Of a stretch of 64,000 bases of DNA, positions 1 to 64,000 are shown piece after piece (positions within the stretch are counted from its first letter, which is position 1; each line of letters opens with the position of its first letter). The stretch lies in contig NZ_JAUMYS010000002.1 in assembly GCF_030528505.1 (NCBI RefSeq), positions 1-64,000 on the forward strand, given 5' to 3'. This DNA is from Tannerella sp. Lineage in GTDB: Bacteria; Bacteroidota; Bacteroidia; Bacteroidales; Tannerellaceae. Below the pieces are notes generated by a model. It did no database searches and was not told the origin of the DNA. It saw only the letters and a list, made by a program, of their open reading frames with translations. The position numbers were made by a program, and so were the translations under genes.

Positions 1-8
1 TTTTTGAA

Positions 9-48
9 AGGGAGCATTTTCTGAACAAGAGAGTGCTCTCTTTTTTTT
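9..48 (+). terminator. Rho-independent terminator of a gene upstream of the window
   Basis: An 8-bp stem (AGGGAGCA at 9-16 with TGCTCTCT at 34-41, one G-T pair) is followed by a run of T to position 48. It would end a plus-strand transcript entering from the left. Confidence 0.6.
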
Positions 49-165
49 GTGTGTATACCTCTCCTCCCGTATGCATACCGCGCCTTCCGGCGAGAGGTGA
101 AAAAAAAGCGCGAGAAAGACACGAAAACATCTGCGTCCGTATGCAAGAAAATTTACATACGGGAG

Positions 166-199
166 AAAATAAATTTCCGTACGTACGGAAATTTATTTT
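166..199. repeat. Perfect 34-bp palindrome
   Basis: The left half AAAATAAATTTCCGTAC (166-182) is followed directly by its exact reverse complement (183-199). The centre is ACGTACGT-like and no loop is present. It could be a strong cruciform, a protein-binding site, or a repeat-element core. It is flanked on both sides by CCGTATGCA words (near 136 and 225). Confidence 0.75.
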
Positions 200-463
200 G
201 ATACGTATGGAAGTTTACGCGCGTCCGTATGCAAGTAAAACCGGATTGAACCCAAATTACGCGATACACGGTTCTGCGTTTACCATTAATAATGGACGAA
301 CGAATGTACGACAATGGTTACGTCAGGCTTACAGCCCTCCGACGAAATACGATGTCTTTTTCCCCAACGCTTCGCATTGGGCTGAATTATCTCGCCCTTT
401 CAGGGCTCTTTCAGCGATCAGCGTTCAGTCCTTCGGATGTTTAGGTGTTTGTTGTTTAACATT

Positions 464-531
464 CAACTCAACAAATAAACATTTCAACAACTCAACACCC
501 GAAGAGCATACAAGGGCTGAAAGCCCGGATT
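464..531. repeat. Interspersed intergenic repeat, copy A
   Basis: About 68 bp starting CAACTCAACAAATAA and ending at a GGGCTGAAAGCCC hairpin. It matches 15383-15450 with only a handful of differences. A second shared module lies near 258-296 (matching about 15245-15285). The hairpin core resembles REP-type intergenic repeats common in Bacteroidales. Function is unknown. Confidence 0.65.
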
Positions 532-684
532 ATTTCAGCCCCATCCCGCAAGGGTGGGGTATCGACATCCGTACCTTGTTCGCAGGGCTGAAGGCCTGAA
601 TTAAACTCATGCTTATTTCTTCTATTGCGGAATCTGGGTTTATATAAGGCTGGTTCTAAAAAGCCCTTATAACATACCCCCACA

Positions 685-3003
685 TCAGAAGTTGATCTTA
701 CAACCGGCATTAAGTCTGAAAGAAGCCTCGGTGCGCAGATTGTCGGGGACGTAGCCTTTTGTTTTATAATCATAGCCCAAAAAGATCGACAGACGATTCT
801 GCTTTGTATAGCGATTATACAACAGCCGATATTCAAGTTCCTGCCCTATACGAAAACCGCTTCTGAACGTCCGGTCATAAAATCTCAGGTTAGCAGGTTG
901 CAACCAGTAATCGATGTTGGATGTGAGATGCAGGTGTCGGTTCAATGAGACGTCGTATAGTTTATAGCCCAGCCCCCAACCCGTTTTCTCATGATTTACA
1001 TACTGTCGTACGAATACGCCGTGCAATTGGCGCTTGTATGATAACCATATATTCTGCTCCATCTGTTCGCCGAAAGGAGTGCGGAGATAACCCAAACTGA
1101 ACGAGCCTTGCCAATGTCTGCCGAGCGGGATTCTACTGACTCCGAAGAGTGGTAACGAGCACAAGTTAAGCCATGAAAGATAGGACGATCGCCGCAAATA
1201 ACGCTGTGCTTCATCTGACAGTGCCGAGCGGGTAATGTGTGCGGAGAATGGAATCTCCGGTTCAAACAGGTACTTCACCCAACTTTTATTTACATCGACA
1301 ATCAAAGGAGTTTCGGATTCATTGTGCTTTTCGACTACGATATCTTTGAGCGGTGTCCACGAAACGGAATACATCCGATTATAAAGCAGATCGAGAGAAT
1401 AGTATCGGAGGTAATCGAGTAGATTGTTCCGATTGCGCGTATCGACACGTACGATTTCCTCTTCCTGCATTCGCGCTTTAACATACCGGTATTCGCTACG
1501 CACAGTATGCAAACGCATAAAATCCGTATAATCCTCTGTCTTCAAACGATCCATCTGCGAAACAGGAACACCGTAATGGTATGAACGGCCGAACGAATTA
1601 AATGCAAAAGGATGGTAGCGCATCTTTAGTTCTTTGCCAGAAAGAAGCTGCTGCTCGACAGCAATCTCTTCCCATGGGGCGATGATGGAATAATGAAGTG
1701 CGGCAGAGAGGGCTAGCCCCACATACAGATTGCCTGTTCTATGTTGGAATGTATAATTGGTAAATTGATTAATCGATGTAGCATTCCGTGCCAATAGATG
1801 CATATCGTTGGGAAACTGAGTCGATACGGACAGCGTCAGATTTGGGCTATAGAGCCTTTTATATACCGTTTCTCCGGCCTTCGATGTGGAAGCGTCACCG
1901 GATACGAGTTGTCGGGAAGCATATCCGGCCATTTTATACTGCATAGATCGGTCGGGCAAGGTTTGATTATGAGTCTTCCAGAAAACCGTATCCTCTTCGG
2001 CGAGAGGAGTCGAATGAAGAATCTCACTCTCTTCATCACGAATAAAAACTCCTTGAATATCTTCAGGGCGGAATGTCCGATTCATTTCTGTCAGCACCCA
2101 TTCGGCCGAGACTTTCATATCGCCTTCCGCTCCCCGATCCATATTATACACATAAGTGGATGTTAGAAAATAAAGGCTGTCCATCTTCTTATATTGCGTA
2201 ATATGTCGCTTTTGGCCATCGCTTAACTCTACACGTACAAAGGCCAAGTCGTCCGTATCGATATAAAACCGCCCGACAGTGCTCCTTCTATTTTTCGCAT
2301 CTTTATTCAGTTCTACTACATACACGCTCCGGTTATCATAACTGCTGAAAGGTCCGTAAGTTAACTGATTTTTACGACTAACTTCCCGCTGATCGTTCAA
2401 TACTTTCACATAGTCGAAAAGTCCCATACCGCTGATACGTCGGCGTCCTTTGTCGAAATTGAAATTGCGATTTCGAACTAAGAACGTCCGATCCTTCGCC
2501 TTTCGCCGGTACGATTTGATCTGCTCTATGGCTGCTTCTTCGGCATACAACAGCGAGTCGGTTGCCGGGTCATTTATCTTGGCACGATAAAATATGTTTG
2601 TCAGAAATTCGGTTTGCGGATAGTTTTGCGGGATTTTCTCGATCGCTTTTTGCAACAGCTCGCGAGCCGAAAGATTCGTAACGATGACTTCGTTCAGTGG
2701 TACATCGGCGGGAACTAATCGAATGGACAAAGTAAACCTGTTCTGCGCTATGGGTATGGCCTGCGTTTCGTACCCGATACACGATGCGGTCAGCGTATCG
2801 CCTGTTTCGGGCAACCGGAGCTGGAATTGCCCGTCGGAGTTCGTGACGGTTCCTCTTTTTGCCTGTTTGAAGAAAAGATTCACGTTTGGCAACGGCCGGT
2901 TATGCTCATCTACGACGCTTCCCGTAATGACCGAACGAGCTTGACCGTACAGCAAGGTCGGAATAACAAAAAAACAACACACAACATAAGACACCTTCAA
3001 CAT
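685..3003 (-). CDS. DUF5686 / CarboxypepD_reg-like outer-membrane protein
   Basis: A 772-residue protein with a signal peptide (about residues 1-20, ending LLYGQ). A carboxypeptidase-regulatory-like beta-sandwich follows (about 25-100, GSVVDEHNRPLPNVNLFF), then a long region of the DUF5686 type rich in aromatic beta-strands that probably forms an outer-membrane barrel. The C-terminus NAGCKINF ends in an aromatic residue, as in many barrel proteins. The family occurs widely in Bacteroidetes and its substrate is unknown. It lies 82 bp downstream of the last small peptide gene of the secretion operon, on the same strand. An AGTCAT/ATGACT inverted repeat sits between them (3034-3051), so co-transcription is possible but unproven. 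Confidence 0.8.
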   Translation of the reverse strand: MLKVSYVVCCFFVIPTLLYGQARSVITGSVVDEHNRPLPNVNLFFKQAKRGTVTNSDGQFQLRLPETGDTLTASCIGYETQAIPIAQNRFTLSIRLVPADVPLNEVIVTNLSARELLQKAIEKIPQNYPQTEFLTNIFYRAKINDPATDSLLYAEEAAIEQIKSYRRKAKDRTFLVRNRNFNFDKGRRRISGMGLFDYVKVLNDQREVSRKNQLTYGPFSSYDNRSVYVVELNKDAKNRRSTVGRFYIDTDDLAFVRVELSDGQKRHITQYKKMDSLYFLTSTYVYNMDRGAEGDMKVSAEWVLTEMNRTFRPEDIQGVFIRDEESEILHSTPLAEEDTVFWKTHNQTLPDRSMQYKMAGYASRQLVSGDASTSKAGETVYKRLYSPNLTLSVSTQFPNDMHLLARNATSINQFTNYTFQHRTGNLYVGLALSAALHYSIIAPWEEIAVEQQLLSGKELKMRYHPFAFNSFGRSYHYGVPVSQMDRLKTEDYTDFMRLHTVRSEYRYVKARMQEEEIVRVDTRNRNNLLDYLRYYSLDLLYNRMYSVSWTPLKDIVVEKHNESETPLIVDVNKSWVKYLFEPEIPFSAHITRSALSDEAQRYLRRSSYLSWLNLCSLPLFGVSRIPLGRHWQGSFSLGYLRTPFGEQMEQNIWLSYKRQLHGVFVRQYVNHEKTGWGLGYKLYDVSLNRHLHLTSNIDYWLQPANLRFYDRTFRSGFRIGQELEYRLLYNRYTKQNRLSIFLGYDYKTKGYVPDNLRTEASFRLNAGCKINF

Positions 3004-3085
3004 CGTAGAATCGTTTAAATGAAGGCATATTTAAGTCATAGTCGCATGACTATAAATACACCTTCAAATTGCCAACATTTAATGA

Positions 3086-3256
3086 TCAAATATTAATATG
3101 TCCATCCAATTTACCATCCTGAAGATAATCTATTGCGGCGGCAGCGAGTATCACGACACCGACTATAACAGCAAAGAGACATCCTCCACTCACTTCTTCC
3201 ATCTCTTGAGCATTAAGCTCTGCTACTCCGTAAGTAGCCAAATTAAAATTTTTCAT
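3086..3256 (-). CDS. Double-glycine leader peptide precursor (peptide 4)
   Basis: A 56-codon gene. The N-terminal leader ends LNAQEMEEVSGG at residues 14-25. It has the hydrophobic positions -12, -7 and -4 and the GG expected for cleavage by a C39 peptidase, and it resembles the GG-Bacteroidales natural-product precursor family. The predicted core is 31 residues. It begins with Cys, is hydrophobic and Ala/Val-rich (VIVGVVILAAAA), and has a polar tail ending DGHINI. It is the last gene after the exporter operon, 70 bp from the small regulator. Whether it is a bacteriocin, a signal or something else cannot be told from sequence. Confidence 0.75.
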   Translation of the reverse strand: MKNFNLATYGVAELNAQEMEEVSGGCLFAVIVGVVILAAAAIDYLQDGKLDGHINI

Positions 3257-3326
3257 GTTTGTTAAATTTTAAATGAATAATACTGTAAAAATACTTCTGT
3301 AATCTCCCGAATTGTGCACCATTCGT

Positions 3327-3683
3327 TTAATCACAACACAAAAATACATCGCTTCGGTGCAATAAAATTGCATTCGGTATTTTTTTGATAAAAAATCCTC
3401 CGGCAATCCGCTTCTGCTCTTTTTCGTCAAGGGGACAGCATTTGATTACGATCTGCAGATCAAAGTCATTAGCATAAAAATACGTACACCGTATTCTGTC
3501 ATATCGTATCTCTGCACCTAAATCCCTCAGTTCGTCCAACACATTGAAAAACTGTCGGCGACAAAGATGCAGGCGTTCGGCGAATTGCTGTGGGTCTCCC
3601 GTTGCTTCGCGCTGTATCAGGCCGTGCATGCGTCTGGCTCTGTCGATGGTTTCAAATAATTGCATAATCATTCTTTTTTTCAT
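3327..3683 (-). CDS. Small putative HTH regulator of the peptide-export operon
   Basis: A 118-residue protein. Residues about 8-60 look like a winged-helix/HTH segment of the DeoR/HTH_11 sort (RARRMHGLIQREATGDPQQFAERLHLCRRQFFNVLDELR, positions about 16-53), followed by a short strand-rich tail. Its start lies 5 bp after the TolC-type gene, so it is the fourth gene of the HlyD-ABC-TolC operon. A local regulatory role is inferred. The HTH call rests on pattern only and no ligand domain is visible. Confidence 0.5.
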   Translation of the reverse strand: MKKRMIMQLFETIDRARRMHGLIQREATGDPQQFAERLHLCRRQFFNVLDELRDLGAEIRYDRIRCTYFYANDFDLQIVIKCCPLDEKEQKRIAGGFFIKKIPNAILLHRSDVFLCCD

Positions 3684-3688
3684 TGTTT

Positions 3689-4996
3689 CTATCTGATGGC
3701 TTGGCCGGCATAAAAATCCAATATCTTTTTCCGCAAGGCAAATTCATATCTGGCCTGTGCCTGTTCGGAGCGGCTATTCGCCAGTTTCATTTTTGCTTCG
3801 TTATATTCGTATACGGTACTCTTTCCCGCTTGATATTTTTCTTTTGCATAGCGTAAAGCCTCACTGTTCGCCACGACGGAGTGGCGCGTCGACTCGTAGC
3901 GCTCGTGTGCGGAGAGCGCATCGTACCACGTCTTTTGTATTTCCTTATACAGCGTTTTCAACGCGTTGTCTGCGGCAAGACGACTATCTTCCTGCTCTTT
4001 TTGCGCTGTGCGTACGGCATTCCTGGTAGCCATTCGGTTAAATAGCGGAATACGGAGCGTGAGGTATACCGTTTGTTGCATATTGTTTTTAAACTGTGTA
4101 CTTAATGGCGGATTATTTTCATGATTGTGATAATATCCGCTACTTATTTTTGCAGCCAATGCTAAGGAGGGATAATAGCCGGCTTTGGCTATGCGAATAG
4201 CGCTTCGGCTGCTCTCAACAGCTGTACGAGCGCTTTTAATCTCAGGCATAATCTGTTCCGATACGGCAAAGATTTCATCCGGAGATACGGCCAAAGGCAT
4301 GAGTGTATCGAGCGCAACAGGCATAATATCGAAACCGGCGGTATCTCGCAGCTCGAGCAACTGAAGCAAATTGATCATGGAGAGGCGAAGTGTATTCGCT
4401 GCTTTGACCGAAGCCAATTCGTCATTTGCCAACTGTGCCTTGACCGTCAATACTTGCGATTCCGCTACTTTACCATGTGTAGCCAATACCCGCGTCATTT
4501 CTTCCTGTTCACGCGTCAATGCGATCTGTTCATCGGCTATCGCTACAATCTCCTTATCGAGCAAAATCTGATAATAGCACATGGTAACTTGCAACGTAAT
4601 ATCATTCCGTACTTTCTCTAATAATTCTCGATTTATTTTTAATTCTAACTTTTGCCGTGTGATCGAATGCTTTGTTCTAAATCCGGAGAACAGCCCCACT
4701 TCTGTGGTCAAAGAAAATGAACTTGTCTGTGAGTTGACATCCGTATACGTATTATCACGGTTCAGCGAACGCCCGAAATCAAATTGCTGTGTACCGTTCA
4801 AATTCACGTCCGGCAACCGGCTGTACTTTTCCGTCTCGACCCGAATGGCCTGCTTGTCCAACTGTACTTGTTGGCGTTTGATATCCACATTGGCATGCAG
4901 GGCTTGTTGTATGCATTCTCCTAATGTGTACGGGGCTTGGCCATACAGCAAGTTGCCTGATAGCAGAAGCAAGATAGAAAAGAGATGGTTTCTCAT
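3689..4996 (-). CDS. TolC-family outer-membrane efflux channel
   Basis: A 435-residue protein with a signal peptide (residues about 1-19, ending LLYGQ). The typical N-terminal motif YTLGECIQQALHANVDIKR follows, then two long alpha-helical repeats rich in Glu, Gln and Ala, as in outer-membrane efflux proteins. It should form the trimeric channel through which the ABC/HlyD pair exports peptides across both membranes. Its start overlaps the ABC exporter stop by 4 bp (ATGA), which indicates translational coupling. The next gene starts 5 bp downstream. Length is normal for the family. Confidence 0.9.
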   Translation of the reverse strand: MRNHLFSILLLLSGNLLYGQAPYTLGECIQQALHANVDIKRQQVQLDKQAIRVETEKYSRLPDVNLNGTQQFDFGRSLNRDNTYTDVNSQTSSFSLTTEVGLFSGFRTKHSITRQKLELKINRELLEKVRNDITLQVTMCYYQILLDKEIVAIADEQIALTREQEEMTRVLATHGKVAESQVLTVKAQLANDELASVKAANTLRLSMINLLQLLELRDTAGFDIMPVALDTLMPLAVSPDEIFAVSEQIMPEIKSARTAVESSRSAIRIAKAGYYPSLALAAKISSGYYHNHENNPPLSTQFKNNMQQTVYLTLRIPLFNRMATRNAVRTAQKEQEDSRLAADNALKTLYKEIQKTWYDALSAHERYESTRHSVVANSEALRYAKEKYQAGKSTVYEYNEAKMKLANSRSEQAQARYEFALRKKILDFYAGQAIR

Positions 4997-7152
4997 ATCA
5001 GATTATATTGTTCGTTCCATAATTTACGATAGGTGCCGTCTTCCTGTATCAGTTCTTCATGGGTGCCATGCTGAACCACTTTTCCATCATCCAACACAAC
5101 GATCGCGTCGGCATCTCTAACGGTACTCAGCCGATGGGCAATCACAATAATCGTCTTTCCTCGTTCCGCCAGGCTTTTTAGGGTCTGTTTTACAAACCTC
5201 TCCGAAACCGAATCAAGCGAAGAAGTAGCTTCATCAAATATTAAGATTTCCGGCTCTTTGTATAACGCGCGTGCAATGGCGAGACGTTGCCGTTCTCCCC
5301 CGGAAAGTGACGCTCCATGCTCACCGATATACGTCATATAATTCTGGGGTAACTTTTCAATAAACTCTTTTAAGCCTAATTGCTCGGCTAAGGTGATGAT
5401 TCGTTGCATATCCGGATATAAATCTCCGAGCGCGATATTTTCAGCAATACTTCCGGCAAATAATTCGATTTGCTGAGGAACAGTGCCAACCATGCTGCGC
5501 AAACTCTCGTTTGTTACTTGTGCAATATCGAACTCTCCGATACGTATCTGTCCTTCTTGTATCGGATAGATATGCTGCATGAGTGAAATCAGCGTTGTTT
5601 TACCGGATCCGCTCTCACCGATAACGGCGGTTGTTTTTCCTTTTTCAATTGTTAAATGTAATGACTCAAAAACCTTCTTTCGAGAACCGTAACGAAAGGC
5701 TACATTCTCGAACGAAATATGACCGATCATCTCCGGTGTCAGTACGATTTTCTGACTGTTGTCGCTTTCTCTCTCTAAGTCCATAATCTGAAACAGGCGG
5801 TCTGCCGCAATCAACGCATCCTGTATGGTTTGGTTCGACGTGATCAGCGAAGAGATCGGAGACAAGACATATCCAACTAATGAATAGAACAGCATCAGGG
5901 CACCCGGAGTCAGCTCCTGATCTATTACCAACACGCTGCCTGTCCACAATACGGCAATCGTCACTCCCGTAGAAATAAATTGGATACCTCCCTGTGCCAT
6001 AATAGCACCATAGATGCTACGGAACGTATTTTTCAACAAATGAACAAAACGCATTTCTGTCTTCAGGTTGGCATACTCTTCTATCCCGAAGCGTTTGATG
6101 GTCGAAATGGAGTTAATGGATTCGACCAACTGCGACTCAAGGTCAGCCGCACTTTCCATGATGCGGCGTTGATATTTACGATTCAGCCGGTTGAATCCCC
6201 AGAACACAAGCAGAAACAAAGGAGCAGACAAGAGGGTAACTACCGCAAGCTTCCATGAATACACAAACATCAGACAAGAAGTGAAGAACAAGATCATTAC
6301 GTTCACGGCCAAATCGAGCGAAACATTGTTGATAAAAGTACGAATCTTAACAGCATCGTTCACTCGCGAGATGATTTCTCCTACGCGCATCGTATCGAAA
6401 AATTGCTGAGGGAGAGTCAACAGATGTTTATAATATCCGAGAATCAATGCGGCATCGATACGCTGGCCGGTCTTTAAGGCCAGAATACTCTTCATCGCAC
6501 CGATAAACGTTCTCAATAAAAGGATGGCAATCATGACAACTCCCATCAGATGCAGCAGGTTCAAGTTCTTATCTACTAAAACATAATCTGTAATCTTACC
6601 GACGTAGACTGCCGTAGAGAGTCCTAAGATACTGTACACAAGAGCACCGAAAAGAGCTTGAAGCATGACGCTTTTATGTGGCATAAGCAAAGCCATGAAT
6701 TGAGAAACGATGCTTTTCTTTTCGTTTCCGCGCCGGAAAGACTCTTCGGGTTCCATAATAACCAAAACCTTTGTCCACTCTTTATTGAACTCCTCACGCG
6801 TTTTTTGATGCATGCACCCATCTCCGGGATCCATATAGGTGACATGTGTTTTCGTTACTTTATACACTACGACATAATGTTGTAACTGTTCTTTGACAAT
6901 GACATGGGCAATTGCCGGTTTAGGCACAATATCCAAGGCCTCCGGTAGCGCACGAACCCCTTTCGCCGATAAGCCGAGCTTATGCGCCGCTTGAGTGATT
7001 CCAAGCACATTTGTTCCCTTTTTATCTGTGAAAGCATACTGTCGGATACGGGAAACGGGAAAACGTAATCCATGGTAGGCACAAATAGATGCCAGGCAAG
7101 CCGCACCACAATCCGTTATATCATGCTGTTTAACTTTGATACCTCTTTTCAT
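4993..7152 (-). CDS. C39-peptidase-containing ABC exporter (PCAT), bacteriocin/peptide type
   Basis: A 719-residue protein with three parts. The N-terminal C39 peptidase has catalytic Cys15 in ITDCGAACL, Gln9 as oxyanion-hole residue, His92 in QHYVVVY and Asp108 in YMDPGDG. A six-helix ABC transmembrane domain follows (about 160-450). The C-terminal nucleotide-binding domain has Walker A GESGSGKTT, signature LSGGERQRLA and Walker B ILIFDEATSSLD. Such proteins cut the leader after GG and export the core. All catalytic residues are present. The four double-glycine precursors in this locus are the obvious substrates. It sits between HlyD (12 bp upstream) and TolC (4-bp overlap). Confidence 0.93.
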   Translation of the reverse strand: MKRGIKVKQHDITDCGAACLASICAYHGLRFPVSRIRQYAFTDKKGTNVLGITQAAHKLGLSAKGVRALPEALDIVPKPAIAHVIVKEQLQHYVVVYKVTKTHVTYMDPGDGCMHQKTREEFNKEWTKVLVIMEPEESFRRGNEKKSIVSQFMALLMPHKSVMLQALFGALVYSILGLSTAVYVGKITDYVLVDKNLNLLHLMGVVMIAILLLRTFIGAMKSILALKTGQRIDAALILGYYKHLLTLPQQFFDTMRVGEIISRVNDAVKIRTFINNVSLDLAVNVMILFFTSCLMFVYSWKLAVVTLLSAPLFLLVFWGFNRLNRKYQRRIMESAADLESQLVESINSISTIKRFGIEEYANLKTEMRFVHLLKNTFRSIYGAIMAQGGIQFISTGVTIAVLWTGSVLVIDQELTPGALMLFYSLVGYVLSPISSLITSNQTIQDALIAADRLFQIMDLERESDNSQKIVLTPEMIGHISFENVAFRYGSRKKVFESLHLTIEKGKTTAVIGESGSGKTTLISLMQHIYPIQEGQIRIGEFDIAQVTNESLRSMVGTVPQQIELFAGSIAENIALGDLYPDMQRIITLAEQLGLKEFIEKLPQNYMTYIGEHGASLSGGERQRLAIARALYKEPEILIFDEATSSLDSVSERFVKQTLKSLAERGKTIIVIAHRLSTVRDADAIVVLDDGKVVQHGTHEELIQEDGTYRKLWNEQYNLI

Positions 7153-7164
7153 CTGTTTTTATGT

Positions 7165-8322
7165 TTAATTGTTAGATACTTGTTTATACTGGGCAGGATT
7201 GACCCAATCATCCATCTTTTGGTAAAGCAGATCGAACAGGGAGCGACGGGTAATCATAAAATGAGCACTGACGGTCATTCCTTTCTTTAATTTACCGGTT
7301 CGCCCGTTCTTCAGCTGCAGGTAGTCTCTGTCCATCCCGCACTTTACCTTATAGTACGAATTTCCTCCGCTATCGGTCATAAAGTCGGATGATATCTCGC
7401 GAACCGTTCCACTGACCGTGCCCCATTCGTTATAATTGAATGATTCGATTTGTACAATTACCGGCATACCTAAACTCAAGTAACCGATATTTCTTGGTGT
7501 CACATACACTTCGAAATACAGCGTAGAGTCCGGACTTATCACGGCAAGGGATTCTCCGGCCCGTATGCTGCTGCCGCGATAGATAGCGGAGAACTGATCT
7601 AATGTTCCGCTGACCGGACTTTTAACAAAATACATATCTTTATCTTTGATTTCTTGCTTTAGAGAAGTATACATTTCGTTATGCGAGTTGCGGAGTGCGT
7701 TTAAATTTGCTTGCCATGTACTCATTTGATTTTCTATGAGCGAGGCCAACTCGTTCTGTTGACTTTTGTAGCGATAGTAATACGTATCGTATTCTTCTTC
7801 GGCAATGACTTTCTTTTCAAACAAAGCTTTATTGCGGAGATATTCTTTTTCCGCCTGATCCAACGAGGTCTCTAATTCTTTCTTTCGTTTGATATAATAA
7901 TGGTATTCCTGTTTGCATACAGGGGATTGAAAAGAAGAAGGAGACACTCCTCTTGCCAAATAGGTCAGATCGCTTAGTTGTTCGGCATAATCGTTCAGGC
8001 GGTTCGATTGATATGCAATCTTATAATCCGAACTGTTTGTGCGGAATCGCAAAAGAATGTCGCCCTTTTTCACTTGTTCGCCCTCACGGACGTAGACCGA
8101 ATCGACTAATTCCGTTACAGGCGACTTGATCTCCGTTTTCTCCGCAACAGGCCGGATGATACCCAGTCCCTGTACCGATATATCCACATAAATAAACGGC
8201 AGAGAAACCAACGCCACCGTCACAGCCGCCAATACGACCCAGTAAATTTTTTGAGACGTTGTCGTATGCTTATAGATATACGTCTCAATACTATTCTCAA
8301 TAAACTCGTTCGATAACAACAT
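7165..8322 (-). CDS. HlyD-family periplasmic adaptor of the peptide exporter
   Basis: The ATG at 8322 gives 385 residues (MLLSNEFIENS). An in-frame TTG at 8367 lies further upstream but inside the promoter region, so the ATG was preferred. One membrane anchor (about 26-46) is followed by a lipoyl-like half-domain (about 65-90), a long coiled-coil hairpin (about 110-240) and a beta-barrel region. This is the membrane-fusion protein linking the ABC exporter to the TolC channel. It is the first gene of the operon and lies downstream of promoter C (8348-8403), so its expression should follow the GTTA regulon. Confidence 0.9.
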   Translation of the reverse strand: MLLSNEFIENSIETYIYKHTTTSQKIYWVVLAAVTVALVSLPFIYVDISVQGLGIIRPVAEKTEIKSPVTELVDSVYVREGEQVKKGDILLRFRTNSSDYKIAYQSNRLNDYAEQLSDLTYLARGVSPSSFQSPVCKQEYHYYIKRKKELETSLDQAEKEYLRNKALFEKKVIAEEEYDTYYYRYKSQQNELASLIENQMSTWQANLNALRNSHNEMYTSLKQEIKDKDMYFVKSPVSGTLDQFSAIYRGSSIRAGESLAVISPDSTLYFEVYVTPRNIGYLSLGMPVIVQIESFNYNEWGTVSGTVREISSDFMTDSGGNSYYKVKCGMDRDYLQLKNGRTGKLKKGMTVSAHFMITRRSLFDLLYQKMDDWVNPAQYKQVSNN

Positions 8323-8347
8323 AGCTTCTGTCTTTAAATTCTTGCGA

Positions 8348-8403
8348 CAAAAGTATACTACGAACAACTGAAGCTATGTTATCATCATGTTATTTTTACG
8401 TTA
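8348..8403 (-). promoter_or_regulatory. Promoter C: GTTA 11-bp repeats plus TAnnTTTG box, exporter operon
   Basis: On the minus strand a -7 box TACTTTTG lies at 8355-8348. Exactly 22 bp upstream begins a row of three GTTA (TAAC on the coding strand) at 8378, 8389 and 8400, spaced 11 bp. No TTTG -33 box is present; the repeats occupy that place, as expected for an activator-dependent promoter. The layout is the same as at 10123-10178 and 10391-10456. The box is 25 bp upstream of the HlyD start. Confidence 0.7.
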
Positions 8404-8441
8404 ACAAAGCAGAGGCTCCTCACAACCGATATCGATAAAGC

Positions 8442-8485
8442 AAAAAGAGGATATACCAAGGTATTACCTTTTGGCATATCCTCTT
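8442..8485 (-). terminator. Terminator of the small-peptide cluster
   Basis: An imperfect long hairpin (AAGAGGATAT at 8445-8454 with ATATCCTCTT at 8476-8485) is followed on the minus strand by a T run. It separates the small genes above 8659 from the HlyD operon, so the exporter operon needs its own promoter. Confidence 0.65.
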
Positions 8486-8658
8486 AAATTCTATAAGAAT
8501 AAGAAAAATTAAAGGCGATGAGTAGATGTTAAAGAACAAATTAACACATCAAGCTCCACCCTCATTCTCCAAGCAACGCAACGCTGCCGTTTTTCTTCTT
8601 ATGACACCGCTTCTTGTTATTAAATATTCATACGTCTTTACCGGTTATCATATACCGA

Positions 8659-8790
8659 TTATAACATATTCATGCAAAAATCCATGCCGGCTTTAAATGC
8701 GTCGATGCTCTCGGACAAGTTCCGGATGATATCGTACAACACCCATATACCAAGGGTGATTAAGGCTGTTTTCCAAATTGTTTTTTTCAT
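8659..8790 (-). CDS. Small membrane peptide (43 aa), unknown
   Basis: A 43-residue product starting MKKTIWKTALITLGIWVLYD, with one hydrophobic stretch (about 5-22) and an amphipathic tail ending CMNML. There is no double-glycine leader. It is preceded by a purine-poor leader, so the ribosome-binding site is weak. It is the last gene of the small cluster, before the terminator at 8442-8485. It could be a membrane peptide toxin, an immunity peptide or a modified peptide exported without a GG site. No family was recognised. Confidence 0.45.
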   Translation of the reverse strand: MKKTIWKTALITLGIWVLYDIIRNLSESIDAFKAGMDFCMNML

Positions 8791-8858
8791 GTCCTAAATT
8801 GATGTTTTATTTCTTTGGTTTGTAAAAGAGCAACTTGCAAAACAATGTTTTGTAAAAA

Positions 8859-9068
8859 CTAAACGGAGCATTTTCGTCTTAAGTGACGATTCTTTATTGC
8901 ATAATATATCGATACCCCTAATAATGGTAGAAGAAGAATAAGGCATACCATAACTACCTTATATTGTATACTACGCTTTTTTTCATAACGCAGCAAGTCA
9001 TAAATTGCCAAACAGTCCGCTGCAATAATTAACGATAATACAATGGGATTAAATAATTGTCTTTCCAT
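8859..9068 (-). CDS. Two-helix membrane protein with PLDc_N-like pattern; possible immunity protein
   Basis: A 69-residue protein with two hydrophobic segments (about 6-25 and 38-58) and basic ends. The second segment (VCLILLLPLLGVSIYYAIKNR) resembles the short PLDc_N transmembrane module found in small membrane and immunity-like proteins. It lies 68 bp upstream of the 43-aa gene and downstream of another tiny membrane gene, within a peptide-export locus. Immunity function is inferred from size, topology and context only. Confidence 0.5.
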   Translation of the reverse strand: MERQLFNPIVLSLIIAADCLAIYDLLRYEKKRSIQYKVVMVCLILLLPLLGVSIYYAIKNRHLRRKCSV

Positions 9069-9152
9069 TACTGTTCTGTTTTAATAATTAATTCGGTTGA
9101 AGAACATGAAGCCAAAGAATTCAATTACTCTTGAGAATAGCATTCAATGCGC

Positions 9153-9284
9153 TTACCCAGCAGCCAAAGCTTGTCCGAATTGGTATGCTATTTCGCCGGC
9201 CACATAAATGATAATGGACAGGCAGAATAAAATCACCAATGCCTTATCTGCATTCGTCTCTTTTTTAAAAATACACCGTTTCAT
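9153..9284 (-). CDS. Small membrane peptide (43 aa), unknown
   Basis: The product starts MKRCIFKKETNADKALVILF and has one transmembrane-length hydrophobic stretch (about 15-32) followed by a Gly/Ala-rich tail (GQALAAG). There is no GG leader of the LxxxE type. It has its own recognisable promoter (9317-9347), so unlike the GG peptides it may be expressed independently of the GTTA operator. Its size equals that of the product at 8659-8790, though the sequences differ. Confidence 0.45.
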   Translation of the reverse strand: MKRCIFKKETNADKALVILFCLSIIIYVAGEIAYQFGQALAAG

Positions 9285-9316
9285 AAGTCTCTTTTTATTG
9301 TTAATATTTATTGTTG

Positions 9317-9347
9317 CAAAATTAAATAGAAAATTTCAATTATCCAA
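9317..9347 (-). promoter_or_regulatory. Bacteroidetes-type promoter of the 43-aa gene
   Basis: On the minus strand TTG (9347-9345), a 20-bp spacer and TAATTTTG (9324-9317) match the Bacteroidetes -33/-7 pattern. The box lies 32 bp upstream of the ATG at 9284. No GTTA repeats are present. Confidence 0.55.
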
Positions 9348-9481
9348 TTGTCCGAAAAGGCGATAAGTGACCGGAGAGGTAAATCGGTCCCTCTCCAGTC
9401 AAAAACATCACTTCCTGTCTTGCCGAATAACCCCTGAAATCAGTGGATAAGTGCAACACTTTCACAAAATAAAAATCAGAG

Positions 9482-9604
9482 TCAAATAAGCATGCTTAAA
9501 ATCAACAGGATCAGCGAACATGCCAACAATGCATATTTTATTTTTTTATTCTTGCATCGTATAGCCAATACAAGAGCGCATGAGGCAATAGCTATAAATA
9601 ACAT
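9482..9604 (-). CDS. 40-aa two-helix protein, candidate immunity partner of peptide 3
   Basis: The ATG at 9604 lies 3 bp after the stop of the peptide 3 gene, so translation is probably coupled. The product has two hydrophobic segments (MLFIAIASCALVLAI, then YALLACSLILLILSMLI) joined by a very basic turn (RCKNKKIK). A small hydrophobic protein directly behind a bacteriocin-like precursor is the usual place for an immunity gene. That role is inference and no homologue was recognised. Confidence 0.5.
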   Translation of the reverse strand: MLFIAIASCALVLAIRCKNKKIKYALLACSLILLILSMLI

Positions 9605-9607
9605 CTC

Positions 9608-9781
9608 TTATGAGTTTATCACGTATGATATCCAGAAACCAGCTCCCGCCACAGGACAGAGAAATGTGAGAGTATTCCCAATTAACATTGTTTTCCGGGA
9701 TATGCCACCATTAATGTCTAGAATTTCACTTTCTTCTAATTCTATACACTTCCAGTCTTCAAAATTAATCATCTTCTTCAT
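9608..9781 (-). CDS. Double-glycine leader peptide precursor (peptide 3)
   Basis: A 57-residue product. Leader residues 1-26 end LEESEILDINGG, matching the LxxxE(M/I)xx(I/V)xGG pattern of the other three precursors. The predicted 31-residue core starts ISRKTMLIGN, has one Cys at core position 16, and carries a Gly/Ala/aromatic segment (VAGAGFW). The ATG has a good AGGAAG-like ribosome site. It lies 21 bp behind peptide 2 and 3 bp ahead of the 40-aa membrane gene, in one operon led by promoter B. Confidence 0.72.
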   Translation of the reverse strand: MKKMINFEDWKCIELEESEILDINGGISRKTMLIGNTLTFLCPVAGAGFWISYVINS

Positions 9782-9802
9782 AGTTTTCTTCCTTTATGGC
9801 TA

Positions 9803-9976
9803 TTAACGATTTCTCCTGTCTGCTTCAGCACAATCCTTCCCCATCTGATATCCTATGGTAAATAGGGCAGCACACACAGCAATTACTTCAATAATCAGTC
9901 CGCCATTGACTTCCGTCATTTCACTCTCACTCATCACTTCCACTGCGTAAGTGGATTCATTCAAATTGTTTTTCAT
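9803..9976 (-). CDS. Double-glycine leader peptide precursor (peptide 2)
   Basis: A 57-residue product. The leader ends MSESEMTEVNGG (residues 15-26). The predicted core is 31 residues, starts LIIEVIAVC, and has two Cys at core positions 9 and 23 that could form one disulfide. The tail is charged (EADRRNR). This is the first gene downstream of promoter B (10123-10178), followed by peptide 3 and the 40-aa membrane gene. The exporter's C39 domain should cut after the GG. Confidence 0.75.
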   Translation of the reverse strand: MKNNLNESTYAVEVMSESEMTEVNGGLIIEVIAVCAALFTIGYQMGKDCAEADRRNR

Positions 9977-10122
9977 CTTTTTTTGTTTTAAAAATTAATA
10001 TAGTTATCTTTCATTCTCACAATCCCGCCATTTCACTCTTCATTTATTTATAGCCGGCAAAAAATAAAACCAAAGAGTTCAATCGTGCTTGACCGGAGAA
10101 ATCCATTTCCAAATTCATACCG

Positions 10123-10178
10123 CAAAGGTAACGTTGCTTTTTTCGCTCCTGTGTTAACGCTACGTTATCTTTACGTTA
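10123..10178 (-). promoter_or_regulatory. Promoter B: GTTA 11-bp repeats plus TAnnTTTG box, peptide 2/3 operon
   Basis: The -7 box TACCTTTG lies at 10130-10123 on the minus strand. Exactly 22 bp upstream begin GTTA repeats at 10153, 10164 and 10175, spaced 11 bp. The third repeat overlaps the end of the peptide 1 gene (stop at 10171-10173). The leader to the first ATG is about 146 bp. Confidence 0.7.
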
Positions 10179-10359
10179 ATTTTTCAGGAATATAAATTCT
10201 GACAATATCTCCATTTACAATAACATATTCCCAGTCTCCTCCTTCAATCATCTCCATCTCACGGTTGGTCAGATCGGTCAGACACCCATTCAGTACTTGC
10301 GCCGTCGCATTCTTTTTTGCGAAACCTCTTCTACATACATTAAATACATTCTTTTTCAT
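10171..10359 (-). CDS. Double-glycine leader peptide precursor (peptide 1), candidate pheromone
   Basis: A 62-residue product with a longer, basic N-terminal region (41-residue leader) ending LTNREMEMIEGG. The predicted core is only 21 residues, begins DWEYVIVNGD, contains no Cys, and is mixed polar/aliphatic instead of membrane-like. It is transcribed away from the histidine kinase gene, from promoter A. Short core, separate promoter and position next to a two-component pair fit a secreted signal peptide better than a pore-forming bacteriocin. This is inference. Confidence 0.7.
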   Translation of the reverse strand: MKKNVFNVCRRGFAKKNATAQVLNGCLTDLTNREMEMIEGGDWEYVIVNGDIVRIYIPEKLT

Positions 10360-10390
10360 ATCGATCCATTTTTAATTGTTTTTGATACGG

Positions 10391-10456
10391 CAAAGATACG
10401 GCCTTCGAAACTCATGCTATGTTAACGTTGCGTTATCTAAGGTTATCCGTAGGTTA
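10391..10456 (-). promoter_or_regulatory. Promoter A: GTTA repeats plus TAnnTTTG box, peptide 1
   Basis: The minus-strand box TATCTTTG (10398-10391) is preceded, after exactly 22 bp, by GTTA at 10421, 10432, 10442 and 10453 (spacing 11, 10, 11). The box is 31 bp upstream of the peptide 1 ATG. The same repeats end 18 bp before the -33 box of the divergent kinase promoter and could therefore also control the kinase operon. Confidence 0.72.
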
Positions 10457-10474
10457 ATTTTTTCTGCCCGGAAA

Positions 10475-10506
10475 TTTGTTCGATTAAAAAAAGTTTCATA
10501 CCTTTG
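10475..10506 (+). promoter_or_regulatory. Promoter of the histidine kinase operon
   Basis: TTTG at 10475-10478, a 20-bp spacer and TACCTTTG at 10499-10506 match the Bacteroidetes consensus exactly. The ATG of the kinase follows at 10538. The GTTA repeats of promoter A lie just upstream, so positive or negative autoregulation is possible. Confidence 0.7.
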
Positions 10507-10537
10507 TACCATTCATTAGAATTAATGGCATGGTATC

Positions 10538-11878
10538 ATGAATACAAGGAAGCCTAAAATTGTAACTGCTGCGTCGTTGTTTGTATTGTTCTGTCTGCAA
10601 GCAATGTGGTCGGTCTATACGTACCACATGCAGTATAGCCAGTTGGAAGAAAGATGCAATGTGGTCTTTGCGGCTTCTATGTTCAGAGATATTATGAGAC
10701 GCACAAAGGGAACGATTCCCGAAGGAGCGAGGATTGTTGCAGGTAAGGTGAGTGAAGATGGAAAAGATGATTATGTTCCTTTTCAGGAAGCTCTTATCGA
10801 ATATAATGCCCCCGTTTCACTGACACAGTTCGATTCGATTTACCAAACTTTTCTGGCCTCCGAAAATATCCATACAAAAACGATTATCGACAAAATCAAC
10901 CTGCGTACGGGTGAAGTATTGGAGAGCACCGACTCCGCGTTTCGCGCATGGTGGGGCACGGTCGAGACGGAGCCTGCGCTCCTTCGCAGAGATAGCACCG
11001 AAGCCCTTCGCGCCATTATCGTTTCGCCTCACAAAAATGTGTTCAGTCGGTTGGGGCTTCTTTTCATCGGCTCGTTAGTTTCCATGTTTTTTGTGGGGTG
11101 GGGTATCGCTTATCAGGTCAAAATTATCCTTCTTCAAAATCGGATTGCCGAGTTGCGTAAAAACTTCTCGAACGCGATGGTGCATGATATGAAAACACCG
11201 CTCAACACGATCCTGATGGGAGTGAAAATTCTGGGTAGCGGTAAGATCGACCACGATACGGAGAAGAAAAAGAAACATTTCGACATCATAGAAGACAAAT
11301 GTCATCATCTGCTTTCGTTGAGCGATAAAGTTATGACACTTGCGAAAATAGAAGAAGACAAACTGATCCTCGACCGTGCCGAAGTGCCTTTGAAACCGTT
11401 GGTCGACGAGCTGGTCCGTCACCTCTCGATCCGTACGGACAAACAGATTACGTTCGAGATGCATTGTCCGGAAACGGAGCAGGTCTATGCCGATCCGATG
11501 CATTTGCGCGAAATCATCAGCAACCTGATTGATAATGCCGTCAAATATTCCGGTGCCTCGGTGCACATCAACCTGTCGTGCCAGACCACTCCGAACGAGA
11601 CCAGAATCAGCGTTTCGGACAACGGATTCGGTATCCCGCTAAAAGACCAGGCGCTGATTTTCGAAAAATTCGAACGCGCCTCGGCCGCCAACAAACGCTC
11701 GCTGCGCGGAGGACCGACGGGCTTCGGACTGGGACTGACCTACGTGCAGCAAGTCATGCAGGCACACGGCGGAAGCGTAGAAGTAGAGAGCATCGAAGGA
11801 CAAGGCAGTGTATTTACGCTGATCTTCCCCCTCCTGGTGCAAGAAATATCCTTTCAATTAATCCCTGAAATGACATGA
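10538..11878 (+). CDS. Sensor histidine kinase of the peptide locus
   Basis: A 446-residue membrane kinase. TM1 lies at about 9-28, followed by a periplasmic domain of about 140 residues and TM2 at about 172-194. The HisKA dimerisation domain has phospho-acceptor His216 in AMVHDMKTPL. The ATPase domain has N box NLIDNAVKYSG, G1 DNGFGIP and G2 GFGLGLTYV, all intact. It overlaps the response regulator by 4 bp (ATGA). It probably senses a periplasmic or extracellular cue; the neighbouring secreted peptides are candidates, but no binding motif was recognised. Confidence 0.9.
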   Translation: MNTRKPKIVTAASLFVLFCLQAMWSVYTYHMQYSQLEERCNVVFAASMFRDIMRRTKGTIPEGARIVAGKVSEDGKDDYVPFQEALIEYNAPVSLTQFDSIYQTFLASENIHTKTIIDKINLRTGEVLESTDSAFRAWWGTVETEPALLRRDSTEALRAIIVSPHKNVFSRLGLLFIGSLVSMFFVGWGIAYQVKIILLQNRIAELRKNFSNAMVHDMKTPLNTILMGVKILGSGKIDHDTEKKKKHFDIIEDKCHHLLSLSDKVMTLAKIEEDKLILDRAEVPLKPLVDELVRHLSIRTDKQITFEMHCPETEQVYADPMHLREIISNLIDNAVKYSGASVHINLSCQTTPNETRISVSDNGFGIPLKDQALIFEKFERASAANKRSLRGGPTGFGLGLTYVQQVMQAHGGSVEVESIEGQGSVFTLIFPLLVQEISFQLIPEMT

Positions 11879-12564
11879 TTAAACTTTTATTCGTTGAAGA
11901 CGATGCCCAACTGCTCTACATGGTGCGCAGCGGGCTGGAAGACTTGATTGGCGGTTACGAAATCCTCACGGCCGTGAACGGCAAAGAAGGCTTTCAACAA
12001 TGGAAAGAGCAGATGCCGGACATCATCGTCTCCGATATTGAAATGCCCGTGATGAACGGCTTCGAAATGGTTTCGAAAATTCGCCAGACAGACGGCCGGA
12101 CACCGATTATTTTTGCGACAGGACTCCTTTCGCCCAAAGATTTAATACACGGCTATCAGGTCGGCGTCAATAACTATATCAAGAAACCGTATACCTCCGA
12201 AGAAATTGACGCACACATCAAGGCATTGCTCAGGACACGGAACAGCGAACAGGCCAAAGATACCACGTCGCAGTTTACGTTAGGCGGCTTCCGGTTCGAC
12301 GCATCGAAGTCGGAACTGCATGACAAGAACGGAAAAACGATTTCGCTCGGCCCGCGCGAAACACAGATATTGCAACTCCTGTGTGAACACCGGAACGAAA
12401 CCGTCAGACGCAAAGCCATTCTCGAACGATTCTGGCCGGAAGCCGATTATTTCACCTCGCGCAGCCTGGACGTGTTCATCGCACAGTTGCGAAAGCGCTT
12501 CGCCGGAGACGACGGCGTTTCCCTCGTAACCGTGCGAGGTGTCGGACTCAAGTTGACCTACTGA
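11875..12564 (+). CDS. OmpR-family response regulator of the peptide locus
   Basis: A 229-residue protein. The receiver domain (1-120) has acidic residues Glu8, Asp9 and Asp10, phospho-acceptor Asp54 (VSDIEMP) and the conserved Lys in YIKKP. The C-terminal winged-helix DNA-binding domain (about 133-229) ends VRGVGLKLTY. OmpR/PhoB-type regulators bind direct repeats about 11 bp apart, the spacing of the GTTA repeats at promoters A, B and C. It is therefore the best candidate to control them. Cotranscribed with the kinase. Confidence 0.9.
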   Translation: MIKLLFVEDDAQLLYMVRSGLEDLIGGYEILTAVNGKEGFQQWKEQMPDIIVSDIEMPVMNGFEMVSKIRQTDGRTPIIFATGLLSPKDLIHGYQVGVNNYIKKPYTSEEIDAHIKALLRTRNSEQAKDTTSQFTLGGFRFDASKSELHDKNGKTISLGPRETQILQLLCEHRNETVRRKAILERFWPEADYFTSRSLDVFIAQLRKRFAGDDGVSLVTVRGVGLKLTY

Positions 12565-12604
12565 CGGCAAGCGAAAGCATGACAAAATGTCCGATTCTAC
12601 CCCG

Positions 12605-12702
12605 TTGTTGTACAACAATGACCTTTAAACAGGAGTTTTTGACCCGTTGTTGTGCAACAATGGCAGTTAAATAGCGTGTTTGACCCTGTTGTTGTACAAC
12701 AA
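12605..12702. repeat. Three 14-bp palindromes exactly 42 bp apart
   Basis: TTGTTGTACAACAA occurs at 12605-12618 and 12689-12702, and TTGTTGTGCAACAA at 12647-12660. Start-to-start distance is 42 bp both times, about four helical turns. Each sits in a degenerate unit starting CCCGTTGTTG or similar. The block lies 40 bp after the response regulator and about 160 bp before the fumarase gene. It may be an operator for a dimeric repressor or a small tandem repeat. Confidence 0.7.
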
Positions 12703-12799
12703 CGAGGTTTTTCGCCCCTAAATCACCGGAGAAACGACGGCAAGATGTCAACGGCCGAAAATATCGCGGTTAACCGCTCTCCATTCTCAATCTTATATG

Positions 12800-12807
12800 T
12801 ATCTTTG
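12800..12807 (+). promoter_or_regulatory. Possible -7 box of the fumarase gene
   Basis: TATCTTTG fits TAnnTTTG and lies 53 bp upstream of the fumarase ATG. A clear TTTG was not found at the usual distance, so the call is tentative. Confidence 0.35.
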
Positions 12808-12860
12808 TGGGCAGGAAATTTATTGATGTCGATGTAACGTAAAAATCAGAGCATAAAATT

Positions 12861-14501
12861 ATGGCAACAACACCTGAATTTAAGTATCAGCCGCCGTTCC
12901 CGCTGGGAGAAGACACGACGGAATATTATCTGCTGACGAAAGACCATATTTCGGTCAGCGAGTTTGAAGGACATCCGATCCTCAAAATCGAGCCCGAAGC
13001 CTTGACCCTTTTGGCCAATCAGGCTTTTCGCGATGTATCGTTTCTCTTGCGGCGCGAGCACAACGAGCAGGTCGCTAAAATCTTGACCGATCCCGAGGCG
13101 AGCGATAACGACAAGTTCGTTGCCCTGACCTTCCTGCGCAATGCCGAGGTGTCGTGTAAAGGACAACTCCCGCTTTGTCAGGATACGGGAACAGCCATCA
13201 TCCACGGCGAAAAAGGGCAGCAGGTATGGACGGGCTTTTGCGACGAAGAAGCGCTCTCGAAAGGCGTCTTCAAGACGTATACGGAAGAAAACCTCCGTTA
13301 TTCGCAGAATGCTCCCCTCACCATGTACGACGAAGTGAATACGAAATGCAACCTGCCTGCGCAAATCGATATCGAAGCCACCGAAGGGATGGAATATCAT
13401 TTCCTCTGCGTCACCAAAGGAGGAGGTTCGGCGAATAAGACCTATTTGTATCAGGAGACGAAAGCCTTGCTGAATCCGGACACGCTCGTACCTTTCCTCG
13501 TCGAAAAGATGAAGACGCTCGGTACGGCTGCCTGTCCGCCTTACCATATCGCGTTCGTCATCGGCGGAACATCGGCCGAAAAGAACCTCCTGACCGTCAA
13601 ACTGGCTTCGACGCATTACTACGACAATCTCCCGACAACGGGCAACGAAGGCGGGCGCGCCTTCCGCGACATTGAGCTGGAGAAGAAAGTCCTCGAAGAA
13701 GCGTACAAATTCGGTCTCGGCGCGCAGTTCGGCGGGAAATATTTCGCTCACGATATTCGCATCATCCGTTTGCCGCGTCACGGCGCGTCGTGCCCCGTGG
13801 GAATGGGTGTTTCGTGCTCGGCCGACCGCAACATCAAGGCCAAGATTAATAAAGACGGCATCTGGATCGAGAAACTCGACGATAATCCCGGGCGGCTTAT
13901 CCCCGAGTCGCTGCGTCAAGCCGGCGAAGGTAACGCGGTGAAGATCGACCTGAACCGCCCCATGCCCGAAATCCTCGAACAGCTCGATAAATACCCCGTT
14001 TCGACTCGCCTGTCGCTCTCCGGCACCATCATTGTCGGGCGAGATATCGCGCACGCGAAGCTCAAAGAACGTATCGACAAGGGAGAAGGGCTGCCGCAGT
14101 ACATTAAAGACCATCCGATCTATTATGCCGGGCCGGCGAAGACGCCCAAGGGCATGTCGTCCGGTTCGTTCGGCCCGACGACGGCCGGACGTATGGACTC
14201 GTACGTCGATCTTTTCCAGTCTCACGGCGGAAGCATGGTGATGATCGCCAAAGGAAACCGCAGTCAGCAAGTGACCGACGCCTGCAAGAAATACGGCGGC
14301 TTCTACCTCGGCAGCATCGGCGGACCGGCTGCCGTGCTCGCGCTCGAAAGCATCAAGAAGGTCGAATGCCTCGAATATCCCGAACTCGGCATGGAAGCGA
14401 TCTGGAGAATCGAAGTCGAAGATTTCCCGGCGTTTATTCTCGTCGATAATAAAGGCAATGATTTCTTCAAGCAATTGAAACCTTCTTGCGCCTGCAAATA
14501 A
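12861..14501 (+). CDS. fumB: Class I (iron-sulfur) fumarate hydratase
   Basis: A 546-residue protein matching the FumA/FumB type over its full length. It interconverts fumarate and (S)-malate in the cytoplasm. Cysteines 106 (LPLCQDTG), 225 (AACPPYH) and 319 (VSCSADR) correspond to the three ligands of the 4Fe-4S cluster in the E. coli enzyme. The N-terminal part carries the alpha-domain and the C-terminal part the beta-domain ([16 protein letters not shown]). In anaerobic Bacteroidales it serves the reductive branch leading to succinate. It is monocistronic, with a terminator directly downstream. FumA and FumB cannot be told apart from sequence here. Confidence 0.93.
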
Positions 14502-14513
14502 CAAACATTTAAC

Positions 14514-14557
14514 AAGAGAGGGAGTGGGTCTGCGTTCGCGCGTCATTCCCTCTTTTT
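14514..14557 (+). terminator. Fumarase terminator
   Basis: The stem AAGAGAGGGAGTG pairs with CATTCCCTCTT and is followed by TTTTTT. It starts 13 bp after the fumarase stop. Confidence 0.75.
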
Positions 14558-14561
14558 TCAT

Positions 14562-15236
14562 ATGATAACACACATCTCACGAAACTACATCATGATGAAA
14601 ACATTGAAAGTGCCGTATTGCCCCGAATTGGACGGCATGGATTTGAAGAGCGCAACGGCTGCGATGGAAACAATCGCCTTACGCCAAAGCATCGACACGA
14701 TCAATTGGCCCGAATTTCCGTACAAACCGATCGTGGCGTTCGATATCGCACGTGGCGACAAAGAATTGTATCTCCATTACTTCGTACGCGGTCTATCGCT
14801 CCGGGCTGTAGCCGGTCAGGACGGCCAACACGTACATCCCGACAGCTGCGTCGAGTTTTTTGTGCGTCGTAATGACGACTCACTCTATACGAATTTCGAA
14901 TTTAACTGTATCGGCACGTGTCTGGCAGCACGCGGAGCAGGACGCCATGGTCGCACCCCGTTCACCGATAACGAATACCGCAAGATACGCCGTTATACGA
15001 CCGTAGAAAGGCAGACCTTTGAAGAAAAGAAAGGAATCTATGCGTGGGAGGTGACGGTCGCTATTCCCTTTGATTTGATGGGCCTTGACGCTTCATATTT
15101 GCCGCAAAATATGCGGGCAAACTTCTACAAATGCGCCGACAGTACGGAAAACCCGCATTTCGTGACATGGAGCCCGATAGATCTACCGTCGCCGGACTAT
15201 CATTGTCCCGAACACTTCGGGGAGTTGCGCTTTTAG
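14562..15236 (+). CDS. CBM9-like (carbohydrate-binding family 9-like) protein
   Basis: A 224-residue protein; an alternative ATG at 14595 (MKTLKVPYC) gives 213 residues. It begins only 5 bp after the fumarase terminator, so the shorter form may be the real one. The sequence follows the CBM9-like pattern of Bacteroidetes proteins: WPEFPYKP, LHYFVRG, DSCVEFFVR, FNCIGTCLAARG, WEVTVAIPF and a final PDYHCPEHFGEL. No signal peptide is evident, so it may act in the cytoplasm or be a free binding protein. Ligand unknown. Confidence 0.75.
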   Translation: MITHISRNYIMMKTLKVPYCPELDGMDLKSATAAMETIALRQSIDTINWPEFPYKPIVAFDIARGDKELYLHYFVRGLSLRAVAGQDGQHVHPDSCVEFFVRRNDDSLYTNFEFNCIGTCLAARGAGRHGRTPFTDNEYRKIRRYTTVERQTFEEKKGIYAWEVTVAIPFDLMGLDASYLPQNMRANFYKCADSTENPHFVTWSPIDLPSPDYHCPEHFGELRF

Positions 15237-15241
15237 CCACC

Positions 15242-15450
15242 AATTACACGATACACTGTTCGGCGTTTGCCATTATTTAATTGTCAATTGTCAATGGTTA
15301 ATTTTCATACCGGGTACATGGTTCGGCGGGTATCACGCTTTCCCCCTTTGAAGGGGGGGTAGGGGGGATGTTTACCGGCCAACAACTCAACAAATAAGCA
15401 TTTCAACAACTCAACGCCCGCAGGGCATACAAGGGCTGAAAGCCCGAATT
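15242..15450. repeat. Interspersed intergenic repeat region, copy B
   Basis: The module near 15245-15285 (GATACACTGTTCGGCGTTT) and the module at 15383-15450 repeat those at about 258-296 and 464-531 in the same order. In between lie a TTGTCAATTGTCAATGG stutter (15281-15296) and a CCCCCTT/AAGGGGG inverted repeat at 15342-15357. The gap between the CBM9-like gene and the convergent FKBP gene is filled by this block and holds no gene. Confidence 0.65.
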
Positions 15451-15473
15451 CAATGTGAGGTGAAGCGAAATTC

Positions 15474-16061
15474 CTACTGGATGACTTCCACGACTTCGAT
15501 TTCGAAGACCAGTGTCGAATAAGCCGGAATAAGATGGAGCGGAGCGGAACCGATTGTCAAGGCCGACGCTCTACTCTTTCCTCCGCCTAACTGATAGGGG
15601 ACCCAGATCTCCCATTTATCGCCTTGCGTCATCTTCTGCAAAGCAGCCTGTATCCCTTTAAGTGAAACGGTGAGGCCATTTTTTTTCGAAACGAGCTCGG
15701 ACACCTTTAGCTCTGCCGGTATACCATCTTCCGCGAGCCATTTCTGAAATACCATGCCTTTTGTGATACCATACTCCTTCGAGTCGGCCGCAAACCACCC
15801 TTTCGAATACACCGTCGCAGTGCTGGTGTAAAAAATTTGCTTTGTGCCGGTTCCTTTTTTAAGAACTCTGTAATATATACTCCCTTCGTTGCCGGGCGAC
15901 TTGAACTCGGCATACGCCGGATTATTTTTAACCGCATTGAACGCTTGCTCATTGGCGAGCTTCCATACCTGATCGGTCTTATCATCGTCCTTTTTGTCAC
16001 AGCTTACCGCGGCGAACAGCACCGCAAATACCGTGATCAGACAGAAAACGTTTTTCTTCAT
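15474..16061 (-). CDS. FKBP-type peptidyl-prolyl isomerase lipoprotein
   Basis: A 195-residue protein with a lipoprotein signal (lipobox FAAVSC, Cys21), then an Asp/Lys-rich linker. The FKBP domain covers about 85-195, including GIQAALQKMTQGDKWEIWVPY and the end LVFEIEVVEV. It should catalyse prolyl isomerisation of exported proteins while anchored to a membrane. The canonical VHYTG-type strand is replaced by ATVYSKGWFA, so activity may be reduced. It follows glyQS after 31 bp and is probably cotranscribed with it. Confidence 0.8.
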   Translation of the reverse strand: MKKNVFCLITVFAVLFAAVSCDKKDDDKTDQVWKLANEQAFNAVKNNPAYAEFKSPGNEGSIYYRVLKKGTGTKQIFYTSTATVYSKGWFAADSKEYGITKGMVFQKWLAEDGIPAELKVSELVSKKNGLTVSLKGIQAALQKMTQGDKWEIWVPYQLGGGKSRASALTIGSAPLHLIPAYSTLVFEIEVVEVIQ

Positions 16062-16092
16062 TTTTCGTGTGTGTATCCGTTAGTTTCTATGC

Positions 16093-17637
16093 TTACTTCA
16101 AACCTTCGAGCAGACTGCGCATGCTCACCTTGTCCGAGATGATTTCGTGTAGTTTCGCGATCGGAACCCGTTCCTGCTGCATCGTGTCGCGGAAACGGAT
16201 GGTGACCGTGTCGTCTTTCATCGTGTCGTAGTCGACCGTGATACAGTACGGCGTACCGATCGCGTCCTGACGACGGTAACGCTTGCCGATGGAGTCTTTT
16301 TCGTCGTACTGGCAACGGAAATCGAAACGCAGCATGTGCAGAATTTCCTCGGCTTTTTCCGACAGTCCGTCCTTACGCACCAGCGGCAGTACAGCCAGCT
16401 TGACCGGCGCGAGTGCGGGCGGCAGCTTCAGCACGACGCGCGACTCTCCGCCTTCGAGCGTCTCTTCCTGATAGGCTCCCGCCATGATGCTCAGGAATAA
16501 CCGATCGACTCCGATCGACGTTTCGATCACGTACGGCGTATAGCTCTGGTTCAGTTCGGCATCGAAATATTGGATCTTCTTCCCGGAGAATTTCTCGTGC
16601 TGTGACAAGTCGAAATCGGTACGGCTGTGAATCCCTTCCACTTCCTTAAAGCCGAACGGCATTTCAAATTCGACGTCGGTAGCGGCATTCGCATAATGCG
16701 CCAGTTTATCGTGGTCGTGAAAGCGGTATTTATGATCGCCCATACCGAGGTTACGGTGCCATTTCATACGCATCTCTTTCCACTGTTCGAACCATTTCAA
16801 TTCTTCGCCCGGACGAACGAAGAACTGCATCTCCATCTGTTCGAACTCGCGCATGCGGAAGATGAACTGTCGCGCTACGATCTCGTTGCGGAACGCTTTC
16901 CCGATCTGCGCAATGCCGAACGGTATTTTCATCCGTCCCGTCTTCTGCACGTTAAGGTAGTTGACAAAGATCCCCTGCGCCGTTTCGGGGCGGAGGTAAA
17001 CTTTCATGGCACCGTCGGCCGTAGAGCCCATCTCGGTGGCGAACATCAGGTTGAACTGGCGCACTTCGGTCCAGTTGCGGGTGCCCGACACGGGGCATAC
17101 GATTTCGCAGTCGAGAATGATCTGCCGCAGCTCAGCGAGGTCGTTGGCGTTCATCGCTTGGGCAAAGCGTGTATGTACGGCATCGCGCTTGGCTTGGTTC
17201 TCCAGCACACGCGGGTTCGTAGAACGGAACTGCTGTTCGTCGAAAGCTTCGCCGAATCTCTTGGCCGCCTTTTCGACTTCCTTGTCGATTTTTTCATCAA
17301 GCTTGGCCAAATAGTCTTCGATCAGCACATCGGCGCGATAACGCTTCTTGCTGTCCTTGTTATCAATCAGCGGATCGTTGAATGCATCGACATGACCGGA
17401 AGCCTTCCAGATGGTCGGATGCATAAAAATCGCGGAATCGATCCCGACGATATTCTCATGGAGCAGCACCATGCTGTCCCACCAGTATTTTTTGAGGTTG
17501 TTTTTCAGCTCCACACCATACTGACCGTAATCATATACAGCGCCTAATCCGTCGTAAATATCCGACGAGGGAAATACGAACCCGTACTCTTTGCAATGCG
17601 AAATCAGTTTCTTAAATACATCTTCCTGTTGTGCCAT
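16093..17637 (-). CDS. glyQS: Glycyl-tRNA synthetase, dimeric type
   Basis: A 514-residue class II synthetase of the single-chain alpha2 type. The start MAQQEDVFKKLISHCKEYGF and DGLGAVYDYGQYG are typical. The catalytic core has motif 2 (FRNEIVARQFIFRMREFEQME) and motif 3 (YVIETSIGVDRLFL). The C-terminal anticodon-binding domain lies at about 405-514. It charges tRNA-Gly in the cytoplasm. The gene has its own promoter (17673-17703) and is followed by an FKBP lipoprotein gene. Confidence 0.96.
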   Translation of the reverse strand: MAQQEDVFKKLISHCKEYGFVFPSSDIYDGLGAVYDYGQYGVELKNNLKKYWWDSMVLLHENIVGIDSAIFMHPTIWKASGHVDAFNDPLIDNKDSKKRYRADVLIEDYLAKLDEKIDKEVEKAAKRFGEAFDEQQFRSTNPRVLENQAKRDAVHTRFAQAMNANDLAELRQIILDCEIVCPVSGTRNWTEVRQFNLMFATEMGSTADGAMKVYLRPETAQGIFVNYLNVQKTGRMKIPFGIAQIGKAFRNEIVARQFIFRMREFEQMEMQFFVRPGEELKWFEQWKEMRMKWHRNLGMGDHKYRFHDHDKLAHYANAATDVEFEMPFGFKEVEGIHSRTDFDLSQHEKFSGKKIQYFDAELNQSYTPYVIETSIGVDRLFLSIMAGAYQEETLEGGESRVVLKLPPALAPVKLAVLPLVRKDGLSEKAEEILHMLRFDFRCQYDEKDSIGKRYRRQDAIGTPYCITVDYDTMKDDTVTIRFRDTMQQERVPIAKLHEIISDKVSMRSLLEGLK

Positions 17638-17672
17638 AACACCTGTTTTATACCATTTTTTCTAAAAGGAGA

Positions 17673-17703
17673 CAAAGGTAAAGATTTATTGAGAATTGGC
17701 AAC
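17673..17703 (-). promoter_or_regulatory. glyQS promoter
   Basis: On the minus strand GTTG (17703-17700), a 19-bp spacer and TACCTTTG (17680-17673) match the Bacteroidetes consensus. The box is 36 bp upstream of the glyQS ATG. Confidence 0.65.
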
Positions 17704-17718
17704 CGGCGCGCGGCTTTT

Positions 17719-18567
17719 TTAATCCTTTTTCAGCATTTCGCCGCTGCCGAGCTTCTGATCGATGTACGTGATTTTCTTCATCGATTTTTCTTTCTCCCTG
17801 CGCATATTTTCAAGGTCGCTCAGAATGATGGCCAGCTCGAACGTTGCACGGATGGCTTTCTTGTCTTCGTTGCTTAACATGAGAGAGAAAGGCTTCCCGC
17901 CGGTATATTCGGCCTTAACACGCGCCTTATCATCAAGTCCGCAGACAAACTTGACCGCATCGATTCCGTTTTCAGCTTTATACGTGACAATTTCGGTCGT
18001 ATTGCCCAAATCCTTGAAACGGTAGTTGACTCCACCGTCGTAAGGAACGGAGGCCGTCTCGGCGTATGTTCCGTCAGCAAGGCAGAACTTCAGTCCCGTG
18101 TGGTTGAGCGGCGCTCGTCCGAAGTAAACGCTGGCCAGATACAGTTCACCTTTTTCATCGACCCCGCAGCGGATATAGCTCCGTTCCACATTCCGCTCGA
18201 CGGTCTTTTGCTTCCATACATAATGTCCCACGTCCTCGTATGCCGTATCCTTTTCGAGCACAAAGTTTTTCTTCATCGCTTCGGCTTCTTCCGCACGAAT
18301 CGGTATCATGCTGTCGCAAAAAGCGATGTTACGCTCACTCTCGCCGCGCTCGACAAGACGCATCAGCGTCAGCGACTCTTTCAGCACAGCCACTTCCTCG
18401 GGATAACGCATTCGAAGCGAATCGATCGCATTCTTGGCCGCAGCGAATTGCCGGTCTTCATACAACGCCCGAGCACGTTCCAAATCAGCTCTTGCTTCTT
18501 TTTCCTTCCCGCATGCGGAGAGGAAAAGCATGCATCCGCAAAGGAAGATCATATACTTTTTCATCAT
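17719..18567 (-). CDS. Lipoprotein of unknown function
   Basis: A 282-residue protein with lipobox LSAC (about residue 19). A helical segment follows (about 22-60, ADLERARALYEDRQFAAAKNAIDSLRMRYP) that resembles one TPR-like repeat. The central part is beta-rich with YIRCGVDEKGELYLASVYFGR, and the charged C-terminal helix ends in Lys/Asp. The pattern is common in Bacteroidetes lipoproteins without known function. Two adjacent Met codons leave the start uncertain by one residue. It lies 24 bp downstream of the Zeta-like gene on the same strand. Confidence 0.7.
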   Translation of the reverse strand: MMKKYMIFLCGCMLFLSACGKEKEARADLERARALYEDRQFAAAKNAIDSLRMRYPEEVAVLKESLTLMRLVERGESERNIAFCDSMIPIRAEEAEAMKKNFVLEKDTAYEDVGHYVWKQKTVERNVERSYIRCGVDEKGELYLASVYFGRAPLNHTGLKFCLADGTYAETASVPYDGGVNYRFKDLGNTTEIVTYKAENGIDAVKFVCGLDDKARVKAEYTGGKPFSLMLSNEDKKAIRATFELAIILSDLENMRREKEKSMKKITYIDQKLGSGEMLKKD

Positions 18568-18591
18568 CAGGTTTTTTATATTATTCGTTTG

Positions 18592-19188
18592 TCATTTTAT
18601 GAATGATTCTGCCCATTCCGGCAAATCAGTTATGTATTTTTTTAGTAAAACTCCATCTACCGTTCGATATAATAGTTTGGGCGGTTCATTTTCTACGGAA
18701 TTATCATATATATAAGCCCTGTCTACAATTGCTATCGCTACTGCTGCATTGATTAATGATTTGTAGTATCGAGTAATGATTTTTGATATGGGTACTTCAT
18801 GTCCTCCTGTTAAATAACGCTTTGCAACACGTTGAACATTGATTGTCGGATCTTGAGTGCAGATATAAAAGAAACGGATGAAGAAGCCTGCTTCTTTTGC
18901 CTTTTTTACAAATTCCAATTTCTCGTCTGAAGAAAAAACGGTTTCAAAAACAAAGTCACGCCCTTCACTCAGACACTTATACCGAAGGTCTGTGGCATCT
19001 TGCGCTGCTTTTATAATAGATTCGTGCGAATTCCAATCCCCATAAACTTCTTGGGCAATATTATCAGGATTGATATATAGACTTCCTTCCGACCATTCAT
19101 TCTTCAATAATTGGGTCGTTGTCGACGTTTTGCCAGCTCCATTGGGACCGGCAACAATGCAAAGAACCGGCCTTTTCAATTCAGTCAT
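18592..19188 (-). CDS. Zeta-toxin-like P-loop kinase
   Basis: A 198-residue P-loop protein. Walker A is AGPNGAGKTS (about residues 13-22). A Zeta-like NPDNIA follows at about 41 and ETVFSS at about 81-86, positions used for substrate binding in Zeta toxins. Zeta toxins phosphorylate UDP-N-acetylglucosamine, but many chromosomal relatives in Bacteroidetes have unproven roles. A 61-68-residue gene precedes it by 9 bp in the same operon, as in toxin-antitoxin pairs. Toxicity is inferred. Confidence 0.75.
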   Translation of the reverse strand: MTELKRPVLCIVAGPNGAGKTSTTTQLLKNEWSEGSLYINPDNIAQEVYGDWNSHESIIKAAQDATDLRYKCLSEGRDFVFETVFSSDEKLEFVKKAKEAGFFIRFFYICTQDPTINVQRVAKRYLTGGHEVPISKIITRYYKSLINAAVAIAIVDRAYIYDNSVENEPPKLLYRTVDGVLLKKYITDLPEWAESFIK

Positions 19189-19197
19189 ATTACATGC

Positions 19198-19383
19198 TTA
19201 GCGGGTTATTCTTCGCTTTAATTCAGTTACTTGTCGAGAAACATCTTTCATCCGTGCCTCCAGCACAGCATCTACCATACGTGACTCTTCTTGAACCGCT
19301 TTACCTACTTCTTCCATCAACTTGTCGAGCAATTCGTCTGTCGGATCCTCTTTTGAATTTAAACGATATGTTCTAAGTGTCAT
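19198..19383 (-). CDS. Small antitoxin-like partner of the Zeta-like kinase
   Basis: The ATG at 19383 gives 61 residues (MTLRTYRLNSKEDPTDELL); an ATG at 19404 would add 7. The protein is largely helical and highly charged, rich in Glu, Lys and Arg, and ends VTELKRRITR. It lacks a visible DNA-binding motif. Gene order (small gene first, 9-bp gap, P-loop kinase) suggests an antitoxin or chaperone-like partner. No family was recognised. Confidence 0.5.
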   Translation of the reverse strand: MTLRTYRLNSKEDPTDELLDKLMEEVGKAVQEESRMVDAVLEARMKDVSRQVTELKRRITR

Positions 19384-19437
19384 AATTATATCCCTTTTCG
19401 GCATAAAGATAGATAATTTTCGGCATCAACAAGCCAC

Positions 19438-19914
19438 CTACTTCTCGATAAACAATTGCACCCAGTAGAAAGTTCCCTTTTCGCGATGGCATCCCACTCC
19501 GATATGCGTAAATTGTCCGTTCATGATGTTTTCTTTGTGTCCCTTCGAATTCATCCAGCCTTTCATCACATTCTCGGGCGACGCATATCCTTTGGCAATA
19601 TTCTCACCCGCAGATGCAAATTTCGTCGTGATAACGGTAAAACACGAATTGCCGTCAGGGCGGGTATGGGAAAATTCGGACACGATTTCTTTGGCGCGCA
19701 CATCGCTGTCAACCATCAGCGAAGTCTCAATTTTCAGCGTTTTCAGCCCTGCGGCTTTCCGCTCTTTATTGACAAGCGCTACGACTTTTTTTTCGTATTC
19801 TGTGAGCGAAACCGATGGATGTTCTTCATCATCATCAACAGGACTTTCTTTAGCACACCCCGTCAGCAGCATAATCCATCCGCAAAGAAAAAGTAATATT
19901 ATTTTTTTCATCAT
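19438..19914 (-). CDS. CAP-domain (SCP-like) lipoprotein
   Basis: About 158 residues from the ATG at 19914. The lipobox is LLTGC. The CAP domain (about 40-158) has VALVNKERKAAGL, the HTRPDG motif, GENIAKG, GWMNSKGHKENIMN and HIGVGCHREKGTFYWVQLF, including the conserved His and Glu residues. CAP proteins are secreted or surface proteins with varied binding or protease-like roles. In bacteria (YkwD type) the function is mostly unknown. The gene stands alone, with a possible TACCTTTG box at 19942-19935. Confidence 0.85.
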   Translation of the reverse strand: MMKKIILLFLCGWIMLLTGCAKESPVDDDEEHPSVSLTEYEKKVVALVNKERKAAGLKTLKIETSLMVDSDVRAKEIVSEFSHTRPDGNSCFTVITTKFASAGENIAKGYASPENVMKGWMNSKGHKENIMNGQFTHIGVGCHREKGTFYWVQLFIEK

Positions 19915-20104
19915 TTGTTGCATAAAGTGAGCCGCAAAGGTAATGTTTCTTTCCCGAATACAGATGACCCGCTTTTCTTTGACTTTGGTCTAAATTCCAT
20001 TCCCGAATACGAACAAGCGTACCGGACTGATCCCAGCGAAAAAGGTGCATTCTGGCGGTTCGATCGTTATGATTAGGCCTCTCTCTGCTGATAGAACGAA
20101 TGTT

Positions 20105-20149
20105 GATTTGGCGATTTAGGGAAAAAGCACTACTTTTATCCGCCAAATC
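20105..20149. promoter_or_regulatory. 9-bp inverted repeat upstream of the oxidoreductase gene
   Basis: GATTTGGCG (20105-20113) and CGCCAAATC (20141-20149) are exact inverted repeats around a 27-bp spacer that includes TACTTTTA, a weak -7-like box. The element ends 35 bp before the ATG at 20185 and could be an operator. Confidence 0.35.
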
Positions 20150-20184
20150 GATAATTTTTATTGGACTGAAGATATATTTTTCGC

Positions 20185-21354
20185 ATGAGAAACAGAAAGC
20201 TACGTATGGGCATGATCGGAGGTGGAGCGAATGCATTTATTGGCGCCATCCACCGTTCTGCCGCTCTTATGGACAATGAGATTGAGCTGGTTTGCGGATG
20301 CTTCAGTCGCAATAAAGACATTTCGCACCAATCGGGACGTTCTCTTTACTTGCCGGACGACCGCATATACGGAAACTATCGCGAGATGATCACACAGGAG
20401 GCACTGCTTCCCGAAGGAGAACGGATGGATTTCGTCTCGATCGTTACACCAAACAAAGATCACTACGAACCGGCCGCTATGGCGCTTGACGCGGGATTCG
20501 ATGTCGTACTCGACAAACCGATGACGTTTTCGCTTGAGGAAGCCCGCTCTTTACAACAGAAGGTCGAAGAAACCGGACGCCTTCTCGCGTTGACACATAC
20601 ATACGCCGGTTATCCTGCCGTTAAGGAGGCTAAAGCGCGTATCGCGCGGGGAGACTTGGGAAAGATACGGCGTGTGTACGTGGAATATGTTCAGGGCTGG
20701 CTGACGGAACGTATCGAACTTCTGGGAAATAATAACGCCGTCTGGCGGACTGATCCGCAGCAGTCCGGTAAGGCCGGATGTATCGGCGACATTGGTACGC
20801 ATGCGTGGCATCTGAGCGAATATATCACCGGTCTGCGCGTAACCGAATTGTGTGCCGAGCTGAAAACATTTGCGACGGGACGACAGCTCGACGATGATGG
20901 TGCCGCTTTTCTGCATTATGACAACGGGGCTACGGGCGTTCTTATCGCGACACAGATCGCCGCCGGCGAAGAAAATAACATCACCGTACGGGTTTACGGC
21001 GAAAAAGGAGGCCTCGAATGGCGCCAGATGGAGCCCAATACGCTATACGCCAAATGGCCGGATCGACCGACGGAAGAAATACGCGTCGGGAACGGTTTTA
21101 CGGGACTAAGTGACGTTACCCGTTGGAATACGCGTACACCGGGCGGACATCCCGAAGGATATATCGAAGCTTTTGCGAATATTTACCGCAATTTCGCACG
21201 TACCCTTCGTGCACGTGCCGCAGGCGAAACACCGCAGCCAGAATGGTTGGACTTCCCGACCGTCTACGATGGACTGCGCGGTATGCAGTTTATCGAAACG
21301 ATGGTCACTTCAGCACGCAACAACGACCGCAAATGGCAACCGTGGATCGATTAA
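20185..21354 (+). CDS. Gfo/Idh/MocA-family oxidoreductase (cytoplasmic)
   Basis: A 389-residue protein. The Rossmann motif GMIGGGANAFIGAIHR lies near the N-terminus, the family's Lys-Pro motif is LDKPMT (about 112), and DIGTHAWH near residue 200 supplies a likely catalytic Asp/His. There is no signal peptide, so it should act in the cytoplasm with NAD(P), oxidising or reducing a sugar or sugar derivative. It starts the cluster with a cytochrome-SUMF1 fusion and two Tat-exported proteins, 34 bp ahead of the cytochrome gene. Confidence 0.88.
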   Translation: MRNRKLRMGMIGGGANAFIGAIHRSAALMDNEIELVCGCFSRNKDISHQSGRSLYLPDDRIYGNYREMITQEALLPEGERMDFVSIVTPNKDHYEPAAMALDAGFDVVLDKPMTFSLEEARSLQQKVEETGRLLALTHTYAGYPAVKEAKARIARGDLGKIRRVYVEYVQGWLTERIELLGNNNAVWRTDPQQSGKAGCIGDIGTHAWHLSEYITGLRVTELCAELKTFATGRQLDDDGAAFLHYDNGATGVLIATQIAAGEENNITVRVYGEKGGLEWRQMEPNTLYAKWPDRPTEEIRVGNGFTGLSDVTRWNTRTPGGHPEGYIEAFANIYRNFARTLRARAAGETPQPEWLDFPTVYDGLRGMQFIETMVTSARNNDRKWQPWID

Positions 21355-21388
21355 CAACAAAACAAACATAACGGACGATTGAAACAAT

Positions 21389-22948
21389 ATGAGAACGAGT
21401 TACCGGTCGAGAAGAGACGAAAAAAAGAAAAAGAAATGGCCCCTGTTTCTGTTCGGCTTTATCGTCGGCATGGCCTTTTTCATGTCCCTCTATGAAGTAT
21501 CCGTCTACTATTCGACGGACGAAGCCTGCATGAGTTGCCACGTCCATCCGCACGCGGAAGAAACATGGAAATTATCGTCGCACGTAAACAACGGGAGCGG
21601 CGTCACCGTTCATTGCGTCGACTGCCACTTGCCTCCGAAGAATCAGACATGGAATCATTATTCGGCCAAGATACAGCTTGGCGTACGCGATTTGTGGGGG
21701 TATCTGACCAAAGACTCGTTCGACTGGGAAATGAAGTCGCAGCTCGAACATGCCGTAAAATACATCCCGAACGAGTCGTGTAAAGAATGTCATAAGAATC
21801 TGTTTCCCGCAGGTATCACGGACGCGGGAATCACCGCGCACCTCTACTACGAAGAAAACGAGAAAAAACTGAATTTGCAATGTATCAGTTGCCACCTCAA
21901 CGCCGGACATTACAACCCGAACTACAAGCACGGACAGATGACCGGTATTCCGGGAGTCTCTGCCACGGCTTCAGGCCCGCCGTTCGATTCGGCAACGGTC
22001 GTGACTTCTTTCACCGATTTCACGGAACAGATTCCGGGCACTCCGGTCTCGTTCAAGATGATTGCCATCCCCGGTGGTACGTTCAAGATGGGCAGCCCCG
22101 ATAAAGAAGACTTCCGCCGGGACGATGAGTCGCCGGTGCGAAACGTGACCGTCAGCCCTTTCTTTATGGCCGAGGTCGAAGTCACTTGGGACCAATATTG
22201 GGCTTTTTACGCGGCTACGCTCAGCGAAGGACGCACGCCGCCCGAAACGATCTACGCCAACAATACCCGCGCGGACATCGACGTGGACGGCGTTTCCGGC
22301 CCGACACCGCCGTTCGGATTTCCGGATCAGGGCTGGGGAGGAGGTACGCGTCCGGCCATTACGATGACGCACTATGCTGCCGAGACGTTCTGCCAGTGGC
22401 TTTCCCTCAAGACCGGTAAGAAATATCGCCTGCCGACCGAAGCCGAATGGGAATACGCGGCTCGCGGAGGCACAAAAACGCCCTATTTCTTCGCAGGAAG
22501 ACCGAAAGATTATTCGGATGAAGGCATCATCCGTAAATTTATCAGCGCCAAAACCGAACCTATCGGCGAATTTATTATCTACGGCAAAAATGCGAAGAAC
22601 AAGACGCAGGAGCCCGACAAGGTTAAAGCGAACCCGTTCGGGCTGAAAAATATGCTCGGCAACGTGATGGAATACTGTGCCGACAAATACGACCCGCAGG
22701 CATATGCCAAAGGGGCTTCGACCGTTACCGATCCGTTGGTGACCGAAGGCGAAGAATGGGTGGTACGCGGCGGTAATTATACGAGCGATGCGGCCGATGT
22801 GCGCTGTGCCGCCCGCAGCCATACGCGCCACGACGACTGGCTGAAAACAGACCCGCAACAGCCCAAGAGCATCTGGTGGTATTCCGACATCCGGGGGATT
22901 GGTTTCCGTGTGGTTTGCGAGCCGGACTCGTCGTTGAAAGCGAAATAA
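21389..22948 (+). CDS. Tetraheme NapC/NrfH-like cytochrome c fused to an SUMF1 domain
   Basis: A 519-residue protein. It has a basic N-terminus, one membrane anchor (about 17-38), then four CxxCH heme sites: CMSCH (47-51), CVDCH (76-80), CKECH (131-135) and CISCH (165-169). This is the layout of small NapC/NirT quinol-oxidising cytochromes. Residues about 220-515 form an SUMF1/formylglycine-generating-type fold (IPGGTFKMGSPD, LPTEAEWEYAARGG, GNVMEYCAD, VVRGGNY, GIGFRVV). The Cys pair used for catalysis in true formylglycine-generating enzymes is absent. The fusion suggests electron transfer from quinol to, or from, a periplasmic partner. Role unknown. Confidence 0.88.
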   Translation: MRTSYRSRRDEKKKKKWPLFLFGFIVGMAFFMSLYEVSVYYSTDEACMSCHVHPHAEETWKLSSHVNNGSGVTVHCVDCHLPPKNQTWNHYSAKIQLGVRDLWGYLTKDSFDWEMKSQLEHAVKYIPNESCKECHKNLFPAGITDAGITAHLYYEENEKKLNLQCISCHLNAGHYNPNYKHGQMTGIPGVSATASGPPFDSATVVTSFTDFTEQIPGTPVSFKMIAIPGGTFKMGSPDKEDFRRDDESPVRNVTVSPFFMAEVEVTWDQYWAFYAATLSEGRTPPETIYANNTRADIDVDGVSGPTPPFGFPDQGWGGGTRPAITMTHYAAETFCQWLSLKTGKKYRLPTEAEWEYAARGGTKTPYFFAGRPKDYSDEGIIRKFISAKTEPIGEFIIYGKNAKNKTQEPDKVKANPFGLKNMLGNVMEYCADKYDPQAYAKGASTVTDPLVTEGEEWVVRGGNYTSDAADVRCAARSHTRHDDWLKTDPQQPKSIWWYSDIRGIGFRVVCEPDSSLKAK

Positions 22949-22987
22949 TCAGGAACTAAAAAACAGTACATTTAACTCAAATTTGTC

Positions 22988-24385
22988 ATGACAAAAAAAA
23001 GCAGTATCAGTAGAAGGTCATTCCTCAAAAGCTCGGCCCTTGCGGGCGCAGCCGGAATGGTCGGTACGGGGGGAACTGCCACCCTGCTTTCCTCGTGTGG
23101 AGGAGGCGCAAGCAGTAACGAGAACGCGAATGCGGCCAACAAGCCGCTGAAAGAACCGGGAACATATTATGTGCCCGAATTGCCCGATATGGCGGCCGAC
23201 GGTAAAGAGTTGAAGGCCGGTATCATCGGATGTGGCGGACGCGGCAGCGGTGCAGCGATGAATTTCCTCGCCGCGGCGAACGGTGTAACGATTGTGGCGC
23301 TGGCCGACACGTTTCAGGACAGGGTCGACAGTCTGGCCCAGAAACTGAAAGACGAGAAGAATATCGACATTCCTGCCGATAAGCGCTTCGTCGGGTTAGA
23401 TGCCTACAAGCAGGTTATCGACAGCGATGTAGACGTGGTGATCGTTGCTACGCCGCCGAACTTTCGCCCGGCCCAATTCCAGTATGCGGTAGAAAAGAAT
23501 AAACATTGCTTCCTCGAAAAACCGATCTGCGTCGACGCGGTAGGTTACCGCACCATCATGGCTACGGCCAAGCAGGCGCAGGCCAAGAATCTATGCGTAA
23601 TCACCGGCACGCAGCGTCACCATCAGCGGAGTTATATCGCATCGTACCAGCAGATCATGAACGGTGCGATCGGCGAGATCACGGGCGGAACGGTCTATTG
23701 GAATCAGAACATGTTATGGTACCGGGAACGTCAGACTGGATGGAGCGACTGCGAATGGATGATTCGCGACTGGGTGAACTGGAAATGGCTCTCCGGCGAT
23801 CATATCGTCGAGCAGCATGTACATAACATCGACGTGTTTACATGGTTTTCGGGACTGAAACCGGTAAAAGCCGTCGGCTTCGGATCGCGTCAGCGCCGGA
23901 TCACGGGCGACCAGTACGATAATTTCAGCATCGACTTCACGATGGAGAACGGTATCCATCTGCACAGTATGTGCCGCCAGATAGACGGTTGCGCGAATAA
24001 CGTCAGCGAGTTTATTCAGGGAACGAAAGGTTCGTGGAACAGCGCGAACATGGAAATCAAAGACCTTGCCGGCAATGTGATCTGGAAGTATGATTTTGAC
24101 GCCGAAAAGGCATCGTTCAAACAGAACGACCCCTATACGCTCGAGCATGTGAACTGGATCAATACGATTCGCGCCGGCAAATCGATCGATCAGGCTTCGG
24201 AAACCGCCGTATCGAACATGGCCGCCATCATGGGACGCGAATCGGCTTACACGGGCGAAGAAACGACATGGGAAGCCATGACCGCCTCCGCACTCGACTA
24301 TATGCCGGCCGACCTGAATCTGGGCAACATGGATATGAAACCGTTCGTGGTACCCGTACCCGGTAAACCGTTAGAGAAAAAGTGA
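22988..24385 (+). CDS. Tat-exported Gfo/Idh/MocA-family oxidoreductase
   Basis: A 465-residue protein with a twin-arginine signal (SRRSFLK) and a lipobox-like SSCGGG near residue 37. It should be folded with bound NAD(P) and then exported and lipid-anchored. The Rossmann motif is AGIIGCGGRGSG, the Lys-Pro motif is LEKPICVDA, and HIVEQHVHNIDVF carries likely catalytic His residues. This is the Bacteroidetes group often found beside TIM-barrel sugar epimerases. Its stop overlaps the next start by 1 bp (TGATG). Confidence 0.88.
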   Translation: MTKKSSISRRSFLKSSALAGAAGMVGTGGTATLLSSCGGGASSNENANAANKPLKEPGTYYVPELPDMAADGKELKAGIIGCGGRGSGAAMNFLAAANGVTIVALADTFQDRVDSLAQKLKDEKNIDIPADKRFVGLDAYKQVIDSDVDVVIVATPPNFRPAQFQYAVEKNKHCFLEKPICVDAVGYRTIMATAKQAQAKNLCVITGTQRHHQRSYIASYQQIMNGAIGEITGGTVYWNQNMLWYRERQTGWSDCEWMIRDWVNWKWLSGDHIVEQHVHNIDVFTWFSGLKPVKAVGFGSRQRRITGDQYDNFSIDFTMENGIHLHSMCRQIDGCANNVSEFIQGTKGSWNSANMEIKDLAGNVIWKYDFDAEKASFKQNDPYTLEHVNWINTIRAGKSIDQASETAVSNMAAIMGRESAYTGEETTWEAMTASALDYMPADLNLGNMDMKPFVVPVPGKPLEKK

Positions 24386-25323
24386 TGTGTATCGACCGAC
24401 GAAATTTTCTAAAGGCCTCTTTAGGCAGCGCGGCATTGGCAACGATGGCCGCCTGCTCCGGAGGCGCGACGACGGGCGCAGAGACAAAAGCGTGCTGCAA
24501 GGACGGAGACGACACGAAGAAAGACGTGAAGCTGAACCTCTCGTTTCAGGAGTGGACGCTGGGCGATCTTGAGCTGAAGGCCAAGCTCGACGTGATGGAA
24601 AAGCTCGGTGTGACCGGCCTCGAAGTGGGAGGCAAAGGGTTGGCCGCGCGGAAGGACGAGTTGAAAAAAGCGCTCGAAGGGCGTAATGTCAAAATCAGTG
24701 CAATATGCGCGGGCTTCGACGGATTTATGCTTTCGGAAGAAGAATCCGTGCGTAACCTGTGTCGTGACACGATGCGCGAGATTATTGCCGCGGCAGGCGA
24801 GTTGGGTTCGACCGGCGTCATCATCGTACCGGCGTTCAACGCGCAACAGCCGGCCATGCCGCATACGCAGGAGACGCGCGATTTCCTTTGCCGATGGTTC
24901 GACGAACTCGGCACGTTTGCCGCCGAACACCGGACGACGGTTATCTTCGAACCGCTCAATCGGAAGGAAGCCTTCTACCTCCGTCAGGTAGCCGACGCCG
25001 CCTCGATCTGTCGCGACATCGACAATCCGGGCGTGCGTTGCATGGGCGACTTCTGGCACATGACGTGGGAAGAGACGTCCGACATGGGCGCTTTTCTTTC
25101 GGCCGGATCGTTGCTTCAACACGTACATATCGCCAGCCGCAAGCGTCGCCTGATGCCGGGCGAAGACGGAGAGGCAGACCGCTACGTCGACGGTTTCCGC
25201 GCCCTCAAGATGCTCGGCTACGATCAATACGTGAGCTTTGAATGCGGCTGTCAGAACGACGACCGCGTAGCTACGGCTACGGCAGCCGTTGAATTGCTTC
25301 GCAAGCAATGGGACGAAGCGTAA
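24385..25323 (+). CDS. Tat-exported TIM-barrel sugar isomerase/epimerase-like protein
   Basis: The ATG at 24385 gives 312 residues; a GTG one codon earlier is also open. A twin-arginine signal (DRRNFLK) is followed by a lipobox (MAAC). The rest is a xylose-isomerase-like TIM barrel (AP_endonuc_2 type): LSFQEWTLGDL, GVTGLEVGG, TVIFEPLNRKEAF, MGDFWHM, HVHIAS and VSFECG supply metal-binding Glu, Asp and His. Relatives act as epimerases, isomerases or, in some recent reports, lyases on oxidised sugars. Overlap with the preceding oxidoreductase gene implies a common pathway in the periplasm. Confidence 0.85.
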   Translation: MCIDRRNFLKASLGSAALATMAACSGGATTGAETKACCKDGDDTKKDVKLNLSFQEWTLGDLELKAKLDVMEKLGVTGLEVGGKGLAARKDELKKALEGRNVKISAICAGFDGFMLSEEESVRNLCRDTMREIIAAAGELGSTGVIIVPAFNAQQPAMPHTQETRDFLCRWFDELGTFAAEHRTTVIFEPLNRKEAFYLRQVADAASICRDIDNPGVRCMGDFWHMTWEETSDMGAFLSAGSLLQHVHIASRKRRLMPGEDGEADRYVDGFRALKMLGYDQYVSFECGCQNDDRVATATAAVELLRKQWDEA

Positions 25324-25351
25324 TCATATATATAATGTATAGCGAAAACGG

Positions 25352-26230
25352 ATGTCGTTAGTATATGCCAATATGAGAATGAGCGAGGTGGTGAGCGAGC
25401 ATCTCTCGCTCATTCCGGTTATCAACCGCTTCGGCATACGGCTGGGAGTGGGCGATGAAACCGTCATGGCGCTTTGCGAAGCAAACGAAATCGATACCGA
25501 CTTTTTCCTCACCATCGTCAACACGTTTATCAACGAAGACTATTTTCCGGAGAAAAAGCTGCAAAGCTTTCACCTCAATCAGATTATCGATTATCTGAAG
25601 CAAACGAACCGGTATTATCTGCAATACCAGTTGCCCAATATCGAGCGTCACCTGCAAATTTTTATTCATACGTCGGGCGGGAGCAATGCCTCGCTGCAAC
25701 TGTTGGGCAATATCTTCGCCTCGTTCAAAGAGAAATTATGCAGTCGTATTCAGACCGACGAACGAGAGTGGTTCCCGCGTTTGCTTTCGCTCGGCGAAAA
25801 AGAGCAAAACAGGAGGAGCATGCGCGCCCGGACATCGCCCGAGACGGATGAAATGATCGAAGCCATGATGGACGATATGCGGAACATCATGATCAAGCAT
25901 CTGACGGGAACGTACGACGAAAACCTTGGGTATGCCGTGCTGTTCACCATCGATGCTTTGGGACGCGACATCCGTCAGCACAACCGCATCCGCAGTCGAA
26001 TCCTGCTGCCGATGGTCGACGACAACGGCCATCTCTCGAACCGCGAGAAAGAAGTACTCAAGCTCATCGTCAGCGGATATACGAACAAGGAGATTGCCGC
26101 GCGCCTCTTCGTCAGCCTCAACACCATCCTGACACACCGCAAGAACATCACCGCCAAGCTCGGTATCAAGACGATTCCGGGACTTACGTTCTATGCCATC
26201 ACGCATAAAATCATCACCGAAGTCAAATAA
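25352..26230 (+). CDS. LuxR-type regulator with an N-terminal helical (RIC/ScdA-like) domain
   Basis: A 292-residue protein. The C-terminal 65 residues are a GerE/LuxR helix-turn-helix (LSNREKEVLKLIVSGYTNKEIAARLFVS, about 227-254). The N-terminal part starts MSEVVSEHLSLIPVINRFGI, the pattern of the ScdA/RIC N-terminal domain. A helical segment with His residues follows (NIERHLQIFIH, later RNIMIKHLTG), as in hemerythrin-like proteins. Such sensors could respond to redox state or NO through a di-iron site. It starts 28 bp after the TIM-barrel gene, so it may regulate the redox cluster. Confidence 0.75.
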   Translation: MSLVYANMRMSEVVSEHLSLIPVINRFGIRLGVGDETVMALCEANEIDTDFFLTIVNTFINEDYFPEKKLQSFHLNQIIDYLKQTNRYYLQYQLPNIERHLQIFIHTSGGSNASLQLLGNIFASFKEKLCSRIQTDEREWFPRLLSLGEKEQNRRSMRARTSPETDEMIEAMMDDMRNIMIKHLTGTYDENLGYAVLFTIDALGRDIRQHNRIRSRILLPMVDDNGHLSNREKEVLKLIVSGYTNKEIAARLFVSLNTILTHRKNITAKLGIKTIPGLTFYAITHKIITEVK

Positions 26231-26243
26231 CCGATCACATCAC

Positions 26244-26423
26244 ATGGCACGTCGCAAAATCACGAACACGCAGGCCGTCTGCATCATCCTCCTCTGGGGA
26301 TTTCTGGTATATATGCTGCTGACATCGGCCAAGACGATCGATTTTATGACCGTCTTTTCGATTGTCGCTTCGGGCGTCATCGTCTTTGTACCCCTCTACA
26401 AAAACCGAAGGAGACAGCCATAG
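26244..26423 (+). CDS. 59-aa membrane protein, unknown
   Basis: Starts MARRKITNTQ at the ATG 13 bp after the LuxR-type gene. It has two hydrophobic segments (about 12-27 and 34-51) and basic ends (MARRK, KNRRRQ), the layout of a two-pass inner-membrane protein. It is probably translated from the same mRNA as the regulator. No family was recognised. Confidence 0.6.
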   Translation: MARRKITNTQAVCIILLWGFLVYMLLTSAKTIDFMTVFSIVASGVIVFVPLYKNRRRQP

Positions 26424-26550
26424 TTCGCCCTCCCTTCCGATGATACTTCGCCTCATTGCACATCCTGTTTTTTTACAACTTTTGCCGCTTTCTCTCTAAA
26501 AAGTGTTATATAACATAGAATAATCTTATCCTTTATCGGCAGAATGGCGT

Positions 26551-26697
26551 TATCTTTGCGCTCTCAACACACTAAAAAGGGAAATGAATTTTAATACGTT
26601 TAATTTGTGCTGGCCGGCAGCATCGAAACATCGTTTTCATGTATGTCTATCCCCCCTTTCTGTCTTGTTAATAAATTTTAACGGGGGGGGTATTTAG
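26551..26697 (+). other. Possible promoter and 37-codon leader ORF ending at a G8 tract
   Basis: A TATCTTTG box (26551-26558) is followed by AAAAAGGGA and an ATG at 26584. The 37-codon frame (MNFNTFNLCWPAASKHRFHV at its start) runs through CCCCCC (26651-26656) and G8 (26683-26690) and stops at 26697. The C6 and G8 runs could pair in RNA. It might be a leader peptide/attenuator for the gene at 27214, or only chance. No -33 TTTG was found. Confidence 0.3.
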
Positions 26698-27213
26698 CGT
26701 ATTATCAGTCGTATAAGAATCAATCCCGCAGCTGCTTTCTTTTTCCCGACGAAATTTTCATAGCCTTTCGCAGTATCCGGCGCATGGCCGGCGTGCTTGC
26801 TTGGCCTTTTCATACCATTACCGCATCTTGCTCCGGGCGGATGAGAAATATTTTCTTCTCGGCCGGGCATGACCATACCATGCGCGAAGACGTTCCGATT
26901 CGCCGGGAGATGTCCGTAGAATCTACGATGATTTCCCGTCGCGGCGGGCGATTCCCGTACGGTCTATTATCTTTTCCCGGCATGGCGGGCGACTCCCGTA
27001 GAACCGATGATCTTTTCCCGTCGCGGCAGAACATCTCCGTAAGGTCTATGATAACTTCCCGTCGCGGCGGGCGATTCCCGTATGGTCTATTATCTTTTCC
27101 CGGCATGGCGGGCGATTCCCGTAGAACTTATGCTTCTTTCCTGCCGCACGGGAGAAAGCCTCTGTCACGCTGCTACGATCATTTCATTATTCAACCTCTA
27201 AAATACCAATCTT
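26698..27213 (+). other. Gene-free leader region containing a 41-bp array
   Basis: No convincing gene is present between the 59-aa membrane gene and the gene at 27214, apart from the possible leader ORF. The region is dominated by a tandem array (26894-27180). Open frames on both strands through the array are unlikely to be proteins, because the 41-bp unit shifts frame at every copy. Confidence 0.6.
26894..27180. repeat. Tandem array of a 41-bp unit (about seven copies)
   Basis: Units begin with CCCG at 26935, 26976, 27017, 27058 and 27099, all exactly 41 bp apart, with more degenerate units starting near 26894 and 27140. Two forms, CCCGTCGCGGCGGG and CCCGGCATGGCGGG, alternate, so the pair 26935/26976 is almost repeated at 27058/27099 (123-bp higher period). 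Each unit can form a small CCCG/CGGG hairpin. It ends about 33 bp before the gene at 27214. Confidence 0.8.
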
Positions 27214-27954
27214 ATGTTACGTGTCAATTACAGTGAATTATCGACTAAGGTATTAGGAAACTTGTCGAACCGTACGATCGAAGTGATCTCGCCGGCCTAT
27301 GCGAGCGGAGTACTGCAACACAATCCGTTAGTAGACGTGTTGATCGCCACGAATAAATCGTATCAGGCCATCGTCATTAAAAATACGTACAGCGGGCTGG
27401 GTAACCCGGTGGCACAGGCGGATCTGGTGCGCGACAAGGTGTACCGGAATCTCCGGCGTATGCTGCAAGGTATGGCCGGATTCAACGATAAGCCCAAAGG
27501 AAAAGCGGCCGCAGCGCTGCTGACGGTCTTCGAAGAAACGGGCGACATCTACGGCCTTTCGTATGCCGATGAGAATGTGGTAATGCAAACGCTGATTAAC
27601 CGTCTCGACGAGGCAGGCAATCAGGTGCATCTTGCTACGGCCATGGTTATGGACGAATACAGCATGCTCAAGCAGGCACAAGGCTCCTTCGAGGCCATCA
27701 GTGCCGAACAGACGGACGCCAACTCGGCGTTGCGGCAGAAACAGTCTGCCTCCGGTGCGCGCCGCGCGCTGCATCAGGCTTTGCGCGACATATTCTCGCT
27801 CGTCTCGGCCATGAAGAACGTGGCAGGCTGGGAAGACTTGTATCACGATCTGAACGAACTGATCAAAGAAGCGCGCCAAAGCAACCGGAAACCCTCGAAA
27901 GGAGAATCCGAACCTCCGGCTGCATCCGGAGACGGGCTTCCGGAAAACGAATGA
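27214..27954 (+). CDS. Hypothetical protein, possibly DUF6261-like
   Basis: A 246-residue, mostly helical protein without signal peptide or membrane segment. Visible parts are a helix-rich core (DVLIATNKSYQAIVIKN, LVRDKVYRNLRRMLQGM, FEETGDIYGLSYADENVVMQ, LDEAGNQVHLATAMVMDEYSML) and a disordered charged tail (KPSKGESEPPAASGDGLPENE). The layout recalls DUF6261 proteins of Bacteroidales, which often lie next to repeats, but the match is by memory only. It precedes the SusC gene by 75 bp. Confidence 0.55.
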   Translation: MLRVNYSELSTKVLGNLSNRTIEVISPAYASGVLQHNPLVDVLIATNKSYQAIVIKNTYSGLGNPVAQADLVRDKVYRNLRRMLQGMAGFNDKPKGKAAAALLTVFEETGDIYGLSYADENVVMQTLINRLDEAGNQVHLATAMVMDEYSMLKQAQGSFEAISAEQTDANSALRQKQSASGARRALHQALRDIFSLVSAMKNVAGWEDLYHDLNELIKEARQSNRKPSKGESEPPAASGDGLPENE

Positions 27955-28029
27955 ATATTTTGTACGTTTTCAACCTGAAATGGAGAATCGACTAAATAGA
28001 AACAATTGTATAACGAATCATTAAAAAAC

Positions 28030-31000
28030 ATGAGAAGAAAAAAACTTTTTGGAGCGAGAGGCTTGCTTACACTGTTGCTGTGTATCTCAGCGCTTTCGCT
28101 TTCGGCACAGACGATCACGGTGCGAGGTACCGTGACGGATGAGAGCCGTGAACCGGTTATCGGAGGAACAGTTATTGTAAAAGGACAACCTTCGAAAGGA
28201 ACGATTACAGACATTGACGGTAATTATGTATTAAATGACGTCCCGGCCGATGGGATATTGACCTTCAGTTATGTGGGACTCCAATCGCAGGATGTCCGTG
28301 TGAATGCACGTACGACGATTGATGTCTTGATGCAAAGCGATACGAAACATCTGGACGAAGTCGTGGTCATTGGTTTCGGAACGCAGAAGAAAGTCAATTT
28401 GACAGGGGCTGTATCTACCGTTGATACGAAAGAATTGGCATCACGTCCTGTAGCTAACGTCAGCCAGGCATTGCAGGGTGTTGTTCCGGGTTTAAACATT
28501 TCCGTCCCTATTGGAGGAGGAGAATTGGATAATGCCCTTAAAATAAACATTAGAGGCTCCGGGTCCATTGGCGATGGAAGTGAAGCAAAACCTTTGGTGT
28601 TAATTGATGGCATGGAAGGTAATATTAATGCACTCAACCCGCAAGACATCGAAAGTATCTCGGTGCTGAAAGATGCGGCTTCGTCTGTTGTATATGGTTC
28701 TCGTGCTCCCTTTGGTGTGATTCTTATCACAACGAAAAGTGGGAAAGAAGGGCGTACAAGGATCAACTACAACAATAACTTCCGTTTCTCGGACCCCATT
28801 CGTATGCCCAAGATGATGGACTCTTATTCGTTTGCCGAATATTTTAATAGCGCATCTGAAAATGGCGGAGGAACCCCGATTTTTACCGATGAAGTTATAG
28901 ATCGTATCAAAGCTTATCAGGCTGGAACACTAACCAAACCCTTTGTTCCTTCAAAAGATGGGGCTACATGGGATATGTATTCGAATGCAAATGGGAATAA
29001 TGACTGGTTTGCCGAACATTATCGCTCTTGGGCTCCGTCGCAAGAACATAATCTGAGTGTTAGTGGAGGGAACCAAAAGATTAATTATATCCTGAGCGCG
29101 AACCTTATGGATCAAAGAGGACTGTTGCGTCATTCGAACGATAAGCTGAAACGTTATTCTATAACAGCAAAAATAAACTCTCAATTATCGCAATATATTC
29201 AGTTGGGGTATACTGCCCGTTGGGTACGTACAGATTATGATAAAGCCTACTACCAGAATGCATTGCTGTTTCACAACATTGCACGCCGTTGGCCGACAAT
29301 GAATGCAAAAGATGAAAACGGCCATTATATTGAGCATTCCGAAATTATTCAACAACGCGAAGGCGGTCGTGATAATATGGTTAAGGACTTCTTAACACAT
29401 CAATTCTCTATGGTGGTTGAACCAATAAAGAACTGGAAAATCACAGCCGAGGCAAATATGCGTACGGAAAATATGGAACGTAAGTATGCCGTTTTACCTA
29501 TATTTTTCTATGGTACAAAAAATAATCCCATACCAATGAAATTCGACGAAGGACATGGCCCGGGCATTACCGAATATGGCAAACAAGTAGACCGTCGAGA
29601 TTTCTATACAACGAACATTTTTACCGACTATTTCTTTGAAACGGATAAAGGACATTTCTTTAAAGCAATGGCCGGATTCAATATGGAATTAAACAAATAC
29701 AGTTCGCTCTATGGCACCAAACAAGGACTGATAACAGGTACATTGCCTTCCCTGTCCACCGCTACACAAAACATGAAAACAGGAGGTATCGACAATAATG
29801 AATTAAGCGATTGGGCTACTGCTGGCTTCTTTGGGCGCTTGAACTACAATTATAAGGAACGCTATCTGTTAGAGTTTAACTTGCGTTATGACGGCTCGTC
29901 ACGCTTCCTAAGAGACCAGCGCTGGATCTTATTGCCTGCCTTTTCAGCAGGATGGAATATTGCCAGAGAAGACTTTTGGAAAGATTATATGGATCAGCTG
30001 AGTACATTGAAACTAAGAGGATCATGGGGTGAATTAGGAAATCAAAATACAACAAATCTTTATCCTTTTTATCCGTCACTCACGATTAAAACAGAAGGTT
30101 CAAATTGGCTAATCAATAATAAAAAACCTAATACGGTAGAAATGCCCGGTTTGGTAAGTACATTCCTCACATGGGAAAGAATTCGTTCGTGGAATGTCGG
30201 ATTGGATTTTGCAGCTTTAAATAATCGGCTTACCGGTTCATTCGACTGGTTTAATCGTACCACACTTGACATGGTAGGCCCAGCCCCGCTATTACCTTAT
30301 ATTCTCGGAACGGATGTGCCGAAAATGAATAATGCTGATATGAGATCATACGGATTTGAGCTTGAGATCGGATGGAGAGACCGTATAAGGGATTTTGCAT
30401 ATGGTGTAAAAGCCGTACTGTCCGATGCCCAGCAGGAAATCATGCGCTATCCGAACGATACAAAGAAAATAGATACTTGGTATGAAGGCAAAAAGGTTGG
30501 AGAAATCTGGGGATATACTACTGTCGGTATTGCCAAAACACAGGCAGAAATGGACGCCCATCTGTCATCCATGTCGAAAGACAAACAAAATGCGTTAGGC
30601 GGCAACTGGGCAGCAGGAGATATCATGTATGCCGATCTAAATGGAGATGGCTCGGTGAATGGAGGAGCCGGTATACTCGGTGATACAGGAGACAGAACGA
30701 TCATCGGCAACTCTACACCGCGCTATAATATCGGGATAAATATGGATATGCAATGGAAGAATTTTGATTTCAGTATGTTCTGGCAAGGAGTGATGAAACG
30801 GGATGTAGAAGTCGGTGGACCGTATTTTTGGGGGGCCAGTGGCGGACAATGGCAATCGGCCGGTTTCACGGAGCACTGGGACTTCTTCCGTCCCGAAGGA
30901 CATCGCTTAGGTGCGAATTTGAATGCTTACTATCCACGTCCTATCTTCAACACCCATGCTGGAAGGAATCAACATACACAGACACGCTATTTGCAGAATG

Positions 31001-31269
31001 GTGCATATCTCCGATTAAAAAACATTCAATTAGGTTATACCTTGACGGATCGTTGCGCTTTAATGAAAAATATAGGCGTTGAATCTGTTCGTTTCTACGT
31101 ATCAGCCGACAATATACTCACTTTTACAAAGCTGACTAAAATATTCGATCCAGAAACAGTAGAAGGCCGGACATGGTGGGATACCAGTCGGCCGTCTGAA
31201 TTGGGAAATAACGGTAAAATTTATCCGTTGTCAAAAGTTATTTCTTTTGGTTTTAACGTTAATTTCTAA
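28030..31269 (+). CDS. SusC/RagA-family TonB-dependent transporter
   Basis: The ATG at 28030 (MRRKKLFGARGLL) gives 1079 residues and a proper signal peptide (ALSLSAQ); an earlier in-frame start would lengthen the basic region. Domains: CarboxypepD_reg-like (about 28-105), plug with LDEVVVIGFGTQKK (the SusC TonB-box-type region) and VYGSRAPFGVILITTK, and a large barrel ending FGFNVNF. It imports a glycan or other oligomer across the outer membrane with the SusD-like lipoprotein 35 bp downstream. The pair has no adjacent enzymes, so the substrate cannot be guessed. The coding sequence is visibly more AT-rich than its neighbours. Confidence 0.93.
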   Translation: MRRKKLFGARGLLTLLLCISALSLSAQTITVRGTVTDESREPVIGGTVIVKGQPSKGTITDIDGNYVLNDVPADGILTFSYVGLQSQDVRVNARTTIDVLMQSDTKHLDEVVVIGFGTQKKVNLTGAVSTVDTKELASRPVANVSQALQGVVPGLNISVPIGGGELDNALKINIRGSGSIGDGSEAKPLVLIDGMEGNINALNPQDIESISVLKDAASSVVYGSRAPFGVILITTKSGKEGRTRINYNNNFRFSDPIRMPKMMDSYSFAEYFNSASENGGGTPIFTDEVIDRIKAYQAGTLTKPFVPSKDGATWDMYSNANGNNDWFAEHYRSWAPSQEHNLSVSGGNQKINYILSANLMDQRGLLRHSNDKLKRYSITAKINSQLSQYIQLGYTARWVRTDYDKAYYQNALLFHNIARRWPTMNAKDENGHYIEHSEIIQQREGGRDNMVKDFLTHQFSMVVEPIKNWKITAEANMRTENMERKYAVLPIFFYGTKNNPIPMKFDEGHGPGITEYGKQVDRRDFYTTNIFTDYFFETDKGHFFKAMAGFNMELNKYSSLYGTKQGLITGTLPSLSTATQNMKTGGIDNNELSDWATAGFFGRLNYNYKERYLLEFNLRYDGSSRFLRDQRWILLPAFSAGWNIAREDFWKDYMDQLSTLKLRGSWGELGNQNTTNLYPFYPSLTIKTEGSNWLINNKKPNTVEMPGLVSTFLTWERIRSWNVGLDFAALNNRLTGSFDWFNRTTLDMVGPAPLLPYILGTDVPKMNNADMRSYGFELEIGWRDRIRDFAYGVKAVLSDAQQEIMRYPNDTKKIDTWYEGKKVGEIWGYTTVGIAKTQAEMDAHLSSMSKDKQNALGGNWAAGDIMYADLNGDGSVNGGAGILGDTGDRTIIGNSTPRYNIGINMDMQWKNFDFSMFWQGVMKRDVEVGGPYFWGASGGQWQSAGFTEHWDFFRPEGHRLGANLNAYYPRPIFNTHAGRNQHTQTRYLQNGAYLRLKNIQLGYTLTDRCALMKNIGVESVRFYVSADNILTFTKLTKIFDPETVEGRTWWDTSRPSELGNNGKIYPLSKVISFGFNVNF

Positions 31270-31304
31270 TCACATTCCCGTTTAACATTAAAAATGAAAA
31301 TCAT

Positions 31305-33311
31305 ATGAGAATTTTAAAGAATTGCAAATTTTATGCTTTTGTCTTTCTATTGGTAACATGCTTCGGATGTAACGATTTTCTGGATCGTGAGCCTTTAGAT
31401 AAAATAACGGATCAGTATTATTTTAATTCTGCATCGGACTTAGAAGCGTATGTGATCAACCTATATGATGAATTCCCTAACATTCGTGACCAATGGAATT
31501 TAGGGCCAGCTATTACTGGAGACGATCATTCGGACAATCAGGCAAAGACAAATGCTGAGCAAAAATATTGGGTCATAGACTTCTGGAAAGTACCAGAAAA
31601 TGAAAATCGTAACAATAGTGAAAAAGAATGGAATTTTTTCAGCATCCGTAAATTGAACTATTTTTTTGAACATGTGTTGCCTAAAAAAGAAGCAAAACAG
31701 CTTACAGGAGATGAATCCGAAGTAAATCATTATATTGGAGAGGCTTATTTTCTGAGGGCATATGTCTATTTTAAACGCCTAAAAAATTTCGGAGATTTTC
31801 CGATTGTTACAAAAGTATTAGAAGACAAGAAGGAATATCTTGTAGCAATGAGTAAACGAAGCCCGAGAAACGAGGTTGCCCGTTTTATATTAAAAGATTT
31901 GGATGAGGCCATCAATCTACTATCGGATAATCCTCCGGGGAGCAAAAACAGGATCACCCGAAATGCCGCATTATTGTTTAAATCGCGTGTTGCCCTTTTT
32001 GAAGCGACTTTTGAAACGTATCATAAAGGGACACCTCGTATTCCTGGCTCTCCAGCATGGCCGGGCGCGACAAAAGATTATCACAAAGGATATACCGTTG
32101 ATATTGAAAAGGAAATATCCTTCTTTATCGATGAAGCCTTAAAAGCATCTAAAGAGGTGGCAGATAAGATTACTCTGACCCCGAATAACAAAGTATTGAA
32201 TCCTGTTTTCGGGCAGAAGACAGGGTGGAATCCTTACTTCGAAATGTTTGCGCAGGATGATCTGTCTGGCGTTAGTGAGGTGATTATGTGGCGTCAATTC
32301 AATAATGCATTGAGTAACACTCATCGGACAAGTACTTATATTTTTTCCGGAGGAAATCTTGGTTTCACTCGCAATTATATTGAGACATTTCTGATGGAAA
32401 ACGGATTACCGATATACGCAAATGGATCAGGATATACTGGTGATGCCACAATCGAACAGACTTTGCATAATCGTGATTATCGTATGCAGCTTTTTGTAGT
32501 GGCCGAAAATACGCGTAGGGATGTGATGATAAAAGATGACTCACCATTGGCTTATTTTGGTTTGCCGTATATTTTGGAAAAAGCCGAAAACAGAATACCT
32601 ACAGGGTATCATGTGCGTAAAGGTCTTACATATGAAGCCAGTAGTACAGCAGGCGGCCATCAACAACAAACAACAGGGTTTATTGTTTTCAGAGGTGTTG
32701 AAGCATATCTGAATTATATCGAAGCATCTTGCTTAAAAAATAATGGCTTGAGTATTGACGGAACAGCTCAGCAGTATTGGAAGGCAATACGCGAACGAGC
32801 AGGGATAGATTCCGATTTTAATAAAACAATAGCTGCAACCGATTTAGATAAAGAAAAAGACTGGGCTGTGTACTCAGGAGAAAATAAGGTGTCAAGTCTC
32901 ATGTATAATATTCGTCGCGAGAGACGCTGTGAATTTATCGCAGAGGGGATGAGATGGGATGACTTGAAAAGATGGCGTGCTTTGGATATGGTAAAGAACT
33001 ACATCATTGAAGGATTTAATCTCTGGGATGAGCAAGCAGCTAAATACAAGAGCATAATAGAACCGGGCACAGCAGGTAAAACTCCAAATGTATCGGCAAA
33101 GTCTGCTTCGAAATATATACGTCCTTATCAGATTATAAAAGAGAATAATAATCTTTATAATGGTTATACTTGGTCTAAGGCAAACTATCTGCTCCCTATA
33201 CGAATAGAGAATATTCGCATTACAGCAGCAAATCCGTCGGACTTATCTACATCTCCAATTTATCAAAATCCTTATTGGCCTCTTGAACCAAACAAAGGAG
33301 CCTTGGAATAA
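31305..33311 (+). CDS. SusD/RagB-family surface glycan-binding lipoprotein
   Basis: A 668-residue lipoprotein (lipobox CFGC, Cys22) starting CNDFLDREPLDKITDQYYF, typical of SusD. The TPR-rich helical core includes EAYFLRAYVYFKRLKNFGDFPIVT and the C-terminal SusD motif RRERRCEFIAEGMRWDDLKRW. It sits on the cell surface as the lid of the SusC barrel. It is longer than most SusD proteins (about 500-600). It ends at a terminator shared with the convergent GH144 gene. Confidence 0.93.
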   Translation: MRILKNCKFYAFVFLLVTCFGCNDFLDREPLDKITDQYYFNSASDLEAYVINLYDEFPNIRDQWNLGPAITGDDHSDNQAKTNAEQKYWVIDFWKVPENENRNNSEKEWNFFSIRKLNYFFEHVLPKKEAKQLTGDESEVNHYIGEAYFLRAYVYFKRLKNFGDFPIVTKVLEDKKEYLVAMSKRSPRNEVARFILKDLDEAINLLSDNPPGSKNRITRNAALLFKSRVALFEATFETYHKGTPRIPGSPAWPGATKDYHKGYTVDIEKEISFFIDEALKASKEVADKITLTPNNKVLNPVFGQKTGWNPYFEMFAQDDLSGVSEVIMWRQFNNALSNTHRTSTYIFSGGNLGFTRNYIETFLMENGLPIYANGSGYTGDATIEQTLHNRDYRMQLFVVAENTRRDVMIKDDSPLAYFGLPYILEKAENRIPTGYHVRKGLTYEASSTAGGHQQQTTGFIVFRGVEAYLNYIEASCLKNNGLSIDGTAQQYWKAIRERAGIDSDFNKTIAATDLDKEKDWAVYSGENKVSSLMYNIRRERRCEFIAEGMRWDDLKRWRALDMVKNYIIEGFNLWDEQAAKYKSIIEPGTAGKTPNVSAKSASKYIRPYQIIKENNNLYNGYTWSKANYLLPIRIENIRITAANPSDLSTSPIYQNPYWPLEPNKGALE

Positions 33312-33329
33312 GTGAGAATTTTGTACGAA

Positions 33330-33365
33330 AAAAAGAGGGTGTGCTAAACGGCATTCCCTCTTTTT
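33330..33365. terminator. Bidirectional terminator between convergent operons
   Basis: AAAAAGAGGG (33330-33339) pairs with CCCTCTTTTT (33356-33365). A-tract and T-tract lie on both sides, so it can serve the SusD gene on the plus strand and the GH144 gene on the minus strand. Confidence 0.75.
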
Positions 33366-33389
33366 CTTTACAAAAAAATCAATAAGCTA

Positions 33390-34733
33390 CTATTCAAAAC
33401 CCAACTTCTTCAATCCCTCGCGTATTTCGGGAGCGTTCATAAATAAACGCCAGAGTAATCCCGTACGATGATTTTCAATCATCGGGGCGATCGTCAACTG
33501 GTCGATAGCCAAATAGCGCTTCGGATACCAGCCATGACCGATGCTGAATGCATCGTAAAAACCATATGTCCCCCAGATGCTGTCGCCAAGGACAAAGTAG
33601 AAATGGCGCAGAGCCTTCATCGATTCGTCGGGAGTGTAAGGAAAGCTCGACAACGCCGCCGTAGGCGTGATGACGCCCGGATCATTCTGCATCGGTCTGT
33701 GCGCCGTGTAGCCGTCGACCGTGTAGCTGGCCGTCAGTCCCCAGCAGTTCTCGCCGTATCCTTTATGCCCTTGCGGGTTCTGGACACAGTAGGCATAATT
33801 GATCAGCGCCTGATTACGGTTCACCTCGCCATAGTCTGCATACGCGTCTTTCAGCCCCATCGGGCTCAAGCCGATGTAAGAATAATGTGCCCAGAAGAGA
33901 GGCCCTCCGTAGCCTTCGGCACCGTTATGCTTCACCCGCAACGGCAGCCCGTAAGCGACAGCCTCGCTGCGAATACCGCCGCTACGTGCCCATCCGTTAT
34001 GGTAGGCCGAAGCCGAAATGGGATGCGTGGGCGACGAAGCCGCAAGAATATACGTGATCAAACATTCGTTATACCCTTCGAGCGGGAAGTTCATTTGCCA
34101 TTCGTATGTAGGACTCCAGTGCCAGTACAACACATCCTTTCCGTTCAGATACCAGTCCCACTCCATCCCACGCCAAAGAGTATCGATCTTTTGCGCCAGC
34201 GCACGTTCCGAAGCGTTTCCTTCCTTGAAATATTCGCGAACGCACAGGAGTCCCTGCATCAGGAAGGCACTTTCGACGAGGTCGCCCCCATCATCTTTCG
34301 TACTGAACGGTTTTACCTTGCCGGTCTTGCCGTGTATCCAATGCGGCCAGACTCCGTGAAACCGGTCGGCACGCGCCAGATAATCGACAATACGATGAAG
34401 TCGGCTCACGCACGTATCGCGCGGAATAAATCCCCGCTCAACGGCTACCAGCAGTCCGGCGAGTCCGAAGCCGCTTCCGCCCGTGGTCACCACGTCGGCA
34501 TCGTTTTGCGGATAGACTCCGTCCATGTGGATACGTTCCGGAGCCAAACCTGATGTCGGCTCGGCACCGTCCCACATATAATTCAAGTGCGTTCGCTGAA
34601 TGTAATCGAGGAACGCGTCGTCGTCGGCAAAGGTCAGCAGACGTTGCTCAGCCGGGGGCGTCTCTTTCTGCGGCTTTTTATCGCATCCGGCTGTCAGGCA
34701 AAGACACAGAAAGGTTGCGGCGATCGCTCTCAT
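33390..34733 (-). CDS. GH144-type (Glycoamylase Pfam) beta-1,2-glucanase lipoprotein
   Basis: The ATG at 34733 gives 447 residues with a lipobox (LTAGC, Cys17). The following domain has the PF10091 pattern (TTGGSGFGLAGLLVAVERGF, DLVESAFLMQGLLCVREYF, FPLEGYNECLITYILAASSPTHPI). It continues with WAHYSYIGLSPMGLKDAYADYG, NCWGLTASYTVDGYTAH and the end YLAIDQLTIAPMIENHRTGLLW. Members of this group were placed in GH144, with endo- and exo-acting beta-1,2-glucan enzymes known, including one from Parabacteroides. Its start overlaps the esterase stop by 4 bp. Substrate is inferred from family. Confidence 0.8.
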   Translation of the reverse strand: MRAIAATFLCLCLTAGCDKKPQKETPPAEQRLLTFADDDAFLDYIQRTHLNYMWDGAEPTSGLAPERIHMDGVYPQNDADVVTTGGSGFGLAGLLVAVERGFIPRDTCVSRLHRIVDYLARADRFHGVWPHWIHGKTGKVKPFSTKDDGGDLVESAFLMQGLLCVREYFKEGNASERALAQKIDTLWRGMEWDWYLNGKDVLYWHWSPTYEWQMNFPLEGYNECLITYILAASSPTHPISASAYHNGWARSGGIRSEAVAYGLPLRVKHNGAEGYGGPLFWAHYSYIGLSPMGLKDAYADYGEVNRNQALINYAYCVQNPQGHKGYGENCWGLTASYTVDGYTAHRPMQNDPGVITPTAALSSFPYTPDESMKALRHFYFVLGDSIWGTYGFYDAFSIGHGWYPKRYLAIDQLTIAPMIENHRTGLLWRLFMNAPEIREGLKKLGFE

Positions 34734-35536
34734 AAGCCTCCTCCGTCCGGTTTTCGTTGTCCGAACAGCCACGAGAGATAATCGGGCTGCCTGAACGCCG
34801 GGTACCAACTGCCATGATCAACGCCCGGAAACTCGAAATATTCTACCTCGATGCCGGCCTTCTTCATCGTCAGATACGCTTCGCGCGAAAACTCTACAGG
34901 TACGACCGAGTCGGAATCACCGTGGTAGATGCGGAACTTCGTCGGTGTAACCAGCTGTTCAAGCCGTCCGGTATGCACACCTCCGCAGATGGGGATCGCG
35001 GCAGCAAAGAGATCGGGGTAACGGCAGACAAGGTCGAACGTGCCCATGCCGCCCATCGACAGTCCCATCACATAAACACGACGGGGATCAATGGGGTATT
35101 CCGCCATCGTCCGGTCAAGCAACTCCTTTACCAATGCAAGCGGTCGTGAGATTTCCGCATCGGCCGGAAACGGATTGCCGTCTTTGAAACCGTTGGGGCG
35201 TAGCGGCGTAGGCCAGTAACGATCTTCCGGACATTGCGGGAACAACACGAAGGCGGGGTATTGTGTTCGGTAAACGGGATTGGTAAAAAGCATGCCTCCG
35301 TGAAATAGTTGTTTCTCGTTGTCCGAGCCACGTTCACCCGCACCGTGCAGAAACAGTACCAACGGATACGTCTTGCCTTCGGCTACGTTTTCAGGTTTCA
35401 GACTGCGATAGAGCAGCGAGTCGCCACTCTTCGATACATACACGTCGCTCTCATACTGAGGAAATTTCTTCTGAGCGAAAATCCACTGCATGCCGCAAAC
35501 ACAGCATAACAGCAGGATGCAGATTCGTTGTTTCAT
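34730..35536 (-). CDS. Secreted alpha/beta-hydrolase, esterase type
   Basis: A 268-residue protein with a signal peptide (to IFAQ, about residue 21). The esterase fold has oxyanion segment LVLFLHGAGERG, nucleophile Ser in GLSMGGMGT, Asp in YHGDSDSVVP and His in GVDHGSW. Such carboxylesterase/PHB-depolymerase-like proteins in polysaccharide loci often remove acyl groups from glycans. It lies between the LamG lipoprotein (8-bp gap) and GH144 (4-bp overlap), so a de-esterifying step before hydrolysis is plausible. Confidence 0.85.
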   Translation of the reverse strand: MKQRICILLLCCVCGMQWIFAQKKFPQYESDVYVSKSGDSLLYRSLKPENVAEGKTYPLVLFLHGAGERGSDNEKQLFHGGMLFTNPVYRTQYPAFVLFPQCPEDRYWPTPLRPNGFKDGNPFPADAEISRPLALVKELLDRTMAEYPIDPRRVYVMGLSMGGMGTFDLVCRYPDLFAAAIPICGGVHTGRLEQLVTPTKFRIYHGDSDSVVPVEFSREAYLTMKKAGIEVEYFEFPGVDHGSWYPAFRQPDYLSWLFGQRKPDGGGL

Positions 35537-35544
35537 ATCATGCG

Positions 35545-36336
35545 TTATTTATTCATGAACTGTTTGATTTCGGCACTACTCAACGCTTTGTTGTAAATGC
35601 GTAGCTCGTCGATGAGGCTGTGATCCGAGAGGTGATTCCACTCGTTGAAGCGCGGTGAGCCCGAACCGATAGATATCAGGTCACAACCGTTCCAACTGAT
35701 GCGGGTCAGGTTTGCGGCTGCCACTTCTTCACCGTCGAGGTAAAGGAAAGCCTTCCCCTCGGTCAGCACCAGCGCCACGTACTTCCATCCGCTCGCCTCC
35801 GGATCGAGGTCGGCTTTTGCACCACCGTCCAGCCAGCTGTCGGCTGTTCCGTTTCCTACATTGGCCTTGATGCGCTGCTTGACACCGGCTTTCTCACGGA
35901 AGATGCGGAAGCCGGCTGTACGGTTATTCTGCTTGTCGGCGGGCTTACCTTCCGTCTTGGGACCCAGCACGAGCAGACCGGCACGGTCGGACACAGGATT
36001 GAGCTTGTACCAGAATGCGAACGTCATCGCGGAGCCTAACGGTGCGGCCAGATTGGCTACGTCGAATGTGAGATAGCTGTCTTTCGCTCCGGCATAAGCC
36101 TTGCCTCTTTTTCCGTTGGCCAGCGTGGGCGCCCCTGTCGGCGAAGCCTCAAAAAGACTTTGGTATTCCTCGAAATCCTTGTCGAACGACAGGTAGAATA
36201 TCTGTCCGTCGGCGCCGAGCGGAGGAGGTGTAGGCTGCTGCGGATAGTCGAACGGCGGGTCTTGTCCCAAGTCTTGAAAACACGACGTCAGCAACAAACC
36301 GGCTAACGCGATTGCAATATAAATTGTCCTTTTCAT
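35545..36336 (-). CDS. LamG/concanavalin A-like lectin-domain lipoprotein
   Basis: A 263-residue lipoprotein (lipobox LLTSC, Cys19) with a Pro-rich linker and one LamG_3-like jelly-roll domain (about 45-263). Motifs are FYLSFDKDF, MTFAFWYKLNP, WKYVALVLTEGKAFLYLDGEEVA and DELRIYNKALSSAEIKQF. It takes the place of the SusE/SGBP surface glycan-binding protein, directly behind SusD (19 bp). Ligand unknown, probably the same glycan as handled by the adjacent SusC/SusD and glucanase. Confidence 0.8.
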   Translation of the reverse strand: MKRTIYIAIALAGLLLTSCFQDLGQDPPFDYPQQPTPPPLGADGQIFYLSFDKDFEEYQSLFEASPTGAPTLANGKRGKAYAGAKDSYLTFDVANLAAPLGSAMTFAFWYKLNPVSDRAGLLVLGPKTEGKPADKQNNRTAGFRIFREKAGVKQRIKANVGNGTADSWLDGGAKADLDPEASGWKYVALVLTEGKAFLYLDGEEVAAANLTRISWNGCDLISIGSGSPRFNEWNHLSDHSLIDELRIYNKALSSAEIKQFMNK

Positions 36337-36355
36337 GATGTTTGTTTTTTATCGG

Positions 36356-37897
36356 TTAGTAATTCGGATTCTGTTTGAGTACTCCATTCGATTTGTCGAC
36401 TTCAGCTTGCGGCAAAGGCAACAGCGCGTGCTTGTCCTGATAATTCGTTTTGCCGGCTGCATGCAACACCTCGAGAGCAACGCCCCAACGCACAAGGTCG
36501 TAGAAACGGTCGAACTCCATGCCCAACTCTACCCGACGTTCGTGGCGGATGGCTTTACGCATCTCGGCCGGATCGGTCGTCGTCACTTTCGGCAGAACGG
36601 CAGCATTCCCGCCCCGGGCACGGGCGCGTACCATTTCGAGATATTCCATCGCTTCGCCCGTCTTGCCCGTCTCATTGGCTGCTTCGGCCGCCATAAGTAC
36701 AACGTCGGCATAACGAATCAGGCGGATATTATACCAGTGCCCGCTCTTTGTGTAAGTGGCACGCATCGTCGGATCGGTGTATGCTTTCTTATTATAATAT
36801 TTATTGACGACGGAAGCATTGGCAACAGGCCGCTCGCCCCAAGGCTTGTTGGGCTCAATCGTATTCGGGTCTTCACCGGTTTTGACGAAGTAGAGCAAGG
36901 TCTCGTTCTTGCGCGGATCGCCCTCTTCGAACGCGTCGGCCAACGACTGAGTCGGCGTATGCCATCCCCATCCCAGATTCCATTCGCCGGCGCCACGCAC
37001 GCCCTGCACCTGTGCAAACTGACTGCCAATTTCGTTCGAGCCCGGTTGTGATGGGGTCGCCGTACATTGCAACTCGAAGACAGATTCGCTGCTGTTCTCG
37101 CCCGATTCACGGAATATCTTATCGTACGGCGTATTCAGGTTATACAGTCCCGACTTGATTACTTCCGTCGATACCGCGTACATATTCGCCCAATCGTTAC
37201 GTTGCATGTAGGTTTTTGCATGAAGTGACCGTGCGGCACCCCACGTCAGGCGACCGGTATAAACGGCCGGCCACGTTTTGGGGAGATGCGCTTCGGCAGC
37301 CGTCAGGTCGGCATCGATCAAAGCATAGATTTCTGCCGCGGGCGACTTCGGGATGTTCGCGTCTTCGGCCTTGTTCACCTTAAAATCAATTTTGGGTACG
37401 TCGCCAAAGGCACGCACCAGATTGAAGAAGGCGAAGGCCCGGAAGAAATGGGCTTCCGACTTGTTGATGCGGTCACCATCCGACAGGGAACCTTGCTCCT
37501 TCTCGCTCTGCTCGATGTCGGCAATAACTTTATTGGCTAAGATTATCAGTTCGTAGTTTCCTGTCCAGTAGCCGGCAATCAGCCCGTTTGTTGCAATGTA
37601 CTCAAAGTCGTCGTACATCTTGCCATGTGCCGCGCCGTCGGAGGCCGTACTGCCTTTTTCGGCATCTTCGGAACGGAAACAATGCACCGCGAGCGCCGTT
37701 GTTCCGCCCGTTACGTTAAACCCGCGCATCTTGGCGTACAAGGTAAAGACATCGGATTGAAACGATCCGCCGCCGCTTTCATCGCCCTGTATCCATTCTC
37801 CCTGCGGACGCTGGTCTAACAAATCGGAGCATCCGATCGTCAGCATCGCAAGACCTGTTGCGAGTATTCCTATGATATTTCTGATAGAATGATTCAT
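36356..37897 (-). CDS. SusD-family surface glycan-binding lipoprotein
   Basis: A 513-residue lipoprotein (lipobox TIGC, Cys23) starting CSDLLDQRPQGEW. The helical SusD core includes SEAHFFRAFAFFNLVRAFGDVP and the C-terminal RHERRVELGMEFDRFYDLVRWG. It pairs with the SusC gene 11 bp upstream and probably binds the glycan cut by the downstream GH144 enzyme. Confidence 0.92.
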   Translation of the reverse strand: MNHSIRNIIGILATGLAMLTIGCSDLLDQRPQGEWIQGDESGGGSFQSDVFTLYAKMRGFNVTGGTTALAVHCFRSEDAEKGSTASDGAAHGKMYDDFEYIATNGLIAGYWTGNYELIILANKVIADIEQSEKEQGSLSDGDRINKSEAHFFRAFAFFNLVRAFGDVPKIDFKVNKAEDANIPKSPAAEIYALIDADLTAAEAHLPKTWPAVYTGRLTWGAARSLHAKTYMQRNDWANMYAVSTEVIKSGLYNLNTPYDKIFRESGENSSESVFELQCTATPSQPGSNEIGSQFAQVQGVRGAGEWNLGWGWHTPTQSLADAFEEGDPRKNETLLYFVKTGEDPNTIEPNKPWGERPVANASVVNKYYNKKAYTDPTMRATYTKSGHWYNIRLIRYADVVLMAAEAANETGKTGEAMEYLEMVRARARGGNAAVLPKVTTTDPAEMRKAIRHERRVELGMEFDRFYDLVRWGVALEVLHAAGKTNYQDKHALLPLPQAEVDKSNGVLKQNPNY

Positions 37898-37908
37898 AAT
37901 CGATGTAT

Positions 37909-40900
37909 TTAGAAAGTTACGTTAAATCCGAAAGTATAAATAACCGGCATGGGATACGTTCCTCTGTCGATACTCGACTCCAAGGCCGAGCCTTTCATCT
38001 CGGGCGTGTATCCTGTGTTGCGCCGCCATGTTTTCAGGTTCTGGACGTTCGCGTACAGTCGCAGCGACTTCAGATGCAACTTGCTCAACAGCGCCGGATT
38101 GAGTTTGTATCCGAGCTGAACGTTCCGTATGCGGAAGAAACTGCCGTCTTCGATGAAATAGTTCGAGTTTAGCAGATTCAATGCCCTCGATGGGTTCAGC
38201 ACCGGCTCCCAGTTCGAGGTACCTTCACCGTGCCAGCGGTTCATCCGTGAGGTGAGGTAGTTCAACTGAGCATACGTCGGGTCGTCCCAGGTTCGGTAGA
38301 TTTCGTTGCCATAGACTCCCATCATGTCGACGCCCAGATCGAAGTTCCGATATTCGAGGTTGACATTAAAACCGTATGTAAGGTCGGGCGTTGGGTTGCC
38401 GATCATCGTGCGGTCATCCTGCGTGATCACGCCGTCGCCGTTGACATCCTTAAATTTCAGGTCGCCGGGTGCCGGACTGCCGACTTTGTTCGGGAAATAC
38501 CGTTTCACGTCTTCTTTGTTCTGATATACGCCGATGACCTGATAACCGTAGAAATGCGCCACAGGATACCCTTCCATCGAACGCGAAATGCCTTTCGGTC
38601 CTTCAAAGATGGCATCTTCGGGGCCACGTCCGAGCGAAAGCACCTGATTGTCGATCGTCGTCAGGTTTCCTGATAGCGTGTACTTCAGCCCGCTTTCCCC
38701 GATCTTATCCGACCACGAAACCGAAAGCTCCAGACCCCGGTTACGGATTTCACCGAGATTTTCGAGCGAATTCTTCGCCCCGGAGAAACCCGACAGTAAA
38801 ACAATGATGTCTTTCGTCACCTTGTTATAATATACCGGCTCTATACGCAACCGATTCCCGAAGAGGGCAACCTCAAGGCCTGATTCCCATGCGTGCGTTT
38901 TCTCCCACGACAGATTACGGGGCAGATACCTCAATGAATAACCGGCAATGATGTTGTCGCCGAAGACAGCACTACCCGAGTTCTCCAGTCGAGGATACGT
39001 AGGATAATGGAAGCCTCCGGTATTCTGACTTCCCAGCACGCCCCACGAGCCTTTCAGTTTCAGGTAATCGATCATCGACTGATTTTTCATAAATGCCTCT
39101 TCCGAAACGACCCAGCCTGCACCGAGCGAATAGAAATTCTCCCACGTATTGCCTACCGAGCGGAATACCGAAGCGCCGTCGCGACGATAGGACGCATTGA
39201 GCAAATACTTGTTCTGATAACTGTATAACGCCCGCAGGAGGTACGACATGGTGAAACGGCGGTGTTGTGCTCCTCTGTTCGACGAGGCTTTCGCATCGAT
39301 CGAGGAAATCCACCATTTATCCTTGTCATCGTCGGGAATCGAAAAGATGATATCGTTAAGATGTTGCTCTCTTCCCGCTCCCAGCAGCGAAAATTCGGTA
39401 TAATTCGTCGTTAGTCCGGCCATCGCCGTCAAACTGTGTCCGCCCGACGACACGTCGTAAGTCAGAATATAGTCGCTCTGCGCTACGGTACGTGTCGATT
39501 TATTCTGCGACACCGATTCGCGGTCGGTCAGATTTTCTTTACCTGCGACATCGGGATTGTACACATAAATAATCGGACTGAAGCTTCGCTCCTCCCCTAC
39601 GGCATAATCCAACGAGAAGGTGGTTTTAAATTTCAGATTCTTGAGGATGTCCACCTCTCCGTAAATGTTTCCGGCCACGCGATTATTGACTCCCACAGAA
39701 TGGCCGGCGCGCGTTTCCACGTCGATCATCGGGTTCCACACCTGCGCTCGTTGAAAATCAGGAAGCGTATGCAGGAGACCGGTCTTCTCGTGATAGACCG
39801 GAGCAATCGGTGCAGCCCGGATGGCTCCCGATACGCCTTTGGCATCGGAAGGCCATGTACGCGAACCGTTCACCTGAAAGCCGAAGCGCAAATAATCAGT
39901 CACCTGATAATCGCTGTTCAGGTTGGCCGTTACCTTAGAGTATTTTTCATGCAGAATGTTGCCTTCTTCCGAAGTGTAGCCGAGACCTAAGTAGAAACGA
40001 TTCTTCTCGCTGGAGCCGGTAATGCTCACATTGTGGTTCGTCATAAAACCCTGCTGAAAGATCACATCCTGCCAATCCGTATCGGCATTCCATTTCGCGT
40101 AGTCGTATGCGCCAAGCCCCTGATTAACGCGCTGTTCATCATATAGCTCGCGAAACTGAGCGGCGTTCGTCATCGACATCCGGTCGGCTACGCTTCTGAA
40201 TCCGAGCGACGAATTCACATTCACAACCGTCTGCCCCGATTTGGCGCGTTTCGTGTTTACGATAATCACCCCGTTGGCACCGCGGACCCCAAAAATCGCG
40301 AGCGATGAAGGATCTTTCAAGACCTCCATCGACTCAATGTCGGCAGGGTTCAAATAATTGATGTTGTCCGAAAACAAACCATCCACGACATACAACGGCG
40401 CATATCCGTTGATCGAGTTCGTACCGCGGATACGAATCTCCGGATCCTGTCCGGCATGTCCCGCATTAACAACCTGTACCCCCGCAAGCTTTCCTTGTAT
40501 GGAAGCCAATGGGTTGGTTGACGGACGATCGGCAAACTCGGCGGCTTTGATGCTGACGATCGACCCGGTAAGGTCACGTTTTTTGGCGCTTCCGTAACCG
40601 ATAACCACAACTTCATCCAATACCTGCTGATCCTCCGACATCATCACATCAATACGCGAGCGTCCGTTGACGGCCTGCTCTACCGTCGTCATACCGATGT
40701 AACTGAATACCAACGTTGCCTGAGCCGGAACGTCGGATAACGTGTACGAACCGTCGAGCCCGCTCACGGTCCCATTTGTCGTACCTTTTACCAGAATGCT
40801 GACGCCGATAGCGGGTTCGCCGGTGGCTTGCTCCGTCACAACACCCGATACGGTAATTTGTTGCTGGGCAAAGAGCCACAACGGCATCAGCAGAAAACTA

Positions 40901-40926
40901 AAAACAAGTAGCGATTTACATTTCAT
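37909..40926 (-). CDS. SusC-family TonB-dependent transporter
   Basis: The ATG at 40926 (MKCKSLLVFSFLL) gives 1005 residues and a normal signal peptide (LWLFAQ). The CarboxypepD_reg-like domain (about 20-95), plug (LDEVVVIGYGSAKKRDLTG, IFGVRGANGVIIVNTK) and barrel (ending FGFNVTF) are complete. It is the first gene of the five-gene locus (SusC, SusD, LamG, esterase, GH144), so it should import the released oligosaccharides. No local regulator (ECF, HTCS or SusR) was seen beside it. Confidence 0.93.
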   Translation of the reverse strand: MKCKSLLVFSFLLMPLWLFAQQQITVSGVVTEQATGEPAIGVSILVKGTTNGTVSGLDGSYTLSDVPAQATLVFSYIGMTTVEQAVNGRSRIDVMMSEDQQVLDEVVVIGYGSAKKRDLTGSIVSIKAAEFADRPSTNPLASIQGKLAGVQVVNAGHAGQDPEIRIRGTNSINGYAPLYVVDGLFSDNINYLNPADIESMEVLKDPSSLAIFGVRGANGVIIVNTKRAKSGQTVVNVNSSLGFRSVADRMSMTNAAQFRELYDEQRVNQGLGAYDYAKWNADTDWQDVIFQQGFMTNHNVSITGSSEKNRFYLGLGYTSEEGNILHEKYSKVTANLNSDYQVTDYLRFGFQVNGSRTWPSDAKGVSGAIRAAPIAPVYHEKTGLLHTLPDFQRAQVWNPMIDVETRAGHSVGVNNRVAGNIYGEVDILKNLKFKTTFSLDYAVGEERSFSPIIYVYNPDVAGKENLTDRESVSQNKSTRTVAQSDYILTYDVSSGGHSLTAMAGLTTNYTEFSLLGAGREQHLNDIIFSIPDDDKDKWWISSIDAKASSNRGAQHRRFTMSYLLRALYSYQNKYLLNASYRRDGASVFRSVGNTWENFYSLGAGWVVSEEAFMKNQSMIDYLKLKGSWGVLGSQNTGGFHYPTYPRLENSGSAVFGDNIIAGYSLRYLPRNLSWEKTHAWESGLEVALFGNRLRIEPVYYNKVTKDIIVLLSGFSGAKNSLENLGEIRNRGLELSVSWSDKIGESGLKYTLSGNLTTIDNQVLSLGRGPEDAIFEGPKGISRSMEGYPVAHFYGYQVIGVYQNKEDVKRYFPNKVGSPAPGDLKFKDVNGDGVITQDDRTMIGNPTPDLTYGFNVNLEYRNFDLGVDMMGVYGNEIYRTWDDPTYAQLNYLTSRMNRWHGEGTSNWEPVLNPSRALNLLNSNYFIEDGSFFRIRNVQLGYKLNPALLSKLHLKSLRLYANVQNLKTWRRNTGYTPEMKGSALESSIDRGTYPMPVIYTFGFNVTF

Positions 40927-41122
40927 GGGTATTCTCTTTTTAATGTTACTGCAAAAAAACATTTTTCACAAAAGAACCGAAAAATCTTTCGCCACCCAAA
41001 AAATAAACTGCTGCAACGTTACGCTATGCTATAAAGCACATGCTTTAACCGTACTGTATTACTACGGCCAAACATCTTATCTGTTTTTATTTCAGAAAGA
41101 TTACAGAAGGATTACAACCGTA

Positions 41123-41647
41123 TCAATGGTCGACTGAATCCCACATTCCTTTCATGGCTTTTTCTTCCTGCCGGATACGTATGGCAAGAAAACAACCGTA
41201 AACCGGCAAACCGATCATCATCGTGTACCAGGCGTTACAAAGCAAGCCGACACCGATCAGCTCGGGAATAATATTCAGAAAATAATTCGGATGTCGTACC
41301 ACGCGGAAAAGAAAACTTTTCTCGATACGTTGATTCGGCACTATGTACACCTTTACGGTCCACACATCACGGAGTTTATAAATCACATAAAACAACATGA
41401 TATACGAAAACGCCATCAAGGCCGTTCCCCAAACCGAATAATGATTGAACCCGATTCCCGATCGATACGATTCGTAAAGTGCAGAGAAATAATATACAAC
41501 ATGTACAAGCGTAAGCATAAGTGAATTGAGAGCGCCGTGCTGTATGGCTCCCTGTTGGATAATCCGTTTTTCGTTACGGATAGAATACGATAATGAAACA
41601 AGCCGAAGTGCAAAAAAGAATGCGAATGTAATAATGATGTACAACAT
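41123..41647 (-). CDS. ICMT-family membrane methyltransferase-like protein
   Basis: A 174-residue protein with about four hydrophobic segments. The C-terminal half has VPNQRIEKSFLFRVVRHPNYFLNIIPELIG, matching the RHPNY...E motif of isoprenylcysteine carboxyl methyltransferase-like membrane proteins, then IRIRQEEKAM. The bacterial members use S-adenosylmethionine on poorly known lipid-like substrates. The gene stands alone between the SusC promoter region and the lactonase gene. Activity is inferred. Confidence 0.65.
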   Translation of the reverse strand: MLYIIITFAFFFALRLVSLSYSIRNEKRIIQQGAIQHGALNSLMLTLVHVVYYFSALYESYRSGIGFNHYSVWGTALMAFSYIMLFYVIYKLRDVWTVKVYIVPNQRIEKSFLFRVVRHPNYFLNIIPELIGVGLLCNAWYTMMIGLPVYGCFLAIRIRQEEKAMKGMWDSVDH

Positions 41648-41856
41648 AATATAATTAACGTTTTTAGTTGATTCAGATTTCAGAAGAACGTTGTCTCTCT
41701 CATTCGGACTGCGAAAGTAACGATAATTTCGGGATTTCGCAATGATATGCGGCCTTTGGTGAAGCGATCATCTGAATCCATGGCATCACAAAAGAGGTAT
41801 GGCAGTACAAGAAACGACACATTTTATCGTTTGAATAAAAAAACAAAACATATCGG

Positions 41857-42990
41857 ATGAAATTTTTTACCTTCTTATGGATGTGCCCGTTGATTGTTGC
41901 TTGCTCCGGGAAAAAGAAAGACGTGGAGCAACTGAGCCCCGAAGAGACCCTTTATTTGTTCGTCGGGACATATACCTCTCCCGGAGAAAGCCGCGGAATC
42001 TATGTGTATCGTTTTGACGAAACGACTGGAACAGCCGACTCCGTTAGCATGGCAGAAGTATCGAATCCATCGTTTCTGACTCTCAACGCAGATCTGACAC
42101 GCATCTATGCCGTAAGTGAAAACGGCACTGACGACAGCTACGTACATGCTTTTTCTTTCGATCCCGCGGCAGGTATGCTTAAGCTTCTCAACTCGCAGAA
42201 AGCAGGCGGAAGCTCCCCTTGCTATATCGAGCTCGATCCGATGGAGCAGCGGGTCGTAACGGCGAACTACGGCGGAGGAAGCATTTCCGTCTTTGCGACC
42301 CATACAGACGGTAGCCTACAACCTCTCTCTCAGCTCCTTTCTTTCAAGGGGGAAGGGGTTGATCCGGAGCGTCAAAAACAACCGCACTTGCATTCGGTAC
42401 GCTTTTCATCCGACGGTCGTTATTTGTTTGCGTCGGACTTAGGTACGGATCACCTCTATCGATACCAGGTATCACCCGACTCAATACCGTTCGATAAAAG
42501 CTCTGTAAAAACGTTCCAAACTCCTGCCGGGACAGGTCCGCGTCACTTCGATTTCCACCCCAATGGGCAATATCTGTATCTACTTGGAGAATTGTCGGGT
42601 CAGGTAATCGTATATCATGATCACAAGGGAGATATGGAGGCGAAGCAATTGATCGTATCCGATAGCATCGGAGCACGTGGGAGCGCCCATATCAAGATAT
42701 CCCCCGATGGACAGCATCTCTATGCTTCGAACCGGTTACAGGGAGACGGCATCGCGATCTTCTCCGTTTCTCCGACAGATGGAACGCTTACCAAAGCAGG
42801 CTACCAACCTACCGGAAAGCATCCGCGTCATTTCGCGATCACTCCGGACGGACGTTATCTGCTCGTAGCCTGCCGTGACGAACACAAAATACATGTTTTC
42901 CGACGTAATCCGGAAAATGGTCTGTTAACCGATACACATCAAGATATTCTCGTGCATCGACCGGTGTGTCTCCAATTCGGAGCAAGATAG
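41857..42990 (+). CDS. Lactonase-family seven-bladed propeller lipoprotein (YbhE-like)
   Basis: A 377-residue protein with a lipobox (IVAC, Cys16). The seven-bladed propeller has repeats such as LFVGTYTSPGESRGIYVYRFD, NPSFLTLN, QPHLHSVRFSSDGRYLFASDLG, GTGPRHFDFHPNGQYLYLLGE and GKHPRHFAITPDGRYLLVACRD. E. coli YbhE/Pgl is a cytoplasmic 6-phosphogluconolactonase, but this copy is exported. It may therefore act on another sugar lactone, or only bind. It ends at a terminator shared with the convergent hydrolase gene. Confidence 0.85.
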   Translation: MKFFTFLWMCPLIVACSGKKKDVEQLSPEETLYLFVGTYTSPGESRGIYVYRFDETTGTADSVSMAEVSNPSFLTLNADLTRIYAVSENGTDDSYVHAFSFDPAAGMLKLLNSQKAGGSSPCYIELDPMEQRVVTANYGGGSISVFATHTDGSLQPLSQLLSFKGEGVDPERQKQPHLHSVRFSSDGRYLFASDLGTDHLYRYQVSPDSIPFDKSSVKTFQTPAGTGPRHFDFHPNGQYLYLLGELSGQVIVYHDHKGDMEAKQLIVSDSIGARGSAHIKISPDGQHLYASNRLQGDGIAIFSVSPTDGTLTKAGYQPTGKHPRHFAITPDGRYLLVACRDEHKIHVFRRNPENGLLTDTHQDILVHRPVCLQFGAR

Positions 42991-43017
42991 TTTGCGCTGG
43001 GGCTATTCCGTATTCTA

Positions 43018-43066
43018 AAAAAGAGATTGTAGAAGGCGAACAGATTGCCTTCTACAATCTCTTTTT
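43018..43066. terminator. Bidirectional terminator
   Basis: A near-perfect 19-bp stem (AAAAGAGATTGTAGAAGGC with GCCTTCTACAATCTCTTTTT) with a 9-nt loop lies between the lactonase and hydrolase genes. A and T tracts flank both sides. It overlaps the hydrolase stop codon. Confidence 0.85.
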
Positions 43067-44453
43067 ACTTCCGTTCCTTGATCCACGCCACGATGACTTC
43101 GAGTGCCGAAGGGGCAAAGGTCTGTTCGATTGTAGCATATTCATTGAGGGCACCGGTCGTGCACTCCTGAAAAAGATGATTTAACCCGGGGAGTTCGCGA
43201 ACGGTTAAATCGGTATTTCCTCCCTCCTCCAAAGCTTTCCGGATAGCAGACAAATTGGATTGCGCGGCAACTTGCGTATCTTTCGTGCCATTGAGTGCCA
43301 GCACGGGACAGGTTACTTTTCGGAGTGTCGGGGCGGGATCATAGCGCAGGAAGTATTGCATCCACGGGGAGAGCATTCGTTTTGCGTTGAATTGGATAAT
43401 TGGATTTTTTTCCTCCGGAGACGATCCCGGCAGAATGGCTTGCAGGGATTGCCTCATACAGGCTGTCAGACTATCCAACACATAGTCCTGATCACTGGAT
43501 GTAAGAATTAATTCATATATCCTTTCCGCAATCCGATTGTTTATCTTACGTGCGCTGTCCGGTACACCCGACGCTTTAGCCATATCTTCGACCTGTGTTT
43601 TCATTAATTCATGGCCGGGCACACCTACTCCGGCAAGCATCACGATAAACGCCACGCGTCTGTTCCTCGCCGCGACCATCGGAGCGATGATGCCTCCTTC
43701 GCTGTGGCCGATCAATCCTATCCGAAGAGAATCTACCTCATGACGAGTCCTCAAGTATTCGATGGCCGCTTCGGCATCATTGGAAAAATCCGACGAGGTA
43801 GCCGTAGCGAAACGGCCGCCGGATTGCGCCGTGCCGCGGTCGTCATACCGCAGCACTCCGATACCGTTTCGGGTCAGGTAATCGGCTATCACCAGAAAGG
43901 GTTTATGTCCCATCAACTCTTCGTCACGGTTCTGGGGGCCACTGCCCGAGATCAAGACGACAACAGGAAACTCCCCTTCTTTCGCAGGCAACGTTAACGT
44001 ACCGGCCAGCGTAATGTTATCAGTCGAGTTGACGAACGTGACCTCTTCGGAATGATAGGGAAAAGGAGGAGAAGGCTCTTGCGGGCGTTTGACCAAGTCT
44101 CCGGATGTATCGTCTCGGACCATATCAAGCTGCATCTTCATTCCCACCTGCGAGAAGAAGCCTTTCAGTGTATCATTCTCCAATACGGCATCATAAGAAG
44201 CTCCTATGCTTCGCGTAACGATACGCAACGCTGGAGGGTTGAATGTAACCGTATCACACGGAATGCCTTTCGCGTCCTGATCGGGGCTGTCGAGCGTAGC
44301 AGACAATCCCTGCTCGCTTTGCTGAATGTGAAACACGAGGCGCAGCTTGATATTTCCCAGGGAGATACTTCCGGTCCATCGTCCGGTAATTTCCTGCGCG
44401 GAGAGCATGCCCGTTATGAACATCGCCACCATACATAAGATCATTTTTTTCAT
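43065..44453 (-). CDS. Secreted alpha/beta-hydrolase with N-terminal domain
   Basis: A 462-residue protein with a signal peptide (to LSAQ, about residue 19). A beta-rich N-terminal domain (20-120) and a hydrolase domain (about 130-462) follow. Catalytic pattern: VVLISGSGPQNRDEE oxyanion region, nucleophile Ser in GHSEGGIIAP, Asp in NGTKDTQV and His in LPGLNHLFQE. It resembles EstD-like esterases of other bacteria. Substrate unknown. Its start overlaps the YIP1-like gene stop by 4 bp, so the two are cotranscribed. Confidence 0.82.
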   Translation of the reverse strand: MKKMILCMVAMFITGMLSAQEITGRWTGSISLGNIKLRLVFHIQQSEQGLSATLDSPDQDAKGIPCDTVTFNPPALRIVTRSIGASYDAVLENDTLKGFFSQVGMKMQLDMVRDDTSGDLVKRPQEPSPPFPYHSEEVTFVNSTDNITLAGTLTLPAKEGEFPVVVLISGSGPQNRDEELMGHKPFLVIADYLTRNGIGVLRYDDRGTAQSGGRFATATSSDFSNDAEAAIEYLRTRHEVDSLRIGLIGHSEGGIIAPMVAARNRRVAFIVMLAGVGVPGHELMKTQVEDMAKASGVPDSARKINNRIAERIYELILTSSDQDYVLDSLTACMRQSLQAILPGSSPEEKNPIIQFNAKRMLSPWMQYFLRYDPAPTLRKVTCPVLALNGTKDTQVAAQSNLSAIRKALEEGGNTDLTVRELPGLNHLFQECTTGALNEYATIEQTFAPSALEVIVAWIKERK

Positions 44454-45016
44454 AGAAAAAAGTGTATTAACGTTTTAGATAGAATTTCGGCAATAATCAG
44501 CCCGACCATAAAGCCGGTAATCAATTTTGCTCCTTTACCTCCGGTAGAGACTTTCAATCCGTTATACATGAGTGCAACGAACCAGACAAGAACCGGAATG
44601 GATAAGACGGAGAAAATAATGACCGTCGGGTGGGCGAGCAACACGGCAGGATTCGCTTTGAGCGTGGACGCATCGGGCATCGACACGCCCAGACTGAAGA
44701 GCGCCATCAGCAGAAAAGGAGCTCGCGCAAGTGTCATCGTCCCAGCGATATCCACAAAGCGAACGTCCCGCGCGATCACGAAGCCAGTTATCGCCATCAC
44801 CACCACAAGCGATAACCAGTCTATGGCCAGCAATAGGAAGGCGTTCTGGAACGAAAGTACGCTGACCAGATGCGCATCAAGCACGCCGTCGAACGCCAAA
44901 GCCCCGCATTTACCGATAACACCCGTTAGCGCCATCACGATCAAGCCTATACCCAACGCCTGCCATCCGGCAATTCGCGTAAAAGGATTCCATAACAAAG
45001 ACCATTTATTTTTCAT
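44450..45016 (-). CDS. YIP1-family-like membrane protein
   Basis: The ATG at 45016 (MKNKWSLLWNPFTRI) gives 188 residues; a TTG upstream is also open. About five hydrophobic segments and the N-terminal WSLLWNPFTRIAGWQ pattern agree with small bacterial YIP1-type membrane proteins. It overlaps the DUF2089 gene by 11 bp and the hydrolase by 4 bp, so the three genes form one operon. Function unknown. Confidence 0.65.
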   Translation of the reverse strand: MKNKWSLLWNPFTRIAGWQALGIGLIVMALTGVIGKCGALAFDGVLDAHLVSVLSFQNAFLLLAIDWLSLVVVMAITGFVIARDVRFVDIAGTMTLARAPFLLMALFSLGVSMPDASTLKANPAVLLAHPTVIIFSVLSIPVLVWFVALMYNGLKVSTGGKGAKLITGFMVGLIIAEILSKTLIHFFL

Positions 45017-45272
45017 ACGATTCAAGTTTTTCAATGATTTCGTTCAACATATTCCGTACCGTCGGATAGCTCAACTTCATCCGTGCCGCCATTTCTTTCA
45101 GACTGCCACTGCTTTTTATAAAATCGAGAATAAACTGCCGATCGGCCTCGGTGAGACGCGCCAAAACCGGCAACGCATACAGTCCGATGACTTCGGTGCC
45201 GCAGCTTTCGCACAGCAAGGCTTTTACTTTGAGATGCGCATGACAACTCGGACAAGAAACGGGTAACATCAT
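45006..45272 (-). CDS. DUF2089-type zinc-ribbon/HTH regulator
   Basis: An 88-residue protein. The N-terminal zinc ribbon has two CxxC pairs (CPSCH and CESCG, about residues 7-25). The C-terminal helical part (LTEADRQFILDFIKSSGSLKEMAARMKLSYPTVRNML, about 40-76) looks like a helix-turn-helix. This matches DUF2089 proteins. It is the first gene of the operon with the YIP1-like protein and the hydrolase and probably regulates them. Confidence 0.78.
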   Translation of the reverse strand: MMLPVSCPSCHAHLKVKALLCESCGTEVIGLYALPVLARLTEADRQFILDFIKSSGSLKEMAARMKLSYPTVRNMLNEIIEKLESYEK

Positions 45273-45487
45273 TTGTTTTTCTTTACGATCTATTTTGCAA
45301 AAATATCAATTATCTTGAATAAAACAAAGTGCATGCTGAACAAAATTAATTTTTCATTCAATAATACACCCTCAACACGAAATTATGCGAATAAAATCTT
45401 ATTTTTGCCACACTAAGGAAGTGCTTCCCTTTTCGAGCAGGCGCTTTTTCAACGGTGAATTCGTGTTTTAGTGTTTTGCAAGGACGG

Positions 45488-45937
45488 TTAAATCGCTCCC
45501 TGTACTTTATATACCAGCTCCATCCATACCCAATAGCGGATGGCTTTGCCGAGAAACATCCAGAAAGCTACCCACCACACGTTGGCACGCAGAAAGCCGA
45601 GCGCCACGGCAATAAAATCGCCGATGCCGGGCACAAAAACGAAAAATGCTGTCCATGAGCCTTTCCCGCTGATCCAATCTTGCACTTTAAGCAGCTTGTC
45701 GATATTGAGCCGGAGGTATTTCTTGATCCATTCGACTTTCCCTACCTTCCCGATCCAGTAGCATGTCATTCCGCCCAGAAAATTTCCCATTGTAGCAGCG
45801 ACCATGCAAGGTAGATACGAGGCGCCCCCTAAAAGTACGCCTGTAAGCACCACCTCTGAACTGAAGGGGAGAATGGTAGCGGCCAGAAACGAAGCGATGA
45901 ATACGCCGATGTATCCGTAGTCGATCAGAAAGTCCAT
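45488..45937 (-). CDS. YqaA/DedA-type VTT membrane protein
   Basis: The ATG at 45937 (MDFLIDYGYIGVFIASF) gives 149 residues and overlaps the upstream gene by 13 bp; a longer frame exists but lacks a sensible start. The VTT/SNARE-associated pattern is present: FLAATILPFSSEVVL, MGNFLGGMTCYWIGK and PGIGDFIAVALGFLR, the segment DedA-like flippases use. Relatives take part in lipid or phosphate-linked carrier movement. Role here unknown. Confidence 0.78.
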   Translation of the reverse strand: MDFLIDYGYIGVFIASFLAATILPFSSEVVLTGVLLGGASYLPCMVAATMGNFLGGMTCYWIGKVGKVEWIKKYLRLNIDKLLKVQDWISGKGSWTAFFVFVPGIGDFIAVALGFLRANVWWVAFWMFLGKAIRYWVWMELVYKVQGAI

Positions 45938-46941
45938 AAACGAACGAGCAGTAAGAGTACGAGAAAAATGACAATCAGAATATAGAACAAATACGTCAGC
46001 AGGTTGCGCCGGTCTGAGAAGAAATAGGCAATCAGCATGGATGAGGGCACATAGAAGAGGCACAGGAAATCGACCGAATGTTCTTCGTAAAGGCCGAGGG
46101 GCACCAGCGAATAAAACGCGAAGACAATCAGAAAGGAAAGGTATTGCCTCGTGCGTATCGTATGCTCGAATTCATGCAATAAGATATAGATATAAGTAAT
46201 GATAGTCAGGCAGACAACACAGATCGAACTGAGCCATTCGATCCGTAGCGGATCGCGCAGAAAAACCGGATTCATCGTAGTCAGCTGCTCTTTCAGCACG
46301 ATGAAAAAGGTATAATCATGTTTCCAAAGACACCAGACAAAGATAAACCCGAATGTCGTGAGGATACCCAACACGGACGTCTGCAAGTTTTGCAATGTTA
46401 GGGAATGGAGGCGGTACATCCCGAACCAGAAAAGCGGTACCATCCAGAGCATAAGCGGCCAGATGAGGCAGCCCAGGCTCAAGTAGACGGACATGTTGAA
46501 GATACGCCCTGTCCGTTCGGGACTTTGGTATGAGCGAAAAAGCTCAACTAACGCCGCCAACAGGAAGAAGAGTGCCAGAGAAGCGGGACGCAGGGGAAAA
46601 GTATCCGGATTCGTGCTGACGAAGAGAAGAAAAAAGAGAAAAGGCAACTGCGTTTTACCGCGTACAATGACAAACGAAAAATTGATGCGTTGTATGATAA
46701 AGGCGAGTACACCCATCAAAAAGCATCCGATCAGGTAGGTAAAACGTTTGTCCGGCAAGATGGAACAAACCGCCTTCCACACGGGCGAAGAACCCGAATC
46801 ACAGACCACCGGATAGCCGGCCGAGCACTGATACCCTACCGCCCAACATACCAGACAAATGAGTACGGTAAAGATAAGGTTGGGCACGCTCGACAGGTTG
46901 ATCCGTTTTCTGCCCCGAAACACGGCGGATTCTCGTCCCAT
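45925..46941 (-). CDS. Multi-pass membrane protein, DUF6427-like
   Basis: A 338-residue protein with about ten hydrophobic helices spread over its length (for example LIFTVLICLVCWAVGY, LIGCFLMGVLAFIIQRINF, ASLALFFLLAALVELF and a C-terminal YILIVIFLVLLLLV). It resembles DUF6427 proteins that lie next to purD in many Bacteroidales. It starts 12 bp after purD, and the YqaA gene overlaps its end by 13 bp. Function unknown. Confidence 0.68.
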   Translation of the reverse strand: MGRESAVFRGRKRINLSSVPNLIFTVLICLVCWAVGYQCSAGYPVVCDSGSSPVWKAVCSILPDKRFTYLIGCFLMGVLAFIIQRINFSFVIVRGKTQLPFLFFLLFVSTNPDTFPLRPASLALFFLLAALVELFRSYQSPERTGRIFNMSVYLSLGCLIWPLMLWMVPLFWFGMYRLHSLTLQNLQTSVLGILTTFGFIFVWCLWKHDYTFFIVLKEQLTTMNPVFLRDPLRIEWLSSICVVCLTIITYIYILLHEFEHTIRTRQYLSFLIVFAFYSLVPLGLYEEHSVDFLCLFYVPSSMLIAYFFSDRRNLLTYLFYILIVIFLVLLLLVRLWTF

Positions 46942-46953
46942 ATCCGGTGATGT

Positions 46954-48237
46954 TTACAGGTCGAACCCAATGTCGCGACGGTAGTACTTCTTTTCGAAGC
47001 CGATGGCTTCCGCTCCGGCAAACGATTTCTTCAATGCCTCCTCCTTCGTGTCCCCGTATGAGCTGACGGCAACGACACGTCCGCCCGATGTAACGATTGT
47101 TCCGTCTTTCCGCGTCGTTCCGGCATGAAAGACGATGCGGTCGGGAGTATCGATCGCCTCAAGCCCGCTGATGACTTTCCCTTTCTCATACGCTTCGGGA
47201 TACCCGCCGCTGACGAGCATCACGGTAACGGCCGCACGCTCATCTTCGATTAGTTCGCATGTGGCCAGCCTGCCTTGAGCTACCCCTTCGAGCAGTTCGA
47301 CCAGGTCGCTCTTGATACGCAGCATCACGACTTCCGTTTCGGGGTCGCCCATGCGACAGTTGTATTCGATCACCATCGGCTCGCCTTTCACGTTGATCAA
47401 TCCGAGGAAGATAAATCCTTTATAGTCGATGCCTTCGGCACGCAGCCCGTCAACAGTGGGGCGGATAATGCACTCTTCGACCTTTTGCATAAAAGCAGCG
47501 TCGGCAAACGGAACGGGCGATACAGCACCCATACCACCGGTGTTCAGGCCGGTATTTCCTTCGCCAATCCGTTTATAATCTTTCGCCACGGGCAGGATTT
47601 TGTAATCGTTGCCATCGGTCAGGACAAACACCGAGCATTCGATCCCGTCGAGAAACTCCTCAATAACGACGGTGCGGCTCGCCTCACCGAACATGCCTTC
47701 CAGCATTTGGCGCAGTTCTTTCCGTGCATCGTCGAGCGAATTGACGATCAGCACGCCCTTTCCGGCTGCGAGTCCGTCAGCTTTCAACACGTAAGGAGGC
47801 GAGAGTGTTTCGAGAAAAGCCTCGCCGGCTGCCAGCTCTTCGGCGGTAATGCTTCGGTAACGGGCGGTAGGAATGCCATGCCGCATCATAAATGCCTTGG
47901 CAAAATCTTTACTTCCTTCCAGCTGCGCGCCCTCACGACTCGGCCCGATCACCGGGATGGCAGCCAACGACTCGTCATCGCGAAAATAGTCATAAATCCC
48001 TGCTACCAACGGGTCTTCCGGCCCAACGACGACCATCTCGACCCCATTCTTCAGCACAAAATCTTTGATTCCTGCAAAATCATTCGCACGCAGGTCCACG
48101 TTCGTTCCCACAGAAGCAGTCCCCGCGTTGCCGGGGGCAATATAAAGCTGTCCCACTTTCGAACTTTGAGCCATTTTCCAGGCCAACGCATGCTCGCGCC
48201 CTCCCGAGCCTAAAAGCAATATCTTCATTGTTTTCAT
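46954..48237 (-). CDS. purD: Phosphoribosylamine-glycine ligase
   Basis: A 427-residue GAR synthetase. It joins 5-phosphoribosylamine and glycine using ATP in purine synthesis. Motifs include [18 protein letters not shown] at the N-terminus (nearly invariant), [18 protein letters not shown], the ATP-grasp segments [16 protein letters not shown] and [11 protein letters not shown], and GMGAVSP. Length is normal. ATG codons at 48237 and 48228 are both possible, since the latter starts at MKILLLG. The gene leads a run with two membrane-protein genes. Confidence 0.96.
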
Positions 48238-48430
48238 TGTTTATTCATTTATGTTCTTTTGCCTCCCGATATCTCTCTCCTACTGCACAGAGTCGTCAGA
48301 CGGCGACCTTAATAACAGGCAAATTTTCGAGGAGGCATCATGCCCCCTGATATTTCCCGCAAATATATGGAATTATTGTTGTCTTATAAAAGCATTTGTC
48401 GGATTAAAAATAAATGGGAAGAAAAACAAC

Positions 48431-48456
48431 AGCCCCTCCTTGAATAAGGAGAGGCT
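48431..48456 (-). terminator. marC terminator
   Basis: The stem AGCCCCTCCTT (48431-48441) with AAGGAGAGGCT (48446-48456) and a GAAT loop is followed on the minus strand by a T-rich stretch (GTTGTTTTTC). It lies about 64 bp downstream of the marC stop. Confidence 0.65.
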
Positions 48457-48519
48457 TTATGATAAAAGATGAAGATGTTTTAACACCCCTTCACCATATT
48501 GTGAACCGTATCTATCTCT

Positions 48520-49176
48520 TTAAGGAAGAGTAAGCGAGCCTTCCTTTAAGATATCGACCAGAATCGGTTGGGCCCCGCTCACGAAGCATTCGACGGCAAT
48601 CACCATCAGAATCAAGCCCATCAGACGCATCATAACGTTATTCCCTGTTTCCCCGAGCACTTTAACAAGACGAGTCGAAGCGCTTAGCATAAAAAAAGCA
48701 AAGAGATAAATCAATGCCACCACACCGATTAATACACCTTTCATCTCGATGGTGTGCGCGTCCTGCATCAGAACGATGGCATTGGCAATGGCTCCCGGCC
48801 CGCAGAGCATCGGGATGCCGAGTGGCGTAATCGAAATGTCGTTGGCGTACGTTTTGATCTCCTCATCTTTCAGGCGGAGCGAAGTGTATCGCGCCTGCAA
48901 CATATCAAATCCGATTTTGAAGATGATCACTCCTCCGGCGATGCGAAAGCCATTCGTCGAAATTCCGAAGAATTTGAATAAGAACTGTCCGGAAAAGATG
49001 AAGACCATCAACGTGAGAAAGGCGACGATGGTAGCGCGGCGCACAATGGCACGGCGTTCCTTCTCGGTCATACCGTTTGTCATGGTCAGAAAGACAGGCA
49101 TCGTACCTAACGGATTTGTTAAGGTAAAGAACGACGTAAAACACAGTAACGCAAAGGGCAAAAGTCCTGTATCCAT
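48520..49176 (-). CDS. marC: MarC-family membrane protein
   Basis: A 218-residue protein with six hydrophobic helices. Family motifs are FFTLTNPLGTMPVFLTMT near residue 16, a GxxxGF-like GGVIIFKIGFDML and ITPLGIPMLCGPGAIANAIV at about 117. The name comes from an E. coli locus once thought to affect multiple antibiotic resistance; the transported substrate is unknown. The gene stands between purD and GH29. Confidence 0.85.
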   Translation of the reverse strand: MDTGLLPFALLCFTSFFTLTNPLGTMPVFLTMTNGMTEKERRAIVRRATIVAFLTLMVFIFSGQFLFKFFGISTNGFRIAGGVIIFKIGFDMLQARYTSLRLKDEEIKTYANDISITPLGIPMLCGPGAIANAIVLMQDAHTIEMKGVLIGVVALIYLFAFFMLSASTRLVKVLGETGNNVMMRLMGLILMVIAVECFVSGAQPILVDILKEGSLTLP

Positions 49177-49213
49177 TTATTTCTTGTTGTTTGTGCTTGT
49201 GAAAAACTGTTTT

Positions 49214-51268
49214 TTATTCTGTAATAAGCGAGAAGCCTCCGATTTTGAGCGGCGGATTGCTAACTACACTCTTTGCCGTAATACGCAGCGTCTTTCCTTG
49301 CACCGGCTGTGCAAACCGGACTTCCTGCATGACGGGATTGTTTCGGATATTGGAGAACTCGCCTTTCGCCACTTCTTTCCCATCGACAAAAACCTGATAA
49401 AAAGCGATGTGACCATCGGCATAACGCTGTTGATTCGGTAGATAACGGAATCCTGCGATCGGAGCATTCTCTTTCAAGACGATCGTCAACGAGTTCTCAG
49501 TCTTGGGCAACGTATAAAGCGTATTCCCATCGCCATCAAAAAGAGCTGTCATCTTTTCGTCCGTCATCTCGTATGACGAGGCCGGGATATCCAGCTCGGC
49601 CGTAGTAACCGGACTCCATTTATCAAATGTCGCATCATAGCAAGCTGCTTTGATCCGCCCCTTCTGCGCAAACGTAAAAGGCGCCTCATAACGCGTCGAT
49701 TCCAGCGAAGGATTCGAACCGTCAGTCGTGTAGTAGATGACGGAATTCTTATCGCCCGAGAGCATCTTTACCTCATCTTTCTCGTTACGAACGATGCGCG
49801 GCTCAACCATCAGCGCCGGCGCCAAAAATGCTTCCACATTATTGATACAAAGCGGACCACGGGCATCGAGGAAGCGTATCCGGAACTGTTTGGCGGTAAC
49901 GGTCTGGAAACGAACGATCCGTTTGTAGCCGACCGTTGTCGTAGAGTCATACGCCTCGACAGGGCTCCATTGGCCTTCCTGCTCAGCCTCGATGACAAAG
50001 GAGCGGACACGTTGTCCGAGCGGGATATATTCCTGAATCAGAAAACGGTTCAGCGCCGTCGGCTCGGAGAAAGAGAACGTCATATCACCGCTTACTTCAC
50101 CATCGGCCGTTGCCCAATAAGTATCCCAATTGTCGTCAAGCACATACTTGGCAGCGTATTGGCTCCCCCGCTCAGCCGAGGCTTTAACCGTAGCTCGGGC
50201 AAGCAGATTTTCTTTCAAATCGTTGCGAATCGTTTCGGCCCATTCCATCACCCTTGCGGAATCGCATGGATGAATCGTCCCGCGCAGAGAGATCGGGAAG
50301 TTCAGGATAAGGTTCGCGTTATGCCCGATACTGCGATAATAATAATCGACCATCTGCGAGAGCGTACGTACCTGATGATCTTCGCTGGCATGATAGAACC
50401 ATCCCGGACGTATCGACACATCGACTTCGCCGCCGAGCCATTTCGTTCCGTTTTCATCGCCCCACTGACTTTGTTTGTAGTGATAGTTATGCTCCGGCTC
50501 TGTTCCGAAGATGCTCCATTGCGTGTCGCCCGCCCATCCGCTCTCGTTGCCGATCCAGCGAATGTCAGGCACCGTACCTCCGAAAATCATCGCATCGGGA
50601 TGTTTCTCTTTGATGATTTCGCGTGCCTTCTCGTAGTTGTAATAAGTCGAAGCGTTGATCGAGCGTTTTTCGTTCGCGCCACCATACCAGCCGTCTCCGC
50701 CGTTCGCCCCGTCGAACCAGAATTCGAAAAGCGGTCCATAGTTCGATGACAATTCACGTATCTGGTTATGATACGTCTCCACGTATCCGGAACGGCCGTA
50801 TTCGGCGTGATTTCGATCCCACGGCGAGAGGTAAACCCCCAATTTCAGGTCGTATTTCTTACACGCTTCGGAAAGGTCACGCACCACATCGCCTTTGCCG
50901 TCTTTCCATGGCGAATTTTTCACGCTGTATTCCGTTGTCTCCGTCGGCCAGAGGCAGAAACCGTCATGGTGTTTCGTCGTAATGACAACCCCTCTGAATC
51001 CGGCGGCTTTGATGATGCGCGCCCACTGGTCGCAATCGAGATTCTCCGGGTTGAATGTCGATGCAGGCGTATCGCCGTACCCCCATTCAAGGTCGTTGAA
51101 CGTATTTAACCCGAAATGTACAAACGCATACATTTCCGTTTTATGCCAAGCCACCTGTTCGGGTGTAGGAACGGGCATGACGGGTGCCGGAGCTTCCGTA
51201 ACACCATTATTACACGCACACCATGTCGCTGTCATGCAACCGAAGACAAGAAGTTTTTTTAGATTCAT
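49214..51268 (-). CDS. GH29 alpha-L-fucosidase with carbohydrate-binding domains
   Basis: A 684-residue lipoprotein-like secreted enzyme (N-terminal [11 protein letters not shown], Cys near 17-19). The GH29 catalytic domain covers about 35-345 with [25 protein letters not shown] and the nucleophile Asp186 in [11 protein letters not shown] discoidin-like F5/8C domain (about 350-480), a chitobiase-type C-terminal module ([12 protein letters not shown], about 510) and a second discoidin-like region follow. It should release terminal alpha-L-fucose from host or plant glycans. It is divergent from the GH2 copies. Confidence 0.85.
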
Positions 51269-51301
51269 CGCTATATTTGTTGATCATGATTAATTCTTCC
51301 A

Positions 51302-51309
51302 CAAAGATA
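51302..51309 (-). promoter_or_regulatory. Probable -7 box of the GH29 gene
   Basis: CAAAGATA on the plus strand reads TATCTTTG on the minus strand, 34 bp upstream of the GH29 ATG. No TTTG lies at the right distance, so an activator is probably needed. Confidence 0.45.
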
Positions 51310-51321
51310 TGACTTTTTTTG

Positions 51322-52209
51322 AAAGATACATTTTTACCTTCACAAAATCAAACAGGTTCCGGATATTGGAGCGTAAAAAATAGAGAGAAGCCTCCTTCTT
51401 CCTCATTTCATGTGAAAATGTAACATAATCTCTCTTTTTCGTAACATCGAAACAAGCGACTGTTGAATGGATCATCTAATTTCGCATCAAAAAACAGATT
51501 GGATATGATACGTCGTGCATTGCTTCTTTTGGTTTTGGTGTATTGTTTGCCGGATGTGGCGTCGCCTGCAGGTCAATCGGCCGACGGGGGGCGCTCCCAA
51601 ATCTCGTTCAACTCCGGGTGGCTCTTTTCGAAGAATGAAGCCGACGCCGCCTTGCCGGATAGAGCGACGGCCGGATGGCAAGCCGTACAGCTTCCTCATA
51701 CCTGGAACGATAAGGATGTGCTCGCCGACGGGCAGAGAGGATACTATCGCGGCGTCGGCTGGTATAAGAAACGATTTCGCCTTGTCCCTGAGAAGGGAAA
51801 AAGGTATTTTCTTCGGTTCGAAGGGGTGAATCAAACGGCCGAAGTGTTTGTAAACGGGAAACCGGCCGGAGAACATACGGGTGGTTACACTGCTTTCAAC
51901 GTCGATTTAACGCCTTTCCTCGAGGCATCGGGCGAACAGTACATTGCCGTAAAAGCGGACAACAGCCATCGGGATGACGTGCCGCCCCTGTCCGCCGATT
52001 TCACTTTCTTCGGCGGTATATACCGGCCGGTACATCTGATCACCACGGGCGAGCAGCATTTTAGCATGTCGGATTACGGAGGCCCCGGAATTTATATCAC
52101 CACTCCCCGGGTAACGTCTCACAGCACCGACGTATCTATCGCGTACCACCTGCAAAATCGCAGCGAAGCGCCCCAAGCTCTGACGCTCGAGACCGTCGTC
52201 CGGAAAGAC
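51322..52209 (+). repeat. Direct repeat of the GH2 5' part, left copy (888 bp)
   Basis: Matches 57282-58169 with constant offset 5960. The first 605 bp (51322-51926), which hold the regulatory region and GH2 codons 1 to about 141, look identical. The last 283 bp have about two dozen mismatches by eye, mostly at third codon positions. The sequences differ completely outside the repeat. Confidence 0.9.
51419..51484 (+). promoter_or_regulatory. GTAACAT direct repeat and -7-like box, left copy
   Basis: GTAACAT occurs at 51420-51426 and 51441-51447, 21 bp (two helical turns) apart. A -7-like TAATTTCG lies at 51477-51484, 21 bp before the GH2 ATG. The same layout is found at 57379-57444 and, with variations, at 60146-60212. 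Confidence 0.6.
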
Positions 52210-52293
52210 GTTCGTCTGTATTGTATCGGCGTTTATTGGTCGTTCAGATATTTTACTCAGAATGTTTTATTTGCCGACACAAAATTGTGTTAG
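51505..52293 (+). pseudogene. Truncated GH2 beta-galactosidase copy
   Basis: Starts at the ATG at 51505 (MIRRALLLLVLVYCLPDVAS) and matches the intact GH2 enzyme to about residue 235 (VVRKD). It then enters unrelated sequence and stops after 27 further codons (VRLYCIGVYWSFRYF...). Only the N-terminal sugar-binding jelly roll is retained; both catalytic Glu residues are missing. It still has a promoter region and signal peptide, so a short secreted protein could be made. It is most simply a fragment left by integration of the downstream cargo. Confidence 0.85.
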
Positions 52294-52424
52294 GCAAAAG
52301 CCGGAAAGCCTCTTTTTATTATTTTTTTTAATTGTATAATAAGTCGGATTTCTTTTTGAAGCCTGTTTTTCCTTTCTTCCGATTAAATGACTGAAAAAAA
52401 CGAGCTTCCGTTGTTGGATAACAC

Positions 52425-53429
52425 TTACTCCTTCAGTCGTTTTAGCAGAACATGTTGCATGGCATTGTAGAAAAGAGCAGTAGATAAATGGCCCGTATTC
52501 CAAATTTCCACTTCCATATCTCCGTAGGCAGGTGCGTGCTCGTGGAGTGGTAAAAACACATCGTAGCGAGCCATGACCGGAAACGCATTGGGGGATTGAT
52601 TTTCTTGCCATTGAGCAGAGAAATTCAAGTGCTGTGTAATGATTCTGTTCCGTTGAATCTCCTTTTCCGTTGCATTTTTCTTTGGGAAAATAAAAAACTT
52701 CTCGTGAGCTACCGTTCCTACTATCGGGACGTAAAAATCGGCCGAATTATACGTTACCCGGTGCCTGTTTGCTATCACGGCTCCCAGGCTGAAGCCGCCA
52801 ATTTCAATGCTCCGTACTCCTTTTTGTCGTAAGGTACGGAGCAGCATTTCGGTCAATTTCACACTTGTTGCCATCGTTGCCATAAAGGTCGATAGGGTCG
52901 CCGTTCCCTGTTTCAACGCCCCTTTTTCCTTGTGAAAAGGAGTTCGGACCACGATCAGGTTTGTCCCCAAATCGTTGAGTTTTTCTTTTTTGAAGATGTT
53001 GGAAAAAATCCCATAAAAGGGATATTCCGATGCTCCGTGATGGAAAATAAGGGTGTTGGAAGTGTCCGAATGCCATTTGTGTACTAAGAATGCGGGGTCT
53101 AAAATGCCTGCTTTGGTAGAAGCCTTCACCTCGTACAATCCTTCGCTGTGCCAGTCGGGAATTTCCAAGTTTATGTCCTCTACGTGCTCGGTGAAATCGG
53201 CCGTTCCCACTCCATCGGGAAAATAAACCGGTTCGGAATACGCCATTCGATCTACTAAAAAAGATAAATTAAAAGCCGGAATTTCTTTTTTATTCGCAGC
53301 ATCCGATGCTTGTATGAATGTTTTACTTGTTTTTTCGTAAGACGGATTCCGGAAAAGCCATAAAAGCCCGATTGCTAAGCAACCGACAATTGACAACAAG
53401 AGCAAAAAGATCATTTTTTTGGTTTTCAT
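52425..53429 (-). CDS. Alpha/beta-hydrolase-like membrane-anchored protein (ABHD18-like)
   Basis: A 334-residue protein with an N-terminal hydrophobic anchor (about 6-26) and a hydrolase-like region. Likely catalytic pattern: LIFHHGASEYPFYGIF oxyanion area, Ser in IGGFSLGAVIANRHR and His in NTGHLS near the end. Substrate unknown. It is the first gene of the cargo on the minus strand, 131 bp after the truncated GH2 gene. Confidence 0.65.
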   Translation of the reverse strand: MKTKKMIFLLLLSIVGCLAIGLLWLFRNPSYEKTSKTFIQASDAANKKEIPAFNLSFLVDRMAYSEPVYFPDGVGTADFTEHVEDINLEIPDWHSEGLYEVKASTKAGILDPAFLVHKWHSDTSNTLIFHHGASEYPFYGIFSNIFKKEKLNDLGTNLIVVRTPFHKEKGALKQGTATLSTFMATMATSVKLTEMLLRTLRQKGVRSIEIGGFSLGAVIANRHRVTYNSADFYVPIVGTVAHEKFFIFPKKNATEKEIQRNRIITQHLNFSAQWQENQSPNAFPVMARYDVFLPLHEHAPAYGDMEVEIWNTGHLSTALFYNAMQHVLLKRLKE

Positions 53430-53508
53430 TTTTTTGTAAGTCCTAAATTTTTAAGCAAAGTTAGCGCAGGAAGTCAAGCCCGGACAGGAACAAAGAGGCA
53501 AGGACAAC

Positions 53509-54246
53509 TCATTGTATCTTTCGTGTGGCTCTTTTTATAATCCATTGGGTATGTGTATTGTCGGAAGATTTCCAACGCCCGATCAGAGGCTGTACCGCTT
53601 CTCGATTCACTTTAAGCCAGTCGGTGAGGTGGTTGGAAACCGATTTTTTCACGAAGAGTATTTCGTCTTCTTTTAACAGCTCCAAGATCCGGAAAACGGG
53701 CGCGGGATTTTCTATAAACGTATCCAGTTTACTGGCCCAGGGCAACTTCGGACGAAGCCCTTCGCTGGCCAATCTGCGCAAATGGAAATTGGGCGATTTC
53801 ACCCATTTTTCGATGATTCTGAGCGAGTCTTCGGGATATTTTCGGATGTAGGGCCGAACGGCGTACTCGCCCGTATTTCTTTTGGTTATCTCTTCGATGG
53901 CTTGCATCGAAAGCTCGAAATGCTCGATGCCGTATTCCTGCACAAATTTGCCGATGGGCAAAATCCAATAATAATGGGTAAACATCCCCGTTTCGTTGGG
54001 ATTTTCCTCGCCCAAAACAGCCATCAGAACAGGCAAAGCCTTCTCGTAATCCGCCGGAAGATAATTTCTTAGCAGCTCGGCAAGGGTAGCCACGCGTTGG
54101 GTGTAACTTTGTCCAACGGTTTTGCTGTCGGTGTCTTGTATAAAGCGGTCTGCCTCAAACTCAGGATAGACGGTGCCGATTTTTTCGGCTAATAACTCGG
54201 CGAGACCGGCCCCAAACTGTTCGGTAATGCTGTAATTGCTTCCCAT
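53509..54246 (-). CDS. DNA alkylation repair protein, AlkC-like (HEAT-repeat fold)
   Basis: A 245-residue, almost fully helical protein. The motif WVKSPNFHLRRLASEGLRPKLPWA (about 148-171), followed by WLKVNREAVQPLIGRWK, is typical of the AlkC group (COG4335) of DNA glycosylases, which remove alkylated purines. The N-terminal half has the usual helix pairs (YTQRVATLAELL). It lies 79 bp from the hydrolase gene on the same strand. It is not closely linked to any other repair gene in the window. Confidence 0.75.
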   Translation of the reverse strand: MGSNYSITEQFGAGLAELLAEKIGTVYPEFEADRFIQDTDSKTVGQSYTQRVATLAELLRNYLPADYEKALPVLMAVLGEENPNETGMFTHYYWILPIGKFVQEYGIEHFELSMQAIEEITKRNTGEYAVRPYIRKYPEDSLRIIEKWVKSPNFHLRRLASEGLRPKLPWASKLDTFIENPAPVFRILELLKEDEILFVKKSVSNHLTDWLKVNREAVQPLIGRWKSSDNTHTQWIIKRATRKIQ

Positions 54247-54521
54247 TTTTTCGGTTTTTGAGGCAAAAGTAATTTATTTTTTTGAGAGGGAAGGGGGAGA
54301 GGATTGTATTATCTTTTCCGGATGGGATGCTTGGAGATATTGGTTGTTTGAATGGTGGTTTCTTAACTTCTTTTATATGGTTTTGGATATTGGATTGTAT
54401 TTGTGGAATTAAGCTGATTTTCTTTTAACTAAGAGGTATGTAAATAAAAAGATATATGAAGAATATGTGGAAAATAAACAAAATGTGTATATTTGCCCTT
54501 GTATGGCATAAATAAACGACC

Positions 54522-55196
54522 ATGAAACAAAATACAGCGGAACGATTTCTGATTTTAATTCAGCATCCTGAAAAATCAAGATTTTTAGTTTCAGATCAAG
54601 TTAGAAATGTTGGTTTAATAGGGGCAATTTTACTTGACTTATCACTTGAAGGCACAATTAATATAGAAGCAGGGAAATTGATACTTAAATCGACAGAAAC
54701 GAAATTATCAATAGTGCATAAGAAGGTACTTAAGCAATTTGAAAAGTCCACAAAAACAAGAAAAATAAAAACGTGGATTTCAAGATTATTAAAGCATAGT
54801 AGGAGATATCAAAAAGAGATACTGTTGGTGCTTGAAAGAAAAGGATACCTAAAAATAGAGCCAAGAAAGTTCTTGTTTTTCAGCTATTATAAAACACGTT
54901 TGACCAATACTGCAGTTAGAGAGCAAATTATTAATGAGGTTAGAGATGTAATTTTTTATGCGAAACAAATAGATCATGATAGATCAATGATTCTAGGCTT
55001 AATCGACGCGTGCAAAATGTATAAAGTCATAGGTAGAGATAGAAGAGAATTAAAAATTTGTAAGACAAAATTGCGAGAGATCATTCAAGCCGACTTGATA
55101 TCCCAAGGAGTTGACAAGGTGATTAAAGAAATGAACGCGGCTATTCTTGCAGCTGTAGTTGCATCGACTGTGGCTGCTACGTCAACTTCAAATTAA
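54522..55196 (+). CDS. GPP34/GOLPH3-family protein
   Basis: A 224-residue protein. GPP34 pattern: ERFLILIQHPEKSRFLVSD, VGLIGAILLDLSLEGTINIE, VLERKGYLKIEPRKFLFFSYYKTRLT. The last ~15 residues are Ala/Ser/Thr-rich (AAILAAVVASTVAATSTSN), which may form a membrane-binding tail. Bacterial members occur in Actinobacteria and Bacteroidetes; eukaryotic GOLPH3 binds phosphoinositides. Role here unknown. The gene and its neighbourhood are clearly AT-rich. Confidence 0.75.
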   Translation: MKQNTAERFLILIQHPEKSRFLVSDQVRNVGLIGAILLDLSLEGTINIEAGKLILKSTETKLSIVHKKVLKQFEKSTKTRKIKTWISRLLKHSRRYQKEILLVLERKGYLKIEPRKFLFFSYYKTRLTNTAVREQIINEVRDVIFYAKQIDHDRSMILGLIDACKMYKVIGRDRRELKICKTKLREIIQADLISQGVDKVIKEMNAAILAAVVASTVAATSTSN

Positions 55197-55420
55197 TTGA
55201 GATTTAATAATATATGCTACAGAAAGCATCTATGAAATATTACACCGATTGAAGATGAATAATTTATATCATAAGGCATAGAGTGTTTACTATGTGGTTT
55301 TCAGAGCGATTGGCAAGTTCGTCGATAGTTGGCAAGAGCAGAAACGTTGGACGGTAAGTGAGCAAGAACTCCCATACGGCCAATGCTTTCATCGTTGTGT
55401 GTTACCAAAAAATAAAACAA

Positions 55421-56266
55421 ATGATAGAGTCGACAACAAAAAGTTATCCGAGCGTATCTCAAAGCTTTGGGATTACAGGAATCCTAATTTTAGGAGTAGT
55501 ATTGTTTAGTCCTGTGGATTTACTATTAAACAAATTTATCGGAAAAGAGGCTTCAGTGCTAATCTATTATCTTTTATCCATTGGAGTGCCTTTCTGGATA
55601 GTGCATTTAATTAGAAAAAGAAAGACCAATTGTCATACGTTTAATTTGACAATTAAAAATAAGCGAATAATCCCGTTTATAGTTATAGGAACAATAGCAC
55701 TGCTTATGGGAATAGTCGGACCAATTACGAGTCTAATACCAACTCCGGAAAGTTTAAAAAAAATACTTATGGGTCTTGTAAGCCAGACAGGAATTTTTAC
55801 TTTCATTTTAATGGTCATTGCTGCTCCAGTTTTCGAGGAATTAATATTTCGAGGAATAATCTTAGATGGGTTATTAAAAAGATATTCTCCAACAAAGTCT
55901 ATTCTGGTTTCTAGTTTGCTTTTTGGATTGGTGCACTTGAATCCTTGGCAATTTGTAACCGGATTCATAATAGGATTTTTTTCAGGATGGGTTTATTACA
56001 GAACCAGAAGTTTATCGTTTTCTATTATAATACATGCAGCAGCCAATCTGAGTGGATTTTTGATGAGATTTTTTATAGATGTCGACTCATACATGAATGC
56101 AAGCATGGTGGATATGTATGGTGGATTGATAAACTTGATATTCGTAATTTTAGGCTCGGTATTAATTATGGCTGCCTGTGTCTATTTCTTACATAAGGAA
56201 TTTGAAAGACTAAACCCAAATTCCGAAATAGAAAAAAGAGAAAAGAATCAGCAAATTTGCATCTGA
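55421..56266 (+). CDS. CPBP-family intramembrane metalloprotease
   Basis: The ATG at 55421 (MIESTTKSYPSVS) gives 281 residues; an upstream GTG start is less likely. About eight hydrophobic segments. The CPBP (Abi) motifs are complete: EELIFRG (EExxxR), the FGLVHLNPWQF His motif and the late HAAAN. Such proteases can take part in immunity to self-made bacteriocins or in protein processing. It lies in AT-rich cargo, 224 bp downstream of the GPP34 gene. Confidence 0.85.
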   Translation: MIESTTKSYPSVSQSFGITGILILGVVLFSPVDLLLNKFIGKEASVLIYYLLSIGVPFWIVHLIRKRKTNCHTFNLTIKNKRIIPFIVIGTIALLMGIVGPITSLIPTPESLKKILMGLVSQTGIFTFILMVIAAPVFEELIFRGIILDGLLKRYSPTKSILVSSLLFGLVHLNPWQFVTGFIIGFFSGWVYYRTRSLSFSIIIHAAANLSGFLMRFFIDVDSYMNASMVDMYGGLINLIFVILGSVLIMAACVYFLHKEFERLNPNSEIEKREKNQQICI

Positions 56267-56552
56267 TAAATCTCATATTTTTTTAATGTATCGAATGGGG
56301 GAATTCTCAAGAAAGGCAGCAGAATGATTCCTTGTTTTTCTGTATGCGGCAAGACCCAGTTCACATAGCATAGAACATTCCATTAACGCACTGATGAGAA
56401 AATAGTAACACCCAGCACATGGTATAGTCCATGCGGGTTTTAACGGTTTGCTAGTGTTTGTGCCTTATAAGAAAGTCTGAGACAAACTGATAGTCGAGAT
56501 TCTTTTAATGTTCTCTGATAACAAAGAAAATATATGTATTAAGGGTGTTAAG

Positions 56553-57182
56553 TTATTGCACATCAAACATCTTTTCAATCTGCGAAGATAAAGATACTTG
56601 CGTGTATTTTTTAGATTTATGATAAAGATAGATGTTCAGATCGTTCTTAAATTGAGGATTTAGAATCCCGTCTTTGTAATCTTGTTGAATCATTTTTTTA
56701 TTGTTAAACACGGTATTAACAATATGTTCGACTACTAAATCACTTAATTCAGTATAGGGCTTGTTTGAATTTGCAATTAAAAATTTTTCGACTTCCTGCT
56801 TCATGAAGATCAGCGTGTTGTTATCTTTTGGGCAATCGCCTAATGGGAGTAGCATTAACTCAAAATAAACGGGACATTGATCGATAGCCTGATACGTGAA
56901 ATTCTTTAAATACTCTTTTAATATTTTCTTATTAGACGAATTTGGATATTTATGTCTCAATTCACTCATTAATTCCTTCACTTTGTCTTGGTTCTCTATT
57001 CTCACTTTGTTCCCAAGTTGGATTAGTTCTGTTTGGATTCTCTCTGGAGGTAGCTTTTTAATCTTTTCCGGATGAATCTCATGACATAGCTTATCAACAA
57101 GATAAGTATATTGATCCGACTGAGCGGAACCGATGTATGGGGTCAGAATTAGAGTGGTTAAAATCAAAAATTTACCTTTCAT
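56553..57182 (-). CDS. Secreted protein of unknown function
   Basis: A 209-residue protein with a signal peptide (MKGKFLILTTLILTPYIGSAQ). The rest is helical and Lys/Glu-rich, with Cys residues near 33, 103 and 117 (KLCHEIHP, QCPVYFE, GDCPKD). No family was recognised. Its promoter (57281-57312) overlaps the edge of the GH2 repeat. Confidence 0.6.
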   Translation of the reverse strand: MKGKFLILTTLILTPYIGSAQSDQYTYLVDKLCHEIHPEKIKKLPPERIQTELIQLGNKVRIENQDKVKELMSELRHKYPNSSNKKILKEYLKNFTYQAIDQCPVYFELMLLPLGDCPKDNNTLIFMKQEVEKFLIANSNKPYTELSDLVVEHIVNTVFNNKKMIQQDYKDGILNPQFKNDLNIYLYHKSKKYTQVSLSSQIEKMFDVQ

Positions 57183-57280
57183 ATACTACATTCTTTTTAT
57201 TTTGTCTAACTCATAAAGATACGTAATCCTATCATCGATATCTCTCTAAAAGAGCTAATTTAAGCGATGACTTACATGCG

Positions 57281-57312
57281 CAAAGATACATTTTTACCTT
57301 CACAAAATCAAA
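57281..57312 (-). promoter_or_regulatory. Promoter of the 209-aa gene, overlapping the GH2 repeat edge
   Basis: On the minus strand TTTG (57312-57309), a 20-bp spacer and TATCTTTG (57288-57281) fit the consensus. Its last base lies just outside the repeat; the left copy has TATCTTTC at the same place, so the full box exists only in the right copy. Confidence 0.6.
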
Positions 57313-58169
57313 CAGGTTCCGGATATTGGAGCGTAAAAAATAGAGAGAAGCCTCCTTCTTCCTCATTTCATGTGAAAATGTAACATAATCTCTCTTTTTC
57401 GTAACATCGAAACAAGCGACTGTTGAATGGATCATCTAATTTCGCATCAAAAAACAGATTGGATATGATACGTCGTGCATTGCTTCTTTTGGTTTTGGTG
57501 TATTGTTTGCCGGATGTGGCGTCGCCTGCAGGTCAATCGGCCGACGGGGGGCGCTCCCAAATCTCGTTCAACTCCGGGTGGCTCTTTTCGAAGAATGAAG
57601 CCGACGCCGCCTTGCCGGATAGAGCGACGGCCGGATGGCAAGCCGTACAGCTTCCTCATACCTGGAACGATAAGGATGTGCTCGCCGACGGGCAGAGAGG
57701 ATACTATCGCGGCGTCGGCTGGTATAAGAAACGATTTCGCCTTGTCCCTGAGAAGGGAAAAAGGTATTTTCTTCGGTTCGAAGGGGTGAATCAAACGGCC
57801 GAAGTGTTTGTAAACGGGAAACCGGCCGGAGAACATACGGGTGGTTACACTGCTTTCAACGTCGATTTAACGCCTTTCCTCGAGGCGTCGGGAGAGCAGT
57901 ACATCGCCGTAAAAGCGGACAACAGCCATCGGGATGACGTGCCGCCCCTGTCGGCCGACTTCACCTTCTTCGGTGGTATATACCGGCCGGTACATCTGAT
58001 CACCACGGGCGAACAGCATTTCAGCATGTCGGACTACGGAGGTCCCGGAATCTATATCACCACTCCCCGGGTAACGCCTCACAACGCCGATGTAACCATC
58101 GCGTACCACCTGCAAAATCGGAGCGACGTGCCTCAAGCTCTGACGCTCGAGACCGTTGTCCGGAAAGAC
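57282..58169 (+). repeat. Direct repeat of the GH2 5' part, right copy (888 bp)
   Basis: Partner of 51322-52209. This copy continues into the intact GH2 gene. The two copies enclose about 5.07 kb of cargo (52210-57281). Confidence 0.9.
57379..57444 (+). promoter_or_regulatory. GTAACAT direct repeat and -7-like box of GH2
   Basis: GTAACAT at 57380-57386 and 57401-57407 (21-bp period), then TAATTTCG at 57437-57444, 31 bp after the second GTAAC. The arrangement suggests a dimeric activator with two contacts on one DNA face. Confidence 0.65.
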
Positions 58170-60119
58170 ATCGCCTCCGCTTTGGCGACGGAAACCACCG
58201 CCGTAACGATTCCTGCCTTTGGCGATACGGTTGTGACGGTAACCTGTTCGGACGTGCGGAATTTCGATCTGTGGAGTCCCGATCATCCGGCGATGTATTA
58301 CGTGGAGAGCCAGCTGATACAAGCGGGCAAACGAGTCGACAATCTGTCGCAGCCGCTCGGATTCAGAACGTTTCGTTTCGATCCGGAAAAAGGCTTTTTC
58401 ATCAATGGAAAAAACATCAAACTGATGGGCGCCAACCGCCATCAGGACAGGATACCCTACGGCAATGCGTTGGGCAACGATATGCACCGGCAGGATCTGC
58501 GTCTGCTCAAAGAGATGGGGGGCAACTTTTTGCGCAATGCGCATTATCCGCAGGCTACGGAAGTGCTGGATCAGGCCGACCGGCTGGGATTTGCCGTATG
58601 GGAGGAGATACCTCTCGTAAACGAGGTAACCCTCAGCCCGAAACACGCCGAGAACGCGGCCGTGATGCTCAAAGAGATGATCAAGCAGCATTACAACCAC
58701 CCTTCGGTGGTGATCTGGGCCTATATGAACGAGATCTATTGGGCGCACCGGTTTAAGCCGCAAGAGGAGATTGCCGGAAGGAACCGGGCGACGCTCGAAC
58801 TGGCACGACATCTCGAAGACGTTGCGCGGGAGCTCGATCCACATCGGTATACGGCCATGGCAATGCACAATTATCCCGCCTACGAGGAGACCGGATTGGG
58901 GGATATCCCGATGATTGCCGGATGGAATCTGTATCACGGTTGGTATTACGGCAAATACGAAGATTTTGGGACGTTTATGGACGAACAGCGGCGCAAATAT
59001 CCGAAGCGCATTCATTTGATCAGCGAATACGGGGCAGGTTCCGATGTGCGGCTGTATTCCGAAAAACCGGAGAAGTTCGATTTCACCATCGAAGAGCAGA
59101 TCCGTTTCACCCGTTCCATCACTACGCAAATCCTCGACCGGCCTTATATTGCCGGAGGCGCGCTGTGGAATCTGATCGATTTCAGTTCCGAAAGAAGGGT
59201 GGACGCTACTTCCCACATCAACAACAAAGGGTTGGCAACGGCCGACAGAAAACCCAAAGACGCCTATTTTCTGATGCAGGCGTTGCTGTCGGAAAAGCCG
59301 GTAGCACGATTGGGATATCCTTTCCGCAACCGGTGGATACACGCCGCAACTTCGCCATTCGATACACTGGTGCCTGTGCGGATGCACGCATTCTCGAATC
59401 AAAAGAGCTTGTCGCTGTATGTAGACAACCGTCTCTTCGGAGAAGCGGAGGTAAAAAACGGAATGGCCGAGTGGGAGATGAAGCTCGCTCCGGGGAAGCA
59501 TCTGTTGTCTCTCGCACCGAACAGTCCGAATACGCCGCAGAAGCAAATCGAGGCTCGGCTGATTCCGTTCCGTCCGGATGGAATGGCGTCGGAGTTGGCA
59601 ATGAATGTCGGGGCCAATTACGCCTTTATCGATACCCGCACAGACCTCTACTGGCTTCCCGAACGGACGTACGAAAAGGGCAGTTGGGGCGTTGTGGGCG
59701 GAGAGCCGCTTTACGTAGGGGGCAAAGTGGGTACTAAGGAAGATATCCTCGCTGTGGACGAAGAAGACCCTCTCTACCAGACGATGCGTGTAAACCCGGA
59801 AGGATTCGGAGCCGACGTGCCTGACGGAACGTACGAGATCGAGCTGTTGATGGTCGACTACGTGAAAAAATCGCGGCGCTTTGCCGACGAGGACAAAGAG
59901 ATTGCCTACGAGCCGGGGCGGAGAGTCTTCGGCATATCGGTCAACGGAACGACGATTCTCCCCGAAATCGATCTGGGCGGCAGCTACGGTTTGAATGTGC
60001 CGTGCAGGATCACCTTCAGATATACGGCAACAGATAACGCCGGATTATCGATCCGATTTCACCCCGTCAGCGGGGAGCCTGTTTTGAGCGCCGTTCGCAT
60101 TCGTGCCATTGGATTTTAG
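57465..60119 (+). CDS. GH2 beta-galactosidase-like glycoside hydrolase
   Basis: The ATG at 57465 gives 884 residues with a signal peptide (about 1-20). Domains: N-terminal jelly roll (about 30-190), Ig-like domain (about 200-300), TIM barrel (about 300-600) and C-terminal modules, the last malectin-like (about 760-884). The acid/base is Glu423 in VVIWAYMNEIYW and the nucleophile Glu521 in LISEYGAG. It should hydrolyse a beta-galactoside or related beta-glycoside in the periplasm. The exact sugar is unclear. It shares an operator-like element with the receptor gene 230 bp downstream. Confidence 0.9.
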   Translation: MIRRALLLLVLVYCLPDVASPAGQSADGGRSQISFNSGWLFSKNEADAALPDRATAGWQAVQLPHTWNDKDVLADGQRGYYRGVGWYKKRFRLVPEKGKRYFLRFEGVNQTAEVFVNGKPAGEHTGGYTAFNVDLTPFLEASGEQYIAVKADNSHRDDVPPLSADFTFFGGIYRPVHLITTGEQHFSMSDYGGPGIYITTPRVTPHNADVTIAYHLQNRSDVPQALTLETVVRKDIASALATETTAVTIPAFGDTVVTVTCSDVRNFDLWSPDHPAMYYVESQLIQAGKRVDNLSQPLGFRTFRFDPEKGFFINGKNIKLMGANRHQDRIPYGNALGNDMHRQDLRLLKEMGGNFLRNAHYPQATEVLDQADRLGFAVWEEIPLVNEVTLSPKHAENAAVMLKEMIKQHYNHPSVVIWAYMNEIYWAHRFKPQEEIAGRNRATLELARHLEDVARELDPHRYTAMAMHNYPAYEETGLGDIPMIAGWNLYHGWYYGKYEDFGTFMDEQRRKYPKRIHLISEYGAGSDVRLYSEKPEKFDFTIEEQIRFTRSITTQILDRPYIAGGALWNLIDFSSERRVDATSHINNKGLATADRKPKDAYFLMQALLSEKPVARLGYPFRNRWIHAATSPFDTLVPVRMHAFSNQKSLSLYVDNRLFGEAEVKNGMAEWEMKLAPGKHLLSLAPNSPNTPQKQIEARLIPFRPDGMASELAMNVGANYAFIDTRTDLYWLPERTYEKGSWGVVGGEPLYVGGKVGTKEDILAVDEEDPLYQTMRVNPEGFGADVPDGTYEIELLMVDYVKKSRRFADEDKEIAYEPGRRVFGISVNGTTILPEIDLGGSYGLNVPCRITFRYTATDNAGLSIRFHPVSGEPVLSAVRIRAIGF

Positions 60120-60145
60120 CGTTCTGTGGACTGTATCGGCGGTTG

Positions 60146-60212
60146 TGTAACATAATTCCTCTTTTTGGTAACCGTATAAATGATGGATATTGGTAAATTA
60201 AGATTAACTTCG
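60146..60212 (+). promoter_or_regulatory. GTAAC direct repeat and -7-like box upstream of the receptor gene
   Basis: GTAACAT at 60147-60153 and GTAAC at 60168-60172 (21-bp period), then TAACTTCG at 60205-60212, 32 bp later. The 27-bp core matches that of GH2 at 24 of 27 positions by eye. Confidence 0.6.
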
Positions 60213-60349
60213 CAAAACAAATCATGAAGAGGGCGCGCATAGAGATATTATTGGGGATTCGGGTTTAAGATGAACATACGGTATGGTTAGATGACAAACG
60301 GTTAGATACTTTTATTTTCTAAAAAGACAATCATTGAAAAACAAAACAA

Positions 60350-63178
60350 ATGAAAAGACTCTTACTTTTTATAGTTACGACCTTCTGCTTGCTCGTTGCG
60401 GGGATGTCGGCACAAGCGCAAACCTATGAGATACAAGGGACAATTATCGATGCCGACACGCAGGAACCTCTTCCCGGAGCAGCGGTGTACGATCAGGCCA
60501 ATTACAACGGCACGGCCACCGATTTGGAGGGGCATTTCCGTTTGACCGGCCTGAAGAGCGGAAAAACCGTGCTTACCTTTTCCTATCTGGGATACAAGAC
60601 CGAAGAAAAAACCGTAAACATGCCTGCCGACCATCATCAGGTGATGAGGATTCGTTTGTCGCCGGCAGACAAGGTGCTGGCCGAAGTCATAGTCGTGGGG
60701 AGCTTCGAAGGTCAGCAGCGGGCGCTCAACCAGCAACGGGCTGCGGACAACATCAAGAACGTCGTTTCGGCCGACCTCATCGGAAAGTTTCCCGATAAAA
60801 ATGTGGCGGAGGCGTTGCAGCGATTGCCCGGGATCAACATTGCCCGCGACAAAGGCGAAGGTTCCACCGTCTCCATACGCGGTACGCCGCAGCATTTCAC
60901 CAACATCAGCATCAACGGTGAGCAACTCGCGTCGGTACAGCAGAGCGGGACGAGAACCGAATCGCTCGATCTGATTCCGGCAGACCAGCTCGGTTCCATC
61001 GAGATCACCAAAGCATTGACGGCCGATATGGACGGCGATGCGGTGGGCGGAAACATCAACCTGAGAACCCCGACCGCACGATCGGACAAGCTCCGCGTCA
61101 AGGGAGACCTCGGGATGGGATTCAACGACCTCTCCGGGAAACTGAACTACATCGGCAAACTGCAACTCAGCCGGCGCTTCTTCCCCGACGCGAACACTTC
61201 GCAGGGACGTTTCGGCGTGCTGGTCAGCGGAAGTTATTACGGGAACAACAACTCCGAAGACCGGATGGATGCTTCCTGGTCGGGCATCAAGAAACCGGTC
61301 GAGATGGTGAACGAACGTCTCATCATGCCGGAAGATTTTCAGTTCCGGAAGACGGAGAACAAACGTACACGTGTGGGCACGACCGTTACGCTCGACTACA
61401 AGGTGAAACATCACGAAATCGTCTTCAACTACATGTACAATTACCGGAAAGACGACGACGTGCGCAACCGCCTGCGATTCGATTTCAACAGAAGCGGGTC
61501 GGAATGGATTACGCACGACAGCCTGAGACGCGGAAGAATCCGCCGCGACATAAATCTCTGGAAAGAGATCAAGTCGAACCACAACTTCAACCTCGAAGGG
61601 ACCCACCGGTTTGGCCGCTGGACGCTCGATTGGGGTACGTTCTATACCGTTTCGAAGCGAGACCATACCAGTACCCGGGGAGATTTCGCGCGCAACGATG
61701 TAACCATCGTAGCCGACAATCCGCGGGGGGTATTGGCCGAGGTGCCTCAGTTCAGGCCGATCGTTCCGTTGAATATCAAAAATCCGCTGTTGTTCGATAA
61801 TTTCAGGAGGTACGAAGAAGATATGGGAACGACCGACGCCTCGAACCTCGTGGGGAAATTCAATCTTCAGAAAAACTACATGCTGAAAGATTACGCAGGC
61901 GTCTTTAAATTCGGAGGAAAGGTGCGGAGCGTAACGAACGATAAGTTCCGAAATAACCGGGTGCTTTCTTTCTTCGATCCGAATCAGGAAGTAAATCTGG
62001 CCGAAGCCTTTGCGCACGTTGCCGGAAACACCGAGCCGAAGGAGTTTCTGAACGGAAGGTATGCGTTCGGCCCCAGAGTGGATAAAGAAAAGTTTACCCG
62101 TTATATGGCTGCGCACCGGCGATTGCTTACCGAGTCGGACGACTCGTGGGATGCCGAGCGGCTGTCGAAGAACGATACCTACAACGCTAAGGAGAACGTA
62201 TACGCCGCCTATCTGATCAACCGCATTCAGATAAAAAAGATTCTGTTGATTACCGGAGTGCGGTACGAGTACAACGATGTAAATTACAGTGCGTTCGATG
62301 TGAAGCGGTCGGGTACGAAGATCGTAGCGACTCCCATCAGCGGCGGAACGAACTACGGCTTTCTGCTGCCGAGCGTGCACGTCAAGTACAGCCTCGATGA
62401 GCTCACCAATTTCCGGTTCGCCTATACCCATTCTTACGCCAAACCCAACTTCGTGGATATCGTGCCGTTTATCAATTACGACGCCGATGCGGCGCGGCTG
62501 TTTATCGGGAACACCAACCTGAAACCTTCGCTGTCGAACAACATCGACCTGATGTTCGAGAAGTACAACCGCAGCGGCGGAGTCGTTTCCGCCGGACTGT
62601 TCTACAAGAACATGAACCGTTTTCAGTTCACGAGAATCATTCCTTCGCTCATCGAAGACTATCCAGGCTTCCCTCAAACGGCCGGATTCGAGTTCCGTCA
62701 GGAGCAGAACGGCGAAAGAGCGACGGTCTACGGTTTCGAGTTTAATTTTATGCGCAAGCTCAATTTCCTCCCCGGAGCGATGAAAGGTTTAAGCGCCTAC
62801 CTCAATTATACCTTCACCGGAAGCGATGCCAGCACGCAGGACCGGAGCAACATGCGGCTGCCGGGACAGGCCATGCATACCGGAAACGCCTCGCTCTCGT
62901 GGGACTATAAAGGGTTCAGCAGCAAGGCCAGCCTCAATTACAACGGCTCGTACATCCATTCGGTGGCCAGCAACGAGAACGACGATATTATTCAGGACGA
63001 CCGGTTTCAGCTGGATCTGAATCTCTCGCAGCAGATTACGAAGAAGATCAGCCTCTATGCCGAATTTGTGAACATCACGAACTCGCCCGCCCGTCAGTAT
63101 CAGGGAAACAACCGTCAGATCTCGCGCCTGGCCTATTTCGGCTGGTGGACGCGGTTCGGTATCACTTACAGACTTTAA
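60350..63178 (+). CDS. TonB-dependent receptor (non-SusC type)
   Basis: A 942-residue receptor. It has a signal peptide (to AQAQ, about 24), a CarboxypepD_reg-like domain (25-110), a plug with NVAEALQRLPGINIARDKGEGSTVSIRGT and DGDAVGGNINL, and a barrel ending FGITYRL. The plug is of the TonB-Xanth-Caul type, not SusC-like, and no SusD follows. It should import a small glycoside or siderophore-like ligand. Context with GH2 and GH29 points to sugars. A lipoprotein gene follows 41 bp downstream. Confidence 0.88.
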   Translation: MKRLLLFIVTTFCLLVAGMSAQAQTYEIQGTIIDADTQEPLPGAAVYDQANYNGTATDLEGHFRLTGLKSGKTVLTFSYLGYKTEEKTVNMPADHHQVMRIRLSPADKVLAEVIVVGSFEGQQRALNQQRAADNIKNVVSADLIGKFPDKNVAEALQRLPGINIARDKGEGSTVSIRGTPQHFTNISINGEQLASVQQSGTRTESLDLIPADQLGSIEITKALTADMDGDAVGGNINLRTPTARSDKLRVKGDLGMGFNDLSGKLNYIGKLQLSRRFFPDANTSQGRFGVLVSGSYYGNNNSEDRMDASWSGIKKPVEMVNERLIMPEDFQFRKTENKRTRVGTTVTLDYKVKHHEIVFNYMYNYRKDDDVRNRLRFDFNRSGSEWITHDSLRRGRIRRDINLWKEIKSNHNFNLEGTHRFGRWTLDWGTFYTVSKRDHTSTRGDFARNDVTIVADNPRGVLAEVPQFRPIVPLNIKNPLLFDNFRRYEEDMGTTDASNLVGKFNLQKNYMLKDYAGVFKFGGKVRSVTNDKFRNNRVLSFFDPNQEVNLAEAFAHVAGNTEPKEFLNGRYAFGPRVDKEKFTRYMAAHRRLLTESDDSWDAERLSKNDTYNAKENVYAAYLINRIQIKKILLITGVRYEYNDVNYSAFDVKRSGTKIVATPISGGTNYGFLLPSVHVKYSLDELTNFRFAYTHSYAKPNFVDIVPFINYDADAARLFIGNTNLKPSLSNNIDLMFEKYNRSGGVVSAGLFYKNMNRFQFTRIIPSLIEDYPGFPQTAGFEFRQEQNGERATVYGFEFNFMRKLNFLPGAMKGLSAYLNYTFTGSDASTQDRSNMRLPGQAMHTGNASLSWDYKGFSSKASLNYNGSYIHSVASNENDDIIQDDRFQLDLNLSQQITKKISLYAEFVNITNSPARQYQGNNRQISRLAYFGWWTRFGITYRL

Positions 63179-63219
63179 TCCCCATGGTTGCAAAAGAAAA
63201 ACATAAAAAAACAGAGAAC

Positions 63220-64000
63220 ATGAAATTCAAATTGCTATTCTTTTTTTCGATGGTTGGGCTGATGCTTGCAGGATGCGAGAGGGAGCAGGAGATCGAGCTT
63301 CCCGAAGCAACGGTAGTCGTTGAAAATTACGACGGAAACGCTATGGTTCAAGAGCCTGGGGGCGAGGTGGAACTAAGCGTCGTCTCCCAGTCGTTGGCCG
63401 GAATAAAGAAGCTCGAAGTGCTCGCCAACGAGTCGGTTATAGAGACGCTGGAGACCGAGGAACTGTTCACGCACCGATACGGCTACACCTACCGTGTGGC
63501 GAAGGACGCTCAAACGGGCGATGAAGTCAGGCTCGTTTTCAGAATGGAAGACCGGAGAGGACGAGCCGTTTCTTCTCCCGCGGTAATCATACGAGTGGAC
63601 GAGCCGTTCAGGATCGTCGATTTTGTCCGGGGCGGACATACATTTCGGAAAATTTACGGAAGAATCAACAAAGACCTTATCCTCACGAAAAAAGAGAAAT
63701 GGATGGTCGACAGCATTGTGAGTGTCGATCAAGGGGCGACGCTCACGATCGAGCCGGGCACGACGGTCTATTTCCGCACGTTCTCGAACAACGACAAGCT
63801 CAGCCTGCTTTCCGTCATGCGGGGAGGTAAAATCACAGCCGAAGGCACACGTTCCGAACCGATTGTTTTCACTAGCGATAAAACGCTTTCGGGAAATCCC
63901 GCCCGTGGCGACTGGGGCGGCGTATCGATTCACGGGAATGCTCCTACGAACGCCGGGAAAACGGTGCTGCGCGACGGATTCAGGTACGGAGGCACGCACG
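63220..64000 (+). CDS. Surface lipoprotein, cut by the window end
   Basis: Starts MKFKLLFFFSMVGLMLAGC with a lipobox at LAGC (an in-frame ATG at 63184 is less likely). 260 codons are visible and the frame is still open at the last base. A beta-rich N-terminal part is followed by ATLTIEPGTTVYFRTFS and a GDWGGVSIHGNAPTN segment, which recall right-handed beta-helix surface proteins of Bacteroidetes. It probably works with the TonB receptor. Complete length and function cannot be judged. Confidence 0.7.
   Translation, partial: MKFKLLFFFSMVGLMLAGCEREQEIELPEATVVVENYDGNAMVQEPGGEVELSVVSQSLAGIKKLEVLANESVIETLETEELFTHRYGYTYRVAKDAQTGDEVRLVFRMEDRRGRAVSSPAVIIRVDEPFRIVDFVRGGHTFRKIYGRINKDLILTKKEKWMVDSIVSVDQGATLTIEPGTTVYFRTFSNNDKLSLLSVMRGGKITAEGTRSEPIVFTSDKTLSGNPARGDWGGVSIHGNAPTNAGKTVLRDGFRYGGTH

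Follow-up and report, generated by a model that had tools for sequence, protein, structure and literature searches.

A Likely Local Regulon of Phased TAAC-Repeat Promoters at a Bacteriocin-Like Peptide Locus of Tannerella, with a Candidate Peptide Signal

Signalling by GG-leader pheromone peptides is known mainly from Gram-positive bacteria. ComC/ComD/ComE, BlpC/BlpH/BlpR, and Pln are class II bacteriocin pheromone circuits of those bacteria, and circuits of the ComC/BlpC type have an HPK10 kinase and a LytTR regulator as their defining feature. At promoters of the OmpR/PhoB type, the pho box consists of 11-bp direct repeats. In the Bacteroidetes, the bacteroidetocins share with the locus studied here GG-leader peptides and a peptidase/transporter gene; the accessible text of the article gives their mature peptides 42–48 aa and four cysteines, a description that the four GG peptides of our locus do not fit (PMC6671954). 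The words two-component, histidine kinase, and regulator do not occur in the main text of that article. BGC5, a RiPP cluster of Bacteroidales, encodes precursor peptides close to genes for a histidine kinase and a response regulator, and its authors consider a role of the peptides in signalling possible; as portrayed in the accessible text, BGC5 differs from our locus in its long predicted cores, its rSAM and LanC-like enzymes, and its lack of a transporter, and promoter repeats and short hairpin peptides are not described there (PMC10352776). Searches of the open-access literature, mostly at the level of listings, found no report on the Tannerella system.

The sequence studied, called the window below, is a 64,000-nt stretch of DNA from the oral bacterium Tannerella sp. 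(GCF_030528505.1, contig NZ_JAUMYS010000002.1, positions 1–64,000). The features of the locus are as follows.

685–3003, minus strand: 772-aa protein whose N-terminal domain is carboxypeptidase-regulatory-like, final gene in the exporter stretch
3086–3256, minus strand: GG peptide 4, resembling class IIb bacteriocins (28.2 bits with TIGR03949, cut-off 21.5)
3689–4996, minus strand: TolC-like outer membrane efflux protein (OEP)
4993–7152, minus strand: C39 peptidase-containing ABC exporter (TIGR01193, 527.2 bits, cut-off 523.85)
7165–8322, minus strand: HlyD-family adaptor, first gene of the putative exporter operon
8348–8355, minus strand: −7 box of array 1, TACTTTTG, 22 bp from array 1; distance to the HlyD ATG 25 bp, with that ATG placed at 8322
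8378–8403, minus strand: array 1, three TAAC half-sites in 11-bp steps, upstream of the putative exporter operon
8659–9604, minus strand: four small hydrophobic proteins (8659–8790; 8859–9068, PLDc_N; 9153–9284; 9482–9604), candidate immunity proteins
9608–9781, minus strand: GG peptide 3, a GG-leader peptide, unlisted with TIGR03949
9803–9976, minus strand: GG peptide 2, a weak match to class IIb bacteriocins (TIGR03949, 18.5 bits, below the cut-off of 21.5)
10123–10130, minus strand: −7 box of array 2, TACCTTTG, 22 bp from array 2
10153–10178, minus strand: array 2, three TAAC half-sites in 11-bp steps, upstream of the putative peptide 2/3 operon
10171–10359, minus strand: peptide 1, 62 aa with a GG leader and a hairpin-like core of 21 aa (TIGR03949, 12.7 bits, below the cut-off), the proposed autoinducer
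10391–10398, minus strand: −7 box of array 3, TATCTTTG, 22 bp from array 3, with the start codon of peptide 1 at a distance of 31 bp
10421–10456, minus strand: array 3, four TAAC half-sites in 11/10/11-bp steps, between the peptide 1 and histidine kinase genes
10475–10506, plus strand: promoter-like site TTTG-N20-TACCTTTG of the −33/−7 type, 5′ of the putative kinase/regulator operon (place derived from the offset −63)
10538–11878, plus strand: histidine kinase with HisKA and HATPase_c domains and two long helices flanking its sensor domain, the proposed receptor
11875–12564, plus strand: response regulator of the OmpR/PhoB type with recognition helix TSRSLDVF, the proposed array binder; RprY-like, not RprY

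The layout is much like that of the ComC, BlpC, and Pln circuits. A GG-leader peptide lies beside a kinase/regulator pair, a C39 exporter is present at the locus, and there are several bacteriocin-like peptides, small hydrophobic candidate immunity proteins, and direct repeats before each putative operon. The differences lie in the Gram-negative setting with HlyD and TolC partners, in the hairpin-like core, whose turn glycine is invariant, and in the sensory pair, which is HisKA/HATPase_c and OmpR/PhoB-type rather than HPK10/LytTR. Because the kinase is a HisKA kinase and the regulator carries Trans_reg_C, we propose that the Tannerella system is a Gram-negative analogue, not a member, of ComC/BlpC signalling.

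On the minus strand, the coding strand of the downstream genes, TAAC (GTTA on the plus strand) lies at 8378/8389/8400, 10153/10164/10175, and 10421/10432/10442/10453. A direct coordinate check bears out the original prediction, which had placed GTTA repeats at these positions about every 11 bp, with exactly 22 bp to a TAnnTTTG box; the genes that it had put downstream were also found, namely the putative exporter operon with its HlyD-type adaptor and C39-peptidase ABC exporter, GG peptides 2 and 3, and GG peptide 1. The single 10-bp step is in array 3, all other steps being of 11 bp, and array 2 overlaps the final 8 bp of the peptide 1 gene. In the window, TAAC-N7-TAAC has eight matches, six of them within the arrays (mean 1.33 and maximum 4 in 100 dinucleotide shuffles), TAAC-N22-TAnnTTTG has three, all at arrays 1–3, and the full pattern TAAC-N7-TAAC-N22-TAnnTTTG has three, against 0 in the 100 shuffles. 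The assembly, which spans 2.9 Mb in 113 contigs and is 91.6% complete, contains five matches to the full pattern and 0 to its reversed control. The two matches outside the window precede an M16 peptidase gene and a redoxin-like gene, contrary to the expectation that further matches would fall at other GG-peptide genes.

No TTTG lies 18–22 bp before the −7 box in any of seven promoters checked, three in the window, three in T. forsythia ATCC 43037 (L009), and one in strain OH1426 (L008). In the three window promoters, the last TAAC half-site, 22 bp from the −7 box, occupies the −33 place, and the arrays stop there, leaving the −7 box and the start uncovered. This is reminiscent of the pho box, in which tandem half-sites also stand one helical turn apart and the last one replaces the −33/−35 element; the arrays of the window differ in the half-site, TAAC, in its distance of 22 bp from a Bacteroidota −7 box, and in having three or four half-sites. 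Among nine kinase loci checked, an ordinary −33/−7 site close to the kinase was seen in the window and L008 only, and L009 is without one.

The gene at 11875–12564 has a receiver (Response_reg, 82.7 bits) and a winged helix (Trans_reg_C, 62.6 bits), in agreement with its earlier description as OmpR-type. RprXY was first suspected from an adjoining fumarase-like gene, so labelled by sequence reading. RprY (NF051850) is the best NCBIfam match of the regulator, and their recognition helices are related; however, the score is 168 bits against a cut-off of 370, and a true RprY with 463 bits and helix NARSMDVY is found elsewhere in the same genome (contig C10), which together rule out that identity. 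No published RprY binding site was found in the accessible text of the P. gingivalis papers PMC3646045 and PMC6032018.

Relatives of the kinase were gathered from other genomes. The kinase model was built from 11 loci, five of them with a hairpin peptide, and 20 of 22 marked candidate regions were examined (G362:C71 was left out, and G315:C39 served as a comparison locus). Peptide counts refer to 33 family and 19 comparison kinases; in the family set, L109 had no kinase ORF, and of the 20 comparison regions taken, L145 had none. Among the 33 are six kinases (L106 twice, L114, L116, L117, L118) that either lack a sensor match or score under the 36-bit cut, and the 27-region gap test leaves these out. 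Five of the 19 comparison kinases (L128, L129, L130, L143, L147) score at least 31 bits with the sensor model, so this set is not strictly outside the family.

All three arrays are conserved in L009, whose regulator is 79% identical. The 11/10/11 steps of array 3 are also found there, and L043, with a regulator of 43% identity, has them plus an extra repeat. A gap of 22 bp between TAAC and TAnnTTTG occurs in 9 of the 27 kinase-family upstream regions, whereas the shuffle mean is 0.04 and the best count for any gap in 300 shuffle sets is 2; in one of the nine, L101, the site is beyond the peptide gene and not between it and the kinase gene. Six of 24 regions keep the gap when the three T. forsythia-group loci are set aside, and further peaks occur at 44 bp (six regions) and 33 bp (five). 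The half-sites also track the recognition helix. For 44 of 52 kinase rows that could be scored (in six no regulator was found, and two with less than 200 bp of upstream DNA were left out), a TAAC pair is present at 24 of 34 loci with Arg at the key helix position versus 1 of 10 without (Fisher p 0.001), and gap 22 at 14 of 34 versus 0 of 10 (p 0.018), the key position having been picked after a partial table was viewed, the RprY locus standing outside the scored set, and the shared descent of the loci making these values, like the Mantel values below, overstate independence. Ten of the 34 Arg-helix loci are without a TAAC pair and 20 without the 22-bp gap. Two loci have the helix KSNNLDVY, and both have TAAG at the same 22-bp gap. 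The comparison suggests a half-site/recognition-helix code in which the Arg helix goes with TAAC and the KSNN helix with TAAG.

Since the half-sites track the recognition helix of the regulator, a regulator of the OmpR/PhoB type is the likely binder of the arrays. We put the probability that the regulator of the window binds the TAAC arrays and activates the three promoters at roughly 80%. The promoter geometry itself is generic because 3 of the 19 comparison kinase loci (L130, L138, L141) have the same 22-bp gap, which rules out the TAAC repeats as a private signature of the kinase family; two or three TAAC pairs occur at comparison loci L130, L132, L138, L141, and L143. It follows that the local regulon of the original prediction stands in part. 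Conservation of the arrays with the regulator, the geometry beside kinase relatives, and the helix association all speak for it, but neither motif nor gap is private to this regulator. Given the shared geometry at those three loci and the similar helix of the true RprY, a local regulon under a single regulator is likely rather than proven.

A second OmpR-type regulator encoded in this genome, most plausibly RprY, might bind the arrays alone or alongside the local regulator, and in its favour are the presence of RprY, the Arg type of its helix, which is the type that goes with TAAC, and the similar arrays upstream of comparison kinase loci; we consider this unlikely, as the arrays cluster where the local regulator itself is encoded and are seen again next to relatives in other genera. 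Were the regulator instead a repressor of the peptide and exporter promoters, the arrays would be its operator sites. Their end at the −33 position, with −7 box and start left free, makes this quite improbable, and the lack of a −33 TTTG in the seven checked promoters, beside a kinase promoter that has one, is an activator-dependent layout. Curved DNA also shows about 11-bp phasing, and the repeats could in principle reflect curvature or chance in A+T-rich intergenic DNA. This reading is largely refuted, and we give it hardly any weight: the full pattern is absent from the shuffles, the 22-bp gap is fixed across distant loci, and the half-site shifts from TAAC to TAAG with the helix.

For activation by the local regulator, the following course is proposed. 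The kinase would phosphorylate the regulator, and regulator molecules would align on the TAAC repeats along one helix face. Since the three promoters lack the −33 TTTG and have the last half-site in its place, that half-site would stand in for the missing element, and the bound regulator would recruit RNA polymerase in a class II-type activation. The exporter, the GG peptides with the candidate immunity proteins, and peptide 1 would be switched on jointly. Sensing may stay on because the kinase/regulator operon of the window has an ordinary −33/−7 promoter-like site. The most likely trigger would be peptide 1 itself, cut at GG, exported by the same exporter, and recognised by the kinase sensor, that is, autoinduction.

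The original prediction was silent on peptide 1 as a possible signal rather than another product. A short GG peptide with a hairpin-like core, encoded divergently from the kinase, is found at 13 of the 33 family kinases versus 0 of the 19 in the comparison set. A match to the pattern in L008 lacks GG and was excluded from the count, and in L050 and L103, with less than 200 bp of upstream DNA, a peptide could be missed. Nine of the 13 also have a complete or partial C39-type exporter. A TAAC array at the 22-bp gap precedes the peptide gene itself in the window, L009, and L043 only; L052 has TAAG, L046 is without a pattern match, and L104, L105, L108, L110, L111, L115, and L118 have none. The blind match G016:C180 is encoded divergently from a kinase of the family, and TAAC repeats are present there. 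Peptide 1 has no NCBIfam or Pfam match at E ≤ 0.01, and a few members of its family have weak matches to ComC models (Pfam 2 of 13, NCBIfam 1) or BlpC models (1 of 13). Its predicted structure has two strands (residues 42–48 and 51–57), suggestive only at a mean pLDDT of 53 and about 67 in the strands. Order-wide matches below 27 bits fall mostly on the leader part of the peptide model, and no complete kinase ORF was present at the four such loci opened (L156, L157, L158, L162). Outside the Bacteroidales, the sole candidate was a weak match in G639 (34.5 bits). This peptide is longer and rich in cysteine, and no kinase was seen within the 3.1 kb read.

It is tempting to propose that peptide 1 is the signal recognised by the neighbouring kinase, and we hold this at slightly less than even odds. 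The kinase may instead sense a bacteriocin, exporter activity, envelope stress, or a small molecule, with peptide 1 as one more exported effector, a reading to which we assign a chance a little below one half. On the question of a PDC/CACHE-type fold like that of solved extracytoplasmic sensors, the sensor domain gave no Foldseek match at E ≤ 0.001, and its model resembles small-molecule and envelope sensors such as WalK, TlpB, CusS, and CpxA (best Z 7.5, for VIA, several sensors at 5–6), a range of 5–7.5 that is below the level of a meaningful match. In addition, OH1426 keeps kinase and regulator and has lost peptide 1 and the exporter, which agrees with a different stimulus but also fits an eavesdropping or immunity-only strain; look-alike ORFs for all the small hydrophobic proteins except the PLDc_N one are present there. 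Against an effector role, L105, L110, and L111 keep the hairpin peptide beside the kinase but show no exporter relative within the 12.5–14 kb examined. Moreover, the peptide core tracks the kinase domain less closely than it does the sensor domain: core and sensor-domain distances correlate with a Mantel r of 0.65, and of 0.41 (p 0.0004) as a partial correlation on the kinase domain, versus 0.55 before correction for core and kinase-domain distances, with the reservation for shared descent noted above.

Taken more broadly, and tentatively, the hairpin GG peptides may be a previously undescribed family of secreted autoinducers of Bacteroidales, each read by a dedicated adjoining HisKA kinase; in the Arg-helix branch, an OmpR-type regulator would fire TAAC/22-bp promoters for bacteriocin-like peptides, exporters, and immunity. 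This is a proposal we rate as somewhat short of an even bet. The fixed promoter geometry provides a simple readout with which genomes can be searched for candidate regulons. If the proposal is true, strains like OH1426, which have retained the receiver and candidate immunity proteins while losing signal, exporter, and bacteriocins, would be eavesdroppers, and a Gram-negative version of peptide signalling in the Bacteroidales would reveal how these frequent inhabitants of mouth and gut set the timing of bacteriocin-like peptide release.

Read on the minus strand, in the direction of the genes, three promoters of the window carry TAAC half-sites (GTTA on the plus strand) in the arrangement TAAC-N7-TAAC-N22-TAnnTTTG, with one or two more TAACs upstream. 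They are as follows.

Array 1, 8378-8403, reading on the minus strand: upstream of the genes for HlyD, a C39-peptidase ABC exporter and a TolC-like protein.
Array 2, 10153-10178, reading on the minus strand: upstream of GG peptides 2 and 3; co-transcription would add four small hydrophobic proteins, of which one has PLDc_N.
Array 3, 10421-10456, reading on the minus strand: upstream of GG peptide 1 (10171-10359, minus strand), between it and the divergent histidine kinase gene (10538-11878).

The positions and spacings that the original prediction gave for these promoters were exact on recheck; the steps in array 3 are 11, 10 and 11 bp. The window contains the full pattern three times and 100 dinucleotide shuffles contain it nowhere; the whole 2.9-Mb assembly has five copies, and a reversed control there gives 0. 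Peptide 4, encoded downstream of the exporter, is the only one of the four GG peptides to score over the cut-off of a class IIb bacteriocin model.

We propose, with a probability of about 0.8, that the arrays are activator sites of the local regulator, an OmpR/PhoB-type response regulator encoded at 11875-12564. In each array, the TAAC nearest the box (22 bp away) lies about where the kinase promoter carries a -33 TTTG (20 bp from its box) in a TTTG-N20-TACCTTTG site on the 5′ side of that gene. A similar TTTG-N20 site is found 5′ of the kinase in Tannerella forsythia OH1426 (locus L008), and none lies equally close to the kinase in the other seven kinase loci checked, that of T. forsythia ATCC 43037 (L009) included. 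A TTTG 18-22 bp before the box is absent from all seven array promoters of the window and these two T. forsythia loci. Between the regulator gene and a fumarase-like gene (12604-12702), a palindrome-like element, GTTGTTGT(A/G)CAACAA, occurs three times, at 12604, 12646 and 12688, with a spacing of exactly 42 bp.

The local regulator is not RprY: its score of 168 bits is below the cut-off of 370, and the true RprY (463) is on contig C10. Matches elsewhere in the genome had been expected at other GG-peptide genes; the two additional full-pattern sites of the assembly instead precede genes of other kinds.

G000:C103:17951-17995 (L007/L012): full array and 22-bp gap, with two more TAACs upstream, before an M16 peptidase gene.
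G000:C35:788-832 (L006/L011): two TAACs and the 22-bp gap, before a gene for a redoxin/AhpC-TSA-like protein of 327 aa.

Both sites are present again in OH1426, where a different protein, of 276 aa, lies directly downstream of the C35 copy. RprY, or some other regulator, may act at these two sites.

The promoter geometry extends to related loci, picked for resembling the kinase or the regulator of the window. Among the 27 upstream regions passing the sensor cut-off, from a family set of 33 kinases, nine have a TAAC 22 bp before a TAnnTTTG box (shuffle mean 0.04), or 11 if TAAG is allowed; the next repeats give additional peaks at 44 and 33 bp. Leaving out the three T. forsythia-group loci gives 6/24 and, with TAAG, 8/24. 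At L101 the gap-22 site lies beyond the peptide gene. Since the 22-bp gap is also found at 3 of 19 loci of lower-scoring comparison kinases, several OmpR-type regulators of the order appear to use this promoter class. A rough consensus from 13 aligned sites is taacgtAAAgATAACgTnncgtTAACAtag, then TAccTTTG.

The half-site follows the recognition helix in the 44 loci with a readable helix and 200 bp or more of upstream DNA: TAAC pairs occur at 24/34 loci with Arg at the key helix position versus 1/10 without, and the 22-bp gap at 14/34 versus 0/10, comparisons in which many loci share ancestry and for which the helix position was picked after a partial look at the data. Two loci with the helix KSNNLDVY (L049 and L052) have TAAG at the same 22-bp distance. 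Against the association, 10 of the 34 Arg-helix loci have no TAAC pair.

Further arrays were noted at other loci. At L060 and L066 (both in G013), four-TAAC arrays with the 22-bp gap are followed by a protein that resembles CAAX proteases (Rce1-like, PF02517) and by one of 304 aa that looks related but matches no Pfam family; some bacteriocin immunity proteins are CAAX-type proteases. L106 (3225-5082) has an array and 22-bp gap before three similar-looking proteins of 189-195 aa in tandem, the first matching DUF3267 (zincin-like). L053 has two copies of a four-TAAC array and box, 141 bp apart (G039:C3:181201 and 181342); in the 350 bp that follow, no ORF of more than 35 aa starts after the first copy and none of at least 30 aa after the second.

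Peptide 1 belongs to a family of hairpin-like GG peptides. A divergent GG-leader peptide lies within 700 bp of 13/33 family kinases versus 0/19 comparison kinases. These peptides have 39-70 aa, are encoded opposite to the kinase, and have a short core in which mostly hydrophobic strands flank one invariant turn glycine; those of the window and ATCC 43037 are close relatives (68% identical). By tblastn, 8 of the 13 peptide loci (window, L009, L043, L101, L104, L108, L115 and L118) have a full-length relative of the window exporter, each with a Pfam-confirmed C39 domain; L052 has a partial one at a contig edge, and L046, L105, L110 and L111 have none. In the rest of the family loci that were searched, the sole match is an ABC part in L112. 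At L110 (3760-4297) three near-identical hairpin peptide genes stand in tandem beside the kinase.

A model built on the 13 peptides gave 12 matches of at least 49 bits in 393 genomes of the order, the next best reaching at most 27; 11 of them, either used to build the model or tandem copies of peptides so used, come from kinase loci already in the set, and the remaining one (G324) ends at the edge of its contig. Run on 123 genomes of the family, the model gave six matches, those outside the training set being the ATCC 43037 peptide in G871, with the kinase adjacent, and a peptide in G016:C180, divergent from a family kinase, where TAAC repeats stand at a 22-bp gap from TTCCTTTG. The only further match in 395 genomes of the class, G639, has no kinase seen beside it. 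The array and 22-bp gap precede the peptide itself only in the window, L009 and L043; more distant peptide loci are without them, so the pairing of peptide and kinase extends beyond the TAAC promoter class.

Distances between peptide cores correlate with those between sensor domains (Mantel r 0.65, p 0.0002, n 13) more than with those between kinase domains (r 0.55), and the partial r is 0.41 (p 0.0004) for the sensor versus 0.05 (p 0.31) for the kinase domain. The values are 0.28 (p 0.014) versus 0.15 (p 0.12) with L009 dropped, and 0.30 (p 0.015) versus 0.005 with L118 dropped as well. In a low-confidence model of peptide 1 the core forms two strands; for the modelled sensor (mean pLDDT 83) no firm structural match was obtained. 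Tentatively, and at slightly under even odds, we suggest peptide 1 as the signal for the local regulator. The proposed circuit would work like the ComC/BlpC circuits of streptococci, with which we compare it, but is no member of them, because its kinase and regulator are of other families. In one of the Bacteroidales RiPP clusters surveyed in a 2023 study, precursor peptides lie near a kinase and a regulator, and the authors consider that peptides could take part in signalling (PMC10352776). Our literature search, which covered an open library with few subscription papers and no bioRxiv preprints, returned no account of the promoter class or the hairpin peptides.

The source of the window is a Tannerella, and its local regulator is 86% identical to that of OH1426 and 79% to that of ATCC 43037. 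ATCC 43037 keeps the phasing and the 22-bp gap at all three promoters, as well as the 10-bp step. Neither the exporter nor any GG peptide, peptide 1 included, is left at the OH1426 locus, and the closest exporter match in that genome is 32% identical; kinase and regulator are retained, together with three of the small hydrophobic proteins and one of the three array promoters. This looks like a receiver with candidate immunity retained, the weapons and signal having been lost, that is, an immunity-only or eavesdropper pattern.

Follow-up and report, generated by a model that had tools for sequence, protein, structure and literature searches.

The locus considered here raises the question of what a tetraheme cytochrome may do when it is joined in one chain to a SUMF1-type domain and encoded among sugar oxidoreductases. 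The window, meaning the whole stretch of 64,000 nucleotides that was analysed, covers positions 1 to 64,000 of contig NZ_JAUMYS010000002.1 of Tannerella sp. (assembly GCF_030528505.1). A preliminary description had proposed an electron-transfer or docking role for the fusion instead of sulfatase activation. The component families are known; the joined architecture, a ligand change at heme 1 and the steady pairing with a sugar-dehydrogenase-like enzyme are new, and a literature search, which ran without most subscription papers, found no published description of the fusion. The features of the locus are collected in Table 1.

Table 1. Features of the fusion locus, with positions in the window
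Feature	Position	Strand	Basis
GFO1: Gfo/Idh/MocA oxidoreductase, upstream cluster member	20185..21354	+	Pfam GFO_IDH_MocA_C3 E 5e-26
Fusion protein, 519 aa: membrane anchor, tetraheme NapC/NrfH module and SUMF1 domain	21389..22948	+	ORF, Pfam, alignment, codon comparison
Cytochrom_NNT (NapC/NrfH) module with N-terminal helix, residues 13-178	21425..21922	+	Pfam; same span in genome search
Heme motif 1, CMSCH, residues 47-51, then V52-H53	21527..21541	+	Alignment
Heme motif 2, CVDCH, residues 76-80	21614..21628	+	ORF, alignment
Heme motif 3, CKECH, residues 131-135	21779..21793	+	ORF, alignment
Heme motif 4, CISCH, residues 165-169	21881..21895	+	ORF, alignment
SUMF1 / FGE-sulfatase-fold domain, residues 223-480	22055..22828	+	Pfam; closest solved fold PvdO
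C-terminal TDPQQPKSIWW motif of this SUMF1 subtype, residues 487-497	22847..22879	+	Row alignment
GFO2: Tat-signal Gfo/Idh/MocA oxidoreductase, lipobox-like Cys	22988..24385	+	Pfam, sequence, adjacency, co-occurrence, fold
TIM: Tat-signal xylose-isomerase-like TIM barrel, overlaps GFO2 stop codon	24382..25323	+	Pfam
LuxR-type regulator adjoining operon	25352..26230	+	GerE E 3e-17 (Pfam)

The fusion frame begins with ATG. Pfam finds Cytochrom_NNT in its first part (E 1.1e-26, 94.1 bits against a cut-off of 24.1) and FGE-sulfatase in its second (E 3.9e-40, 138.6 bits against 23.3), and by this profile, four CxxCH motifs and an N-terminal membrane helix the first part belongs to the NapC/NirT family. 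In the AlphaFold model (mean pLDDT 76) the N-terminal helix is long (residues 4-40), the heme part is poorly resolved and the SUMF1 part is mostly good, with residues 279-310 below 50. Relative to the copy of T. forsythia ATCC 43037 (L033), whose protein is 96% identical, the whole frame differs at codon positions 1, 2 and 3 in 15, 10 and 145 places (136 synonymous and 21 non-synonymous codons) and the 41-codon linker in 2, 2 and 17. Because the differences are mostly at third positions, linker included, the halves are translated and kept as one chain. Two separate proteins, an objection foreseen in the preliminary description, or a frame error are ruled out by these statistics together with the full-length frames in relatives, and the claim of a tetraheme cytochrome and a SUMF1 domain in one chain was borne out. 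The best reading is of one membrane-anchored, quinone-type tetraheme cytochrome chain carrying a periplasmic SUMF1-fold domain. Residue counts given below for fused proteins refer to 128 rows, among which some genes occur more than once because two collections were combined (114 are distinct in the C-terminal 150 residues); L018, for which an antisense frame had been picked, is excluded, and the same gene in L170 has four CxxCH.

The fusion is widespread. Of 393 genomes of the order, 50 match both halves of the protein, and one fused genome (G735) lies outside the class of the window's genome, so the second foreseen objection, a fusion confined to this assembly, fails; the survey of occurrence and neighbours that had been suggested found a steady neighbour as well, GFO2. 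One internal stop codon interrupts the match in three of the 50 genomes (G280, G319, G238), and the G280 copy as seen in locus L185 is an unbroken frame of 524 aa. In two further genomes of the order (G370, G154) pieces of the fusion are cut by a contig end, and the matches to the NrfH part alone, G233:C171 and G154:C47, both stop at a contig edge. Of the 395 genomes in the phylum set, 39 pass E <= 1e-35, with the full fusion in three (G000, which is the window's genome, G105 and G735) and the SUMF1 part alone, in frames of 317-440 aa, in 36. In a quick tree built from the SUMF1 domains of 45 fused and 19 stand-alone proteins, the distribution takes one change of state (support 100), so that a single fusion event suffices. 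Two sets of fused loci are used below: the named loci (L032-L111), which are the best 80 of 471 relatives in GTDB contigs, and the distant fused loci (L170-L187). The former match the window fusion at 70-98% identity and come from Tannerella, Parabacteroides, Dysgonomonas, Massilibacteroides, Petrimonas, Proteiniphilum and other records, including T. forsythia OH1426_COT-023 (L032), whose protein shows 98% identity to the window fusion.

The heme module resembles NrfH, NapC and CymA in its N-terminal membrane helix, Cytochrom_NNT profile, four CxxCH motifs and aligned quinone-site Lys and Asp. In an alignment of the window fusion with 45 relatives 50-77% identical to it (46 rows), the CxxCH motifs at residues 47, 76, 131 and 165 are all invariant, as are K94 and D101, which align with a Lys and an Asp of D. 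vulgaris NrfH that we take to be K82 and D89 of its quinol site. Unlike these proteins, the fusion has a SUMF1 domain joined to it, carries CxxCHxH at heme 1 in 128/128 fused rows where D. vulgaris NrfH has CxxCHxM, stays below the cut-off of the NrfH equivalog TIGR03153 of NCBIfam (69 bits against 134.2), and occurs in a genome where no NrfA was found. The role of the heme-1 Met ligand and of a distal Asp in NrfH is treated in PMC8840924. No Cytochrom_C552 match is present in the window's genome (91.6% complete, 113 contigs), in which the fusion is the only NapC/NrfH-type protein found. On its sequence the cytochrome is thus not a strict NrfH, given the lack of a detected NrfA in this genome and the changed heme 1, and nitrite ammonification is ruled out for a genome that is 92% complete and yielded no NrfA. 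Among 20 fusion genomes examined, eight have a full-length NrfA and all match CcsBA-type heme-c synthase (in G359 merely a CcsA-like frame of 266 aa). The relation to NrfH rests on sequence profiles; no NrfH-like chain is among the whole-model fold matches listed, a list filled by the SUMF1 half.

The nearest solved structure to the SUMF1 fold is PvdO (5hha_A, Z 28.8, rmsd 2.3, 241 aligned residues), a dihydropyoverdine dehydrogenase, and the FGE structures rank after it (Z about 24-25). PvdO and FGE share the SUMF1 fold with the fusion, which differs from both in its joined hemes, in a C-terminal DPQxPxSxW stretch present in all 147 rows (128/128 fused and 19/19 stand-alone), in its score far below the cut-off of the PvdO equivalog NF051459 (93.4 bits against 500) and in the absence of the FGE cysteine pair. 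The profile of the T9SS ring lipoprotein GldK/PorK (TIGR03525) is not reached either (95.6 bits against 350). In the formylglycine-generating enzyme the cysteine pair has its role in the active site. The corresponding site of the window fusion reads RGGNYTSDAADVR and is three residues shorter than in aligned FGE chains; the nine positions that follow RGG contain no Cys in any of the 128 fused rows and one Cys in 2/19 stand-alone rows. The domain thus has the Pfam score and the FGE-like fold of the SUMF1 / FGE-sulfatase family and lacks its cysteine pair. With the cysteines missing in 128/128 fused rows, sulfatase activation by the fusion is rejected, as the preliminary description had supposed. 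The core of the domain is strongly conserved, with a long list of invariant residues in the 46-row alignment.

The constant partner of the fusion is GFO2. According to Pfam it has a GFO_IDH_MocA domain (48 bits against 24) and a TAT_signal (25.4 against 22.7), R9 being invariant in the GFO2 alignment; it is a member of the Gfo/Idh/MocA superfamily with a Tat signal, and its export is predicted. It follows the fusion on the same strand within 400 nt in 76 of the 79 named loci with room (best 80 of 471 relatives), with a median gap of 36 nt, and in the three scored without it (L038, L060, L099) the gene lists show a GFO2 frame just downstream. The distant fused loci have it downstream in 15 of 18 cases, and gene lists show adjacency also in L170 and L180. 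At E <= 1e-60 GFO2 is found in 52 of the 393 order genomes, namely in 50/50 with the full fusion versus 2/343 of the others; the two are G370, where a contig end truncates the fusion, and G160, in which no SUMF1 or NrfH gene was found in the 14 kb around GFO2. G154, whose NrfH part lies at the end of a contig, gave no GFO2 match. The Fisher value of this co-occurrence, 2e-61, ignores kinship and linkage and indicates scale only. The link to sugar oxidoreductases is upheld by these counts, and the partnership of the fusion with GFO2 is well supported; co-occurrence alone is no proof of contact between the two, because linked genes come and go as a unit.

The fold matches of the GFO2 model (pLDDT 88.8) include DgpA1 (Z 34.4), levoglucosan dehydrogenase (34.2), the oxidoreductive sulfoquinovosidases 8qc2/8qc5 (34.1) and GFOR 1h6d (32.7), and since these scores lie close the fold does not pick a function alone. 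The profile of BT_2158-type glycoside 3-dehydrogenases (NF058561) is not reached (35.2 bits against 750). The name GH109 does not occur among the sequence matches of GFO2 or the 50 fold entries listed; GFO2 may still be related to GH109-like NAD-dependent glycosidases.

The pairing extends to SUMF1 domains that have no cytochrome. Loci were fetched for 19 of the 36 phylum genomes with the SUMF1 part alone; in 14 of them the adjacent gene on the same strand is a GFO2 relative (36-39% identity), in L167 a relative of 40% identity is divergent, and in four (L149, L151, L152, L153) no adjacent GFO2 relative was found. Since SUMF1-GFO2 pairs lacking the cytochrome occur in other classes, the fused cytochrome was either added to the pair or lost from it. 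Other redox genes accompany some stand-alone loci: GMC oxidoreductase and gluconate-2-dehydrogenase subunit 3 in L155 (Pfam) and, by similarity, in L158, a GMC gene near a related pair in L150, a Tll0287-like protein carrying a single CxxCH in L163, and ApbE in 5/19 loci (Pfam-confirmed in three). An ApbE relative is also found in 4/80 named fusion loci (best 80 of 471 relatives). A covalently bound flavin, on either SUMF1 or GFO2, was considered for the five stand-alone loci with ApbE and rejected for lack of a consistent [ST]GA[ST] target; the motif matches once in a GFO2, inside the Rossmann glycine loop, once in ApbE itself and once in a SusC fragment. The main text of the eLife flavinylation survey (PMC8238504) has no mention of formylglycine, SUMF1, Gfo, sulfatase, NapC or Bacteroid.

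The remaining neighbours are less constant. By Pfam GFO1, GFO2 and TIM are all non-sulfatases, in keeping with the earlier placement of the fusion between sugar oxidoreductases rather than sulfatases. GFO1, in which Pfam found no Tat signal, has 3v5n as its best PDB match (E 1e-101) and lies within 6 kb upstream in 30 of the 54 named loci with room and in 1/16 distant ones. TIM is found within 2.6 kb downstream in 70/71 named loci versus 4/17 distant fused loci. It combines AP_endonuc_2 (E 2e-27) with a TAT_signal just above the cut-off (22.8 bits against 22.7), and its closest PDB entries are 3kws, a 'putative sugar isomerase' (E 8.5e-134), and then 6wn6, a '3-keto-D-glucoside 4-epimerase' (E 1.8e-20) that is presumably YcjR of E. 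coli. The LuxR-type regulator, weakly like RIC di-iron proteins in its N-terminal part (40 bits against a cut-off of 204.7), has relatives in 54/80 named loci, and CcsBA follows TIM in 6/80 (the copy in L082 was confirmed by Pfam); all named-locus counts refer to the best 80 of 471 relatives. A 3-keto-disaccharide hydrolase (DUF1080) domain is counted in the fused loci L166 and L170 alone, because in L174 and L180, which had given a first BLAST impression of such neighbours, Pfam finds just a TIM barrel.

Several known routes unite similar enzymes. The Ycj pathway of E. coli and the levoglucosan (Lgd) pathway, both cytosolic, use the same pair of enzyme families in making and converting 3-keto-sugars; their enzymes are NAD-linked, whereas GFO2 and TIM carry Tat signals and are encoded beside a quinone-type cytochrome. 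YcjR is described as acting on 3-keto-D-glucoside (PMC11543891), the levoglucosan route as consisting of Gfo/Idh/MocA and PF01261 enzymes (PMC10066097), and the TIM-barrel enzyme AtOGE as beta-eliminating 3-keto-glycosides (PMC10628242). LacABC and DUF1080 proteins are tied to periplasmic use of 3-keto-glycosides (PMC9007349), and such glycoside 3-dehydrogenase pathways share with the present proposal a membrane-linked, periplasmic oxidation of glycosides at C3. As in those pathways, GMC plus small-subunit genes, or else DUF1080, are encoded in some related loci. Unlike LacABC, the fusion loci have a Tat-signal, nicotinamide-type Gfo/Idh/MocA protein as the candidate dehydrogenase and the tetraheme fusion as the candidate acceptor, and a GMC reference had no match in 98 fusion loci (80 named and 18 distant, with limited flanks).

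The explanation preferred here, with a probability of about 0.5, is that the SUMF1 domain docks GFO2 and that electrons from the oxidation of a sugar, possibly to a 3-keto-sugar, pass in the periplasm through the hemes to menaquinone. GFO2 would be exported folded via Tat with its putative nicotinamide cofactor inside, and would oxidise a sugar or glycoside outside the cytoplasm, most likely at C3; TIM, where present, may isomerise or cleave the 3-keto product. The SUMF1 domain would serve as a dedicated coupling domain for GFO2, electrons would cross its interface and the four hemes to menaquinone, and sugar oxidation might thereby feed an anaerobic respiratory chain. An electron-transfer or docking role fits because of the four conserved hemes, the anchor, the kept NrfH quinone-site residues and the stand-alone SUMF1-GFO2 pairs. 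Thus, of the interpretation given in the preliminary description, the exclusion of sulfatase activation and the link to sugar oxidoreductases stood, and the electron-transfer or docking role is consistent with the sequence data.

The weak step in the preferred explanation is the transfer of hydride to heme. A nicotinamide hydride is expected to need an intermediate flavin or quinone on its way to heme, and neither the fusion nor GFO2 shows a flavin domain in Pfam. The conversion from two electrons to one may be performed by SUMF1 itself in a more daring version, rated as doubtful, according to which the system is a respiratory dehydrogenase linking an exported nicotinamide enzyme to menaquinone and the fused cytochrome is one outlet among several. 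The SUMF1 fold would then take part in electron transfer, whether or not it carries a cofactor itself, and other SUMF1-GFO2 pairs might discharge through an FAD dehydrogenase, ApbE-linked systems or monoheme c systems. Further points count against the preferred explanation, namely the lack of a convincing flavinylation target beside the ApbE genes of 5/19 stand-alone loci, the 4/19 stand-alone loci without an adjacent GFO2, the GFO2 of G160 for which no fusion or SUMF1 gene was found in the surrounding 14 kb, and the inconstancy of TIM (4/17) and GFO1 (1/16) in distant fused loci.

The direction of flow may also be the opposite. Characterised NapC/NrfH proteins usually oxidise quinol, which counts against the sugar-to-quinone reading, and the cytochrome could take electrons from menaquinol and pass them out to SUMF1 or to GFO2, where a keto-sugar in the periplasm, or some other acceptor, would be reduced. 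Quinol is oxidised by CymA and, in vivo, also by ImoA, a proposed quinone reducer (PMC9600427); the fusion conserves the residues that correspond to the NrfH quinone site. This reversal is nevertheless judged unlikely, since the GMC dehydrogenase with its small subunit and the 3-keto-disaccharide hydrolase near SUMF1-GFO2 pairs point to sugar oxidation, and the closest folds to GFO2 are largely sugar dehydrogenases. Alternatively, GFO2 might be redox-neutral through internal recycling of NAD, the cytochrome resetting a dead-end reduced enzyme or serving another partner of the same regulon. NAD-dependent glycosidases and GFOR recycle their cofactor internally and need no outside acceptor, and because GFO2 scores level in Z with the sulfoquinovosidases and near GFOR, these relatives weigh against the GFO2-to-quinone reading. 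Set against such a helper function, which is considered improbable, are the constant core formed by the fusion and GFO2 while GFO1 and TIM vary, and the presence of GFO2 in 50/50 fusion genomes, which would be unexpected for a mere helper.

SUMF1 might instead be only a sugar-binding or scaffold domain with a lectin-like fold near the membrane, leaving the hemes to act with an unlinked partner, a suggestion that recalls the variable binding proteins and the ring protein PorK, which have the same fold; it is given little credence in view of the strongly conserved domain core and of the pairing of SUMF1 with GFO2 even without the cytochrome. Least credible by far is a true formylglycine-generating enzyme to which the cytochrome provides electrons for sulfatase maturation: the FGE-sulfatase score and the FGE-like fold would suit it, and it is opposed by the missing cysteine pair and the non-sulfatase neighbours.

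If the sugar-to-quinone reading is true, the fusion would give gut and oral Bacteroidales, including Parabacteroides, Tannerella, Dysgonomonas and others, an undescribed route by which the oxidation of sugars in the periplasm supplies electrons to anaerobic respiration. The SUMF1 fold would then have a role beyond sulfatase activation, thiol-histidine chemistry and secretion scaffolds. The fusion and GFO2 form a concrete, testable partner pair, and they offer a candidate answer to the question of how exported Gfo/Idh/MocA enzymes dispose of their electrons.

Two SusC/SusD-type pairs and several glycosidase genes lie in the window, and these constitute glycan-use loci surrounding the gene for the fused tetraheme cytochrome and SUMF1-fold domain (fusion gene; see table). 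The three export genes at 3689-8367 form a set of the kind found in bacteriocin or peptide export.

Features in the window and in L166, a fused locus from another genome
Feature	Position	Strand	Remark
Outer membrane efflux protein, peptidase-C39 ABC transporter, HlyD-type protein	3689-8367	-	
Zeta-toxin-type kinase	18592-19188	-	Pfam E 2.6e-13
LuxR-type regulator	25352-26230	+	N-terminal 160 residues weakly resemble RIC di-iron repair model
Two SusC/SusD-type pairs, glucoamylase-like, GH29 alpha-L-fucosidase and GH2 genes	28006-40962, 49214-51268, 57423-60119		
Xylose-isomerase-like TIM barrel and 3-keto-disaccharide hydrolase domain, single protein	L166:5584-7065	+	Two genes upstream of fused cytochrome-SUMF1 gene

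LuxR-type genes directly 3' of the TIM-barrel gene often occur as a tandem pair in the relatives' loci. The RIC match of the regulator in the window scores 40 bits, below the cut-off of 204.7; this regulator may sense redox state or NO on behalf of the operon that includes the fusion gene, the downstream Gfo/Idh/MocA oxidoreductase (GFO2) and the TIM barrel.

The flavin transferase ApbE adjoins or lies near stand-alone SUMF1 genes in L150, L152, L156, L164, and L165, being next to GFO2 in L150 and L165, and a search of the neighbours in these five loci revealed no convincing flavinylation motif. Among the named fusion loci (best 80 of 471 relatives), four have an ApbE relative.

About 15 of the same best 80 (15 or 16 by count) carry a GH2 gene of one cluster. 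In L042, L045, L050, L051, and further Parabacteroides loci, this GH2 beta-galactosidase gene (ca. 1032 aa; assigned by Pfam for the L042 copy) lies between the upstream oxidoreductase gene GFO1 and the fusion gene, which hints at beta-galactosides as substrates.

What the first reader, a model, noticed from the sequence alone, without database searches (positions are those of the whole stretch)
51322..58169. Campbell-like duplication flanking a 5-kb cargo
A truncated GH2 copy (left) and the intact gene (right) share 888 bp that begin upstream of the gene and end inside it. This is the exact outcome of a circular DNA carrying a GH2 5' fragment integrating by one homologous crossover. No integrase or transposase is visible. 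Cargo exchange through gene-fragment homology would be an unusual route of acquisition.
Basis: partly seen in the sequence, partly recalled or inferred. Interest (0 to 1): 0.7.

Follow-up and report, generated by a model that had tools for sequence, protein, structure and literature searches.

The report
Old repeat-flanked cargo at sugar gene
In a mouth bacterium of the genus Tannerella, five accessory genes sit between a broken and an intact copy of the start of a sugar-cleaving gene; the arrangement is real and shared with a dog isolate, so it looks like an old insertion kept up by ordinary DNA recombination, with the cargo swapped over time, rather than one fresh capture of a DNA circle.

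Summary
Window 51322-52209 and 57282-58169 are an 888-bp direct repeat (864/888 identical) around 5,072 bp of cargo; the right copy belongs to an intact GH2 gene that opens a six-gene sugar-use operon. The recent one-step Campbell reading is only partly supported. (1) The copies are mosaic: the first 605 bp are identical and all 24 mismatches lie in the last 283 bp (P about 1e-12 if uniform). (2) The canine isolate T. forsythia OH1426 has the same stub-cargo junction, the same first two cargo genes (86-89% identical proteins) and a second GH2 5' copy, so the founding duplication is probably older than the split of the two genomes. (3) The other half of the cargo differs: GPP34-CPBP-secreted protein here; HAD plus a ShosTA-like pair, with a frameshifted toxin gene, in OH1426. 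(4) T. forsythia ATCC 43037 has one GH2, no cargo, at another chromosomal site. Best model: an ancient insertion-duplication, later reshaped by crossover or gene conversion between the repeats, which joined an old stub-cargo module to a newer GH2 5' end beside a fucosidase gene. A circle is possible but not needed. No integrase or replication gene is recognisable. An assembly chimera at the left copy is not excluded.

The parts
49214..51268 (-). alpha-L-fucosidase-like gene, left flank
   Evidence: Pfam Alpha_L_fucos 1.3e-34. Similarity to the same locus in ATCC 43037 and OH1426 stops at 51322-51324, within 2 bp of the left edge of the repeat
51322..52209 (+). left repeat copy: GH2 upstream region plus first 249 codons (stub)
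   Evidence: 888 bp, 864 identical to 57282-58169
51322..51926 (+). tract identical to the right copy (recently shared or homogenised)
   Evidence: 0 mismatches in 605 bp; the right copy and ATCC differ at 33 of the sites 57423-57885
51927..52209 (+). old part of the stub, 8.5% different from the right copy
   Evidence: 24 mismatches in 283 bp; 17 synonymous and 6 nonsynonymous over the 279 bp counted
51463..52293 (+). ORF of 276 aa: truncated GH2 with 27 foreign residues at its end
   Evidence: the same stub tail is present in OH1426 C212
52425..53429 (-). cargo gene 1: secreted protein, alpha/beta-hydrolase-like by its GFSLG motif only
   Evidence: no Pfam/NCBIfam hit; of 149 genomes only OH1426 has a close relative (86%), two others 33-35%
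53509..54246 (-). cargo gene 2: DNA-alkylation-repair (AlkD-like) protein
   Evidence: PF08713, 4.2e-7; 89% identical in OH1426 C212
54497..57347 (.). exchanged half of the cargo, about 2.85 kb, AT-rich (GC about 0.33-0.36); its right end overlaps the first bases of the right repeat copy
   Evidence: no DNA match in OH1426 or ATCC 43037; OH1426 has a different segment of about 2.9 kb here
54522..55196 (+). cargo gene 3: GPP34 (Golgi phosphoprotein 3-like)
   Evidence: PF05719, 2.3e-26; relatives in the order at most 30% identical
55358..56266 (+). cargo gene 4: CPBP (Rce1-like) intramembrane protease
   Evidence: PF02517, 3.8e-25
56553..57182 (-). cargo gene 5: predicted secreted 209-aa protein, no family
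57282..58169 (+). right repeat copy: GH2 upstream region plus first 249 codons, continuous with the intact gene
57379..57405 (+). operator-like motif TGTAACATAAnnnCTCTTTTTnGTAAC upstream of GH2; also at 51419 and, before the TonB receptor gene, at 60146
   Evidence: exact pattern found at the matching places in ATCC 43037 and OH1426
57423..60119 (+). intact GH2 glycoside hydrolase, 898 aa
   Evidence: Pfam Glyco_hydro_2 N, middle and C domains, Malectin
60350..63178 (+). TonB-dependent receptor, second gene of the operon (which ends outside the window at contig position 69780)
   Evidence: six-gene order conserved in Proteiniphilum and Capnocytophaga

Best explanation
An old insertion-duplication, reshaped by ordinary homologous recombination. 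Step 1 (inferred): before the window genome and OH1426 separated, foreign DNA entered at the start of the GH2 operon, leaving a GH2 stub (249 codons), cargo and an intact GH2, so the operon stayed whole. This could be integration of a circle by one crossover, or of linear DNA paired at one end and joined illegitimately at the other. Step 2 (shown as a difference, mechanism inferred): about 2.9 kb of cargo between the AlkD-like gene and the right GH2 copy was exchanged in one lineage. Step 3 (inferred from the mosaic repeat): in the window lineage, a crossover or conversion between a current GH2 5' end and the old stub, near 51926, gave a left copy whose first 605 bp are new and identical to the right copy and whose last 283 bp are the old stub, now next to the fucosidase gene. 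The direct repeats can in principle loop the cargo out as a circle of about 6 kb and leave one GH2; this was not observed.
For: Mosaic repeat with an abrupt switch. Same stub-cargo junction, same first two cargo genes (dS 0.55 and 0.57) and a second GH2 5' copy in OH1426; this dS is within the range of other genes between the two genomes (median 0.53). Part of the right flank (contig 75-79 kb) is also shared with OH1426 but not with ATCC 43037. Within OH1426 the stub differs from its own full copy at 6/183 sites but from the window stub at 16/183; no site is shared by the two stubs alone, as expected if copies within a genome homogenise each other. Exchanged half of different gene content and GC. 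The fucosidase-locus similarity between species ends at the repeat edge. Natural competence of T. forsythia is the subject of a cited paper (Nishikawa and Tanaka 2013; title seen in the reference list of PMC12236230; not read).
Against: Only three genomes with this operon at high identity were available and none is a close strain of the window genome. OH1426 contigs break inside the repeat, so the order C153-C212-C163 is inferred. Sharing could also come from later transfer of the whole module between the two genomes. The stub shows a mild excess of synonymous change, so it may not be a simple decaying fragment. No GH2 gene next to the fucosidase without cargo was found.
Confidence: 0.55

Rival explanations
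1. Recent Campbell integration: a circle of about 6 kb, looped out of a strain that already carried stub-cargo-GH2, integrated by one crossover into a resident fucosidase-GH2 gene. Such a circle would itself carry the mosaic fragment (new 5' part, old stub 3' part), so it fits the identity pattern.
For: Loop-out at the repeats gives exactly such a mosaic fragment (inference). The two ends of OH1426 contig C212 (6,039 bp) lie in the same GH2 repeat, so it could equally be a closed circle. ATCC 43037 has a single GH2 and no cargo.
Against: No replication, mobilisation or integrase gene is recognised in either cargo; the window cargo DNA has no match among 72,556 plasmids and 50,697 phages. No circle was seen directly. 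The founding duplication still has to be older.
Confidence: 0.2
2. Assembly chimera at the left copy: two alleles or strains (fucosidase-GH2 without cargo; another context-stub-cargo-GH2) were joined by the assembler through the 605 identical bases.
For: 605 identical bp exceed usual short-read lengths. The switch from identity to 8.5% divergence and the coincidence of the species-homology edge with the repeat edge at 51322 would also follow from a wrong join. The genome is a 113-contig draft, 91.6% complete. OH1426 contigs break in this very repeat.
Against: Stub end, cargo and GH2 5' end are on one contig in OH1426, an isolate assembled separately, so the core of the structure is real. The window contig runs through without N.
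Confidence: 0.15
3. The moving part is the operon, not the cargo: stub and cargo are old resident DNA, and the intact GH2 operon arrived or was replaced by recombination beside the old GH2 remnant.
For: Operon genes have lower synonymous divergence between genomes (medians 0.25-0.31) than other genes (0.53-0.72); p = 0.003 for the window-ATCC pair, 0.06 and 0.09 for the others. The operon lies in different left contexts in all three genomes.
Against: The p values are modest and the comparison genes few; constraint or codon bias in the operon could lower dS. Tannerella gene order is fluid (translocations and inversions between strains, PMC7014623), so context changes alone do not show transfer. 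Part of the right flank is shared with OH1426.
Confidence: 0.2
4. Site-specific or transposon-type insertion with a long target duplication.
For: Both copies start at the same base (AAAGATAC, 51322 and 57282).
Against: 888 bp is far too long for a target-site duplication; no other repeat of 25 bp or more at 48000-62000 and no terminal inverted repeats; no transposase or integrase; the cargo differs between genomes while one junction stays.
Confidence: 0.03

Closest known systems
Insertion-duplication (Campbell-type) recombination and transformation-made merodiploids (Streptococcus pneumoniae, PMC3784515)
   Same: Direct repeats made by recombination between incoming and resident homologous DNA; target gene kept whole; no transposase needed; chimeric repeat at the junction
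   Different: Pneumococcal duplications there are 100-900 kb of the cell's own DNA and unstable; here 888 bp flank 5 kb of accessory DNA and the arrangement seems old
Homology-facilitated illegitimate recombination as proposed for Vibrio cholerae T6SS effector arrays (PMC5361080)
   Same: A conserved region serves as anchor, variable modules are exchanged beside it, pieces of the old gene or module remain
   Different: There the exchanged part belongs to the anchor gene's own function; here the anchor is a sugar-operon enzyme and the cargo is unrelated. One-sided illegitimate joining is not shown here
Variable anti-phage loci in P2/P4-like elements (PMC9122126; abstract seen)
   Same: Conserved borders with different middle genes; in OH1426 the middle encodes a ShosTA-like pair
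   Different: No phage or satellite context; only two alleles known; the window allele has no recognised defence gene; the OH1426 ShosT gene is frameshifted

Membership tests
Campbell-type (single-crossover) insertion-duplication | Direct repeats of the target flank the insert, one copy truncated at its 3' end, the other intact | tested here: met
Campbell-type (single-crossover) insertion-duplication | Relative without the insert has a single target copy | tested here: met
   ATCC 43037 has one GH2, but at another chromosomal site
Campbell-type (single-crossover) insertion-duplication | Differences between the copies as expected for one host and one uniformly diverged donor fragment | tested here: not met
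   605 bp identical, then 24 mismatches in 283 bp; needs a mosaic donor or a later event
Campbell-type (single-crossover) insertion-duplication | Circular donor molecule exists | not testable with these tools
   No reads held; OH1426 C212 has both ends in the repeat, which is ambiguous
Homology-facilitated illegitimate recombination | One junction homologous, the other without homology or with microhomology only | tested here: inconclusive
   At 52209/52210 the stub leaves GH2 with no clear homology, but the donor sequence is unknown
Integrative element / transposon | Recombinase gene and short att or target-site repeats | tested here: not met
ShosTA defence system (OH1426 cargo only) | Adjacent ShosT (phosphoribosyltransferase-like) and ShosA (DprA-like) genes | tested here: inconclusive
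   ShosA model 8e-45, ShosT model 3e-11; ShosT reading frame split by a frameshift; activity not tested

The most novel reading that the evidence does not exclude
The start of the GH2 operon is an integrase-free exchange site: the GH2 5' repeats let accessory cassettes, some of them defence genes, be looped out, captured and swapped by general recombination while the operon stays whole.
Probability: 0.15. Interest if true: 0.6.

Novelty: new member of a known kind. Interest (0 to 1): 0.35.

Why it matters
It is a clear natural example of accessory genes held between homologous gene fragments without any recognisable recombinase gene, with different cargo in two related bacteria. If the repeats really allow exchange, part of the accessory gene pool of oral Bacteroidota would move by plain homologous recombination and be missed by searches for integrases. 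As it stands the evidence supports a known kind of event, seen after several rounds of recombination.

Tried and rejected
Plasmid or phage origin of the cargo: no DNA match in plasmids or phages, no relative of the hydrolase in viral contigs. Transposon or integrative element: no repeats of 25 bp or more other than the 888-bp pair, no enzyme. A second case of the stub in a biogas Bacteroidales MAG (contigs L138/L077 break in the same GH2 zone with a 127-bp overlap): only one copy in that genome, so probably strain variation or assembly. Defence genes in the window cargo: none recognised. GPP34-CPBP pairing elsewhere: no CPBP match near the four distant GPP34 relatives, within the 2.5-3.7 kb held for each.

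Full report
Observation. The repeat is real: 51322-52209 and 57282-58169, 888 bp, 864 identical, same orientation, 5,960 bp apart. It starts 141 bp before the predicted GH2 start and ends after codon 249. The right copy continues into an intact 898-aa GH2 gene. Between them lie five genes (52425-57182): an alpha/beta-hydrolase-like secreted protein (by motif only), an AlkD-like protein, GPP34, a CPBP protease and a secreted 209-aa protein. The repeat has two parts: 605 identical bp, then 283 bp holding all 24 mismatches. Uniform mismatches would give this with P about 1e-12.

Where it is. The genus is Tannerella: the two closest genomes with this GH2 are T. forsythia ATCC 43037 (G026) and OH1426_COT-023 (G014), the latter a canine oral isolate assembled from Illumina reads (PMC6557473). 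The window genome is an unnamed draft: 113 contigs, 2.9 Mb, 91.6% complete. GH2 is the first of six genes (GH2, TonB receptor, two surface proteins, metallophosphoesterase, melibiase-like) that keep their order in Tannerella, Proteiniphilum and Capnocytophaga.

Relatives. ATCC 43037 has one GH2, no cargo, next to mazG. OH1426 has the same stub tail, the hydrolase-like and AlkD-like genes, then a different 2.9-kb segment (HAD, ShosT-like with a frameshift, ShosA-like), then a second GH2 5' copy. Its contigs break inside the repeat: C153 ends and C163 starts there, and both ends of C212 lie there. The linear order C153-C212-C163 is the simplest, but a closed C212 circle gives the same contigs. 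Both GH2 5' copies in OH1426 are damaged: one lacks the first 63 codons and has a 1-bp deletion, the other has a 32-bp deletion.

Age. The two shared cargo genes differ at dS 0.55-0.57 between the window genome and OH1426, in the range of other genes (median 0.53). The junction is therefore probably older than the split, unless the module was transferred later. Yet the first 605 bp of the two window copies are identical, while this stretch differs by several per cent from OH1426 and ATCC 43037. So the left 5' part has been renewed from, or exchanged with, a current GH2. The stubs of the two genomes share no private site, which also suggests homogenisation within each genome.

Left edge. Similarity of the fucosidase locus to both relatives stops at 51322-51324, the repeat edge. 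A crossover between a fucosidase-GH2 allele and a stub-cargo-GH2 allele near 51926 would give the whole picture: new 5' part, old stub end, cargo, intact gene. Integration of a looped-out circle into fucosidase-GH2 gives the same sequence. An assembler joining two strains would too. These three cannot be separated without reads or more strains.

Operon movement. The operon lies in different left contexts in the three genomes (fucosidase; deacetylase plus a 105-bp dispersed repeat; mazG) and has lower dS than other genes, significantly so only for the window-ATCC pair. Published Tannerella comparisons report translocations and inversions (PMC7014623), so rearrangement alone may explain the contexts.

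Mechanism. Shown: repeat structure, mosaic, shared junction, exchanged cargo half, no recognised recombinase. Inferred: founding insertion by homology at GH2, later crossover or conversion, possible loop-out. Route of DNA entry is unknown; natural competence in T. forsythia is the subject of a paper cited in PMC12236230 (not read here).

Verdict.

Noticed in passing
L021 (OH1426 C212) 2587-5061: HAD phosphatase, ShosT-like and ShosA-like genes in the exchanged half of the cargo; the ShosT reading frame is split by a frameshift (or sequencing error).
   Followed up: partly
window 51419, 57379, 60146: 27-bp motif TGTAACATAAnnnCTCTTTTTnGTAAC before GH2, the stub and the TonB receptor gene, kept in the other two Tannerella genomes; perhaps a regulator site of the operon.
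   Followed up: partly
L022 15071-15175; L154 1877-1981; L155 1977-2083: Dispersed element of about 105 bp in OH1426 with imperfect inverted ends (ATTAAC...GTTAAT), one copy directly before the truncated GH2 fragment; MITE-like.
   Followed up: partly
window 464-531 and 15383-15450: 68-bp dispersed repeat (93%), related copies on several contigs of the window genome and OH1426.
   Followed up: no
window 26860-27146: Five diverged tandem copies with a 41-bp period.
   Followed up: no
L138 end and L077 start (Bacteroidales MAG AS08sgBPME_260): Contigs break in the same GH2 zone with an exact 127-bp overlap; no second copy found in that genome.
   Followed up: partly
contig G000:C12 70-84 kb (L048): Right of the operon, a stretch of small accessory genes (CPBP, reductase-like, hydrolase, ABC transporter), partly shared with OH1426 C163.
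   Followed up: partly
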